From Echinarachnius parma (taxonomy: Eukaryota; Echinodermata; Echinoidea; Clypeasteroida; Echinarachniidae), in contig JBAMJV010010061.1 of NCBI GenBank assembly GCA_037951105.1, positions 56,708 to 120,707 on the forward strand: a stretch of DNA of 64,000 bases. Direction: 5' to 3'. The translations under genes and the position numbers were made by a program. The notes beneath the pieces are model-generated. The model searched no databases. It was not told where the DNA came from and saw nothing but the letters and a program-made list of their open reading frames with translations. Positions 1-64,000 of the stretch are shown here, in pieces. Every line of letters starts with the position of its first letter. Within the stretch, counting starts at the first letter, position 1.

Positions 1-39
1 CCTTTTTCTCCCATAGTTGGAATAGAAATGTTAAGGTGG

Positions 40-530
40 TATCTCACCGGGCTGGAGACTAGTTGGCGACTAGTTGGCGACTCAGTCTCCGCTGGTCGCG
101 GAGACGTCGCCGCGACGTCTCCTGGAGACTAGCCGGGTCTCCGGGGAGTCGCGGGAAAATCAAACATGTTCGATTTTCGACCATCAGTCGCGGAGACTAA
201 TTTTGTCCGCTACTGGGGAGACGTCACCACGACATCGCCGCGACCTACTGGAGACCAAGGCGACTGAGAGGATACGTTGCGGAGACGTCTCCGCGACACT
301 ACTTGACGTTGCTTGACCCACTTTAGAGACCACGTGTCTGAGTTCTTTATCATTTGGTACAGTTTGTTCCTGCTCCCATGGATACGTCGCGGAGACGTCT
401 CCGAGACTTCGCCTTGGTGAGATTGCAAACCATTTTCAGGTCTCCCGAGTCGCCGCGACTACCGCGACTGATCAGTCGCGGCAGTCGCGGCAGTCGCGGC
501 GACGTCTCCGTCGGTGAGATACGCACTTTA
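40..530. repeat. GC-rich array of imperfect palindromes
   Basis: This 0.5-kb block is much richer in GC than its surroundings. It is built from many variants of GTCGCGGAGACGTC and its complement, including full palindromes such as TCGCGGAGACGTCTCCGCGA near 95-120, 275-300 and 378-405, plus a run of GTCGCGGCA units near 475-500. Several short ORFs on both strands come only from the symmetric repeat. It looks like the core of a foldback element or a palindromic satellite; no clean ends or target duplication were found. Confidence 0.6.
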
Positions 531-1061
531 CTTGCCCAATCGGGCAACCAAACCAGACCATTTATGAAATTTGGCTTGCCCTTAACATAAAAACCAAAAC
601 CACCAAATGTCATTTTGAAACAAAAAATTTATCCTGCCCAACTGGGCAAACAAAATAAAAAGATAATTAATGTTTTTCTTTGTTTTGGGGCCATCCAGTC
701 CTGGTTTGGGGCAACATTTTTTTTAATTAAAATCAAGTCCAAACGGGTCACTTGGAAAAAAGAAAATTAATTTCTACTTCTAGCATTGCCTCTGATCAAA
801 TACTTTAAACAATCAATACATCATGTGCTCAGACATATGTTTTGCTTTTGTGTGAAAAATCCCCTTTGACTCAACTATGTTGCAATACCTGTTTTCCCCA
901 CTTACATACTAGTCTAGTTTCCACACTAAGATTGGATGATTGGCACATACTGTACATCTATACGTCTCTGCACTAACTTTATTTTTTACTTGTCCATTCG
1001 GGCAAGTAATTTCATGAATTTTCAGATTTCACTTGCCCAAAATATGAAATGTGGAAACAAA

Positions 1062-1454
1062 TTAAAGGGACTTAGTAACATTGTCCAAATCCTCAAAATC
1101 AAATTGGATTTCTAGCAGTTCCCTCATACCTTGTTGTATTCGTATTAACAATAAAAAGCATGGGACAGGTTTCGGTTTTTCAAATTTCCCTTTCGTTAAA
1201 AAGATATTTACGATTGAAGTGTTCAGATGTTAAATTATCCACTGGACCGCGAAAACCGTGTACAGGGTGAGTGCAATGAGTAGTGAATATCAATTCGCAT
1301 TTTTGCTCATTACTCAGCCGTGATATTTATAACGTCCATTTAACTTGAAATTTTCACACAACACCCTGTGGACATATCAGATAACAACAATATACATTGT
1401 ATCAACCACTCATCACTTTTTGCACTTGCCAACAAAGTTACTAGATGCCTTTAA
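1062..1454 (+). mobile_element. TTAA-ended MITE, copy 1
   Basis: A 393-bp element starts TTAAAGGGACTTAGTAACAT and ends in the near reverse complement (AAAGTTACTAGATGCCTTTAA). Similar copies lie at 5820-7133, 22787-23153 and 25235-25600, with fragments at 42037-42245, 50805-50969, 53278-53394, 55689-55803 and 56998-57055. TTAA at both ends of every full copy fits a TTAA-target (piggyBac-like) MITE, though TTAA could instead be part of the terminal repeat. No coding capacity. Confidence 0.7.
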
Positions 1455-2270
1455 CTTAGGAAAGCAAGGTAACTGGATTTGCTTGGCAAATGTCTTGGCA
1501 ACTGTATATTCTAGATGAGATTTACACTTTTTTCTCATAGTTGAATAAAAAAGGTTAGTTGCCAGATCAGGCACCCAAATTAGACTATTTATTAAGTTAG
1601 ACTTCCATGACCTCAATTTTCATACAAATAAAGAAAAAATGTAATATTGTTTTTTTTTTCATGATTTAATTTTCAATATCTTTCTGATTTTTAATATCCC
1701 TTTAAGCTAAATTCAAAAATTTCAAGAAAAAAAGAAGTCTCTGTTTAACTTTAAATCTAAAATGTGACTTTACATGTAATGTGTATATAGGGCTTATAAA
1801 TCACTAGTAACACTTGCCATATTGCGCGGTAGCAAATAAACGATAAGTAGAAGGTTTAGATTTATATTAATTTCAACAATACTGATCATTTAGTTTGGCC
1901 AATAAAGATACTTTCGGTAATTTTCCCAATACTGTTATTTGGCTTTAAAGTTAGTGAGTGATTAAGTGACATACATTGTAGTATAGAAAGTGGGGTCAAA
2001 GCAAGGAACATCGCAGATACATTACCATGTCCCCTTCTTAGACTTTATAGCTCAGTTCGGAGGCATAGCATAATTAAAGGGGTGACAAATCTTTCTTCTT
2101 TTTTTTTTTTGTACCTGTTTTTAATTGTTTTGATCAATTTATTGAGGAATTCATTGATATTTAATATTCAGAAAAATTATTACTTAGGCATATTTTATTA
2201 TTTAAAAGTAAAATGTTTAAACTTCATCACATGTAATCCAGTCTAGAAATGACAATTTGTTAATTGCATG

Positions 2271-2654
2271 CACATCTACTAACGTAAATGGTCCAGTTAG
2301 CTGGACCATTTACACGCAATACATGTTAATATACTGTGTATCAAAGCTATACTGGCTATTTGTACATTTACTATTGCGCAATCCAATTGATTGTTGTTTT
2401 AGGATGCCTCACTACGTCAAACAGATTGAAAATAATCTGGGTTTTTTTTCGACATTTTGGGGTCTTCAAAATGTCAACAGAGTTGATAATTATTAATCAA
2501 ATTGAATTGTGGATCACATTAACAAAAGTTGTTTTTAATTTGCTGGTAAATGGATGGAGGAATCAGCCGGCAAAAATATTTTTGTGCTGGATAGTGCAGC
2601 AAGCAGGAGAGGTTTTGCTTCGTACAACACAATGGTAATGTACCCAGATGTGTG
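2271..2654 (+). mobile_element. hAT-type MITE (CACATCTAC family), copy 1
   Basis: It begins CACATCTACTAACG and ends CCCAGATGTGTG. The internal hallmark TGGACCATTTACACGCAATA is shared with copies at 5450-5780 (inverted), 32617-32985 and 37427-37803. The flanks ATTGCATG and ATTGGAGG are an imperfect 8-bp duplication. Short ORFs inside are not conserved in frame between copies. Confidence 0.65.
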
Positions 2655-3181
2655 ATTGGAGGCTGGTTTTGCCGTCCCACATCAGACAAAGACTTACTGT
2701 GATGCAGATTTAGCCACAGGCATGTCCATGTGCGGGTATACAAGACTGAAGAGTATGCATATTATTTGCCAAAATGTACATTTTCTCTTAAGAATTAGAG
2801 AATATCCAAGCCAACCTTAAGCAAACCAGTGAAAAAATTACACAGGGTCTCAGTGCGATTTAGCCCCAGAAATGCCAAAAAGAGTCCCCGAAAATCATAA
2901 TTAAAAGGAGCCCTGGAAAATGTGCATAGAGTTCAATGCAAAACAAACTTTAGAGTGCCATTTTCAAGCATGCAAGCTTGAAAAGTAACCCCCGAAAAAA
3001 TAAATTCTAATTTTTTCCCTAAAGCAAAGTAGCAAACACAGTGACAAATGTCTTATCGAAATTTGATCTTTTGTCATTTTCAAAGGGGTGAATTTTGGGG
3101 TGACACCGTGATGCTTACTTGGAATTGCAATTATCATAATATTATTGCCCAGTTTATAAAATCTGCAATCTTGTGCAAAAC

Positions 3182-5096
3182 TAGTGCTGTAACCGATCAT
3201 CGGATCGGCATGCCGATCACGATCCGATCATACAAGATCGGACCGTTTTTGCCGATTTCCGATCATGCAGAAAAAATCGGAAGATCTGATCGGCAAAAAA
3301 AATAAATAAAATTTAAAAAAAAAATAATAAAAAATCTGTTTTTTTTCCTTTGGAAAATGATCCCCAAAAACATATTTTGGGAATATAAATGAATACCAAA
3401 GCAACATACAGTCAAACCTGTCTATAGCGGCCACTCAAGGGAAACTTCAAAAGTGGCCGCTATAGACAGGTGGCCACTATAGACAGGTTGGCGGCCATTT
3501 TGTTTTTTTAAGCACGTGTGTTTATAATATAAACATCAATACCATTACCACATGTAGCCCACACATGAACATAATTATAAACAACATTTACATGCATATG
3601 AAATAAAAGAACAGAACCTTGGAAACTTGTCTTATTTTTTTAGTACATTTGTGTGATTAGTGTTGAGAAAATAATGAAAAGTTTCATTATATGTAAACCT
3701 TCCGAAATAAATCTACCATCGTCGTCTGTTTGGCCGACTGTCGTTCGTTGTTGTCGAAGAAACAACTCTCGATCTCGAGCTCCCGATATGATGATGCAAT
3801 GCGCGCGCGCGCGATCGTGTGAATAGTTTTATTCTTTGCCTGAACAAAATGATGTTACGTAAAAAAAATATTTTTGATTGAAAAAAAAAGTTCTAGAAAA
3901 TACGACAATGAGAGCAAAAATGTATAAGTGTAGGAAAATATTTCATATCAAACTTCATTGATAAGTTTTTTCATTAAATAAAATGTTTCGCAAAGACAAC
4001 ACAAACATTTAAATGTACGAGGCTATACAAACCGGTTTAGATCCGATCCGGTCCGACCCCCAATGCGGTGAAAGTATGTGCATTGTGCATGCATGTGTGT
4101 GTTGCATGCATGCATGATCAAAGTCCCTGTCGCCGCAGCTCAGCGCAGCGGTAGCGCGCGGTCAGCGGCCGGCCAGAGCAGCTAGCACTCATCGATCGAT
4201 AAAAGATCACAACCACAGGTCTTACAATGCGTGCACGAACAATAACACGGATGTTCAGCCAGGGCTATGAGCGCGCGCTAATCCGTCTCAAGTGCGTAGC
4301 TCAGCTGAAAGCTAGCTAGCGATCGCTTCACGGAAACAATGAGTGAGTAAAAATAGACCAGTCGGCGGACGAGGTAAACAAAACAAACGGCCATTTTAGG
4401 CTTTTAAACTTGACATTCATTATTGAGGCGGCACTTTTCAAAAGCTACAGGGACAGGGTAGTTCTTCAGCCCTAGAGTAGACTATGGTTATATTGTTCGC
4501 TAAGCTTATGCGGCCAGCTCGCTTTCACGGCAAAGTATACCAGCTTCGCATCGGAAAATATCAAACTAGCACGCCCGCAGTTACGGCCAAACCGAACATT
4601 GATGGCCGCTACAGACGGTAAAAAAATGAGTTTGGGAAGCCAAAACAGTGGCCGCTGGCCGCGTTAGGCAGGTGGCCGCTATAGACAGTGTTTATAACAC
4701 TGTATTTTCCTCGGGGGGAATTCTATGTGGCCGCTAACGGCAGGTGGCCGCTATAGACAGGTGGCCGCTAGTACAGGTTTGACTGTATATCCATATGAAT
4801 AAGCCCAAGGTAATCTTGTATGGGTATGCTTTCATTTCAAACTGATTACCTCTCCTTTTACAAAATTACTCCCGCCGGTTCTGAGCTTAGTCCCATGTGT
4901 TTCTGAAAGGTTACGCCAAATTAATCACATGGGACTAAGCTCAGAATCGGCGTGAGTATAATTTTGTAAAAGAAGAGGTAATCAGTTTGAAATGAAAACA
5001 TACCCGTACAAGATTACCTTGGGCTTATCAATATGGATATATGTTGCTTTGGTATTCATTTATATTCCCAAAATGTGTTTTGGGGGGATCATTTTC

Positions 5097-5136
<40 letters not shown>

Positions 5137-5245
5137 TTTTTTGTAACCGATCATCCGATCCCGATCATCGATCCGATTTCGAAGATCGATAAAATTTTGC
5201 CGATCCGATCAAACGATCCGATCATCAAGGTCAGTTACAGCACTA
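3182..5245. mobile_element. Foldback hAT-type element with nested insertion
   Basis: Ends TAGTGCTGTAAC and GTTACAGCACTA are flanked by a perfect 8-bp duplication TGCAAAAC (3174-3181 and 5246-5253), as expected for hAT elements. The interior is a long palindrome with its axis near 4.91 kb: the right arm (about 4915-5245) is the reverse complement of 3182-3408 joined to 4786-4905. Arms are rich in GATCGG/CCGATC. Without the nested element at 3409-4785 it would be about 685 bp. No transposase seen. Confidence 0.75.
3409..4785. mobile_element. Nested pogo/Tigger-type element
   Basis: Terminal repeats CAGTCAAACCTG and CAGGTTTGACTG lie directly inside a TA duplication (3407-3408 and 4786-4787). 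The uninterrupted site survives in the opposite arm of the host foldback element, confirming insertion. Subterminal GTGGCCGCTATAGACAGG repeats occur at both ends. TIR and TA target fit the pogo branch of the Tc1/mariner superfamily. The roughly 1.4-kb interior has no transposase ORF, so it is non-autonomous. Confidence 0.75.
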
Positions 5246-5449
5246 TGCAAAACTAACGATCATCTAGTTTGGGCAAGAAAATACTTCCACTAGGTGACTA
5301 GCTATTTTTTTTAAATAATACTAGTCTAACTCAATGGGCCTGATCGTGGTTTAGGTCCCCCTCTCTTTGTCTGCAAGCACACTCTGTATACACATTTTAT
5401 TGGAGTGGGATTAGGTCCCCGTCCGTAATGAAATGAACGTAAGTGAATG

Positions 5450-5780
5450 CACACATAGCTACATTACAATAGCGTTGTGCAGAGATCACCCTCTTCCGCC
5501 TGCTGCACTATCCAACACAAAAACATTTTTTGTTGGCAGATTTCACCCTCCATTTACCAGCAAATGTAAAACAAACTTTCATTTAATGTGATCCACAATT
5601 CATATACTTGATGATGATGATAAAATGATTATTTCCTGTCCGTTTTCCTTACCGATGCATCCTAAAACTTAGCGTTCAACTGTTGAACGCTACAGTGTAC
5701 GAATGGGCGGTATGCTTATCTCCCACGTATTTGCATATATTGCGTGTAAATGGTCAGTATTTACTTAGTAGATCTATGTG
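5450..5780 (-). mobile_element. hAT-type MITE (CACATCTAC family), copy 2
   Basis: This inverted copy of the family begins CACACATAGCTAC and ends TAGATCTATGTG. A perfect 8-bp target duplication AGTGAATG flanks it at 5442-5449 and 5781-5788, the clearest evidence that the family transposes as a hAT-type MITE. Confidence 0.8.
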
Positions 5781-5819
5781 AGTGAATGGAGGGGGTGGAT
5801 TAAAGTAAGAGAATGGCAC

Positions 5820-7133
5820 TTAAAGGGACTTAGTAACATTGTCCAAATCCTCAAAATACAATTTTAATTCTAGTGGTTCCTTTATACCTTGTTGTATTCG
5901 TATTAACAATAAAATCATGGGACAGCTTTCGGTTTTTCAAATTTCCCTTTCATTACAAAGATATGTATGATTGAAGTATTCAGATAAGAAAATCTCCGGG
6001 CGAGATTTTCATCCCTGTACAAAGTGAATGCAGTGAGTTGGTGAATATCACCCAATATCACTTTGCATTTTCGCTCATTACTTGGCCATACCACACATAC
6101 ACTCATCGCCATTCACTTACGTGTTCGAACGTGCTGTTGACATGCACCACATCTTACACAAAATCATGCTACTTCAGTAAGCAGCATCATCACCATTATC
6201 GATCACAATCAGGCGCTAATATATTTGTTTTATGCATTAACTCACCATTTCACTCCAGATGGAACTTTCAAAATGAAAATTCTTGTCCAAAATGTGTAAA
6301 TTTACCTCATTTAGCGTTAACGTCGACGTGAATACCCGTTTCTAGCATGCTGACTGTGTTGTAATGGCGACTCGGTTTTTTCTGGTTCGTGTCCGAGTGC
6401 GCTCGCTACGCTGCAATTACGTACATGCGACACAATGCATTGCATAGCGATGTTTAGTTACGTGACGCTGCCACTGTGCACTCTCTTCGAGTGTCGACCA
6501 TTCGAGATCGGATGTTGATCTTCCATCAAGACGTTGACTATTAACGCCGTAATTATGTGAACCAATGTCATCACGCTCTGCTACCAACATACATTCATGT
6601 GACTAAATGATTACGCCTTGTAAAAAGACTAGTTGAACGAACTTTCATGTTTACATGTTATCACATGTTTACATGGTTATGCCATAGCCAGCCATAGCTG
6701 GCGCGTGTACAGTCGGCCTTTTCCTGCCAATTCCCGAAGGAAGACGGACGCACCAAAATTTTGCCGCTGAAAATGCAGATTTGGTGAGCATAGCAGAACG
6801 TATTTTGATTAAAATTTGTATAATAAAAAATGATCAAATGTTGCACTATGCAACTATATATAGCTGGAGCGCAAAAGAAGTGAGAAAGAGAAGGTATGTG
6901 AGAGAGAAAAATCGGAAAGGTAGCTTCGACCACGATAAGCACTAGTGTAAGGTAAATGGTTACTGTATGTATATACAGAACCATCTTACAGTGTAGATGT
7001 GGGCCATACATTGTCCATTTGACTTGAAATTTTCACACAATACCCTGTGGACATATGAGATAACAACAATATACATTGCATCAACCATTCATCAGTTTTT
7101 GCACATCTCAACAAAGTTACTAGATCCCTTTAA
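5820..7133 (+). mobile_element. TTAA-ended MITE, copy 2, split by an insertion
   Basis: The left half (5820-6091) and right half (7002-7133) align to the two halves of the other family copies. The extra 0.9 kb between them is the element at 6092-7001. Ends are TTAAAGGGACTTAG and CTAGATCCCTTTAA. Confidence 0.75.
6092..7001. mobile_element. hAT-type insertion inside a MITE
   Basis: A 910-bp insertion is flanked by an exact 8-bp duplication GGCCATAC (6084-6091 and 7002-7009). Its ends CACACATACACT and AGTGTAGATGTG form an imperfect terminal inverted repeat resembling that of the short hAT-type MITEs in this window. The ORFs inside (for example 6661-7011 on the minus strand) resemble no known family. 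Confidence 0.7.
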
Positions 7134-7675
7134 CTAATGATATCACTTTTCATTATTTAAAGTTATGTTGTTTTGCTTTCAAAATCGGTCATTCTGCGCC
7201 ATTACCAGCTAGAACAATTTGCCTGCAGTGGGTATTATAGTGTCAGTCACGTCAGTAGCTGCTAGCGATAGCGGCAGCTCCGCGGACGCTCCCCCCGGTT
7301 TACGGCGGTTGCTTCAACTACAACTTGCCCCTGCTGCACTGCACAATTAGTCCATTACAGTCCCACATACTTATTTCTATGTAAGTATATTTCACATATT
7401 TTTAACAAATAAGTCATGTTCATAGGCGATATAGGGTTCAAATGAGTGATTAACTTGTGGAATGTATAAGTTTCAATGCTTCAAAACAATATCTAGAAGT
7501 TTTCTTATCATAAAAGGGGACAAAACATAATAAATACCCTCGTACAAAAAACTTGATCAAGCGGCCGACAAAGAAATCCAAGATGGCAGCCTCCATGGAC
7601 CGACATGCTTATCGTAACTAAATTGGATATAACTCGTAGAAACAGAAATCACAATCAAAGCACAGTTAACTTTCA

Positions 7676-7780
<105 letters not shown>

Positions 7781-8029
7781 CTAACGTTTTCCACTTTTGA
7801 GCGATGAGCAAGACTCACTGATTACACGGTATTTCGACAAGAGATGGCGTTATTTTACAAAACATAAAACTTGACTACCCAAACACCAGCCTAAGAATCA
7901 ACAAAATGATTGGGAAACTGGTATAAGTTCGGTGTACTGCAACCACTCCATTAATTTTCTCCCAACAAAAATTACTTGATGAACATATTGAAAAAAATTA
8001 CTGACTAAACATCAGTAACACTGCCCTTT

Positions 8030-8440
8030 CCCTCTCCATCCTTTTGTATTATATAAAATGAACCTTGAACCTTGAACCTATATATTTCCTCCTTCTCTCC
8101 TTTTCAAATATCAATCTATCCCTTTTGTAAATCTTTTTCCCACGTTTAATAATTTTTAGTCTTATAAGGTAGTTTCACTTTTTAAAATGTTTCAAAGTAA
8201 TTAAAACATTGATGTATTATATTTTCTCTGGGGACCTTGCTCTAACAAGCCCAGCTTATTTAAGGTCTCCTCTTTCTTTCATGACTTGTGCAGAAGAACA
8301 CGTTTGGGTTGTATATTGACTAAATATTGCACTTCAAATTACGCTTATACTGATAATTTGTTCTTCCTGTTACTTATTTGATATTCTATGTACAAATGTT
8401 TTGTGAAAGAAGGAAATAAAATGAACCTTGAACCTTGAAG
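8030..8440 (+). mobile_element. Possible non-LTR retrotransposon 3' end
   Basis: The sequence resembles an untranslated retrotransposon tail and ends in AATAAAATGAACCTTGAACC; the same tail (ATAAAATGAACCTTGAACC) stands near 8055. Short A-rich tails with a direct heptamer-like repeat are common at 3' ends of animal non-LTR elements. No reverse transcriptase remains. Low confidence in class. Confidence 0.35.
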
Positions 8441-8508
8441 ACAGGTGTAAGGGGTGGAGGATGCAGCAGGGATTCAGTCATCCTCCCCCCCCCCCCCCCC
8501 CCCCCCTT

Positions 8509-9765
8509 CACAGTGGAGTCGATCCGTTTTTGCGATTGGGAGGGGGGGGGGAATTTTCTAGACACCCGGTGAGAGAGCATAGAAACCCCATATTGGCATG
8601 CCAAAAATGTGAAGACTAAGGGGGGGGGGGGGGGGCAGAAAATGGTTTTCAACCAAATGACACCCCAGCTGCAGAGGCTATTGGATTTTATCCGTTTAGA
8701 ACTGTCAAGATGACTTTGTATATGAATAGAAAGTATTTATTACAAACAAAATATAATCTGCACACATTGAAAGCGTATATTATATTGGTGATTATATTGA
8801 TGGTTAAAAGCCCTGAAAGGGTTGAGTCAAGGGGCACCTACATGGGGGCCTAAACAGAGGTCGAGGGGGCAGAGGAAGCTTTCAGACATTTAGAACTGCT
8901 ATAATGTGGGATAAAATTGTATAAAATAGTGAATATATTCGTAGCTTATTTTAAAGGGAGGACATCTGAAAGAGTATAATAGAAGGGCTTTATAACAGCA
9001 GCCTAGTGGGCACATCAGGCCCCGAAAGCTTGTTGATATTAGCACTTATGAAATCAAAGATGTTTCATTATAAGGGACACAAATATCAATTTGAATCAAT
9101 AGAAGTTTAATTTATGAGCTTTGCCCAAATTTTGAAAATACGTGGATTTACCTTGTTGGGGGTCCAGGGGGGCGGAGCACCCGGAAGCTTTTAGATTTTT
9201 GCATTTTAGCACTCCCAAGCGGGGGTTTAAAAGGTATGTAAAATAGTGAAACTTGTTTGGGGTTTATATAGCGTGCATGGCAATGCAGTAGCGAGGAGGC
9301 TTGCATGGGAGTGTGTCCAGGTGCTCCTGTACTAGAATTGATGGGGTCTAGGGGATTGAGCCCTCGGAAACTTTTAGAATTCAGCAATTTAGAACTCTCA
9401 AGCCCTTACATATAACCCTTACATATAAGAACACAGCGTTCTTATATGTAAGGGTAAATATGTGTATTTTGTCAAGCGATTTTACAAGTATATAGTCGGC
9501 GTGCCATAAATATACTATGCCCGATAGTCTATGGGTGGGGAGCAGGAGCAGACTTTGATATGGCCCCAGTAGAGGGTTCGGGGGACGGAGCCTCTTGGGA
9601 TTAAGGATTTTAGCGATTTCTTACTCTTTGTTTTAACCAAATGACACATACATTAGACAAACGACATGCCTTTTCTCGACCAGAATTTATACATGACCAC
9701 TACAGCTATGATATGTTTGCCCCCCAAAAATTATTTTCATTGGGGGGGGGGGGGGGGGGCCATTG
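8509..9765 (+). mobile_element. Old, diverged copy of the CAGGGGCGTCGATCC hAT family
   Basis: Segments align in order with the intact element at 10898-12033: the GTCGATCCGTTTTT start, GAGAGAGC...CCCCATATTGGCATGCC, GGGGGTCCAGGGGGGCGGAGC, AAAATTGTATAAAATAGTGAA and the final CCCCCCAA...TTGGGGGG. Some internal blocks occur twice, so this copy is rearranged or duplicated. No coding potential. Confidence 0.55.
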
Positions 9766-9768
9766 CAG

Positions 9769-9913
9769 GAGCCCCATTGCAGAAAGATTTTCACTTAATT
9801 GCAAGTCAGATCATGTGACTAAATGTGCAAATCTGATTGGTTCAATTGTGCATATTTTCGGACTTGCAATTAATTGTAACAACCAATTGCAACTTTTTAC
9901 TGCAACGGGGCCC
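9769..9913. mobile_element. Foldback MITE (GGGCCCCGTTGCAG family)
   Basis: GCCCCATTGCAGAAAG at the left pairs with CTGCAACGGGGCCC at the right. The middle is AT-rich and contains CTTGCAATTAATTG palindromes. Related copies are at 17489-17654, 20005-20170 and 23783-23885. Confidence 0.6.
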
Positions 9914-10258
9914 TTAGCTCTTTAAAATGAGGTTCTACTGTATATACCAATCCACATTCTAGGCAATATGTAATCAAAAAGATAAAATATATTTTGTAGA
10001 GAATCATTCGGCATAAAACCCTGTAAATATATATTTAAATAATCACGTTTGTAAATATTGTAAATACGTTGTATTTAAATTGCCCCCAAAATTTGAAATC
10101 TAGTTGTAATAATCGTAACAAATTGTAAAATAATTGTAAAATTGTAAAATTGTAAAGTAATTGTAAAAAGGACTGGCCTCGACTAGCACTATCGCTGATC
10201 CTTTTAACCAACAATGAAGTCATATAAATGTTATTATCATATTGTGATTTATGTTATA

Positions 10259-10814
10259 CAGGATGGCCCCCCAAAAAACGGGCACTTCCCAAAATATAGT
10301 AACAACATGATAATCATGTTGTTACTATATTTTGGGAAGTGCCCGTTTCGGATAGGGTGTCTTTTCCAATGGAAAACGATACCAAGAACAGTAATTTTGG
10401 TCGTGTAGTTTTAGGGTGCTCTGAGTGACACCATGTCAGGTTCCCATTTGTCAAATTTTTACCAAGTCAGTGCGTGATAAATCGCACTTACTGCCCGTAT
10501 AGCATCGAACAACCATGCCTATCCTCTCGGCACTCAGCTGAATGCACACTAACAATAGCGCGCGTATTGCTCGTTGTTCAATGCTATGACGGGGAGTAAG
10601 TGCGATTTATCAGGCACCGACTTGGTAAAAATTGACAAAAATGGGAACCCGACATGGTGTCACTCAGAGCGCCCTAAAACAAAAACTACACGACCAAAAT
10701 TACTGTTCTTGGTATCGTTTTTCATTGGAAAAGACACCCTTTCCGATGGATATAATCATTTTGTTACTATATTTTGGGAAGTGCCCCGTTCCATTTTTTT
10801 GTTGGGCCACCCTG
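10259..10814. mobile_element. Mariner-type MITE (CAGGRTGGCCC family), intact
   Basis: Ends CAGGATGGCCCCCCAAAAAA and TTTTTTTGTTGGGCCACCCTG lie between TA dinucleotides (10257-10258 and 10815-10816), the Tc1/mariner target. Inside are a perfect hairpin centred near 10313 (GGGCACTTCCCAAAATATAG and its complement) and a second foldback around CGATTTATC. Other copies are at 61616-62188 and, as a 3' half, 23497-23779. No transposase. Confidence 0.75.
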
Positions 10815-10897
10815 TATTGTAAATGATATTTTTGTTTGGTAAATAAATTTCATTTCAATTTCATTTCATAAAAACTCCTCCCTAACACACTTCAATA

Positions 10898-12033
10898 CAG
10901 GGGCGTCGATCCGTTTTTTATATTGGGGGGGCGAAATTTGAAATTTTTCCAGAGTGACCACTGAGAGAGCTAAAAGCCCCACATTGGCATGCCCGAAAGT
11001 TTTATTATGCGCTCATTGAAAGTGTCTTGATGGCTCGAAGACCTGATTTTGGGGGGCACCCACATTTGGGGACAATAATTGGGGGTCCAGGGGGCGGAGC
11101 CCCCGGAAACTTTTAGATTACAGAAATTTGTAACTCCTATCATGGGTGTTAAAATTGTATAAAATAGTGAACCTATACTCGTAACGTATTTTTAAAGGGC
11201 ATAGCGAGGAAAAGATTGAGCCTTGCATGAGATGGATCCACGTGATCCTGTATACTATAGAGCCATCGATATATTCTAGGGCATTGGGCTCACATGAAAC
11301 TAAGCAAGGGCGTCAACAACTTCTCAAAACAGAAGGGGAGACATTGCGAGGAAGCGAAGCGACCGAGCGGGGGAGGGTGTGGGAGGGGGTGTCCCCCTCC
11401 CACAGTAGGGAGCTTTTGTATTTTTGGGCGTTAAATTGTGCGATTTGGGGCACACCTGAGACAGAAATTTCACGTAATATAAAGTATATAAGTATGGAAC
11501 CAAACATACATAATGACAAAGGGAGGGGGACAATCTCCTCCACTTTCAAATGTGGAGGGGACATGATAATTATTCCAATAATATTATGATTTGCGTTCAG
11601 CACATATGGACCGAATTGACTGAAATATATATTTCAAATTATTTTATTTTCTGTGACGATGGGCTATCTATAGATGAGGGTTTAATTAACTTCGTTTGAG
11701 GTGTGCGTTTGAGAAATTACACTGCCCAACACATTTCGAAATGTGAGTTCCCGGAACCAAAATGAAACTTGCAATATGAGAAACTGTATGCGCGCGAAGC
11801 GCGCGGCAAAACAGAGATTTACAGTCCTTTTCAAACTAGAAAACGGCTATTTTGAAGATTAATTATTGATAAATGTGTATTTCCCCTCTTTGGCATTATA
11901 TCACTTAATTTTGTTCTTCCTCATTTTCGGAATTATTGGGGGGGCGAAATGATATGTTCGCCCCCCCAATATTTGTATTGGGGGGGGGGGGGGGGCGACC
12001 GCCCCCCCTGCCCCCCCAGGATCGACGCCCCTG
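10898..12033. mobile_element. hAT-type element, CAGGGGCGTCGATCC family, copy A
   Basis: A 1,136-bp element with perfect terminal repeats CAGGGGCGTCGATCC and GGATCGACGCCCCTG. An exact 8-bp duplication CTTCAATA flanks it (10890-10897 and 12034-12041). Terminus and duplication length are diagnostic of hAT. The interior has G/C homopolymer tracts and ORFs (for example 11227-11589) that resemble no transposase, so it is non-autonomous. Copy B is at 59862-61030. Confidence 0.85.
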
Positions 12034-12693
12034 CTTCAATACAGACATTTGTATAATAATAAATCAGAAATCAGAAATTCAATAATGGACTGAAAAACAA
12101 ACGTTTGTGCATTGTGATATAAGCATTGCCGATAAGACAAAGAGCTTTTTATTAGTATTTGCCATATGACATGTGATGACATTACATGATTTCAAGACAT
12201 AAATCATTGAGATAACTATGAACACGTTCAGTACGATACACAATTCTACACCAACTATTACATACATATTACCTAACGCACATTTCTAATGTGACACCGT
12301 TATTTTATTTCAAAACCCTGTACATGTATACTCTTCACCAAGAGGGGGGTAGTAAAAACAAAAAAAGTATTTAACCCTAGAAGACCCAAATGAATTTCCA
12401 TCCAGTGCCAAGGTACTAGTCCATTAGTGCAAACTTAGTTGTAAGACAAATATTTGAAAGGAAATTTGATGATAGACATTAAGATCATTTTTTCATCACT
12501 TGAACAAGAAACATCCCCATTTAAAGAGCAGCTAGGGTGTACACAGAATTGAATTGAACCACCTGTGCAATACAATGCCACCACACTATATTACGGTATT
12601 ACCATTGTGCACAGTCATGCATAAAGTAGTCCAGTGGAAGCTTGCAGTCATGCACAAGGCAAGCATGCATGCAATCACATGGCACTTTGGGAG

Positions 12694-12773
12694 TTAACCC
12701 GTTCCCTACGAGTTTAGAAAATCCCCATAGACTTTGTACACAACCCACTTGGTTCCTGTGGTCAAGGGGTTAA
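12694..12773. mobile_element. 80-bp TTAACCC foldback element
   Basis: TTAACCCGTTCCCTACGAG at one end pairs imperfectly with GGTCAAGGGGTTAA at the other. A second copy of the same size and sequence lies at 18975-19053, where CGTAGTCAATGGGTTAA is better preserved. It is a very small palindromic repeat with TTAA at both ends. Confidence 0.55.
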
Positions 12774-12896
12774 GATAATATTGAGAACTGGTTATAAAAT
12801 TTTCTTTAGTAATGGACAGTTTCAGGTTTGTGTTTTCAAGTCAACTTACCTTGAAATTACCTAAATATATAAATTTGTTCACATAGAACACTATTT

Positions 12897-12962
12897 TATT
12901 TGGTTTGTTTGGTTTGTTTGTTTGTTTGTTTGTTTAGTTTTTTTTTTTTTTGGGGGGGGGGG
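12897..12962 (+). repeat. TTTG microsatellite with T and G runs
   Basis: TTTGG/TTTG units are followed by a T run and then a G run. Confidence 0.8.
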
Positions 12963-13329
12963 ACTTTTTGTGAATGTTGGGTGCTCTTTCAGACATTTCA
13001 GGGACTAAATCACCTCAAACAAACAGTTTGCGCCAAGATCTGGCTGGCTACTTGTGTAATCAGTTTAGGACATACAAATTATTTTTTTAATGCAAGGAAT
13101 ATAACCAACATGGATATGAATATCTGGGACTACCTGAGCATTTTTTGCAGGATTTCTTTGAACAGAAAAACATGTTTGAAGATTACTCAATTTTTATACA
13201 TTTTATGGCTTTCGAATACTTGAATACCAGAACCCAACTTTCCCTTTTAACATAAAATTTATGATTGCATTATTTTATTTTACATTAATTAGATACCAAG
13301 AGTTGGTTCAAGTCATTTTTGACACAATC

Positions 13330-13388
13330 CCAAATCCCATATCTTAGAGATGATTATCATTCATATTAGGCGCTATATAAATCAAGTA

Positions 13389-13423
<35 letters not shown>

Positions 13424-13425
13424 CT
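13330..13425 (+). mobile_element. SINE/LINE 3' tail with (ATT)n
   Basis: The segment AGGCGCTATATAAATCAAGT followed by about ten ATT units matches the common 3' end of metazoan LINE-dependent SINEs and L2/CR1-like LINEs. Only the tail is recognisable; the head was not identified. Confidence 0.5.
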
Positions 13426-14239
13426 ATGAACTGTCAAAATCCTTTTCAAGGAAAACAAAATAGCTATAATTGATATTATAAATAAACTGCTTTATATGAA
13501 TGAAAGTAACCACAAAACAATTAACATTACATGTTATTAACTATTAAGTTCATGAGAACATTTCAGTATTTTTTCAGACTAAACAAATACAAATAAATGG
13601 TTTGTGAGATATCATAACAGATACCAATTATTAAAGATAACAATATCACATAAAAACAAAGAAAACAAATAGATTTTCTCTAAAAAAAAGAAATTCTGCA
13701 TATGTATTACCTTTTTACAATTTAAAATAAATTCCACTGGAAAGAATTTTTCACAAAGTAAAACTATGAATATAAGCCCTACCCCAAAACTATGAATTAC
13801 TTTTTACATTATTCCAAGAAGTTTTTATTACAACGAAAGAAAGTTAATGTAGAATACACTTGTACAATTGAAGTAATCTATAAATTACTGTTATTCTCAA
13901 AGAGAATCCAAGAACACAAAATCATGGCACTTAAATACAAACAAATATTTCAAATTTCATGATAACCCCATCACCTTACTGTTCTTAGAACAACAGCAAC
14001 AACAATACAATAAGGTATACAAGTACATATATAGTGCATACATTGTAATACATACATGTATAGCGTGTTGCATATAGCACTGATAATCACCAATATACAT
14101 AATACGGAATACTATTTACAATTTCAATTTGAATTGTGTTCACAGTACAGGCAACCACATTTTAGAGAGACAGCCCTATCAGAGAATCCATAATGATACA
14201 TTATGCAGACAAATTTCCATTCAGCAAAAGATGCATTAC

Positions 14240-14834
14240 TAAAGCCCACCCCACACTGTACGATTTCGCCACGATTCATCTGTTGTGCAACTCTGTCGTG
14301 CAACTCTGTCGTGCAACTCTGTCGTGCAACTCGGTCATGCAACTCTGCGACTGGTAGTGTGACGTCATATACTTCCTCATTAGCACTGTTATGCAGGTGT
14401 CGTTTGTATGACGCACCTATGACGCACTTATGACGGACCAATGATGCACTTATGACGGACCCGTGACGCACTTATGACGCACCCATGACGCATTTCCTGG
14501 GGGTCAAGAGGTCAAATGACACCTGCATTACGACTGAGACGCAGAGCCAGTCGTGAGGTTTTGACATGTTGAATCTTCGCGCCTGGTCGTGGCTCTTGAT
14601 CGCAACGTTAAGCCAATCATAAAATAGTATTCGCAATAATTTGGTCGACGGGCATGTCAAGCTAGCCTACACGCCTTTAATGGTTTATGGTTGCTATGAC
14701 ACCAAGCTAGTGCCCACGCACCAATCATAGTGGTGTAATTGTGCAGTGTGCAGTGTACAGAGCTGAGTCGTACGACTCGGCTACCTCCTGAGTCGTACTA
14801 TCCGTTGGGTCGTACAGTGTGCGCTGGCCCTTTA
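14240..14834. mobile_element. Foldback element with internal tandem repeats
   Basis: The end CCACACTGTACGA pairs with TCGTACAGTGTGCGC near the other end. Inside are five units of TCGTGCAACTCTG (14287-14347) and a run of TATGACGCAC-type units (14406-14490). No protein resemblance; the ORFs here are by-products of the repeats. Confidence 0.55.
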
Positions 14835-15435
14835 GAGAATGCAAAAAATAAACTACAGAAGTTGGCAAGTCTTTAGTTTGACAAAGTTAGAAAATAAATT
14901 GTTCTCTATTTCTTATAATAAAGACAGAAATAAAAAATGTTTCCAGAGCATCTAATATAAAAGGGAAATAAACGAGATTCAAAATCATAATCATACAGAA
15001 TATTTCAGCAAAAAAAAAAGGAATAGTTAAAAATGAAAGCATCAAAATGCTAAATCTTGTTATATAAAAAAAAAAAAAAAAAACTAGCTATGCAAGAGGA
15101 CTACTGTTTTCCAATTGTTTAAAGGCAATATAGCGTCCACAAGAAAATGTTAAAAATCAACAAATCATAGAAAAATAAAACGTAATTACTTGGTAACTAC
15201 TGTTGTCTGTCAAATCTAATCAAAGTTAATTCCTATTTACGTAAACGTGGATATGTTTGCGTTGCATTAATTTTCACGCATTTTTCACTAGATTTGGTGA
15301 GCAAAAAATTATAAAACACGATAAATATATGCATGATTTTCAGTACCTATATATAGTCTAGAGTGCTTCGTACGCTGTGTGTACGTACATGTGTGGTAGG
15401 TGAGTGTTTAAACTCTTGTTTTGGGTGTATGCAGC

Positions 15436-15700
15436 ACCTACCCAAGTCGAAATTCCCATAGAAACCCATAGGAAACCCATAGGACAATCCTATTGGTCTC
15501 TATGGGTTTCTATGGGGCCCATAGACATTTCCCAGGTCGAAATTCCCATAGAATCAAAACCCATAGGAAACCCATAGGAAACCCATAGGAAACCCATAGA
15601 AACCCATAGAAACCCATGTTCCACTTTTCCTATTGAAACCCATAGAAATCAATAGGCCTATGGGTTTCGGTTCTATGGGAATTTCGACCTGGGTATCACA
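15436..15700. repeat. Foldback repeat built of AAACCCATAGG units
   Basis: CCCAAGTCGAAATTCCCATAG at the left pairs with CTATGGGAATTTCGACCTGG at the right. Between them ACCCATAGGAA units and their complement CTATGGGTTTC recur more than ten times. It can fold into many alternative hairpins. Confidence 0.6.
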
Positions 15701-16427
15701 ATCAGCATCTAGTACTAGTATCGTCGCGTGCATTTACAGGTACGAAGATCAATTTCCTTGCATGTAAAATGTGGTTGTGAATGAACCTCTTGCAAAAGAA
15801 AAATGAATGAACACTTTGCTCAGTGCGAATTAAAGAACCCGCAAACATCTTTTTGTGCTGCCGGCATGAAATATCAATTGTGCGAATATAACCACGTTTA
15901 CAGTATTAAAGGCAGTAAAATATACATTGTATACTACACAATTACACATACTGAAATACTAATTTCAGTTCAGAGCAATTAAACCAATAAAGGGAGATCA
16001 ACATTTATAAATTGGTAAGCCACATTCGATAATTACAGCAAACTTGTCTTTGAAGTCAAATTTTGCATTTATAAGTTGAATACTGGCATACATTGTACAT
16101 ACATGAATTAAGTTGAAATCGCCTATATCACAACTTTCAACTGTAGCTTCAATTGATTCGACTTAGTATGCAATACGACCTACATGTACACAGCCAAGGT
16201 TCGTACTTTAAAGTTTACTAGCACTATCACGTAGCGTGTCTTAACAGATAAAAATGTCTACTTTCACTAAATTCACCGTCTATGATTCAAGGTTTTATTG
16301 AAGCAATTAACATAGTCACATGATTCAATCACATAATTCTTTACACATTGATTTTATATCCACCCATGATAAAACACTGACCAATATATTTTTCCTCTCA
16401 TCACAAAATGTTGATTATAAATGTTAC

Positions 16428-16620
16428 ATACCTGTGGCCGCGTTGTAATGGGTTCCACATTCGTTCATAAAAACTTTTGCAATTGTTGTAAGTGTCCAAT
16501 TATTGTAACTACCATGGCAACAGTTGCAACGCTGCATCCTGATTGGCTGTCTGTTGACCTCCTAGTATAATTGGACATTTACAACCATTGGGAAAAGTTT
16601 CATGAAACGGGTCACGGTAT
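16428..16620. repeat. Foldback repeat
   Basis: GTGTCCAATTATTGTAA on the left matches the complement of a TATAATTGGACATTTACAA stretch on the right, and ATTCGTTCATAAAAACTTTTG pairs with GGAAAAGTTTCATGAA. This suggests a foldback MITE of about 190 bp; ends are approximate. Confidence 0.45.
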
Positions 16621-17059
16621 CAATCTTTGGGCTACACTATTCATATAATATTTTAGCTGTGCATCGAGGAATACTACTTTTAAACATAATTTAGACCAAT
16701 GCACACCATAACATGCCAAGTGAATTGTCCTCTCGTACTTGGTATAATTCCTAAAGCTTTCAGCACTATGTACAGTGGATCACATAGACGCAAACTATTA
16801 GTACCTATAGGTACATGTACTTTGTACATTGAGACTACCGGTAGTCTTTCGGACAAGATAATCCCATATTATGTGTATGTTGATATCCGTGTGCCCTACA
16901 TAGATAACATCACATGGGACTAGCCATGGGCATCACAGCAAGTAAATATCAAGACTAAATTTCTGGGCCCATAGTCATAAAACCCTGCCTGCTTTATAGT
17001 TACATGCTAAGTCCATCTGAAATTGTACAGTTTATTTAGTAAGCAACGGGCTCGAAACT

Positions 17060-17345
17060 AGCACTTGCCCTTTTGCCCAGGGCAAGTAAAAATTGATGTC
17101 GGGCAAGTAAATTTTCATTTAAATGATCTAGTTTGGTTGCCCGATCGGGCAAATAAATCATTGGTTAATTACGAGAGAATAATGTCATTCCTAGAGTGTA
17201 TATCTCATCTAGAAGTAAATGGGCAAGTAATTTATGTTCCGTTTGGGCAAGTAAAATGTGAAAAAGTTATGATTTTACTTGCCCGAACGGGCCAGTGGAG
17301 AAAAAAAGTTAGTGTGGACTGTGGAGGCTTGGATCTGGGTTAGCA
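17060..17345. repeat. GGGCAAGT-rich dispersed repeat
   Basis: GGGCAAGTAAA, its complement TTTACTTGCCC and the palindrome TTGCCCGATCGGGCAA recur several times. Related pieces occur at 516-660, 985-1042, 1480-1615, 18100-18130, 18570-18620, 39270-39490 and 46195-46335, so this is a high-copy family. Full-length boundaries could not be set. Confidence 0.5.
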
Positions 17346-17488
17346 TTAGGTACCTACTTAGTTGACCCTATTTAATAACTACAGGTTCATGTGTTACTAA
17401 ATACTTACTTATCCATGTGATCAATTATGGACTTAGCATGAAACTAAAGCTAGTGGGGCTTTATGAATATGGCCCTGGTATCAGACTT

Positions 17489-17654
17489 GGGCCCTGTTGC
17501 AGAAAGAGATGCAATCGATTGTAAAGTTGCAATTGATTGTAAGTCCGATCATGTGACCAAATGCGCACATCTGATTGGTTCAAATGCGCAAATTTTCTGA
17601 CTTGCAATTAATTGCAACTTTGCAATCGATTGCATCTCTTTCTGCAACGGGACC
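17489..17654. mobile_element. Foldback MITE (GGGCCCCGTTGCAG family)
   Basis: Almost perfectly palindromic: GGGCCCTGTTGCAGAAAGAG at the left pairs with CTCTTTCTGCAACGGGACC at the right, with GCAATCGATTG motifs in both arms. Confidence 0.7.
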
Positions 17655-18789
17655 TTGAAGTCAGAAGTAGGAATGATACAATAAATAACTTTGTACATGA
17701 ACACACAAATTATCTTCATACATGATTCCGTACATTTGGGAACCAAACAGTGACATAACTAGTCTACTATTCCAGACATTTTAGGTTGTTTTTGTGAGGG
17801 TGTACATTTTAAAACAATGTGACTTCCTGTCCTCTATTTACAAGCATACAAATTTGATTACAAATCTCTAACCGAGTGGTGTTTTAACATTGATTTGTCC
17901 ATTTTTGTATGCTCCCCGGAAAGTGGAGCAAATCATTTTCTCCACATAAAGTAATTCATAAACCACATCGATGACACTGTTGTATCGTTCTGAGTTGTAA
18001 GATGATACTGTTGTAACGTTCTGAGGTGTAAGATTTTAAAGCAAAAGTACTGATTCTTCAGAAGAGGATGCATTAATACTATAGGACCTTTGACTACTAT
18101 CACTTGCCCGATTGCCAAGGGCAAGTCAAATTTCTTAAAGGCATGTATGCGTGGGTTATAAAGGGTAGTCAGCAAATTCCAACTCGACTCCACCGTAATC
18201 TCTCGAGGTAAACTCACGATATGTGTTGGATCGATCGAAGAGAGGTGCTTCGAAATATCTAAACAAAGGCCTTCTTATGAAATTGCATGCAGCAAACAAA
18301 TTTCTCACGCTGTCACCTAGGCATCAAACGGCGGCGCTTTGAAGTCGGTTGCGGTTAAGCGTGTTACGTGATATTTTCGCTCGTAAACATCTCTGATGGA
18401 CATTCCAAACGCGACTATTTTTAATGCATTTTTGACTCGGGTATTCGGAAGCGGGACAGTTGGCGTTCGCTACTTATAACTGAGCCAATGGGGATTACGT
18501 ACCGTGCGTAAAAGTGCGCAAGATGGATCCACGCGTCTAATAACCCACGCATATATGCCTTTAAATGGTCTAGTTTGGTTGCCCAATAGGGCAACTTACA
18601 TTTCTGTTCAACGACCAGAGAAAATGTAATTCTTCATACTGTGTAAATCTCATCACTGCTGATCAAGCTGTCATTTAAGATGGCATGAATCAGTGTTTGT
18701 TCGTTCATTCATGTCTCCTTAATTAGATCAAGATAAAGTTCCTAAATTAAGTTCTTCCATCGCGAGCGATGGCCGTCTCGTTAACGAGG

Positions 18790-18960
18790 GACAGGTCTTC
18801 CTTCATCTGTGCAACCCGTCCCTCCGCACTGCAGGATGTGGTCCATCGTCTCTCTGCCGTCTCTCCGCAGACGCAGAGAGTGTTATGGTAGAAAACTGCG
18901 ATTCCACCAAGTTCAAGTTTGAGCGTTGATATATTCTACAGATGTTAACTGGTGGTCGAG
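18790..18960 (-). pseudogene. Decayed LINE C-terminal fragment
   Basis: Minus-strand reading gives a short CVCGE block followed, after a frame change, by MDHILQC. A CxxC...H...C zinc-knuckle-like signature of this kind is common at the C-termini of non-LTR retrotransposon proteins. Only about 50 codons are recognisable and the frame is broken. The TTAACCC foldback at 18975-19053 lies next to it. Confidence 0.4.
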
Positions 18961-18974
18961 GGTATAATCTCCCC

Positions 18975-19053
18975 TTAACCCGTTCACTACGAGATTCTGA
19001 AATCTCCATAGACTTTGTACACAACCCACTCGGTCCCGTAGTCAATGGGTTAA
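18975..19053. mobile_element. TTAACCC foldback element, copy 2
   Basis: TTAACCCGTTCACTACGAG pairs with CCCGTAGTCAATGGGTTAA across 79 bp. It shares the central CCATAGACTTTGTACACAAC with the copy at 12694-12773. Confidence 0.6.
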
Positions 19054-19323
19054 TAGCATTTTAAATCCCTCGGATAGAACAAATTCCGTGATTTTCCCCG
19101 ACAACAAAGTTAACATATTATGTTATATGACAGAAGTAACACAACACACTTTTAGCCTCTCTGATCTCGATTAGAAAATTTGGCTTTTCGAAGTGATATG
19201 TTGACAAGTGTTACTCTACCCCCACACAAAAACATATGAAAATTTTAGATGATACTGGTGCATCGTACATGATAATTCCTGAGCTTCAAATTAAAAAAAG
19301 AAATGATGTTCTGTAGACTGATT

Positions 19324-19553
19324 GGCCCGTATTCACAAAGGAGGTTTGTAGGTTTGTACAAACCATGGTTTGACGATGGTTTACATCTATGGAATGCTGC
19401 TCGCATACCGTAAATTGTAAATCAACATTGTTAACAAGTATGGAGTTTACATTCCTTCTCCATCAGTTTACAAATGGCATTCCATAGATGTAAACCTTGG
19501 TCAAACCATGGTTTGTACAAACCTCCTACAAACCTCCTTTGTGAATACGGGCC
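19324..19553. mobile_element. Foldback MITE (GGCCCGTATTCACAAAGG)
   Basis: Long inverted arms GGCCCGTATTCACAAAGGAG and CCTTTGTGAATACGGGCC continue inward through GGTTTGTACAAACC palindromes. ATT flanks both ends, so a 3-bp target duplication is possible, as in PIF/Harbinger-type MITEs. Assignment is tentative. Confidence 0.65.
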
Positions 19554-20004
19554 ATTATGACGACTGAGATTGCACTCAGTTGACAATAAAACAAGCATTC
19601 CACAATATATTGACATTCTATGTGCATTGGCCCCATTTCATAACACTTATCCAATTGTTGTATGCCAAATTCGTGTAAACACTGTGTCAACAGCCAAGCA
19701 ACATGAAGCATATTATTTGTGACTGGCTATATAGCAAAACCCTGCACTTGTCGGTAAAAATCAAAATGTAGATGTTCATACCATTAGAAAGGCCTCATCA
19801 CAAGCCTTCATTTGATGCTTTGTTCTAACAAATTGGTCAATTATTGGCAAAGATATGATTGTTTCAATTTTACAATGATCATAAGTCTTTTATACACATT
19901 ATGTGAACTTAAATTGCCCATTTCTTCAAAACATGAATTACAAGTGCAGGGTTTTGCTATAGCCAGTCACATGTATTGCTGTTGCCATTGTAGTTACAAG
20001 AACT

Positions 20005-20170
20005 GGGCCCCGTTGCAGAAAGAGATACAATCGATTGTAAATTACGATTGATCGTAAGTCAGAAAATGTACGCATTTCAACCAATCAGATTTGCGCATCT
20101 AGAACACGTGATCTGACTTACGATTAATTGCAACTTACGATCGATTGTATCTCTTTCTGCAACGGGGCCC
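20005..20170. mobile_element. Foldback MITE (GGGCCCCGTTGCAG family)
   Basis: GGGCCCCGTTGCAGAAAGAG and CTCTTTCTGCAACGGGGCCC form perfect 20-bp ends with TACAATCGATTGTA motifs in the arms. This is the best-preserved copy of the family here. Confidence 0.75.
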
Positions 20171-20569
20171 TGGACATGTACAAGAATTTGAAAAGTTTTA
20201 TGAAACGGGGCCCATCTACTACAACCAGCTTCCACCATTTCTACGCAGATGACAAGAACAAGCCATGATTTACAATCACTCTTGATTATTTATACTTCAA
20301 TATATAAATACATTAGCTGACCACCTTGATTTTTCAGCATTCTTTGACTGCGAAACATAACTTTGTCAGAAGAAACATGTTTCAAGAACAAATTCCAACT
20401 TGGGGAGTGATGAAAAAGCAAGACTTTAAATAACCAAAAGACGCTGGCACAGTGGATTCATGGGATCGTTGACATTCACTGCGCAAAGTATGTTGAATTG
20501 TAGCGCTACAGTGACCACTATTATGCAGATAGCTCAAAAAAAGCAGAATCTTTTTTTGACCGCCAGATT

Positions 20570-21130
20570 TCCTTTGACTAATCAAGCACACAAAGTGGTT
20601 TCTAAGGCTTTCCATAGCCCTTGTCAGCAGAGTGGAGATTTTTTAAACTATTTTACAACATAGATGGCTTGAAGTAATTAAATGCTGATATTGGCAGTCT
20701 TGTGAGGTTTACACTAGCTACTAACCACTACCCATCTAGCAGACTCTGATCCTTGCGATATTCTGCATCTATAGTCTACGAAATCGAGATCACAGACAGA
20801 ATTCTTGCCGTACGAAAAGTTTGCGTAGCTTTCTGTAGCCCATGTCAGCGAAGGGCAACAATACTTGAGTTGTTTTACAACATATGTCACTCGAAATAAA
20901 AATGCTGATACTGGCAGACTTGTGAGTGTTCTACTGCTACTAACAAAGTGCAACTCCAGCCATTCTTGCGATACTTTTGCATTCTTATATTCGATAGCAA
21001 GATCTCCTCCAATCGGACAAAGAGAGGCTTGCACAGCTTTCTGTAGCTCTTCTCAGCAAAGCGAACATATATACTTGAGCCGTTTTACAACATACGTCAC
21101 TCGAAATAAAAATGCTGATATTATTGGCAA
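20570..21130 (-). pseudogene. Three decayed tandem copies of the acetylhydrolase exon 4 tail
   Basis: Three units of about 205-230 bp repeat, each carrying CTTTC(T)GTAGC(CC)(A)TGTCAG-type sequence, then TTTTACAACATA, then TGCTGATA and TTGTGAGTGTTC. The parts near 20580-20635, 20815-20860 and 20995-21050 match the 3' half of exon 4 (21168-21260), for example AGCAAGATCTCCTCCAATCG. Reading frames are broken. They lie just 3' of the stop codon of the gene on the minus strand, perhaps within its 3' UTR. Confidence 0.6.
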
Positions 21131-21167
21131 TCTTATGAGTGTTCCACTACCGATAAAGCGACCGCCA

Positions 21168-21443
21168 TCATTCCGCCGATTCCTCCGCATCCTTCTTCTT
21201 TAGCAAGATCTCCTCTAGTCGGACAAAGAGCGGCTCGCACATCTTTCGGTAGCCCTTGTCCGTGAAGTGGAGAAAGTCGTACATGTCGGTGATGTCGATG
21301 TAGCCGTCCGAGTGGATGAGGCCCGCGGTGGCGTCGAGGAGTTCGCAGTCTCCGAACTTGGGGAGAGACGACACCAGCGAATCGTTGATTTTCTTTCCCT
21401 TCTCTCGTAGCTTGTTATGGCTGTGACCTCGTGGTGGAATAGC
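21168..21443 (-). CDS. PAFAH1B2: PAFAH1B exon 4 (terminal)
   Basis: 91 codons and a TGA stop follow a CAATCAG acceptor. IPPRG corresponds to the LLPRG strand of vertebrate enzymes, and DMYDFLHFTDKGY carries the catalytic Asp and His. The exon is clearly richer in GC than the flanking DNA. Confidence 0.93.
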   Translation of the reverse strand, partial: AIPPRGHSHNKLREKGKKINDSLVSSLPKFGDCELLDATAGLIHSDGYIDITDMYDFLHFTDKGYRKMCEPLFVRLEEILLKKKDAEESAE

Positions 21444-24400
21444 CTGATTGGAAACAATGCAGGATAGCACAAAATATTTAATATAATACGCTAGATGGTA
21501 ATTTTAGGGGGCTACCTACTCTAGTAAAAACGTAAGTAATGTAATTTTGAAATTTTGAATTCAACAATGCTTCGGCGATTAAAACTTCACAAGTTTACGT
21601 GAGAAACGTTATTATAAGTAATCAGAGTTGAGCTTGAATACACAACAAATATGATACACCATTAAATTGATAACCCTTTAAATTTATTTAATCACTCAAC
21701 CACTCCCAATACAAGAACGAAATTCCCGAACTCTTTTATTTTTCAACCTAAAAGAGAATGTTTATAAAATAAGTAAAAACAACATGCACCCAACCATCAC
21801 TCAACAAACGACCCAGAACATTCCCGCACAAAATATTTAATATAATACCCTATAGATGGTAATTTTAGGGGCTACCTACTGAATTTTGGGGGCCATTTTG
21901 AAAATTAGGGGGCAAAATCGCCCTCAGCCCCCGTATATTTCCTACCCTGATTGAAAACGAAATAATAGAATCAGAATAAAACATATAGGGGCGGTATTCT
22001 GCTAAATTTATCAACTTAGACTGGGCTAAGTTCATAACCTTGGACTAACTAATCCACACTTTAGTCCACACCTCAGATTAGATAAACCTGCAAACTAATC
22101 ACTTTAGGCTGGCTTAAAGTCATAAACAGGCCTACTAGAATACAAACATTTTATTCCGAACTAAAGTTATCAACTTAGTCGGGGGTTAGTCGACATTTAG
22201 TTAGCATCTTAGGCCGGACTAATTTAGTAGAATATCGGCCATAGACAGTACACCCCTCATTTCCCCTCACTTTCAAAAGATGTGGAAACAAACATAATGC
22301 TAAGTGATCAAAAGCACTGAGATGCTACACTTCTAATTTTAAACATACTTTCAATACATGTTGGCACAAAACTTCTAGGGTTGTTTCATAAAGATCCCAA
22401 GTTGAACTTAACTCTAAGTTGGACTTAACTATTATGGAAAGCCATTTGTAGCCTTGTAATAAAATATATACAACAACAAAAAACAAGAATTTTAGACTTT
22501 TCATGAATCAAGAACATGAAACATGAAATCATCAAGAACATGAAATCTCCTTGATCATAGAAAACATAATGATTTGAAACAATATTTAATGCCTTTGAAA
22601 AAGAATGTTTACAACAATTGTTCATAGAAACTAGTGGCTGTCTATACTTTTTAAGTCCAACTTAGAGATAAGTTCAACTTAGGATCTTTGTGAAACACCC
22701 CCCTGGAGTCACTACATCAGTGAAAACAAATACATGGGGTCTCAGGGCAACTTAGCCCCCCGGAAATTATAACCATGGTGAAGGGGTTAAAGGGACTTTG
22801 TAACATTGTTCAAATCCTCAATATATCCAACTGGAATTCTAGCGGTTCCCACATACCTTGTTTTTTTTCATATTAACAATAAAAGGTTTGGGTTTTTCAA
22901 ATTTCCCTTTTGTTAAAGATATTTACGGTTCAGATGTTAAATTATCCACTGGACCGCGAAAACCATGAAAAAGTGAGTGCAATGAGTAAGTGAATATCAC
23001 TTTGCATTTTTGCTCATTACTTGGCCATATAAAATCCATTTAACTTGAAATTTTAACACAACACCCAGTGGACATATCAGATAACAACAACATACATTGT
23101 ATCAACCACTCATCACTTTTTGCACATGTCAACAAAGTTACTAGATCCCTTAAAGGAACAAAACTCACCATTACAATTATATGCGCTTGAGGTTGCTTCT
23201 TGAAGATAAGTTTGACAATGGCTTCAATCCCTTTTACTACCTCTTCTGCGGTGTGGCTGTGGTTGTTGGTACCTACTAGTAGTACTACGACCTATATGAG
23301 AGAAATGTATGATTCACAAGAAATTAGAACAGACCCATATAAGAGAAATGTACTTATTCACAAGAAATTAGAACAAAATGAAGAGGTAATGTCTTTTGTT
23401 TTTGTTCCATCCCAGTGACATAAATTAGCAATGCATATTAAAGATGAATAACAGTTTTGGGAAAGTTACAGAAAACATTGATATTGGCCAAAATAACATA
23501 CGCGCGCCGTTGTAAGTGTGCATTCAGCTGTGTGCCGAGAGAATGGGCATAGCTGTTCGATACTATGATGGGCAGTAAGTCCGATTTATCAGGCAGTGAC
23601 TTGGTAAAAATTGACAAAAATGGGAACCTGACATGGTGTCACTCACAGCGCCCTAAAACAAAAACTACACGACCAAAATGACTGTTCTAGGTATCGTTTT
23701 GCATTGGAAAGGACACTCTATCCGATGTTACTTTATTTTGGGAAGTGCCCCGTTACGTTTTGGGGGGGGGGCCATCCTGTATAGGCCCTGTTGCAGGAAA
23801 TGATACAATCGTTGAAACGCGCAAATTGTCTCATTTACAATTAATTGTAACTTACAATCAATTGTATTTCTTTCTGCAGCGGGGAGAAAAGCTAAATGGA
23901 AAGTCCGCTATGGGGCGCACAGCATGCATAGTGCATACAACATGGCACCGCCCACTGTTAACTCTTGGTGAAGTGCTCTGTGACAACACAGTACCTTCAA
24001 ATAAAGTCAAACCTGTGTAGTGATCACCTCAGGGAAACAAACAATGTGGCCACTGTAGACAGGTGACCATTAATAGACAGGTGTTATAACATTGTTCTCC
24101 TCTGCAGTAGAACACCTTTGGTGGCAACTAAAGGCAGGTTGGCTGCTATAGACAGGTGACCTCTACAGACAGGTTTTATAACATTGTTCTCCTCTGCAGT
24201 AGAACACCTTTGGTGGCAACTAAAGGCAGGTTGGCTGCTATAGACAGGTGTCCTCTATAGACGGGTTTTATAACATTGTTCTCCTCTGCAGTGGAACACC
24301 ATTGGTGGCCACTATGGGCAGGTTGGCTGCTATAGACAGGTGACCTCTACAGACGGGTTTTATAACATTGTTCTCCTCTGCAGTAGAACACCTTTGGTGG

Positions 24401-27400
24401 CCACTATAGGCAGGTTGGCTGCTATAGACAGGTGGCCACTATAGGCAGGTTGGCTGCTATAGACAGGTTTTATAACATTGTTCTCCTCTGCAGTAGAACA
24501 TCTTTGGTGGCCACTATAGGCAGGTTGGCTGCTATAGACAGGTGTCCTCTACAAACAGGTTTTATAACACTGTTCTCCTCTGCAGTAGAACACCATTGGT
24601 GGCCACTATAGGCAGGTTGGCTGCTATAGACAGGTGACCTCAACAGACAGGTTTTATAACATTGTTCTCCTCTGCAGTAGAACACCTCTGGTGACCACTA
24701 TAGACAGGTTGGCTGCTATAGACAGGTTCAAATGACTGTATAACATATATTTACCTTTGGCTCTATATTCTCCAGCTCGCCATTCTCCAGTCTCCACAGA
24801 ACATTCTGCGTGCAGTCGCCTCCCGCCCCGAAGTCAAGACAATGGAAACCCACAAACATGTCCATCCAGACCTCTGATTGGCCGAGCTGCTGGATGAGGG
24901 AATCACCAACAAACAAGACATCCGGCTCACGCTCTCGCGTCAACATCAGATAGTGTTCATGCTGTAAGATGGATGGGTAAAAAATATAGAAACAAATTGA
25001 ATTTATCATGGTTCATATAATGATCTGTGTGCAGATTGTTGCCTGCCACAATAAAATACATTTCAGACAATTAAATTGAACCCAAACGATTCTGTCCCTC
25101 CAGATGTTCGATTCAATAAACTGCTGGATGAGGGAATCACCAACAAACAAGAATGTATCCGGCTCACGCTCTCGCGTCAACATCAGATAGTGTTCATGCT
25201 GCAAAATGAGGATGAAATAAGAGAGAGAACAACATTAAAGGGACTTAGTAACATTGTCCAAATCCTCAAAATACAATTGGAATTCTAGCGGTTCCCTCAT
25301 ACCTTGTTGTATTCGTATTAACAATAAAAATCATGGGACAGGTTTCGTTTTTCAAATTTCCCTTTCGTTAAAAAGATATTTACGATTGAAGTGTTCAGAT
25401 GTTAAATAATCCAACCGTGTACAAAGTGAGTGCAATGAGTTTGTGAACATCGCTAGTTGCATTTTTGCTCATAACTCGGCAATATAAGGTCCATTTGACT
25501 TGAAATTTACCCAGTGGACATATCAGATAACAACAATATACATTGTATCAACCACTCATCACTTTTTGCACATGTCAACAAATTTACTAGATCCCTTTAA
25601 TGAGAGACAGAAAGAAAAACAATTCTTCAAACAATTGTAATATTGTATAGTAATATGCTCTAATGACCTTCTCTGGATATGAACACTACCTGCCAATATT
25701 GGCAACTTTGTTAAAGTTACTCTGGTTTAGGAAGCAATTCGCATATGTCCAAAGATAAGACGACCTACTCATAGTCATAAATGACTATTTTTATCTGTAT
25801 CCCTAGGGTGGTCGTTTGACTTTTCTTTGAATGCCTCTCGATATTTACAACGAAAAAGTCTCTAAAAGAAGTGAGCAGCTGCAGTATAATTTATTTTTAC
25901 ATTCTGTTAAAGAATAATGAAACCGAAACGCACATGAGGGAATAACTTCTTTGACACAATATAGTCAAAATTTAGGTTTCTATCCAAACTTCTAATTGGC
26001 TGAGCTACAAGACATCTGGCTCTCACTCTGTGACTCTCACATCAACATCAGATATTGGTCATGATGTGAAAGGAGGATGACATTGACTCTTTTAATCTTT
26101 ATACTTCAAATACCTCTCAAAACATGTGGCAACGGAACTTCTTTCTAAAAAAAAAGAGGAAAACAAATTGTATATTTGAAAAAGGGAAGAATATTAGGGG
26201 AAGGATGAGCCAAGGAGGAGATGGAATATGAAAAGAAGGAATATGAGAGAGAGGAAGAGGTGAAAATGAGGTCTGATGAGAAGAAGGTAAGAAGGAAAAG
26301 ATGAGGGGACAGGGAAGAGTAGAGGATGAGTAGAAAATTAAGGCATTCATGAGTAGAATATAAGGAATAGGAAAAAGTAGCATTGGGGAAAGGGAAGAAA
26401 GAGAGAGCAAGAGAATGAATGGAAGAAGACAACACCATGGGGTGATACTTACGTAATACCTATTCATCAGGGGGGGATGAATGAATAGATCATCCCTCCC
26501 CCCTGATGAATGGGTATCAATTGATGCCCATGGACAACACAAAGGTATGATGAGAACAATACATGTAAAAGGATAGTGGATCAATAGCAGATTAACAGAT
26601 CCTCTAAGAATCCACTTGACCTCGGCTTAATCCCCAATTCATGTGATCTTCTCTGAATAGAAGCGTGGTAAGAAGTCAAGTGGACTTATGATTTATGCAG
26701 GCATTTAGGTAACAATCAACTAATCTAATTCATCTTCAATGAATCGAAGCTTGGCCTGATGACAAGTAGACCGGCAGCCCAGAGGTCTTTTGTGCATCGA
26801 AAAGCGTACTGATTGTTGAACATATGGGCAATTCCACCATAACGGAATTACATTCAGAGACATTTTTTGTTCATTATTTCATTCCCTGCGCAATATTCTC
26901 ATGACTTAGGTAAATTTTGATACTTATATAAGTTGCACGGGTAACCAGGCTACAACATTATAGGGAAATGGTTTTATATCTTCCTTGTGTTGTTGCACAC
27001 GAGACCAATATGTGTGACCGTAACGGAATTACCGGAGAATGGAGTTTTTTTTTTGCTACAAGTTTGCGTTGAGTTTCTCTGAAATATAAGACACTTTGAA
27101 ACTGATTTTATGTATTTTTTCTATCTTGATAATGTCAACTTCATTTTGGAACAAGTATGTGCATAAACAACACAATGATAAGTTCACAAATTCACTTTTT
27201 TGAAAAAAGACCACTGTAACGGAATTACACAAATTTGTAACGGAATTACATCTCTGAAAGTTACAAGGAAAACTCAATTATTTTGCACTCAACTTTTCTT
27301 ACATGCTAATGCAAACATCAAGGCTATCTAGCACTTGAATATAAACCATAATTTGACATATCTGTAAAGCAATTTTTGAACTTGTTATGTGTAAAATAAA

Positions 27401-30400
27401 TGAAAATATGGCCAAAATACAAATAAGAGTGAAATTTGAAAAATATATTGCTAAAATCCAGCTTTATTTTGGTTTATTTTCAGCTTCATATTAGTAGGCA
27501 AGAAATTAAAAAGGATTGCATCAATTTAATGAAAGAAAATCCTAGGAACTATGTCCACTAATGTGTGTAACGGAATTACACAACTTGAGCAGTGAAATCA
27601 AATTTTCCACAAATCGGTACATGAACAACAAAGAATTCACATTTTAGCTTCAATACTTTTCAAAAATCAATAATTTGACAATAATAACCATATTTGAAGG
27701 AAAAAAAAGCAACATTTTATAATTTTTCCTTTACTTCAAGATAAATGGTTAAATTGTGAAAAAAAATGTACTACATTATGTGACATGCTAAATAACTGCA
27801 CATAATCAATATCAAGCAACATTTAAACAATTACAAATCACAAACGGGTCAAATCATTCAACTTTCAATGCTATAAAGCCTCGTAAACTTCCTGAATATT
27901 GGATATCTGTGTGAATGGAAATGCATTGTGAATGGGTAATTCCACTGTTACAGAATGACAAATAAGTGATTTTTAGCTCTGTTTTCTTAATCATATTTAA
28001 AATTCCTTTCACTTTCACAGTTTTTAAAACTTTAATAACTGGCAGGGGTACTAGAGGTACAACAGAACCCAAGATTGTTACAAACCTATAACACTGTAGC
28101 GTCCAGAGACCAAAATACAATCATAACGGAAAGGGGTCTTTCATTCAACACTAACTACATGTATGTAATGATTTTCTGCAAAAGCTTCTTCATTGGTAAT
28201 AAAAACTTATCATTTAAGTTACAAACTTGAATTTGGTACATCTTTTTTTCCAGAAATGATCTATTTTAACCTCTGAAATTACCTTAAGACAAACGAATGT
28301 CACTGTAACGGAATTACGCCTGTGAAATCCACCCATGAAAATGCAATATCTTGGTTACATTTTTCTGCTTTTCTGCTTATAGTCATTAGTAAAGAATGTG
28401 TATGCATTGTTCATCACAAGCTCTTACATAAGGACCAGAACAAATCCTGAAGTGTGTGCGTAACAGAATTACAAGAAAATCAAGATTTGTTTAATATAAA
28501 CTCTTGTTATATTCTAAATTTTTTCTTTAAAAAATTCATCCTAAATTGATCTTAATTTACTCTCAAATCAATTTGGAATGCGTTTTCATCCATTCCATGA
28601 AATACGTGTATAGATGTATATCGGATATAAACGTGTATGATCCTCGAACAAAAAGTTGGCATATAAAATATAAATATGGAATTGCCAAAAATGAAAGACA
28701 CCTTTAGGAATTCCCATTTGAAAATGCAAATACTTTGTACATCATTCTTCTTTGATCTGCATACAGAAGCACACTGAACACTCAATGTATTCTGACTTTA
28801 TGATAATGAATAAAACATGTGTATCTTAGCCTGTATTATGTTTAGTTTTGAATATCTTGAAGCCTATTCTGTATTTATGTTTAATTTTATATGCTTCAGT
28901 TTAATACAAATTTACATAATTAATGATGAGTTATGAGCCTTTAACTGATCAATGATATTCAAATCTACATACAATTACAAAATTATTAATATTAAATCTC
29001 CTTGAAAGTTGAAGGTATGATTTTATCTTAAAATACATGAATGCAAATTAATGTGAGAAAATAAATGTAGCACCAGTGTCATACTAATCACTGGATATTT
29101 AAAAAAAAAAATTGTATTGTTTTTGTTTTTCCCTTTCTAAAGTACAAACATGAATCTGCTGCATCTTCATAATTTCAGTCAAGTGGTTCTTGCTGGAAAC
29201 TAATTTAATGATAGAACATTATCATCTCTATTATGTTCATGGAGAGATTAGAGAAATTATCTATCGTGTATCAATTTAGTTAAAACACCATTGATGCAAT
29301 ATGAAGCATGTGGGTACAATGAGTCACATAAAGTAACATTGTACAATACTTGTATAATGACTTATTGTCTACATGGCTACAGTTAATGCTATTTAAAGGG
29401 TATTTCTACATTGAGAACAAGAATTTTTTTAATTTTCAGCAATATCATTCAATACCTTACAAACCATGTGCGTGTAATTCCGTTACGTAACGGAATTACT
29501 AATACCGTTACGCCAATTTTGGAAAAAGTAGTGACATTATTTCAGAAAATTATGTTGGAAGTTCTGAGGACTGTGGTGAAGGAAGAGAATTCACAATGAC
29601 ATGACTAAAAGAACAAGTAATAAGATATTGAGAAAAACTTATTACGTTTTATCGTAACTGAATTACGATCAAATATGCATAGATTTCAAAAATTTCTCAA
29701 AAAAAAAATGCAATGAAGTTACTGCCCATGCTTTACAATTTGTGATTGTTGGTACATTGTATGGAAAATATGAGAAAAAGAGCAGAAACAATCATTGAAT
29801 TAAAAGATTCACTTCATTTTCATGAAATGAAGCTGATTTATGAATAAAAGGTCATAAATTTCTGTTCAATTCAAGCAGAAATATTTGCAAAACCAATAGA
29901 GCTATACACAAATGGTTTTCAGTTTCCTAAAATTCAAGTTTTCCTCTATCGATAACAGTTTGATTTAGGGAAGATTGCTCAACTTTGAGATGTGGTGTTT
30001 TTGCCTTCTCTCATACGGAATTGCCCATATGTGTCCCCCTCTGTCACTTCGGGTAATTCAGTGGCAATATCAAAATTGAGATTTTTAGTGTTTTGAATTC
30101 TCTCGGATTTCAGCTTTAAAATGATATATAACTTGCTACATATAATTATCATGAAGGAAAGAAAAACGCAATTTAATAACGCGGACCACAGCTCAGCTAT
30201 TTGTCAAACAACAGAGAAAATCGCTTCTAAAGTTTCGCATCCATTCATAAAAGCATCCTCACAGAGCGAGCGAGCGGTTGAACAAATTCTCGGTTTGACC
30301 GTTCGTTTTTCGCAATCGATCGTGAAAATAGCGTTATCAACAAACAATATAACGCATGCGCAGTTTACTGTTATTCCTCGGCCAATGAGCAAAGCTTTCG

Positions 30401-33400
30401 TATCGCGGCATGTAGCCTAGTCTAATAGTCGTACGGATACATACAGTAAAATTTGTACAAAGCCGCTCCAGTTTCGTACAATTGCATGCAAGTTAACCCG
30501 GCGGGCTAGCTGGCATGACCCCCTCATAACAATGAATGGTACAATAGAGCGGTAACTTCAGTCCTCGCTGGTCGGGCGATATCGACCCACCTGCTCATTC
30601 ATCCTGCCCGATCGTTACCGCAACATTGAACTATACACAATGAACTTCGCACCGGGGAGGCATATTTTGATAATCCGAGGAAAAGCTAGCTACAGAATTT
30701 ACATAACAAGGCGCGATTCAATGCGGTATTATACAGTAAGTCGCGCACGCTATCCGGAAATGAACACAACGTACATACCCAGTACAACTCTATTCAGGTC
30801 AGTTTGACCTATCACAGCGCTTTCCGCTCGGGCTCAGCTAGCTCACACCGCTCACAATATCAGCGGTCGGGCGTCGCACGTGTGCATAGAATTGAAGTGC
30901 CGCTCAATCAATGCACAAACAATCGATCATGAACAGCCAGCGATGATAAACCGAGTTTCAGGCCGAAACCGAATTGAAGGTTGCTCAGAAAAATCATTAT
31001 TTTCGGTATAAAACAATTGAATTAGGACATGAAATTTTCAGAGAATGTAGATGACACATGTAAGTATCAAATTCCGTAAAGTTGAAATGTTCAGCCAAAG
31101 ACAATTTTTTAATGATTTTGGTGCTCTATGTACTAAACCCCCATTGCGACTTTATACCCAAACTGAAAGACACAGACACATGAATATTTAGAGGAGAATG
31201 TAACAAATCCAATAATATGAGTCTCCCTGGGTGTATCCGTGGATAAAGGGGTCCTTTGCGCCTCCAAAAGTTGGCCCCTGGGGATTGTCCGATGCTTCTA
31301 TTTTGTGCGATTGTACCGTGTTAATCATCACTCATGACTCGCCGCGGCGGGGTAAGCGCATCGTAGACAATGGAGAAATCACTGATGTATGTTACCTTTT
31401 TCGAACATTTTACAATGCCTGTTTTGAAAGACAAAATACACGTTGATGCATTGGGGATCCAAAACCTCTTGCAACTTAACAAATATGTCTTACAGATTAC
31501 AGAATACATATTGATAGCACGTTTGAAAATGCCAAAGTCCATATAAATACATTTTAATGAACCCATCACCAAAACAAGATCAAACAGGGCTTCCACTTAC
31601 CAATTAATTTTATGACATTACATAAACACCCGTCTAGAAAATAATCGAATGCAGAGGAACTAATATGAGTGCATGGCATAGCGACAGGGCACACACAAAC
31701 ACACACACACATTCACCTATCGAGGTCGCCTCCTTTTGCGTTATAAGCCGATTTGAGATCCTGCGAGAGAATGTCTATTGTCCTCTACATGCAGCTTTGG
31801 CGCCAATACACACATAAAACTGACCTTTATGAGTTTGTGCAGCGATCGTGTCCGTCTCTTCTGGGTTCATTTATAACATTTACGTACGGACATACAATTT
31901 CTGAAAGTGGAAGCTAATTTGTTTAAAGACAACTTTAACGAGTCGATTTTCAACATTCAGAGGCATCTGTAGGGTAATTCAACGGATGACATTTGTATCC
32001 AATATGTATTCTGTACTCTGCAAGACTTATTTGTTAAGTTGCAAGAGGTTTTGGATATAATCCCCAATGCATCAACGTGTATTTTGTCTTTCAAAACAGT
32101 CATCGTAAAATGTTCGAAAAAGGTAACATGCATCAGTGATTTCTCCATTGTCTACGATGCGCTTACCCCGCCGCGGCGAGTCGTGATAGACGATTAACAC
32201 GGTACAATCGCACAATATAGAAGCATCGGACAATCCCCAGGGGCCAACCTTTGGAGGCGCAAAGGACCCCTTTATCCACGGATACACCCATGGAGACTCA
32301 TATTATTGGATTTGTTACATTCTCCTTTAAATATTCATATGTTCAACAATCAGTATGCTTTTCGATGCACAAAAGACCTCTGGGCTGCCGGTCTAAAGTG
32401 CTACTTGTGTGTATTTAGGAACAAATAAAGTAATCAAATCTATGAGTATTGTGACTAGAGTCTATCATGACACTTGAACAATTTATATATTAGGTTCCAT
32501 AGGTTCCAAGATGAGACAGAGTGGACAAAAGGAACATATCGGACAGGAACATGCAGTACTAGTAGAAGATTGAGTAAATAGGGGAAGTTAGGACAGGAGG
32601 AATAAGGCATACAAGGCACATCTACCAAGTAAATGGTCCACTCAGGTGGACCATTTACACGCAATATACGCTGGAGATAAGCATACTGCTCATTCGTACA
32701 CTGTACCGTTCAACAGTTGAACGCTATGTTTTAGGACGCATTGGTAAGGAAAACGGACGGGAAATAATCATTTTTTTCTACATTTTGCTGTCTTCAAAAC
32801 AACAAAGTCGGTAATTATTATCAAAGTATATATGAATTGTGGATCACATAAACAAAAGTGTTTTTTTGCATTTGCTGGTAAATGGAAGGAGAAATCAGCC
32901 GACAAAAAATGTTTTTGCTTTGGATAGTGCAGCAGGCGGAAGAGGTTTATCTCCGCACAATGCTATTGTCATGTACCTATGTGTGATACGAGGACAGTAT
33001 TAAGGGGAATGGGAAGAAAACAATTACACAATGAGAAGAGAAATACTTAGAGGAAATGATGAGAAGGGGATGAAGGATAGGCAAGAAGCAGAAGATGATG
33101 AAGGGAGGATGCAGAAAATGTGTACAAGATTTATGCGGAGGACAGGAGTGAGTAACTATTGCATGGATAAAGAAAATGAGAATGGAACAACACAGGGCAA
33201 TATAACGTTAAAATTAAACAAAAAGATGTTATTGTCATAATTTGTCCAGTTCATCTTAAATTAATGTTCCATTCTTTCAGCAACAATTAATCCGTGACCT
33301 GTTTAAATTTTACATTTAAGTCTTCAATGATCAACTTCAACTTTCAGTTCAACGACATGTCCATTGAATTGTCATTCGTGATCACACACTTACACAGGCC

Positions 33401-33816
33401 ACATCACTTCAAATTAGCAAATACAACAGTAATCCAATGCCCAACTCTGGGGCCCAACTAAGACCAAGTTAAGGTACTTCACACTTTAAAGTTAGACACT
33501 AAGCCACTACCAAAACATCACACACACACACACAGCTGGCCTGGAGAGGACCGCATCATTTTGTCAGATAATAAAGTAAACACACACATAAATCAGCACC
33601 CATCATCACATGCACAGTGTGCAGCCATTGGATTGGATTGCACGTAAACACTGTGAAGGAGTGGTGATGCTGCGAAGCATCCAAATCAAGCGACCAAAAT
33701 GTCCAAATTAATCGACTTTCAGAGATTCAATTCAAATTGAAACTTACAAGGCTCATCCATCGCCCATCCCCCTGCACATCTATGACTGGGGAAGGTTCAT
33801 CTGCGGGAATACTCAT
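21168..33816 (-). CDS. PAFAH1B2: Platelet-activating-factor acetylhydrolase IB alpha (catalytic) subunit, 4 exons
   Basis: Four minus-strand exons (33816-33748, 24961-24755, 23291-23169, 21443-21168) join in phase 0 with GT/AG borders, giving 224 aa; human alpha subunits are about 229-231. It is an SGNH hydrolase that removes the acetyl group from platelet-activating factor and, in animals, binds the LIS1 regulatory subunit in the cytosol. Visible motifs are QGDGRWM near the N-terminus, the nucleophile block VGDS (Ser 44), FGAGGD, LENGELENI, VGTNNH and the catalytic pair in YDFLHF (Asp 189, His 192). All catalytic residues are present. Invertebrate genes are usually co-orthologous to PAFAH1B2 and PAFAH1B3, so the symbol marks the family. 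Intron 1 is about 8.8 kb and full of mobile DNA. Confidence 0.93.
21990..22240. mobile_element. Foldback MITE in PAFAH1B intron 3
   Basis: GCGGTATTCTGCTAAATT pairs with AATTTAGTAGAATATCGGCC. The arms contain repeated TTAGNCTGG/CTAAGT segments and there is no coding content. Confidence 0.55.
22378..22703. mobile_element. Foldback MITE in PAFAH1B intron 3
   Basis: GGGTTGTTTCATAAAGATCC at the left pairs with GGATCTTTGTGAAACACCC at the right. The next block, AAGTTGAACTTAACTCTAAG, pairs with the complement CTTAGAGATAAGTTCAACTT. Confidence 0.65.
22787..23153 (+). mobile_element. TTAA-ended MITE, copy 3
   Basis: It runs from TTAAAGGGACTTTGTAACAT to TTACTAGATCCCTTAA and aligns along its length with the copy at 25235-25600. 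Confidence 0.75.
23169..23291 (-). CDS. PAFAH1B2: PAFAH1B exon 3
   Basis: 41 codons lie between an ATATAG acceptor and a GTGAGT donor. The exon contains the GxN block VGTNNH, which supplies the oxyanion-hole Asn, and the helix AEEVVKGIEAIVKLI. A TTAA-ended MITE (22787-23153) ends only 15 bp beyond the donor. Confidence 0.92.
23497..23885. mobile_element. Mariner-type MITE 3' half next to a GGGCCC foldback piece
   Basis: 23497-23779 matches the 3' half of the element at 10259-10814, including CATGGTGTCACTCA and the closing GGCCATCCTG followed by TA. It is directly joined to a shortened GGCCCTGTTGCAG...CTTTCTGCAGCGGGG foldback copy at 23783-23885. Confidence 0.6.
24003..24740. repeat. 92-bp tandem repeat inside a pogo-like element
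   Basis: The ends AGTCAAACCTGTG (24006) and GGTTCAAATGACTGTA resemble pogo-type terminal repeats. Between them about seven tandem units of roughly 92 bp (one of 110) start at TTATAACATTGTTCTCC near 24083, 24176, 24267, 24359, 24469, 24561 and 24653. Each contains CAGGTTGGCTGCTATAGACAGG. Minus-strand ORFs here only translate the repeat. It lies in PAFAH1B intron 2, 15 bp beyond the donor of exon 2. Confidence 0.75.
24755..24961 (-). CDS. PAFAH1B2: PAFAH1B exon 2 (nucleophile exon)
   Basis: This 69-codon exon follows a CTTACAG acceptor and ends at CCAAAG before GTAAAT. It carries VLFVGDSLIQQ with the catalytic serine, the oxyanion-region glycines in FGAGGD and the WRLENGELENI block. It is the source of the two decayed copies at 25035-25198 and 25981-26065. 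Confidence 0.92.
25035..25198 (-). pseudogene. Second copy of PAFAH1B exon 2, partly decayed
   Basis: It starts with a good TTTTGCAG acceptor and reproduces the first part of exon 2 (HEHYLMLTREREPD, then FLFVGDSLIQQ) with one extra codon. It then diverges (IESNIWRD), has a foreign stretch and a stop, and lacks the conserved LENGELENI block and a matching donor. The 5' third is nearly identical to the real exon. It could be skipped, or included to give a truncated protein. Confidence 0.7.
25235..25600 (+). mobile_element. TTAA-ended MITE, copy 4
   Basis: A 366-bp copy with ends TTAAAGGGACTTAGTAACAT and TTTACTAGATCCCTTTAA, lying between the second and third copies of PAFAH1B exon 2. Confidence 0.8.
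25981..26065 (-). pseudogene. Third, most decayed copy of PAFAH1B exon 2
   Basis: Short plus-strand blocks match exon 2 in order: TCTAATTGGCTGAGCT, ACAAGACATCTGGCTCTCAC and CAACATCAGATA followed by GGTCATG. About 85 bp are recognisable; the frame and the GDS codons are lost. Confidence 0.5.
26453..26522. repeat. G/C-rich hairpin
   Basis: ATTCATCAGGGGGG and CCCCCCTGATGAAT form a hairpin around ATGAATGAATAGATCAT. Confidence 0.6.
26826..30026. mobile_element. 3.2-kb element with dispersed GTAACGGAATTAC motifs
   Basis: Ends GGGCAATTCC and GGAATTGCCC sit next to CATAT and ATATG. The very AT-rich interior carries at least seven exact copies of GTAACGGAATTAC (27020, 27216, 27237, 27567, 28305, 29474 reversed, 29487) and several one-base variants (26840, 28457, 29653). 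At 29474-29499 two exact copies meet head to head. Short ORFs inside resemble nothing known. Spaced copies of one near-palindrome would suit binding sites for a transposase or host factor. Confidence 0.65.
31179..32340. repeat. Long inverted repeat with about 350-bp arms
   Basis: The arm 31179-31530 (ATGAATATTTAGAGGAGAAT, then GTCTCCCTGGGTGTATCCGT) returns inverted at about 31990-32340 with few differences. Each arm encodes nearly the same 71-codon ORF (31231-31446 plus, 32072-32287 minus), beginning MYPWIKGSFAPPKVGPWGLS. I do not recognise that peptide. Its conservation may simply reflect the recent origin of the arms. Confidence 0.7.
32617..32985 (+). mobile_element. hAT-type MITE (CACATCTAC family), copy 3
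   Basis: CACATCTACCAAGTAAATGG at the left and ATGTACCTATGTGTG at the right are flanked by ATACAAGG and ATACGAGG, an 8-bp duplication with one change. Confidence 0.8.
33748..33816 (-). CDS. PAFAH1B2: PAFAH1B exon 1
   Basis: The ATG at 33816 opens 23 codons (MSIPADEPSPVIDVQGDG, then RWMSL) and the exon stops at a GTAAGT donor in phase 0. QGDGRWM is the conserved N-terminal signature of the family. No in-frame ATG was found closer upstream. Confidence 0.9.
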
Positions 33817-34439
33817 CTTTCTCTCGTCTTTTTAACGCGAAAATTAAAATTTTACAGACAGCTGGATCGCGAGCTTATACTGTACAGATGGGAAAGTGAA
33901 ATAACAATTTTACATGTACAAACAAATGGGTGTAAAGTAGTACTATACACACCCCAAATACGCCCACATTAAAGGATACGTGCACAGTGTAATAATGAAT
34001 TGTGCTAACAATAAATAATAGTGTTCATTTTGTTGTTGTTGTTGTTTTGTTTTGTTTTTGAGGGGGGGGGGGGCTGATCTAGATGTAATGGGAATTGGGT
34101 TATTTTTGTCAGATAAACCCCTTCAGGATGACGTTATGATAATGACAGTATGGATTAAAAAGGAGATTAATGTGTGGAATTGCAATCATACAATTATCAC
34201 AACTTGACTCCATGATAGTAGGCGTACGGACACCGTTTTTCAGAGCGGCGGCAAGGTTTTTTTGCCCGAATAATCTTCCATCACCTGACAAACAAAAACA
34301 TACACCTCTTCATCACATTTATGTCCAAAAGCAATATTTTTTTGATGGTCGAATTAAAACAAAACAAGGCATGGTTTTTCACGAATATGTTTTAGCCCGA
34401 AAATGACGTAATTACAATGAGGAGGAGCAAGGAGGAGCG

Positions 34440-34620
34440 AGATGATATGCCGATAAAGATGAAGATAATTATGATGATGAGGATGATGATGATGATGATG
34501 ATGATGGTGATGATGGTGATGATGGTGATGATGATTATGATCATGGTGATCATCGGTGATCATGATGGTGATGATGATGATGATCATGGTGATGATGATG
34601 GTGATGATGTTGCTTGCGGG
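34440..34620 (+). repeat. GAT-type microsatellite
   Basis: Long runs of GATGAT and GATGGT give methionine- and aspartate-rich or histidine-rich ORFs on the two strands. These are not genes. Confidence 0.85.
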
Positions 34621-34648
34621 ATCGATGGTGGTGCCATGATGGTGATGA

Positions 34649-35020
34649 CAGGCGCGGATCTACGGGGGGGGGGGTTAGGGGGTATAACCCCCCCCCCCCC
34701 CCCCCCCTTGGGCTGCCAAGTGAAAATGTGATGTGCATAGAAAAACGCCATCATGGGTTTAAACCCCCCCTTGGGCTGCCAAGTGAAAATCTGATGTGGA
34801 AAACATCACTTACGGGGGTTCAAAATAGCAAAAAAAAAATCGCATCGTCATTGGGTCAAACCCCCCCCCCCCCCCCCCCCCCTTAGCAAAAAGACATCAC
34901 TTACGGGGGTTCAAAATAGCAAAAAAAATCGCCTCGCCGCTACGCGGCTCGTGGACGATGCTCCGCATCGTCATTGGTCAAACCCCCACCCCCCTTAGCA
35001 AAAAGCTAGATCCGCCCCTG
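34649..35020. mobile_element. hAT-type MITE, CAGGCGCGGATCTA ends
   Basis: CAGGCGCGGATCTACGGGGG and CTAGATCCGCCCCTG are imperfect termini of the CAGGGGCGGATC type. The insertion sits in GAT repeats with GTGATGA and GATGATGA at its edges. The inside holds repeated CCCTTGGGCTGCCAAGTG and ACATCACTTACGGGGGTT segments and long C runs. Confidence 0.65.
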
Positions 35021-35043
35021 GATGATGATGATGATGATGATAA

Positions 35044-35557
35044 CCCGGGGGGGGGGGGGGGGGTCTGTCCTCATTGAATGGGGGGTATCATGCGTGACCA
35101 AGAAAACGAGTAATTAGGGTGTTTATTAACGATCAGGCGAGATACTCGAGTATCTCGAATAGGGTCTCAAAATCACCCAAAATCAGGAAAAAGTGTATCT
35201 TTTTTAGGCTGATGAATTACTCGTTTAGGGTCTCAAAAACTCAGCTTACTTGCTTAGGGTATCAACAATATAGTTATCACTTGCTTTTAATAGGGGTTTA
35301 CAAAAAAAAAAGATTAATTGCTTAGGGTATCAAATATAGTTATGACTTGCTTAGGGGTTTACAAAAAAATGATTACTTGCTTAGGGTATCAAAAATACTT
35401 GCTTTTAGGGGTTTACAAAAAATTGATTACTTGCTTAGGGTATCAAATTACCCATTAGCCTACTTAGGGTGTATTTTTTGCACCACGCAAATACTCGTTT
35501 AGGGTACTTTTGACAAGTCCTTGGTCACGCATGATACCCCCCTTTCTATGAGGACAG

Positions 35558-35591
<34 letters not shown>

Positions 35592-35592
35592 G
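35044..35592. mobile_element. 549-bp element with 8-bp target duplication and CTTAGGGTATC repeats
   Basis: The termini CCCGGGGG...GTCTGTCCTCAT and ATGAGGACAGAC...CCCCCGGG continue into GGTATCATGCGTGACCAAG and its complement. A perfect GATGATAA duplication flanks it (35036-35043 and 35593-35600). The interior repeats a unit around TTACTTGCTTAGGGTATCAA about six times (35215-35465). Confidence 0.75.
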
Positions 35593-36369
35593 GATGATAA
35601 ACGATTTTGTGTAAGGTATTTTGTTCAATCAGTTGGTTTGTTAATTCTTTTTAACATAGCTGTAATTACCTACGATAAAATGTATTGTAGTATTTTATAT
35701 TTGTATGTGTAATTCGGCATGACATGTCACTGTTAAATTATTAATTACATAAGGCATCTTCACACCTCTCTCCTCTCAACTCTCCCCCACCGTTTTCTTT
35801 TCTCTCTCGAGTTCCCGTATTTCTATTCCAGTATGGACTGTACCTTTCTATCAACATGTCTGCTACATTTTTTTCCTGCTCTAGAACATACGGTAGAGAC
35901 TTAACTCTTATCTTTATCTGTACATGTATTTGTAAATAATGTTTTATATTTGTTTGTATTACTTTTTTTCTTGTTACTGTATCTTTAAGAATATGTAAGA
36001 CTTGTAAAATCTTAGGTATGCCAACGGGATGCCAACACTTCAATCTTCTAGCTTATATTGCCAGACCTCTGTGTGTTTCTATTTCGATGTTAGGACAGTT
36101 TATTTTTTATATACGAAATTGTTTATTGTGACATGCAGGAACATAATAAATATAATAATAACAACAAGGAAAGGGGAAATTCGAGACAAAATTATTAGGA
36201 GGGAGAGGAAAGTGAAAGAGCGTAGCCAATAATAAAAAAATAATTATATTATGCCTACACGCTATTCCCATGAAGAAAAGAAAAAGACATATAGTCCGTT
36301 TAGCCGCTTTAGCCATTAGTCTTTAGCCATCAAAATCAAGATAACTGTTGTTATCCGTACAAAATGATC

Positions 36370-36560
36370 AAAGCCGAGACCAAGTACCTTAACAATTTTC
36401 GAGGTCGAGACGTACCAGGACCGGTTAAAAATTTTCAAGACCGAGACCATATATTGAGAATCTTGTAGAAAATTGTTGAAGCCGAGATTTGGAGAACTTT
36501 CAACGTTTTCGAGGCCGAGACCAGGATTCTATGACATTTTCGAGGCCGAGACCCGGGTTA
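36370..36560 (+). repeat. TTTTCGAGGCCGAGACC short tandem repeats
   Basis: Four to five units of about 45-60 bp share TTTTCGAGGYCGAGACC or AAGACCGAGACC. They are followed by G- and C-run DNA in which GGGGGTTCAAACCCCCC forms a hairpin (36570-36660). Confidence 0.6.
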
Positions 36561-36858
36561 CTTCCAAATTGGGGGGGGGGGGGGTTCAAACCCCCCAAAA
36601 CAGTCAATTTTTTGGTCAAAAGGGGGGGGGGGCGGGGTTTGAACCCCCCAACCCCGCCCCGTGTACGTCTCATCATCTCAATCAGTTGGCCAGACGACAA
36701 TAATTGCAGGTAAGAGGTACTGTATACGTCGACGGCCGAACAAACAAATCAGGCCAATAAACAAAGACGGCCAAACAAACAAATTCACACAATACAAATA
36801 CAAATAGAGTAGACCGATAAATCAGTCCTTCTCCTCGTTTGTTGTTTCACTCACAGTA

Positions 36859-36969
36859 TGACGTCATAACATAAAAGGACCGGACCCCGGCCCGGATCCA
36901 GAATTACGAGGTGGATTTTCTGTCTAGTTTGCAAGTCAGAGGTAGAGGCTCTCAGTCTTAGAAAAGAAG
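36859..36969 (+). promoter_or_regulatory. Candidate promoter and non-coding 5' exon
   Basis: A perfect CRE-type TGACGTCA (36859-36866) is followed by ATAAAAGG (36871-36878). About 90 bp of GC-richer sequence then ends at AGAAG before a strong GTGAGT donor (36970). Spacing fits a TATA-like core promoter with a short untranslated first exon on the plus strand. The nearest downstream plus-strand gene is the zinc-finger locus, so this could be its promoter. Inference from motif order only. Confidence 0.4.
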
Positions 36970-37426
36970 GTGAGTGTTTTCCACTTAATTTCCATTTTCA
37001 CGTTTTAAAAAGCAGGAATTATATTTTGGGGTGGCTTGAAAAAAGGTGTAGTAAATTATCCAAAATATAAATGGGAATAATTAGAAGGCATACAGCACTC
37101 GCTGACGCGATATTGACTTATTCATATTGTCTTATTGAAAATATTAATACTGTGCCCACTGCCTTCATTTCATGTTAGTAATGACTACATCGGAGCAAGA
37201 CTTTCCCACATCTACAAATGTATTGTAGATGGTCCTGGTACTTTCCTGAATGTAATTTTAAATTGCTGTAGACAGTCTATTGTACTTCACTAGTCTGATT
37301 CACTTATTCAGCATCCAGTAATTCAATTTTAATTGTAAATGTAATTGTAATGCAGGACGGGGCTTAACACTCACACTAGCCCATCCCCATTATTTACATG
37401 TGGGTACCTATAGTGGTACCCACATC

Positions 37427-37803
37427 CACATCTACAAAGTATATGGTCCACTTAGGTGGACCATTTACACGCAATATATGGTAATACACGGGAGATTACC
37501 GTACTGCCTATTCATACACTGTACCGTTCATCAGTTGAACGTTGTGTGTTAGGATGCATCGGTAATGAAAACAGACGGGAAATAATCGTTTTTTTTTCTA
37601 CATTTTGCAATCTTCAAAACAACAAAGTTGGTAATAATTATCAAAGTATATGACTTAGGGATCACATAAACAAAAGTTTTTTTCTAGATTAGCTGCTAAA
37701 TTTAGTGAGAAATTGGTCGACAAAAATTGTTTATGTTTTGGATAGTGCAGCAGGCGGAAGAGGTTGATCTCCACACAATGCTACTGTAATGTACCTATGT
37801 GTG
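37427..37803 (+). mobile_element. hAT-type MITE (CACATCTAC family), copy 4
   Basis: CACATCTACAAAGTATATGG to ATGTACCTATGTGTG, flanked by a perfect 8-bp duplication CCCACATC (37419-37426 and 37804-37811). Confidence 0.85.
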
Positions 37804-38944
37804 CCCACATCCACACCTACATCAAAACGTAAGGTAGGGTTTCTCCCCGTTTATTCATTCCACTTATGACATGACATTTGTAATCTATAAGGTGAAATTA
37901 AATCATTGAAAGATGTGTTTTTGATACTTACCCACTTTTCTTGCTATGAATCAGCCAATATTTCACGTTCATTTGCCATGCAATCGCGTCGAGCGCTGAT
38001 CATCGCACATGCTTGCGACGGAAGTACCGTGAAAAGTGTGTTGCTGAAATGACCTTTCGTTAGGTAGTCTTCGTCCAGCCAGGAATTGATACGTTGTAAA
38101 TTACTTACGCACATTATTGTATGCCTGTCAAATCAGAAATAAAGTGTGTGCCACTGAGTGCGCTTGAGATGAAACTACCGTATTTTGCTTGCGAATTGTT
38201 GTTTTTCAAACTTTTAAAGAATATGGATTTAAAAATTGTAACGACTGATTTTTGAATAGAATTAAATAAAATACGATGAAATATATTTATTTTTTATGAA
38301 AAAACGTACACACATTAAATTAAATTATACATTTTTACTTTGCAGTTTTAACAGTCGATGATGAGCCTTGCTTCCGACCAAAACAAGTTTGTATAATTGA
38401 TGACGTATGTACAATATTCGCTAGCTACACAGTGAACGACATTTTCACGTGTGCTTTGATGCTGGATTGACGGGCAGTTCAGGACCAACGAATATTATTG
38501 AAGCCCATTTCAATTTAGCTAGGGGCAACGTGACGCCATCAAATGGAGAATTTTTCATCGGCCATCTAGCAAGATCTACAAAGTTAGGTGAGAAAATACA
38601 AAATAAGAAATCATTCATGAACAATAGTCTTTACAACTAACCCCAAAAAGGGGGGTTAGTGAAGTCACTACTGCTATACAGCAGTGTGACTTTTGGGCAT
38701 ACTTGCAAATACAGTTTCCCATTTGCTAGTGTACATCGTAACGCAGACGTGCACTAGCCTGCTGGCCCGGGCCGGGGCCAGTAAAAATTGCACTTCGTCT
38801 TCGGGCCAGCAAACAAACTTCGCGGACAGTCGATCCTGTCTTGAACTACTCTTCCAACAATTGCATATAAGGCACCAATTCGCTGGCAGCCATCAGGAGA
38901 GCATTTCCCGCCCTCGGCAATTAGATTTAGGCAGAGAGCACACA

Positions 38945-39105
38945 TTAATTGGCATTCTCTTCGCTCACACTCACAGACGTGCCAACGACTTGTCATGCAT
39001 GACTGAAAGAACCGATGCGCTATACAAATTGCATAGAGCATGTGTTCTTTTAGTCATGCATACCAAGTCATGGGCACGTCTGCGAAGAGAATGCCCATTA
39101 ATTTG
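38945..39105. repeat. Foldback repeat
   Basis: ATTAATTGGCATTCTCTTCG and CGAAGAGAATGCCCATTAAT bound a hairpin whose inner arms, ACGTGCCAACGACTTGTCAT and GTCATGGGCACGT, also pair. ORFs across it are by-products. Confidence 0.6.
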
Positions 39106-39790
39106 TTCATTGTTTTTTCTTGTTTGTTTTGTGCTGTATTGTCTTGTTTTGTTTTGTTGTGCCTCTGCATGCGATTATATCCGGACTTTTGGATCCTGCT
39201 GAGTATCAACGTAGAACTAGAAGTACTAGAACTAGAAGAAGTAGAAGCACAAATTTAAGTCATATTTCGGTGGCCTGATCGGGCAAGCAGATTTTCAACT
39301 CCACATTGACAAATTAAAAAAATCTTGTTTTCTTTCATGAATCATGTCATAATCGCTGGTTTGATCAGGAAAGAGTCAGATTTTGAATAGTAAACAGTTT
39401 AGTATTACTATTAGTAATAATATATACTCATGAAAAAAACAAATTGTTCTTTTGGGCCCAAGAAAAGGGGTAACAATTATTTAACTGGCCCGACTGGGCC
39501 ACTGACATTTAAAACTAAAGTGTGGGGTCCTGTGTAATGTCTTTTTTGTTTTTAAATTGAGGATTGAAATACACAGGAGAAGTTGAAATTATTTCTATAC
39601 AATTCAGATAGCGGCATTACTGCAGTTTCGTAACCCCTTTTTAAAAATTTGCATTGAGTTCTGACTCACAAAATTGGTTTGTATGCCTCATCTATCAATA
39701 AGTTCAAATCAGAACTTGAAAATCTGTGGAAGCACCACCCGCAGAAATAGTGCCCATACCAATGTGAATCCAATGCAGTAAAGAGGGGCA

Positions 39791-40561
39791 CATAAGGGCC
39801 ATTCTTGGTCACGTGTGTGACCCAAAATAGGAAAAATTCTGAAATAAGATGCTTATATTTTAGTAAGTATAGGAGGTATGGTGATGTGAACTTCATATAT
39901 GACTTGCATATGTTGAAGTCTTTCATGTGTAACACAAAAGATTTTATTAGGATTACGTTGCCCAAGGACAGAGGTCAAATGGCATCGGTCACGTGTGTGA
40001 CTTCGCACGGGAGCACTTTTGAAGAAAAAAAATTTAACTCAATTTCATTTTGGAAATCCTGTGAAATATTAAAAGCTAAAATGTTCATATTAGTATCAGA
40101 CAACTGATATATATCTGTAAGTAAGAAAATGGTGAAAGATTAAAATTATCTCAAACGGTTGTTTTTTAATGCACGTTATTATGTGGGGATGTCTGGGTCA
40201 CGTGTGTGACATTTTGGGGTGGTCACGTGTGTGACATGTACAATGTGAATGGAAATATGAATTTTACAAATATTAAGTTTAGATAGTAAAATGAAGTTCA
40301 ATTGTCACAAAGTTGGTATCATCATGTACAGGAGAATAAAAGGACTGGGCTAGCTTGATTATTTCCTGAGTTATGATTTTTATTTGAATATTGAAATATG
40401 AAAATTTATGAATTTTTCTAAGAAATTTTATAAATTAAAAAAAATATATATATTTCATGAACCCTTGGACACTGATCTTTCCAATAATGAAATAAAACTA
40501 CTGAAAAAACAAACTTCATTTTTTCCAAAAAAGTTTCACTTTTCAAAGAATGGCCCATAAG
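39791..40561. mobile_element. Element with four GGTCACGTGTGTGAC motifs
   Basis: The ends ATAAGGGCCATTCTTG and AAAGAATGGCCCATAAG form an imperfect terminal inverted repeat. Four exact copies of GGTCACGTGTGTGAC lie at 39807, 39987, 40196 and 40221, the first abutting the left terminus. The remainder is AT-rich with no recognised gene. The architecture matches the larger element at 26826-30026. Confidence 0.6.
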
Positions 40562-40574
40562 CTGAAACTTCAAG

Positions 40575-41200
40575 CCTCAACACCAAAGTAAAGTAAAGTA
40601 AAGTATCACTCACTGCACGTTTTTCTTATCCCTCGATGGTCCGCTACATAGTCTTAGTGCAGCGTCACCAATCCTAGTCCATTATAAGCAATTCTAAAGT
40701 AACATTTGACCCTAAGTTTTCTTTTTAAATCTAGCTTTATAACAATCTCTCCACCTCTAGATGTCCCCTCTTTTGTTCTTTTTTTGTTCATCCTAAAGTG
40801 CACATGTTCCAGCTCGTATCTGTTTTTATTTAATGTAGTATGTAGCTAAATATGTTACAGTTTTAACACATATCTGTCATTTGTCTGCCCAGAAGAAGGA
40901 TCTGCCAGATTTGATAGCTCGGCATGTACTTTGACTCCTTTCATACTACAACTTTTTATCTCGCCTTCTCGGTGTTAAATGTTTATCGTCACTGAAATAC
41001 TTTATATTCTCTTGTTTAATTGTACCATGTATATGTTCAATATTTAATTGTCAACGTAAGGAGCTCCTCATTTTAGAAGTTATGTTATGTTATTTTAATA
41101 AATGTATTGTCTTTGTTTGTAAAATATCTGTAATTCAGCCATTTGGCTGCGATTGATATTATTTTCGATAAAACCTTTTTAATTTCAATTTCAACTACCA
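40575..41200 (+). mobile_element. Probable LINE 3' untranslated end
   Basis: The stretch ends with AATTCAGCCATTTGGCTGCG, AATAAATG and TTTCAATTTCAACT, a pattern typical of CR1/RTE-like 3' ends in animals. No reverse transcriptase ORF remains. Confidence 0.4.
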
Positions 41201-41205
41201 ACACA

Positions 41206-41510
41206 GGTGGAGATGGTTGATGGAGCCAGATGCAGTATTAGTGGGCTTGGGACATCAGAGCCGAGACTTGTTCGGTCAGTGGAACATCGTCAGAACAGAG
41301 ACTGATTTAGTGGGAGAACTTTTGGAACAGAGACCTAAGTATTTGTGTCTACCCACCCCACCCAACTGTAAGCCAGTGATACAGAATAGACTTGAGTGTG
41401 TTTCCTTTACTCCCAGAGCCTTCAAGAGATTTGGAACAATCAGCGACTACGTCACACGAGTACTAAAGTATACAGACTTTAAAAATGGCCAGCCGACAAA
41501 GTTATTCTAG
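41206..41510 (+). CDS. Unidentified ORF overlapping the zinc-finger gene start
   Basis: An open frame with first ATG at 41220 follows a CCAACACAG acceptor-like sequence and runs about 96 codons to 41510, overlapping the start of the HTH ORF (41485) in another frame. The peptide looks coding (ordinary composition, GELLEQRPKYLCLPTPPNC, FTPRAFKRFG) and VLVGLGHQSRDL is faintly like an SGNH-hydrolase strand. I cannot assign it. It may be an upstream ORF in the zinc-finger transcript, the end of another gene, or a remnant. Confidence 0.4.
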
Positions 41511-41992
41511 GGAATTCAAACTAGATGTTGTCAATTTTTACCATAACTTTAGCCTTTGCAAAACAGCGAAAAACTTTGATCTCAACAAAAAAACCGTCCT
41601 TAGGTGGGTGAGGCAAGAGAAAGAGTTAATACTTAGTCGAAACACAAGCAGGAAGGTGAAAGGAGGCAGCAAAGTAATGTGGCCAGAACTTGAAGACAAG
41701 TTGGCAAAAGAAATCGAGGAGCTGCGACAGAAAGAGTCGAGAGTGAAGAAAGGTTGGGTGATGAGTAGGGCAAAGGAGCTTAAAGAAGAGATGGATCCCT
41801 CGCACCCATTGGCATTATCGAGAGGATGGTACGCCAGCTTCATGAGGAGGAACGATCCATCGAAGCCAGGAACGACGTCAACCAATCGATACCCTCCTGA
41901 AAACGAGGCAGAAAAGCTGCAAGACTTGCAAACGTTCACCATGAGGAATGCCTCACGAGGATCCAAAACCAGGCAACAGGACAGACCACTCG
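41485..41992 (+). CDS. Zinc-finger locus exon 1: transposase-type HTH domains
   Basis: The ATG in AAAATGGCC opens 169 codons ending at CTCG before GTAAAT. Residues 5-50 (SYSREFKLDVVNFY through KKTVLRWVRQE) match the Brinker/psq-type HTH. Residues 70-130, with WPELEDKLAKEIEELR and SRGWYASFMRR, match the CENP-B/Tc5-type HTH. Both occur together at the N-terminus of pogo/Tigger transposases; the DDE catalytic domain is absent. Without splicing the frame stops at 42016-42018. Domestication is inferred from the phase-1 donor leading into zinc-finger exons. Confidence 0.75.
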
Positions 41993-44900
41993 GTAAATTA
42001 AAAATGGGACAATACTAGCGAACGTGAACTAGGCTTCTGGCTTAGTAACATTGTTCCAAATCCTCAAAATCCAATTGGAATTCTAGCGGCTCCCTCATAC
42101 CTTGTTTTATTCGTATTAACAATAAAGCATGGGACATGTATCTGTTTTTCAAATTTCCATTTTATTCAAAATATACGATTGAAGTGTTTTGATATGAAAT
42201 TATCTATTGGACCTTTTCAGCCGTGCACAGAATAAGTGCAATGAGTAAGGCCTGTGGTTGCCATGACAATATAGTTAGCATAGACTGGGAAAAATCCCCA
42301 GAAAGTGTCATCCAAAACGAAAATTAAAACAAATAGAAATAATCATGTCTCCCGTCTTCACTTTTGACTTCTTTAAAGACGGGTTTGACTGTAGCTTTTA
42401 TTACTTTGCATAACTTTGATCTGATTTCAAACTGAATTAACGACATTTTACATGTGTGTACACTTTCGTTTCACAGTATGCACTCGAAAACGGTCTGGAT
42501 ATGATGTCACCAACGTGACGGTGAAGATGGAATTTGATGAGAACATAGTCAACGTGGAATCACAGGAGACATTGCAAGAGCCGTCTGGATATGATGTCAC
42601 CAAAGTGAAGAGGGAATTTGATGAGAGCGGAGTCCAGATGGAATTGCTGGAGACATCACAAGAGCAGCAGGGAGACTGGACGAGGGTGGAGATAAAAGTG
42701 GAACAGGATGATCATTGTGGAGGTGAGATCTTGTGCTGTCTTGCGTGGACTAGTCAAAGTAGTGATTTTGAAGACGAAATGGACACCGAAAAGTGTACCA
42801 GAAGTCTGGGATGCTGGTGGAACAGCTGGTCATGCTGGTGGTCATTCAAAGGTTACAAATCTAAGCCGTAATCAACTGAAATGCTGTGCTGAAATACACA
42901 CAGGGATCTCTACACAATGTAGAATAGAGATCAAGAGGATGACGTCATTATAACTAGGGTCACGTTTTCACCATTCTTGGTACAAGTATGTATCTTGAGG
43001 TGACATATAACTGGTTAGATTTTGGGGGCCAAATGTCAAAGGTTGCAGGGCACAATATCTATGCTAAATTAGATTGTAATTGCAAAATCTGAAGAACTGA
43101 ATGTCAGATTTCAATCAAACTTGGTACCTGACAAAGAAAAAAACAGCAACTGGCGCACACTATGAAGCTATGACATAAAAGGATGTATTTATAAACAGGA
43201 TTTTAAACTAATTGACTCTTGAGATATTTCCTTGCTTGATTCTTATATCTTCCCTTTTCAGATAATCGTGATGAGCACGCGGTTAGGGAGAGCAATATCT
43301 GGCTGAATAGGAAGGACACCTGTGCCACCAATAGAGAGATCATCAACAACTATTTAAAAACCTCTTCTATACTTTTTTGAATGGTGTAAGCATTTTATTT
43401 TATTTTTCAACGGCTTTTTCATAATTATTGAATTATTGTGGGGCCCCACAATAATTTGAAAATCGATATTTCCTTGAATTTATACTACTGTAATATCTTC
43501 TTTTTGTCCCTTTTCCCCCTTCAGACGAGGGAGATCAACCCGTTGGTGGAGAAAGCATTTCCTGTCTGAGTAGTGCGCCCTCATTGGCCACCAGAGGGAT
43601 CGAGAGTGAGGTTCCCGAACTGAAGACGGCTCGGATCGTGTTAAAGAAACTTGACATCGGACGAGTGCCTGCTAGATGCGAGGATTGCCACAAGGCACTG
43701 CGAGGTAGCCGCTTCCAGTTGTCCCTGGATGGTGCAGAGCAGAACAATGTCAGGAAGTGTGAGAGATGCAGGGAAGATGACGTAACTGAGCTTCAGGAAG
43801 CAGACGTCACTGAGCTTCAGGAAGCAGACGTCACTGAGCTTCAGGAAGCAGACGTCACTGAGCTTCAGGAAGCAGACGTCACTGAGCTTCAGGAAGCAGA
43901 CGTCACTGAGCTTCAGGAAGCAGACGTCACTGAGCTTCAGGAAGCAGACGTCCTGAGCAATGAGGCTTGTCATCCAACTCGTCCTGGAACAAGTAGGACA
44001 TACCGAGTCAAGTTGGAGGATGCAGGTGAGGAAGGGCATCTAGAGAAGCAAATGTGGGAACAGTCTCATGTCAACCCAGACCAATGTGATGTTTCCACTA
44101 AGGAAATAAACGGACACGTAAGAATGCAAATGGATAAGAGCTCTTTCAGTCAGAATGTCTGTTCAAGGACTATGGAACAAAGTCGTCTGGAAAAACACCC
44201 ATTAGCTTGTCAAATAAGTGAAAGACCTTTTATTTGCAATATATGATGACATAAACGGTACCCTGGGGTACCAGACGAAAATCCGCCATTTTGTTTAATT
44301 ATTTATTTAATTTTTAGGGCTGTACTGTGGGTATAGCGTGCATACAATCGCGCGCTGCACTGCATGCACAATGCAATAGCTGCGGTACGGTTGGACGCAA
44401 GATGGCGCTACACAACGCGGGATACCGGGGTACAACGGTACCCTGGGGTACTGCGTGTGTCATCATATGTGGAAAGGGGTTCAATTGTTCAAGTAAAGTT
44501 GCCATTCACATGAAGACACATACTGGGGAAAAAAATTACTCGTGCAAAATATGTAAAATGGCATTTTCTTGTAAATCTAATCTGAAAAAACACAAGAGTA
44601 CACATACAGATAAACAACTTCACAGTATGAGTGCACATACTGATACAAGACATTTCAAGTGCACAATATGTGCAAAGGCTTTCTCTTGGGAATGCAACAT
44701 ACAACTTTTTTTTCAGGGGCACTTTTGGGCATTTCGGGGGCAAATTCGCCTGCTGCCCCCTTTTTTTTTCTTTTCGCGATATAGTTTCACTATCCGTACT
44801 GATGAATGTAGTTGTTTTTGTATATCCAGAGGGAACCTCCCAAGGCGTTTCAACTGACCTCGGAGGCAGTGTCTCCGTGGACCAAGACCTGGATCACAAC

Positions 44901-47900
44901 CTGCATGGACCAAGACGTAAGCTGCAGAACATGTCAGTCCCTACATCTCAAGCATGCAGAGACATGCAATGTCAAACAAGCATTGAAATATTTTATTCAT
45001 TGGTACTAATTAATTCCATTGCTCTTTTACATCCAGAGGGAACCTCCCAAGGCGTTTCCAATGACCTCGAAGGCAGTGTCTCCGTGGACCAAGGCGTTTC
45101 CAATGACCTCGAAGGCAGTGTCTCCGTGGACCAAGGCGTTTCCAATGACCTCGAAGGCAGTGTCTCCGTGGACCAAGGCGTTTCCAATGACCTCAAAGGC
45201 AGTGTCTCCATGGACCAGGACCAACGCAGTACTAGTCCTGGATCGCATAGTAACATCCCGGATGTGCACAGAGACCAGTGCAGTAGTCCTGGATCGCAAA
45301 GTAACATCACGGATGCGCACAGAGACCAGTGCAGTAGTCCTGTATCGCAAAGTGACATCCCAGATGCGCACAGAGACCAGTGCAGTAGTCCTGGATCGCA
45401 AAGTGACATCCCAGATGGGCACAGAGACCAGTGGCAGTGGGCTGCCTGGATCAAACAAGAGATGGATGCTGATGATCAGACTGAAGGTAATACAATACTA
45501 TTGGTCAGGGCATCTTAGGCCCGCATCTAAGTTCGCGCAGCATTCAAGTTTGCGCAGTAAATTTCGCACATGCATACAGCTCCACACCATTACGTATGCG
45601 TGCATACAATACGTTATAAATGCGTGAACATCAAAGCTTTTATTTTGTGCGTGCTTGAAAATGACAGTGAAGACAGCCACAATGGCCTTTTGAATGCACG
45701 TACAAATGAATTGGAAAACTGATGCGCAAACTTCGATGCCCTTTTTTTTTTTCAATAAAAATGGAAGGGTTTCAAAAACAGGCCAAAATAAATAGGTGAA
45801 ATTGAGGGATCTTAAAACCAAAACATGTTTATTATACTACAGAATATTCTGGATAATCTCGTATTAGTATCATTATACAAATCAGTATATTTCTTGTCAA
45901 AATGATATATTAAATGTTATGTGCGCGAACTTCGATGCCCCCGTCATAGATGACGTAAGCCAATGAATTGTCAATCACATGTCAATCACACTGCCGATTC
46001 TGGACCCTAAATGTGGGCGGGGCGTAAACTGGCTGCTAAGTGAGATTTGGCATCAGAAAATTAGTCTAAAATTACTACTTTGTTTATGTTCATGGAGTTT
46101 TTTTCGGCAGACCTATTTTACAAGTCATCAACTATGGAATAAGTTCCAAAGTACATTGTATTCTTTAGTTCCTTTAAATAAAATATTTCCATATAACTGG
46201 TCTGATTTGGTTGCCCAATCCGGTAACTAATTAAATATTTTTGTTGGAACTGCAGGAGTAGAATGTTATTCCTTACATATAAATGCAGATCGTATCTGGA
46301 AGTAAGTGAGCAGGTATATTTTCTATTTAGGCAAGCAAAATTTAACATTTATAACTTAGAGGCGCCTTAGACTAGTGTCGTACATGTATGTATACCAACG
46401 ACACTACAGGGTGTCTATCTTTTTGTTATTTTTTTTAATTATTTTAGCTTTTTTTTTTACGGGGCACCGGTTTCGAAAAAACAAAACAAAACCGGGATCG
46501 ATGGTGACGGTCGGGAACCGGTGTGACCGACCGAACTGACTCAGCCTTAGTTGTAACAGCTCTTTTTCAATGATAAGAGGCTTTTACTTCTAAGTTGTAT
46601 GTAATTTTATTATACCTTTCGTGTATGGTGGAGCTATAACTATTTAGTTTGTAATGTTACGGTGCAGGTTTTGATTACTAATATACAGTTTGACCAAAAC
46701 TGTACTCTCTGAACCGAAACTCAGCTATCCCTTTAAAGCTGCTTTTAATTGTTTTGCACTAAAAAAAAGCTTCATTATTCAATGCCCTGTCTTTTAATCT
46801 TATCTTTTGCTACAGATGTTCACTGGCAGTGGGACGGATCGGGAGAGTCTTCGGAAAGTGGTGATGCACCAAACAGTAGTAAGGACACTCAGAATATTAC
46901 TGAATTGAAAATGGAGCAAAAATTGCCCCTCACGGTAGATCTGCAAGATAACTTATGCAGTGGCAGTGGAAACCAAGGGAATGGCGCTTGTAGTAGTACT
47001 GGGATGGAACTAAGCTTTTCTTTGGAAAGAGGCGATGCACCAAACAGAAGTAAGGACAACCAGAATATTACTGAATTGAAAATGGCGCAAAAATCGCCCC
47101 TCACAGTAGATCTGCAACATAACTTAAGCAGTGGAAACCAAGGGAATGTCGCTTGTAGTAATACAGGGATGAAACTAAACATCCAGGATGCAATTGAGTG
47201 TGAATCACCAAAGGCACACATGGTGACGCATGAAAGACCTTTTGTGCGCGAGCTGTGCCCGAAGGTGTTCTATTGGAAGCGTGATCTCAAGGCACACATG
47301 GTGACGCATGAAAGACCTTTTGTGCGCGAGCTGTGCCCAGAGGTGTTCCATCGGAAACGTGATCTCAAGAAACATTTGGTGACGCATATCGATAGAAGAC
47401 CTTTTGCATGCGACTTGTGTCCAAAGACGTTCCAACAGAAGGTTGGTCTAAGGCGGCACATGAGTAACTGTCATAATGGGCCCAAAAATCATGCATGTGA
47501 GTTGTGCACCGAGAAATTCAGGTTCAAGAAAGAGCTCAGCGAGCACATAAAACTTGTGCATACGGTAGCGAGACCTTACACCTGCGACTTGTGCACAAAG
47601 ACTTTCTCAAAGGAAAACTATCTTGAGTTGCACATGAATACGCACACTGGCGAAGTATGTGACATATGCTCACAGGCATTCTCGTCAGAGGGTGAGCTAA
47701 AGGTGCATATTATGTCGGCACACTCCGAAGACAGACCTTATGCTTGTGACTTGTGCCCCAAGACATTTAAGAGGAAGAGCAGCTTCGATACGCACAGGAG
47801 GTGGACACACCCTGAATCTCTTGAAGCACAAAGAGATGGTGCTAAGGGTTCGTGGCAAGGTGATGATGGTGATACGCCAATCAGCACCCAAAATGTCCAG

Positions 47901-50048
47901 AATATTGGGGATACACAAGCAGTAAACACATGGCTACAAAGAGCGGATGTAGGTAATATAGATGATGCACACCGTCCTAGTTTTGCGAGTGAAGTTTTTG
48001 GCAGCGAAGGACCTAAACAGGAAGAACATGACGATGCAAGTTTTGAGGCTACAACTACAAGTCAAATGGAAGGAAGTCGGGAACATAATATGAAAAGAGA
48101 ATACGAGGATAGCGAGGGCAAGGTAGATACTCGTCGCAGACATCACGTTTGTGGCATGTGTTCGAAAGCGTTCAAGATAAAGAGTAAGCTGGAGGCACAC
48201 GAGAGAATGCATCACGGTGAAAAGCCCTTTGCGTGCGAGATGAGTTCGGAGGCGTTCTACGAGAAGGGACAATTCAACACGCACATGAGGCAGCACAACA
48301 AATATGCTTGCATATTTTGTTCGGAAGCGTTCACAGATAAGGATGAACTATGTAAGCACGTGATGTCGCACCCTGGTTCAAGACATCACGCGTGCGAGAT
48401 GTGCCCGGAGTCGTTCCATCGGAAGCGCGAGCTTGAGGAACATATGGTGACACACATTGGCGGAAGACCTTTTCCATGCGAGTTGTGTCCAAGGACGTTC
48501 CAAAGGAAGCAGCGTCTCACACAGCACATGACTACTCATAATGGGCCCCAAAATCATGCATGTGAGTTGTGCACCGAGAAATACAGGTTCAAGAAAGAGC
48601 TTAGTGAACACATCAAACTTGTGCATACGGTCGCGAGACCTTACGCCTGCGACTTGTGCCCGAAGACTTTCTCAAAGGAAAACTATCTTGAGTTGCACAT
48701 GAATACGCACACTGGCGATGTATGTGACATATGCTCACAGGCATTCTCGTCAGAGGGTGAGCTGAAGGTGCATATTATGAGTCTGCACTCTGAAGGCAGA
48801 CCTTTTGCTTGTGACTTGTGCCCCAAGACATTTAAGAGGAAGAGCAGCTTCGATACGCACAGGAGGTGGACACACCCTGAATCTCTTGAAGCACAAAGAG
48901 ATGGTGCTAAGGGTTCGTGGCAAGGTGATGATGGTGATACGCCAATCAGCACCCAAAATGTCCAGAATATTGGGGATACGCAAGCAGTAAACACATGGCT
49001 ACAAAGAGCGGATGTAGGTAATATAGATGATGCAAACCATCCTAGTTTTGCAAGTGAAGTTTTTGGCAGCGAAGACCCTAAACAGAAAGAACATGACGAT
49101 GCAAGTTTTGAGGCTACAACTACAAGTCAAAAGGAAGGAACTCGGGAACATAATATGAAAATAGAATACGAGGATAGTAAGGGCAAGGTAGATACTCGTC
49201 GCAGACATCACGTTTGTGGCATGTGTTCGAAAGCGTTCAAGATAAAGAGTAAGCTGGAGGCACACGAGAGAACGCAACACGGTAAAAAGCCCTTTGCGTG
49301 CGAGATGTGTTCAGAGGTGTTCTACGAGAAGGGACAATTCAACACGCACATGAGGCAGCACAACAGATATGCCTGCATGTTTTGTTCGGAAACATTCACG
49401 GATAAGGATGAACTACGTAAGCACGTGATTTCGCACCCTGGTTCAAGACATCACGTGTGCGAGCTGTGCCCAGAGGCATTCCATCAGAAACGTGATCTCA
49501 AGGCACACATGGTGATGCATGAAAGACCTTTTGTGTGTGAGCTGTGCCCGGAGGCGTTCCATCGGAAATGTGATCTCAAGAAACATATGGTGACGCATAT
49601 CGGTGGAAGACCTTTTGCATGCGACTTGTGTCCAAAAACGTTCCAACGGAAGGATGGTCTAAGGCGGCACATGAGTAACTGTCATAATGGGCCCAAAAAT
49701 CATGCATGTAAGTTGTGCACCGAGAAGTTCAGGATCATAAAAGAGCTCAACGAGCACATCAAACTTGTGCACACGGTCGCGAGACCTTACACCTGTGACT
49801 TGTGCCCGAAGACTTTCTCGAAGGAAAATTATCTTGAGTTGCACATGAATACGCACACTGGCGAAATATGTGACATATGCTCACAGGCATTCTCGTCAGA
49901 GGGTGAGCTAAATGTGCATATTATGACGGCACACTCCGAAGACAGACCTTATGCTTGTGACTTGTGCTCCATGGAATTTACATTTAAGAGGAAGAGCAGC
50001 CTGGATATGCACAGGAGGTGGACACACCCTGAATCTCTGGCAATATAA
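41485..50048 (+). CDS. HTH-linker-C2H2 zinc-finger gene, longest model (6 exons)
   Basis: Six phase-1 exons (41485-41992, 42477-42722, 43525-44025, 44830-44916, 45037-45486, 46816-50048) join without a stop to give 1,674 aa. The N-terminus holds a Brinker/psq-like helix-turn-helix and a CENP-B-type HTH of the kind found in pogo transposases. The middle is acidic and repetitive, and the last exon encodes 26 C2H2 fingers in three arrays. The protein should be a nuclear DNA-binding regulator. Every exon border has a consensus acceptor and donor, but whether all exons enter one mRNA is unknown. Skipping any phase-1 exon keeps the frame, and three more terminal exons lie downstream. Confidence 0.7.
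42477..42722 (+). CDS. Zinc-finger locus exon 2: acidic linker
   Basis: 82 codons follow a TTTCACAG acceptor and end before GTGAGATC. Two related blocks, SGYDVTNVTVKMEFDENIVN and SGYDVTKVKREFDE, show an internal duplication. VKMEFDE, VKREFDE and IKVEQD resemble SUMO-acceptor sites (hydrophobic-K-x-E), common in zinc-finger repressors; function here is inferred. Confidence 0.7.
43262..43380 (+). CDS. Alternative short terminal exon (duplicate of exon 3 start)
   Basis: A TTTTCAG acceptor in phase 1 opens DNRDEHAVRESNIWLNR and a TGA ends it after 39 codons. It aligns with the start of exon 3 (DEGDQPVGGESISCLSS...ATRGIESE; compare ATNREII). It may be a duplicated, decaying exon or an ending that gives an isoform without fingers. 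Confidence 0.4.
43525..44025 (+). CDS. Zinc-finger locus exon 3: linker with DVTELQEA repeats
   Basis: 167 codons lie between CCCTTCAG and GTGAGG. The N-terminal part has two CxxC pairs (CEDCHKAL, CERCRED) that could bind zinc. Then DVTELQEA repeats seven times in 24-bp units (about 43779-43950), followed by YRVKLEDA. The repeat number is likely to vary between individuals. Reading through the donor leads into the broken finger ORF at 44026-44720. Confidence 0.65.
44026..44720 (+). pseudogene. Broken zinc-finger end interrupted by a MITE
   Basis: The exon 3 frame stays open past its donor to HPLACQISERPFICNI and then meets a stop inside the MITE at 44245-44465. Just after the MITE the finger resumes in the frame the original codons require (CGKGFNCSSKVAIHMKTH, then a TGEKNY linker, CKICKMAFSCKSNLKKH, CTICAKAFSW). 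TGEK linkers distinguish these fingers from the arrays downstream. The last finger breaks off near 44700 at a T-rich, GGGGGCAAATTCGCCTGC sequence. It looks like an old terminal finger exon inactivated by transposition. Confidence 0.7.
44245..44465. mobile_element. 221-bp MITE inside a zinc-finger ORF
   Basis: Ends TGATGACATAAACGG and GCGTGTGTCATCA are flanked by TA (44243-44244 and 44466-44467), as for Tc1/mariner MITEs. Subterminal GGTACCCTGGGGTACC palindromes occur at both sides. Without it and one TA, the surrounding codons join in frame as ICNI-CGKGF. Confidence 0.8.
44830..44916 (+). CDS. Zinc-finger locus exon 4: short linker
   Basis: 29 codons between TATCCAG and GTAAGC encode EGTSQGVSTDLGGSVSVDQ, then DLDHNLHGP. 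It is a paralogue of the start of the next exon and keeps phase 1 on both sides. Confidence 0.6.
45037..45486 (+). CDS. Zinc-finger locus exon 5: repetitive linker
   Basis: 150 codons between CATCCAG and GTAATA. GVSNDLEGSVSVDQ is repeated four times in 42-bp units, then HRDQCSSPGSQSNITDA-like 17-residue units occur four times, and the exon ends WIKQEMDADDQTE. It is Ser/Asp-rich and probably disordered; WIKQEMD resembles a SUMO site. Confidence 0.65.
45518..45945. repeat. Foldback repeat with CATCKAAGTTCGCGCA ends
   Basis: GCATCTAAGTTCGCGCA at the left pairs with TGCGCGAACTTCGATGC at the right, with an extra GCGCAAACTTCGATGCCC inside. No genes. Confidence 0.5.
46816..50048 (+). CDS. Zinc-finger terminal exon A (26 fingers)
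   Basis: A TTGCTACAG acceptor opens in phase 1 (DVHWQWDGSGES) and TAA ends the exon, 1,077 codons later. A duplicated acidic lead-in (GDAPN-SKD-QNITELKM twice) precedes three arrays: seven fingers (first two lack the first Cys, VRELC), nine (one with CEMSS instead of CxxC) and ten. Joining linkers hold GNIDDAHRPSFASEVFGSE. Fingers are CxxC-x12-Hx3-5H, mostly without TGEK linkers; the last has two extra residues between Cys and His pairs. Arrays two and three reflect a 1,065-bp in-frame duplication. Probably a nuclear sequence-specific DNA-binding protein. Confidence 0.85.
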
Positions 50049-51060
50049 TTGTTAGTCCACCTGATTGCGTTGCTGAATTAATGTTTTTCTTAAAATGGAT
50101 TTGAGTAAATTTAGACCGCGGGCCGAACAGTGAAAATCGCCTTATTTCTTGACTTTTGTGACCCACCTCTGAGAACTACAGTGGAAAAATCACTGAACAT
50201 GAACTCAAATGTCGTCAAGCTCCAAAAAAGATCAATTTTTCAAAAAGTGGAAACAATTGGATTTCCCCCCCCCCCCCAACATTCTCTGAACAATAATCCA
50301 ATCCTAGTGAATCTCTAATTAGAACGTTACGCTGTCCCTTAAGCTAGAGCCAATCAGATTGCTTGTTTTAATCTATGCTATTAAGAAAATCATTTTTGAA
50401 AAGTGGAAGCAGGTAGTGTAACAAAGTAGGGCTCCAAAAATAGAGAAATGTATGCTCTTTCTCCTTGTACACTATCACAGGCTAGTTATCTTATTGCTGA
50501 AGTGTAGGACTACCAAGTACCAAACTACAAATATGCGGGCTATAGGCTAATCCTTGGTTGGTGAAATTGCAGAGCAATATTGAAATGAAAAGTGATGTTT
50601 GCAGTAACTTTGTACACAGCTGAAACTATAGTGTGTGTTTTTAAAACATGACACAAACAAAAATCAGAATTTCAATTGGAATGATGAGTATAATTAACTA
50701 ACTCTCCAAAACCATGATTTTAATTTAAAAGTGATTTATAGAGTAAAACTTTTTCTATACAAAATATTATGTCATAAAAAATAGAGATTCTAGCTTTAAA
50801 GGGGTAGTTCAGTTTTGGAACAGAGGGTGCTTAACGTCCATTTAACTTGAAATTTTCACACAGCACACAGTGGACATATCAGATAGCAACAATGTACATT
50901 TTAATTTGTATCAACCACTCATCACTTTTTGCACATGACAACAAAGTTACTACTTATAGATCCCTTTAATAATATGTGCGCCCAAAGTAGTAAACACTCT
51001 GCTACATGTAGGTATAAATATTCCCCAAATTCTTTTCTCTCTATCTTTGCATTTCTGCAG

Positions 51061-52232
51061 TGAGCACTTGCTGGCCAAGAGATGGTGCTAAGGGTTCGTG
51101 TCAAGGTGATGATGGTGATACGCCAATCAGCACCCAAAATGTCCAGAATATTGGGGATACGCAAGCAGTAAATACATGGCTACAAAGAGCGGATGTAGGT
51201 AATATAGATGATGCACACCGTCCTAGTTTTGCGAGTGAAGTTTTTGGCAGCGAAGGACCTAAACAGGATGAGGAAGAACATGACAATGCAAGTTTTGAGG
51301 CTACAACTACAAGTCAAAAGGAAGGAAGTCGGGAACATAACATGAAAAGAGAATACGAGGATAGTAAGGGCAAGGTAGATACTCGTCGCAGACATCACGT
51401 TTGTGGCATGTGTTCGAAAGCGTTCAAGATAAGTAGTAACCTGGAGGCACACGAGAGAACGCATCACCGTGAAAAGCCTTTTGCATGTGAGATGTGTTCA
51501 GAGGCGTTCTACGAAAAGGGACAATTCAACACGCACATGAGGCAGCACAATAGATATGCCTGCATGTTTTGTTCGGAAACGTTCACAGATCAGGATGAAC
51601 TACGTAAACATGTGATGTCGCACCCTGGTTCAAGACATCACGCGTGCGAGTTGTGCCCGGAGGCATTCCACCGGAAGCGTGATCTCGAGGAACATATGGT
51701 GACGCACATCGATGGGAGACCTTTTCCATGCGACTTGTGTCCAAGAACGTTCCAACGGAAGCGGCATCTCAAGCAGCACATGACTACTCATAATGGGCCC
51801 AAAAATGCATGCGACTTGTGTCCAAAGACGTTCCAACAGAAGGTTGGTCTAAGGCGGCACATGAGTAACTGTCATAATGGGCCCAAAAATCATGCCTGTG
51901 AGTTGTGCCCCGAGAAATTCAGGTTCAAGAAAGAGCTCAGCGAGCACATAAAACTTGTGCATACGGTAGCGAGACCTTACACCTGCGACTTGTGCCCGAA
52001 GACTTTCTCGAAGGAAAATTATCTCGAGTTGCACATGAATACGCACACTGGCGAAGTATGTGACATATGCTCACAGGCATTCTCGTCAGAGGGGGAGCTG
52101 AAGGTGCATATTATGAACCTGCATTCCGAAGGCAGACCTTTTGCTTGTGACTTGTGCACCAAGACATACAAGAGGAAACTCGGACTCGATATGCACAGGA
52201 GGTGCTCACACCCCAAATCTCTTGGAATATAA
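51061..52232 (+). CDS. Zinc-finger terminal exon B (10 fingers)
   Basis: A TTTCTGCAG acceptor in phase 1 opens VSTCWPRDGAKG; 390 codons later the frame ends SLGI and TAA. The lead-in matches the internal linkers of exon A from DGAKG onward. Ten intact C2H2 fingers follow (CGMCSKAF...HERTHH to CDLCTKTYKRKLGLDMH). There is no in-frame ATG before the HNMKREYED block, so the exon needs an upstream exon or a late start. TATAAATA stands at 51013-51020, so a private promoter is conceivable. Confidence 0.8.
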
Positions 52233-52307
52233 TTGTTAGTCCATCTGAGTGTGTTGCTGGATTTTTTGGGGGGAGACGGATTAGCTATCTTATCACGGTT
52301 AAAGTAA

Positions 52308-52725
52308 CAAAGACGTTCCAACGTAAGATTGGTCTAAGGCAGCACATGAGTAACTGTCATAATGGGCTGAAAAATCATGCATGTAAGTTGTGCACCGAGA
52401 AGTTCAGGATCATAAAAGAGCTCAACGAGCACATCAAACTTGTGCACACGGTCACAAGACCATACACCTGCGACTTGTGCCCGAAGACTTTCTCGAAGGA
52501 AGATTATCTTGAGTTGCACATGAATATACACACTGGCGAAATATGTGACATATGCTCACAGGCATTTTCGTCAGAGGGTGACCTAAAGGTGCATATTATG
52601 ACGGCACACTCTGTGAAGACAGACCTTATGCTTGTGACTTGTGCTCCATGGAATTTACATTTAAGAGGAAGAGCAGCCTGGATATGCACAGGAGGTGGAC
52701 ACACCCTGAATCTCTGGCAATATAA
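52308..52725 (+). pseudogene. Orphan finger fragment behind exon B
   Basis: It starts within a finger (TFQRKIGLRQHMSNCH) without Cys residues or an acceptor, continues through three complete fingers and copies the end of exon A. A 2-bp insertion at AHSVKTD (near 52612) shifts the frame, so the normal ESLAI ending is lost. It is a duplicated and now broken 3' piece. Confidence 0.7.
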
Positions 52726-53484
52726 TTGTTAGTCCACCTGATTGCGTTGCTGGATATTTTTTGATTAAAATGGATTTGAGTAACTTTAGACCGCGAGCCG
52801 AACAGTGAAAGTCGCCTTATTTATTTTCATTCGTGGCCCACCTCTGTGATCTACCCAGACTTTGAGCATGGAGGTAGTGAAAATATCACTGAACACAAAC
52901 TCAAATGTCGTCAAGCTAAAAAAAAGATCCACTGTTAAAAAAGTGGGGGAAATTGTTTTTTTTAAGATAGAGCCAATCAGATTGCTTGCTTTAATCTACG
53001 CAATTCATATTGCTCTGCAATTTCACCCAATCAAGGATTATAGCCCTCATATTTGTATTTTGGTACTTGGTAGTCCTAAACTTCAGCTAGAAGATAACTA
53101 GCCTGTGATAGTGTACAAGGAGAAAGAGCATACATTTCTCTATTTTTGGAGCCCTATTTTGTTACACTACCTGCTTCCACTTTTTCAAAAATTATTTTCT
53201 TAAAATGAAAATGCAAAGTGATGTTTGCAGTAACTTTGTACAAAGTTATTGTGTTTTTTTAAAAAGATGACACAACTTGAAATTTTCACAAAGCACACAG
53301 TGGACATATAAGATAACAACAATGTACATTGTATCAACCACTCATCACTTTTTGCACATGACAACAAAGTTACTACTTATAGATCCCTTTAATAATATGT
53401 GCGCCCAAAGTAGTAAACACTCTGCTACATGTAGGTATAAATATTCCCCAAATTCTTTTCTCTCTTATCTTTGCATTTCTGCAG

Positions 53485-54650
53485 TGAGCACTTGCTGGCC
53501 AAGAGATGGTGCTAAGTGTCCGTGGCAAGGTGATGAAGGTGACACGCCAATCAACACCCAAAATGTCCAGAATATTGGGGATACGCAAGCAGTAAACACA
53601 TGGCTACAAAGAGCGGATGTAGGTAATATAGATGATGCAAACCATCCTAGTTTTGCGAGTGAAGTTTTTGGCAGTGAAGACCCTAAACAGAAAGATCACG
53701 ACGATGCAAGTTTTAAGGCTACAACTACAAGTCAAAAGGAAGGAAGTCAGGAACATAATATGAAAAGAGAATACGAGGATAGCGAGGACAAGGTAGATAC
53801 TCGTCAAATACATCACGTTTGTGGCATGTGTTCGAAAGCGTTCAAGATAAGTAGTAACCTGGAGGCACACGAGAGAACGCATCACCGTGAAAAGCCTTTT
53901 GCATGTGAGATGTGTTCAGAGGCGTTCTACGAAAAGGGACAATTCAACACGCACATGAGGCAGCACAATAGATATGCCTGCATGTTTTGTTCGGAAATGT
54001 TCACAGATAAGGATGAACTACGTAAACATGTGATGTCGCACCCTGGTTCAAGACATCACGCGTGCGAGTTGTGCCCGGAGGCATTCCACCGGAAGCGTGA
54101 TCTCGAGGAACATATGGTGACGCACATCGATGGGAGACCTTTTCCATGCGACTTGTGTCCAAGAACGTTCCAACGGAAGCGGCATCTCAAGCAGCACATG
54201 ACTACTCATAATGGGCCCAAAAATGCATGCGACTTGTGTCCAAAGACGTTCCAACAGAAGGTTGGTCTAAGGCGGCACATGAGTAACTGTCATAATGGGC
54301 CCAAAAATCATGCCTGTGAGTTGTGCCCCGAGAAATTCAGGTTCAAGAAAGAGCTCAACGAGCACATCAAACTTGTGCATACGGTAGCGAGACCTTACAC
54401 CTGCGACTTGTGCCCGAAGACTTTCTCGAAGGAAAATTATCTCGAGTTGCACATGAATACGCACACTGGCGAAGTATGTGACATATGCTCACAGGCATTC
54501 TCGTCAGAGGGGGAGCTGAAGGTGCATATTATGAACCTGCATTCCGAAGGCAGACCTTTTGCTTGTGACTTGTGCACCAAGACATACAAGAGGAAACTCG
54601 GACTCGATATGCACAGGAGGTGCTCACACCCCAAATCTCTTGGAATATAA
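53485..54650 (+). CDS. Zinc-finger terminal exon C (10 fingers)
   Basis: Almost identical to exon B in exon, upstream intron and downstream DNA; phase-1 acceptor TTTCTGCAG and 388 codons ending SLGI. All ten fingers are intact and nearly all contact residues equal those of exon B; one difference is CSEMFTDKDEL against CSETFTDQDEL in finger 3. TATAAATA lies 48 bp upstream of the exon, as in B and D. Confidence 0.8.
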
Positions 54651-54725
54651 TTGTTAGTCCATCTGAGTGTGTTGCTGGATTTTTTGGGGGGAGACGGATT
54701 AGCTATCTTATCACGGTTAAAGTAA

Positions 54726-55141
54726 CAAAGACGTTCCAACGTAAGATTGGTCTAAGGCAGCACATGAGTAACTGTCATAATGGGCTGAAAAATCATGCAT
54801 GTAAGTTATGCACCGAGAAGTTCAGGATCATAAAAGAGCTCAACGAGCACATAAAACTTGTGCACACGGTCGCAAGACCTTACACCTGCGACTTGTGCCC
54901 GAAGACTTTCTCGAAGGAAGATTATCTTGAGTTGCACATGAATATACACACTGGCGAAATATGTGACATATGCTCACAGGCATTCTCGTCAGAGGGTGAC
55001 CTAAAGGTGCATATTATGACGGCACACTCCGAAGACAGACCTTATGCTTGTGACTTGTGCTCCATGGAATTTACATTTAAGAGGAAGAGCAGCCTGGATA
55101 TGCACAGGAGGTGGACACACCCTGAATCTCTGGCAATATAA
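54726..55141 (+). pseudogene. Orphan finger fragment behind exon C
   Basis: The same duplicated tail as behind exon B, but with an open frame through CDLCSMEFTFKRKSSLDMH to the ESLAI end. It still lacks its own acceptor and the Cys pair of its first finger, so it is unlikely to be translated unless reached by unusual splicing. Confidence 0.6.
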
Positions 55142-55898
55142 TTGTTAGTCCACCTGATTGCGTTGCTGGATTTTTTTGGATTAAAATGGATTTGAGTAAC
55201 TTTAGACCGCGAGCCGAACAGTGAAAGTCGCCTTATTTATTTTCATTCGTGGCCCACCTCTGTGATCTACCCAGACTTTGAGCATGGAGGTAGTGGAAAT
55301 ATCACTGAACACAAACTCAAATGTCGTCAAGCTAAAAAGAAGATCCACTGTTAAAAAAGTGGGGAAAATTGTTTTTTTTAAGATAGAGCCAATCAGATTG
55401 CTTGTTTTAATCTATGCAATTCATATTGCTCTGCAATTTCACCAATCAAGGATTATAGCCCTCATATTTGTAATTTGGTACTTGGTAGTCCTAAACTACA
55501 GCTAGAAGATAACTAGCCTGTGATAGTGTACAAGGAGAAAGAGCATACATTTCTCTATTTTTGGAGCCCTATTTTGTTACACTACCTGCTTCCATTTTTC
55601 AAAAATTATTTTCTTAAAATGAAAATGCAAAGTGATGTTTGCAGTAACTTTGTACAAAGTTATTGTGTTTTTTTTAAAAGATGACACAACTTGAAATTTT
55701 CACACAGCACACAGTGGACATATAAGATAACAACAATGTACATTGTATCAACCACTCATCACTTTTTGCACATGACAACAAAGTTACTACCTGTAGATCC
55801 CTTTAATAATATGTGCGCCCAAAGTAGTAAACACTCTGCTACATGTAGGTATAAATATTCCCCAAATTCTTTTCTCTCTTATCTTTGCATTTCTGCAG

Positions 55899-56974
55899 TG
55901 AGCACTTGCTGGCCAAGAGATGCTGCTAAGGGTTCGTGGCAAGGTGATGAAGGTGACATGCCAATCAACACCCAAAATGTCCAGAATATTGGGGATACGC
56001 AAGCAGTAAACACATGGCTACAAAGAGCGGATGTAGGTAATATAGATGATGCAAACCATCCTAGTTTTGCGAGTGAAGTTTTTGGCAGTGAAGACCCTAA
56101 ACAAAAAGATCACGACGATGCAAGTTTTAAGGCTACAACTACAAGTCAAAAGGAAGGAAGTCAGGAACAAAATATGAAAAGAGAATACGAGGATAGCGAG
56201 GACAAGGTAGATACTCGTCAAATACATCACGTTTGTGGCATGTGTTCGAAAGCGTTCAAGATAAGTAGTAACCTGGAGGCACACGAGAGAACGCATCACC
56301 GTGAAAAGCCTTTTGCGTGTAAGATTTGCTCAGAGTCTTTCGACGAGAGGGGACAATTCAACACGCACATGAGGCAGCACAACAAATATGCTTGCACGTT
56401 TTGTTCGGAAGCGTTCACAGATAAGGATGAACTGCGTAAGCACGTGATGTCGCACCCTGGTTCAAGACATCACGCGTGCGAGTTGTGCCCGGAGGCGTTC
56501 CATCGGAAGCGCGAGCTTGAGGAACATATGGTGACGCACATCGGTGGAAGACCTTTCGTATGCGATTTGTGTCCAAGAATGTTCCAACGGAAGAAGCATC
56601 TCAAGCAGCACATGATTACTCATAATGGGCCCAAAAATTATGCATGTGAGTTGTGCACCGAGAAATTCAGGTTCAAGAGAGAGCTCAGCGAGCACATCAA
56701 ACTTGTGCATACGGTCGCGAGACCTTTCACCTGCGACTTGTGCCCGAAGACTTTCTCAAAGGAAGATTATCTCGAGTTGCACATGAATACGCACACTGCC
56801 GAAGTATGTGACATATGCTCACAGGCATTCTCGTCAGAGGGTGAGCTGAAGGTGCATATTATAAATCTGCACTCTGAAGGCAGTTCTTTTGCTTGTGAAT
56901 TGTGCCCCGAGACATACAAGAGGAAATATGGACTCGATGTCCACAGAAGGTGCTCACACCCTGAATTGTTTTGA
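55899..56974 (+). CDS. Zinc-finger terminal exon D (9 fingers)
   Basis: The same TTTCTGCAG acceptor and VSTCWPRDAAKG start give 358 codons ending HPELF and TGA. Nine intact fingers: the sixth finger of B and C (FQQKVGLRRH) is missing, and finger 2 (CKICSESFDERGQFNTH) and finger 5 (CPRMFQRKKHLKQH) differ. It is the most diverged of the tandem copies and its 3' flank is new sequence with a TTAA-MITE fragment (56998-57055). Confidence 0.8.
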
Positions 56975-57056
56975 AATATAATTTTGATTAATTTCCTAAA
57001 GGGATCTAGTAACTTTGTTGTTAAAAAATGTATGAAATTTGATAAAACGAATATTT

Positions 57057-57339
57057 GTGCCTGAAAGAAGACATGAGTATCCACACAGACGAAAGACCCT
57101 TTGCTTGTAGATTGCATCCAAAGGCATTTAAGCAGAGTGGCAAGCTAGTTGAACATATGAAAATTCATAGTAAAGAAAGGCCTTTTGCTTGTGAAATGTG
57201 TCCAAAAGCATTTGAGCAGCGTGCAAAGCTTGTTGCTCGCATGACAACTCATAGCAATGATAGGCCTCATGTTTGTGACATTTGTTTTAAGGCTTTCAAG
57301 ATGAAGGGAGATCTGGCAACACATGAGGACACATGCTGA
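57057..57339 (+). pseudogene. Isolated C2H2 fragment with about four fingers
   Basis: The open frame begins in a truncated finger (CLKEDMSIHTDERPFAC), has one finger with His in place of the second Cys (CRLHPKAF), then CEMCPKAFEQRAKLVARMTTH and CDICFKAFKMKGDLATH, and ends TC and TGA. TDERPF and SKERPF linkers are closer to classical TGEKP types than those of exons A-D. No acceptor is visible because a MITE fragment abuts its start. It may be the old 3' end of the locus. Confidence 0.6.
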
Positions 57340-57853
57340 TTCCTCAAAGCATGTTGAAACAAATACATGGGAAACTCATAACATTAAAGATGCTAAGGCC
57401 ACATCGTGAACTTCAGTTGCATTTGATGGGACACACTGACGAAACGTCTCAAACGTGTACTGTAGGAAGATTGCGTGAAAGATTGGCAAGGCGATTTGCG
57501 GCAAATCAGTTTCATAATTTTGCAAATATATATATTAGTGGGCAGTTTCCTGGCCAAATTTGTATAATCCCATATTAGTAAAATTATATTCTTTCACATG
57601 GTTGGTAATAAGAGCGTATATTTTGTTAAATTTTTTTTTTTTGTCGGGCGTTTCCCACTACTGTCATTTAGCTTTAACTTGAAAAAATATCATGTTTTTA
57701 CCTTTCCTCATGAGAAGTTAATAAATAGAAGAGGAATTTGTACTTGGTTTCTTGTAATTGCCAGCGTAGCATCAATTTAAGACTTATATGTTGTGGAAAG
57801 AATATGCCTTGTCAAACTGTTACTTTGTATTAATTATTATTTGCTACTGCACT

Positions 57854-57859
57854 AATAAA
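57854..57859 (+). terminator. Candidate poly(A) signal for the zinc-finger locus
   Basis: AATAAA in CACTAATAAAGACTG is the last canonical signal before the satellite, about 0.5 kb after the final finger stop. Confidence 0.4.
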
Positions 57860-57889
57860 GACTGATTTTATTTTACCAAGTATAAACAT

Positions 57890-59860
57890 GGGTGGATTGA
57901 TGGATGGATGGATGGATAGGGATGGATTGATGGATGGATGGATAGGTGGATGGATGGATGGATGGACATGTGGATGGATGGATAGATTGATGGATGGATG
58001 GATGGATGGATGGGTGGATGGATGGATAGATTGATGGATGGATGGATAGATAGATGGATGGATTGATGGATGGATGTATTGATGGATGGATTGATGGATG
58101 GGTTGATGGATGGATGAATGGATGGATTGATGGATTGAGGGATGGATTGAAGGATGGATGGATCGATGGATGAATTGATGGATGGATGGATGGATTGATG
58201 GATGGATGGTTTGATGGATGGATTGATGTGGATGGATGGATGAATGGATGGATTGATGGATTGATGGATGGATGTATTGATGGATGGGTTGATGGATGGA
58301 TGAATGGATGGATGGTTTGGTTGATGGATGGATTGATGTATGGATGGGTTGATTTATGGATGGATGGATTGATGTATGGATGGATTGATGGATTGAAGGA
58401 TGTATGGATTGATGGATGAATTGATGGATGGATGGATGGATTGAAAGATGGGTGGATGCTAGATTGATGGATGGATGGATGGATGAATGGATGGATTGAT
58501 GTATGGATGGGTTGATGGATGGATGGATGGATAGATGGATGGATGGATTGATGGATGGGTGGATGGATAGGTGGATGGATGGATGGATAGATGGATGGAT
58601 TGATGGATGGATGTATTGATGGATGGATTGATTGATGGATGGATGGATGGGTTGATGGATGGATGAATGGATTGATGGATGGATGGATTGATGTGTGTAT
58701 GGGTTGATGGATGGATGGATTGATGTATTGATGGATGGAGGGAAGGATGGATGGATTGAAGGGATGGATGGATTGAAGGATGGGGTGGATGCTGGATTGA
58801 TGGATGGATGGATGGTTTGATGGATGGATTGATGTGGATTTGATTTGCGTTCAGCGCATATGGACCAAATTGACTGAAAGATATATTTCAAATTATTTTA
58901 TTTTCTGTGACGTGTGCTATCTATAGATGAGGGTTTAATAAACTTCGTTTGAGGTGTGCGTTTGAGAAATTACACTGCCCAACACATTTCGAAAGGGGGA
59001 TTTCGTTGCAACCAAAATGAAACTTGGATGGATGTATTGATGGATGGATTGATTGATGGATGGATGGATGGGTTGATGGATGGATGAATGGATTGATGGA
59101 TGGATGGATGATGTGTGTATGGTTGATGGATGATGGATTGATGTATTGATGTGTATGGAGGAAGGATGATGATTGATGGATGGATGGATTGAAGGATGGG
59201 TGGATGCTGGATTGATGGATGGATGGATGGTTTGATGGATGGATTGATGTGGATGGATGGATGAATGGATGTTGGATTGATGCTTGGATGGATGAATGAG
59301 GAATAGCATGGTGGGGTGGTGTCATGATAAGAGGGGCAAATACATTTTTTTTTTTTTGGAGGGGGATGGCATTGATGGATGGGTTGATGTATGGATGGAT
59401 GGATGGATGGATGGTTTGATTGATGATGGATTGATGGGTGGATGGATTGATGGATGGTTGATGAATGGATTGATGGGTGGATGGATTGATGATGGGTTGA
59501 TGAATGGATTGATGGATGGTTGATGAATGGATTGATGGATGGATGGATGGTTTGATTGATGGATGGATTGATGGATGTATTGATTGATGGATGGATGGAT
59601 TGAAGGATGGATGGATTGATGGATGGATGGATGCTGGATTGATGGATGGATTGATGTATGGATGGATGGATGGATGGTTTGATTGATGGATGGATTGATG
59701 GATGAATGGATTGATGGATGGATTGATGGATGAATTGATGGATGGATTGAAGGATGGATGAATTGATGGATGGATGGTTTATGGATGGATTTATGTGGAT
59801 GGATGGATGAATGGATGGACTGATGGATGGATGGATGAATGAATGAGAATAGCATGGTGG
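57890..59860. repeat. TGGA/TTGA tetranucleotide satellite
   Basis: Nearly 2 kb of GATGGATGGATTGATGG variants give long minus-strand frames of IHPSIHQS type that are not genes. Local higher-order copies of about 0.4 kb are visible (58610-58830 resembles 59030-59290). The array is interrupted by hAT-derived DNA at 58838-59024 and a non-repeat piece at 59290-59365. Confidence 0.9.
58838..59024 (+). mobile_element. hAT fragment inside the satellite
   Basis: GATTTGCGTTCAGCGCATAT through CCAAAATGAAACTTG equals an internal segment of the hAT elements at 10898-12033 and 59862-61030 (about 11590-11772 of the former). Both element ends are missing and satellite resumes on both sides. Confidence 0.75.
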
Positions 59861-59861
59861 G

Positions 59862-60496
59862 CAGGGGCGTCGATCCGATTTTGAGATTGGGGGGGGGGCG
59901 AAATTTGAAAAAAAAAATCCAGAGCGACCACTGAGAGAGCTAAAAGCCCCACATTGGCATGCCCGGAAGTTTTATTATGCGCTCATTGAAAGTGTCTTGA
60001 TGGCTCGAAGACCTGACTTTGGGGGGGCACCCACATTTGGGGACAATAATGGGGGTCCAGGGGGCGGAGCCCCCGGAAGCTTTTAGATTTAGAGACATTT
60101 GCAACTCCTATCATGGGTTGTTAAAATTGTATAAAATAGTGAACCTAACGCGTAACGTATTTTTAAAAGGCATAGCGAGGAAAAGAGTGAGCTTGCATGA
60201 GATGGATCCACGTGATCATGTATACTGTAGAGCCATCGATATAGTCTAGGGCATTGGGGCTCCCATGAAACCTAAGCAAGGGCGTCAACAACTTTCTAAA
60301 AGTGGAGGGGGAGACATTGGGGGAGGAAGCGAAGCGACCAAGCGGTGGAGGGTGTGGGGAGGGAGGTGTCCCCCTCCCACAGTAGGAAGCTTTGTATTTT
60401 GGGCGTGAAATTGTGCGATTTGGTGCACACCTGAGACAGAAATTTCACGTAATATAAAGTATATAAGTATAGAACCAAACAATACATAATGACAAA

Positions 60497-60529
<33 letters not shown>

Positions 60530-61030
60530 AATCTCCTCCACTTTCAAATGTGGGGGGGACATGATATTCCAATTTGATTTGCGTTTCAGCGCATATGGAC
60601 CGAATTGACTGAAAGATATATTTCAAAATTATTTTATTTTCTGTGACGGTGTGCTATCTATAGATGAGGGTTAATAAACTTCGTTTGAGGTGTGCGTTTG
60701 AGAAATTACTACTGCCAACACATTTCGAAAGGGGATTCGTTTGCAACCAAAAATGAAACTTGCAATATGAGAAACTGTATTGCGCGCGAGGCGCGCCGCA
60801 AAAAAGAGATTACCAGTCCCTTCAAATCTAAAAAACGGCCATTTTAAGATTATTATTGATAATGTGTCCTTTCCCCTCTTTGGCATTATATCACTTGATT
60901 TTTTTCTTCCTCATTTCAGGAATTTAAATTTTTTTGGGGGGGGGGGCGAAATTGATATGTTTCGCCCCCCAATATTTTCATTGGGGGCGGAGACCGCCCC
61001 CCTGCCCCCCCCCTAGGATCGACGCCCCTG
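59862..61030. mobile_element. hAT-type element, CAGGGGCGTCGATCC family, copy B
   Basis: Same termini and interior as copy A (10898-12033). It splits AGCATGGTGGGGTGGTGTCATG, whose unsplit paralogue is at 59307-59330. The flanks TGGTGGG and TGGTGGGG are the target duplication with one G lost. No transposase ORF. A long G run lies at 60498-60528. Confidence 0.85.
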
Positions 61031-61279
61031 TGGTGGGGTGGTGTCATGATAATGGGGCAAAATACATTTTTTTGGGGGGGGGGGGGGAGGGCATGGTGCA
61101 CTATGAATTTTCTTTATTTGCAAAGGATTCTCCCCTATAAAACGAATGTTTTGTTTTGATTGAATTACAGTTAGTTGAAACAAATGATAACAAAAATAAG
61201 CAAACTGTAGTTGTCTGTGTATTGGTTATCTAAGGGGCCAAAGAGAAAAAAGATTGTGTGATTGTGTGTGTGTCGCGCG

Positions 61280-61309
<30 letters not shown>

Positions 61310-61310
<1 letters not shown>

Positions 61311-61503
61311 AGTGCTGTAGCTACGGGGGGGCCATGGGGGTAACGTGCCCCCCCCCCCCCCAAATAATTTTCGAAAAAACAATAGAAAACATAAGGGGCC
61401 ATTTTTTGGGAAAAAACACAGAAATACATTAAGGTGTGCCCCCCCCCTCCCCACCCCAAAATTTTCGTGCCCCCCCAATCAGTCCGACTACGCTACGCCA
61501 CTG
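61310..61503. mobile_element. Short hAT-type MITE in a TG microsatellite
   Basis: TAGTGCTGTAGCTACGGGGG and TACGCTACGCCACTG are inverted-repeat ends of the CAGTGGCGTAGC kind. It lies between (GT)n tracts, so its 8-bp duplication cannot be told from the microsatellite. Confidence 0.6.
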
Positions 61504-61615
61504 TGTGTGTGTGTGTGTGTGTGGACTTTTGGATGGAGTATACGTGTGTGCGCGCGCGCAGAAAGCAGTACAAAAGGTGTACAAGTACAAGGTGCCACGC
61601 CCCATACCAACTATA

Positions 61616-62188
61616 CAGGGTGGCCCCCCAAAAAACGGAACGGGGCATTCCAAAATATAGTAACAACATGATTATGTCCATCTGATAATAGGGTGTCTTT
61701 TCCAATTGAAAATCGATACGAGAACAGTAATTTTGGTCGTTTAGTTTTTGGTTTAGGGCGCTGGAAGTACACCATGTCTGGTTCCCATTTTTAGTCAATT
61801 TTTACCAAGTCAGTGCCTGATTAATCGCACTTACCTGCCCGTCATAGCATCGAACAATGAGCAATACGCGCGCCATTGTCGGTGTGCATTCCAGCTGTGA
61901 GCCGAGAGAATGGGCATAGTCGTTTTGATACTATGACGACAGGCAGCCAGGCTAGTAAGTCCGGTTTATCAGCTGCACTATAGCTGACTTGGTAAAAATT
62001 GACAAAAAATCGTGAACCTGGACATGATGTCACTCACAGCGCCCTAAAACAAAAACAACACGGACCAAAATTACTTACTTGGTATTAGTCTTCATTGGAA
62101 AAGGACACCTGTCCGATGGACATACTCCATGTTGTTATTTTACATTGGAGTTCCCCCATTCTGTTTATTTGGATGGGCCGCCCTCCTA
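61616..62188. mobile_element. Mariner-type MITE (CAGGRTGGCCC family), diverged copy
   Basis: It starts CAGGGTGGCCCCCCAAAAAA after TA and ends in a degenerate GGGCCGCCCTCC before TAG. The internal segments AAATATAGTAACAACATGAT, CACTTACCTGCCCGTCATAG and CATGATGTCACTCACAGCGC align with the element at 10259-10814. Confidence 0.65.
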
Positions 62189-62335
62189 GTAAACCTAATT
62201 CCTAACTTCCTAACAAATCGTGCAAGATCTTACTAGAACACGCATATATAATTGTGTATTTGAAAAGAAGTTTCATATTATAACGTTCTCTCTTTGCATG
62301 ACTAATAAAAAAAAACACACTAACTTAGGGAAAAG

Positions 62336-62645
62336 TATCCCCCCCCCCCCCCTCCCACGGTTGGGATCTTTGCAATTTTCACTCCAAATAATGCAATCTC
62401 TCACAATTTGGAGCCTGGGGAGGGTCAGTGGGGAGTTGGAGGGGGCGCCGAGAAATATGTGTAAACTGGTGTTAATGATTAAAATTATCACTTTAGAGTG
62501 ATTGTTATGATTATTATCATTACTATTATTATGTTTAGGATGCATTTTTATAAAAAATAACTTATGCAAAAAAGTGAGGGGATGTTTTTACAGGCCACCC
62601 CCCCCCCCCGGCCCTCCCTCCCGCCGGTGACTACGCCAGTGTTAC
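62336..62645. repeat. Degraded G/C-run repeat remnants
   Basis: C runs at 62339 and 62597 bracket AT-rich DNA, and the right side ends GTGACTACGCCAGTG, like the terminus of CAGTGGCGTAGC-type hAT elements. A similar G-run/C-run pair stands at 62874-62920. Boundaries uncertain. Confidence 0.35.
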
Positions 62646-63325
62646 TGTATACTGTTTAGGGTTACTGATTATATGCCTTTTTGCAGTTGCATGGTGGATT
62701 ATCTGGCGGAATGGCATAAATTATGTTCATACACTATATTATTTCGGCATGATCCAATTTGATCCCCAAAATTAGAATCCCATATGATAGTGATGATATG
62801 AATGGAAATTGTGTACAAAAACTCCATCGGGAGATAGGACATGCAGAATTTTTCAAGGGAACCTTTCTGAATTGGGGGGGGGGGGGGGTGAGTAGGCACC
62901 CCCCCCCCCCCCCCCCCCCGTCACCCTAATTGCTACGGGCCATGTAGGCCAATACTGAACTAACGTTCCTTTAAAAAAAAAGGAACTAAGTGTGTTTGCT
63001 CAATTAACCACAAATTGGCATTTTAGGGGGGGGGGGCGGCAGAGGTGTCTGTTCGACATCTAATTCTAATTGCCACCGCTCACAAGACATAACGATACAA
63101 AATAGAATATGATCCCATGCATAAGCGCATGCACACGCGGCAGATCTGAATGTTGTGATGTATTTTGCAATCTGCAGGACAATTACAAACCTACTTCCCG
63201 CAGAGCTTCGCAGAACTCGTGGTTGAGAGTGCCATGAGTCACGTATCAAAAGTGGGGCATTTCCGTCCACAGACAACGCTGAATTGAAGCTGACCGCGGA
63301 ACCAAGGTTGTGAATCTGAATTAAA

Positions 63326-63576
63326 ATGCACGGTAAAATGACACAGCTCAGTATAGTAAACAACATGGAGCGACAGATAAATTCCGACAATTTTCCGGGT
63401 AAAAATACGGTAGATTCGAGTGGAATGTACAACAAATGGCTTCGTTTTTTCCGACATTCTAGTGAGCATGTGAACGGATATCGCAGACAAATGGATTATA
63501 TCATCACTTTGGACGGTCGATTTTCGCGTCTATTCTGGTTCCCTTGGCAGGTCATTGGCCGACTTGGACGAAAATG
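63326..63576 (+). CDS. Possible first coding exon of an unidentified gene
   Basis: An ATG at 63326 (others at 63338, 63365) opens 83 codons ending in phase 2 at AAAATG before a consensus GTAAGC donor. The peptide ends HVNGYRRQMDYIITLDGRF, then SRLFWFPWQVIGRLGRK; I recognise no domain. It is less AT-rich than its flanks. The rest of the gene would lie right of the window. A chance ORF is possible. Confidence 0.35.
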
Positions 63577-64000
63577 GTAAGCAGCTGGCTTGGGCATTAA
63601 CATAGCATTGCTACATTACCTATGCCCCCAGCGCAGCGGTATCGCAATGCCATCGGCGATGGCATTGAAAATATGCTGCTATCAAGGCCTTGTGCGAATC
63701 ATTGATGATGACTGTGCATACATGCTTAAAAAACTGTGACTTTGTCTTTGTGTCCTGTGTACCTGGGCTGTGGAATAAAAATGAACATTGAATTGTAAAT
63801 GGGCCAAAACTAGTTTAGTAGGCTCGCAGAATTTTGGTTGCTAACTTTTTTCCCAATTTTCCGTACTGCCCCAATAAATCTAACTTAAACTAAAGGAGGG
63901 GGGAAATCCCGGCTTTGATTCAGGTTTATAGTTTAAATATGTGCCTTTATTGATTACCACACTCTTTTTTTCAAAGAAATCCTTAAGTTGGGAAATAAAG

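Follow-up and report, generated by a model that had tools for sequence, protein, structure and literature searches.

Candidate alternative zinc-finger terminal exons behind a transposase-derived head exon in the echinoderm Echinarachnius parma

The window (the whole 64,000-nucleotide stretch of Echinarachnius parma DNA that was analysed; locus C10040) probably contains one transcription-factor gene in which a shared N-terminal part, with a captured transposase domain as its head, is followed by alternative zinc-finger terminal exons. From the layout of exons, splice sites and reading frames, we infer that head and linkers are spliced to the tails: one promoter upstream of 41485 would give a single pre-mRNA, the last linker donor (45486) would be joined to one of several finger exons in each transcript, and the products would share the same head and differ in their C2H2 arrays. 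The tail array has grown by tandem duplication and has recombined, the latter shown by exon C. All window features described below lie on the forward (+) strand.

Terminal zinc-finger exons of the window

The four zinc-finger terminal exons proposed in the earlier note were confirmed, each entered in phase 1 directly behind a CTACAG or CTGCAG acceptor and ended by its own stop: A (46816..50048; 1076 aa, 22 fingers), B (51061..52232; 389 aa, 10 fingers), C (53485..54650; 387 aa, 10 fingers) and D (55899..56974; 357 aa, 9 fingers). Joined in silico to the head, they gave frames of 1507, 820, 818 and 788 aa, respectively, with no internal stops. The array has grown by tandem duplication, as had been suggested, B, C and D being tandem copies and exon C a recombinant with a D-like 5' part and a B-like 3' part. 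As B, C and D are copies, their phase match counts as one observation and not three; an unrelated finger exon on C118 also enters in phase 1, and phase match alone was rejected as proof of a shared gene. B and C differ in their 5' 300 nt. Their predicted contact residues are identical, so that the number of different finger sets in the window is three, not four. An orphan finger remnant (57057..57339), with 85.6% identity over 264 nt to the last fingers of the first A exon of the sister cluster C5789, was not immediately preceded by an acceptor in the stretch inspected there.

Sister clusters

The whole plan of head, linker and ends was repeated in C5789, and the linker and ends were repeated in a third cluster, C2697. 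By similarity, 15 A- or B-type ends were collected in the three clusters. An AG acceptor was present at the homologous position in all 15, and 14 had a phase-1 frame that remained open across 8-32 fingers, the sole broken end being C2697:39912 (59 aa). Among them, window A shared its acceptor and open phase-1 frame with five A-type exons in C5789 and C2697. Between clusters, the last 50 nt before the acceptor matched at 45/50, 47/50 and 47/50 positions for A-type ends and at 39/50, 43/50, 43/49 and 38/50 for B-type ends, with far fewer matches (15/50 to 27/43) in the preceding 50 nt; similarity extended further upstream in recently duplicated pairs (B-C, C-D and two A ends of C5789). The gaps between acceptor and first finger were multiples of three in 15/15 cases in six pairs, with no stops, which adds little to the acceptor and open-frame counts since open exons compared with each other force a net multiple of three and the pairs share history. 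The B-type comparisons (dN/dS, flanks, gaps and finger codons) excluded C2697:24497 and C2697:39912.

The head of C5789 is intact (7437-7947, reverse-complement coordinates), and some ends lie 27-42 kb downstream of it; when it was joined to each of the six ends that follow it, the frame was open in all six cases. In the second unit of C5789, exon 1 and E2 are both broken, and no head (HTH) exon was found in or beside the C2697 cluster, although its finger exons stay open; the frame at C2696:43832 was rejected as its head, as it runs on into a transposase-type frame. For such arrays, it is conceivable, though quite unlikely, that the finger ends make up a common library kept open and under selection by long-range or trans-spliced heads, the captured transposase domain serving several evolving arrays, possibly against mobile DNA. 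The preferred reading of a single gene with one head and many tails, put forward in the earlier note, gains from the repeated layout in C5789 and from the linker and ends in C2697; it is narrowed by the count of three finger sets rather than four, the exclusion of the segments at 43262 and 44026, the C2697 cluster, for which no head exon was found, and an ATG upstream of the acceptor of the A-type exons.

Possible starts inside or near the finger exons

An in-frame ATG was found about 12 codons before the acceptor in 6/6 copies of A-type exons (at 46782-46784 in the window), so a separate start is possible for these, and four of the nine B-type exons (C, D, C5789rc:20922 and C2697:43495; rc, reverse-complement coordinates) had in-frame ATGs farther upstream. 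Of the 14 finger-bearing ends, 13 (all but C5789rc:20922) have an internal Met ahead of the first finger, so finger-only products are possible. Such starts, together with the open ends of C2697 with no HTH found nearby, would favour tandem separate genes, in which every finger exon would have a separate promoter with a first exon that is short or non-coding, or would start at an internal Met, and at most A would belong to the HTH. This arrangement is rather unlikely: translation starting within the exon would not require the observed conservation of the acceptor and its 50-nt flank, and in five of the nine B-type exons no in-frame ATG precedes the acceptor, yet 14 of 15 ends are open from acceptor to fingers. 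Furthermore, the A-type stretch from ATG to acceptor contains four variable sites (read from the alignment), each of which would change an amino acid, a pattern more in keeping with a pyrimidine tract than with a coding start.

In window exon B, which has no in-frame ATG upstream of its acceptor, the first Met is residue 94 and the first finger begins at 114; the first Met of C5789:49452 (reverse-complement coordinate) is residue 86. Given the missing upstream ATG and the late first Met, the conserved starts of these two exons are translatable only from an upstream coding exon. Blastn also speaks against separate genes, as it shows no clear additional conserved exon in the interval from A to B; the matches there are limited to repeats, acceptor flanks and one stretch (50465-50800) that matches, at 67%, sequence behind a C5789 B end. 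A point against the preferred reading is that no AATAAA or ATTAAA was present within 800 nt past the stop of A.

Linker exons and the proposed common donor

The upstream exons had been described as all ending in phase 1, which was verified at 41992 (exon 1), 42722 and 45486 and is possible for 44830-44916. Linker exon E2 (42477..42722; 246 nt, phase 1 to 1) ends at the donor GGAG|GTGAGA and contains the psi-K-x-E motifs VKME, VKRE and IKVE; its counterpart in C5789 (9108-9263, reverse-complement coordinates) keeps the donor and the open frame. The possible small linker exon (44830..44916; phase 1 to 1) was poorly conserved, the C5789 copies of the segment having early stops or no donor. The last linker exon, E6 (45037..45486; phase 1 to 1), with the donor GAAG|GTAATA, contains repeats of GVSNDLEGSVSVDQ and ends in IKQEMDADDQTE-G. 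Its counterparts (C5789rc 11079-11240, C5789rc 33943-34101 and C2697 17072-17239) all have the donor GAAG|GTAAT, giving four linker exons with this conserved donor for 15 finger ends in the three clusters, and the E6 donor (45486) is proposed as common to all tails. As the linkers carry SUMO-attachment-like motifs, a role as a repressor or chromatin factor is suggested.

Head exon and its transposase origin

The coding part of exon 1 (41485..41992) is 508 nt long and reaches its donor, CTCG|GTAAAT, in phase 1. Two HTH-type Pfam matches were found in it, BrkDBD (30.5 bits, cut-off 23.4) and HTH_Tnp_Tc5 (24.1 bits, cut-off 22.2), in agreement with the transposase-type HTH recognized in the earlier note. 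Continuous transposase-type frames persist elsewhere in the genome, the HTH-related ones extending into a DDE_1 domain, as in the related frame on C76 (DDE_1 at 64.5 bits). In these relatives, RPLGKW..NMDQTP is read across the position of the donor, and the window frame stops eight codons past it. Exon 1 thus encodes a Tc5/pogo-like HTH, the DNA-binding part of a transposase of the DDE_1 type, and the catalytic part has been lost; a splice-donor-like site cuts the transposase region before that part, and the joining to host exons would follow from the genomic layout. An intact pogo/Tc5-type transposon was rejected, as neither the window nor C5789 has a continuous frame with a DDE domain.

Exon 1 shared 81% amino acid identity with its C5789 copy (dN = 0.110, dS = 0.294, dN/dS = 0.37; Fisher p = 0.0004), and the captured HTH domain is under selection in this comparison of the window locus with C5789. 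That the exon is a decaying transposon copy beside an unrelated finger gene is very improbable: its relatives outside the clusters are indeed transposase frames, but the two loci are collinear over exon 1 with its donor, over part of intron 1 (83% across 218 aligned positions) and over E2, and in each of them a stop ends the frame shortly past the donor. Of the model's four upstream exons, three (exon 1, E2 and E6) were scanned with Pfam, and no BTB domain was detected in them. A PDB sequence search with exon 1 gave weak matches only, with Brinker at E = 0.12, and a single-sequence structure model had a mean pLDDT of 52.6 and contributes to no conclusion.

Selection on the finger ends

The finger frameworks are under purifying selection, and in most of the comparisons made, change is greater at the predicted contact residues. 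Non-contact finger codons had pN < pS with p < 0.05 in all nine pairs, which were chosen and have shared members, and which include A ends of the second C5789 unit. Zinc fingers contact DNA through positions -1, 2, 3 and 6, and change at the predicted contact residues was more frequent than in the rest of the finger in five of seven tested pairs, which were taken from nine counted pairs by setting aside B-C (0/40 contact changes) and D-C5789rc:20922; the excess was below significance for B-D (p = 0.17) and B-C2697:43495 (p = 0.19; threshold 0.05). The pre-finger segment of B was weakly constrained (dN/dS 0.57-1.6), and the absence of stops in pre-finger segments is by itself weak evidence (P = 0.07-0.28 per pair).

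These values bear on whether only the head and A work, with B, C and D as decaying duplicates without a product. Finger blocks cut off behind two of the stops point that way, one behind B (52307..52732), homologous to the last block of A and with a frame disturbed near its end, and one behind C (54725..55140), resembling the same block and open but unjoined to exon C, as do the broken C2697:39912 and the young, repetitive array. Decay is nevertheless improbable, as B, C and D are fully open and non-contact codons are constrained in B vs D (pN = 0.039, pS = 0.147, p = 0.0006) and in B vs C5789rc:20922 (pN = 0.161, pS = 0.338, p = 0.0002).

Decayed exons outside the array

Two segments upstream of E6 are remains of a different, genome-wide finger-exon family. 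The first (43262..43380), which had been taken for a short alternative end, was rejected as such and is not an array member: it is a decayed copy of the start of the four-Cys finger exon at 43525, running into a repeat, and among the 40 matches listed (201 candidates, 40 scored), 36 cover its 3' part alone. The second (43525..44720), a decayed terminal exon with a four-Cys part and fingers, had no match in the sister clusters. The stretch 44026-44720 within it had been described as a broken older finger end; it is indeed broken, with a repeat element of about 230 bp inside (near 44241-44470; at least 40 other copies at 94-99% identity), but it lies outside the array. Position 44025 is probably no exon end, because the C118 homologue reads through the matching point in a 638-aa frame.

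Comparison with known systems

If the proposed gene works as laid out, the one-head/many-tails design of insects has an independent origin in an echinoderm, where the head is a domesticated transposase domain and the tails are finger arrays that are long and changing. Transposase capture and tandem exon duplication would then act as a factory for DNA-binding specificities, and three clusters within one genome would allow the steps to be ordered. Such a head/tail combination seems, though not firmly, to be unpublished, judging from a search of the open-access literature only.

KRAB-ZNF and ZAD clusters grow by tandem duplication and combine a conserved finger framework with faster contact residues, as the present arrays do; each of their genes usually has its own effector exon, unlike the four linker exons found here for 15 ends. 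In Drosophila mod(mdg4), one N-terminal part is combined with many C-terminal ends, most of them with zinc fingers. For Lola, PMC5127561 describes at least 20 isoforms with a common N-terminal region including a BTB domain and varying C-termini with one or two fingers, and suggests different DNA-binding specificities among them. The genomic layout here is similar in its in-phase alternative zinc-finger terminal exons behind a shared N-terminal part. It differs in that the head is a transposase HTH instead of a BTB domain, some tails are recent tandem duplicates, and the host is an echinoderm, as its mitochondrial code and gene order also indicate; the tails carry 8-32 fingers, compared with the one or two given for Lola in PMC5127561.

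Host-transposase fusion genes, KRABINER and others, are attributed to Cosby et al. (2021) in PMC12062965. As in the fusions described there, a transposase DNA-binding domain would here have entered a host regulatory gene with loss of the catalytic part; unlike in that description, the captured domain would be combined with a set of alternative finger ends and serve as their shared head, the join being deduced from the genome.

Organization of the locus and origin of its head

The window corresponds to C10040:56708-120707. On the mitochondrial contig of the same genome, COX1 was best translated with AAA as Asn and ATA as Ile, and one strand carried, in sequence, COX1, a frame resembling ND4L and a frame that we read as COX2; this matches the genetic code of echinoderms and the gene order of sea urchins and sea cucumbers. 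On the plus strand of the window, the HTH exon (exon 1, coding part 41485-41992, hereafter the head) was followed by linker exons, including E2 (42477-42722) and the last linker, E6 (45037-45486), and then by the finger exons. The four finger exons listed in the earlier note, A (46816-50048), B (51061-52232), C (53485-54650) and D (55899-56974), proved to be real, each with an acceptor, a phase-1 entry and its own stop, and encoded 22, 10, 10 and 9 fingers, respectively. Spliced in silico to the head, each end yielded an open frame (four of four models). A 97-codon frame at 41220-41510 overlapped the start of exon 1 in a different frame, and 41187-41447 aligned partly to contig C5789 of the same genome (67%, with gaps). 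A long minisatellite-like stretch with a very strong GC skew (0.84) was present at 57900-60000, its minus strand encoding HPSI-type repeats.

Exon 1 matched the Pfam families BrkDBD and HTH_Tnp_Tc5 with scores above their cut-offs. In several other genomic copies the frame crosses the donor site and goes on into NMDQTP...; a related transposase-type frame on contig C76 had a DDE_1 score of 64.5 bits, while behind the donor the frame stopped after 8 codons in the window and 2 in C5789 (split codon included). The head is thus the DNA-binding region of a transposase, ending at a donor within the former transposase frame. As regards layout, judged from the genomic sequence, the locus is a host-transposase fusion.

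The linker part of the window model contained four psi-K-x-E motifs in 261 aa and that of C5789 three in 106 aa (shuffle mean 0.08 in both), and neither count was reached in any of 5000 shuffles; we infer that these are putative SUMO sites.

Sister clusters and acceptor conservation

Searches of the 1.2-Gb genome with part of the A exon (DNA query) and with exon 1 (protein query) recovered two related clusters, on C5789 (minus strand) and C2697. The first unit of C5789 comprised an HTH exon (81% protein identity to that of the window), E2, E6, one A end and one B end. In the second unit, exon 1 was reduced to remnants and E2 had no frame open from its acceptor; E6 was open, and the ends numbered three of type A and one of type B. 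On C2697, E6 was accompanied by an E2 lacking an open frame, by a single A end and by four B-type ends, of which one was broken; no HTH exon turned up on this contig in the search with the exon 1 protein, and by our reading of the sequence an inverted-repeat element lies upstream of E2. Near its start, the linker exon of this contig at C2697:17072-17239 had an ATG in frame, a candidate new start, at a position occupied by a Thr codon in the window and in C5789.

Over the three clusters, 15 ends were gathered by their resemblance to the start of A or of B. All 15 had an AG acceptor at the homologous position, and in 14 the phase-1 frame was open, with 8-32 fingers, including the reading from acceptor to fingers. 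For these 15 ends, blastn identified four linkers of the E6 type, which share a conserved donor; linkers beyond its divergence reach would escape this count. The acceptors seem to be in use. In seven cross-cluster pairs, the 50 nt upstream of the acceptor were conserved (38/50 to 47/50 identical), whereas the next 50 nt were much less so (15/50 to 27/43); in recent duplicates the similarity extended further upstream than between clusters. All 15 gap lengths in the acceptor-to-finger alignments (six pairwise comparisons) were multiples of three, although the net length difference was bound to be such a multiple since the compared exons are all open, and the pairs also share a common history. 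The A-to-B interval resembled the sister clusters only in repeats, acceptor flanks and one 67% match to sequence 3' of a C5789 B end.

Window exon B had no in-frame ATG upstream of its acceptor and its first Met at residue 94, as did the B-type exon at C5789rc:49452 (reverse-complement coordinates; first Met at residue 86). Without a usable early ATG, the conserved start of these two exons is translatable only from an upstream phase-1 coding exon; the candidates identified for this role are the head and linkers. Three further B-type exons also had no upstream in-frame ATG, yet in these residue 18 or 19 is a Met. The argument fails for the A-type exons, because in all six an ATG lies in frame some 12 codons ahead of the acceptor.

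Selection and growth of the array

Exon 1 differed between the window contig and C5789 with dN = 0.110 and dS = 0.294 (p = 0.0004). In all nine chosen pairs, the non-contact finger codons had a pN below pS (ratios 0.27-0.55, each p < 0.05). These included two pairs of A ends inside the C5789 second unit, whose own exon 1 and E2 are broken, and the constraint on these ends fits use by the intact upstream head. In five of seven tested pairs, changes were more frequent at contact positions than at the rest of the finger positions. The pN/pS of contact positions reached 1.06 and 1.59 in the two A-end pairs from the second unit of C5789 and lay at 0.35-0.79 in the remaining seven pairs, values that do not demonstrate positive selection.

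Exons B and C shared 96-100% identity in each 100-nt step from 51461 to 53460, and C and D the same identity from 53085 to 53884, with divergence beyond, which makes exon C a chimera with a D-like 5' end and a B-like 3' end. One unequal crossover inside the exon would give this structure, with gene conversion as an alternative. Exon C brings no new predicted specificity, since its predicted contact residues were identical to those of B in all ten fingers. Finger blocks matching the last block of A were also present 3' of the B and C stops (52307-52732 and 54725-55140), one of them still open.

Elements outside the array

Two further elements that the earlier note had placed among the ends, at 43262-43380 and 44026-44720, are no longer counted as such. 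Neither 43262-43380 nor 43525-44720, which includes the second of these ends, matched C5789 or C2697 at E 1e-4, except for the repeat part of the former. The exon starting at 43525 encodes a four-cysteine domain (43525-43780; about 90 aa, two CxxC pairs) with at least 154 scored matches in the genome (best 150 of 256 candidates scored; window copy and second pieces of one place included), many in 140-190-aa frames and some in long frames. A Pfam scan of this domain gave no family above its cut-off, and it may be a candidate undescribed ZAD- or KRAB-like head module. Contig C118 possessed an open 638-aa homologue of the exon, with 13 fingers and an acceptor in the same phase; as this second finger-exon family also uses phase 1, phase alone is weak evidence. 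The window copy was broken by a repeat of about 230 bp (44241-44470), which was probably recently active, since 40 other copies among the matches listed (best 40 of 2784 first-look candidates) showed 94-99% identity.

Comparison with known systems

Overall, the locus is best read, and we think quite likely, as one gene in which alternative finger ends share a head captured from a transposase. The Pfam scan of three of the model's four upstream exons found no BTB, and the locus is therefore not among the BTB genes. Its mode of working, so read and as known here from genomic sequence, would be like that of Drosophila lola, in which a BTB-bearing common N-terminus is joined to many alternative C-terminal ends.
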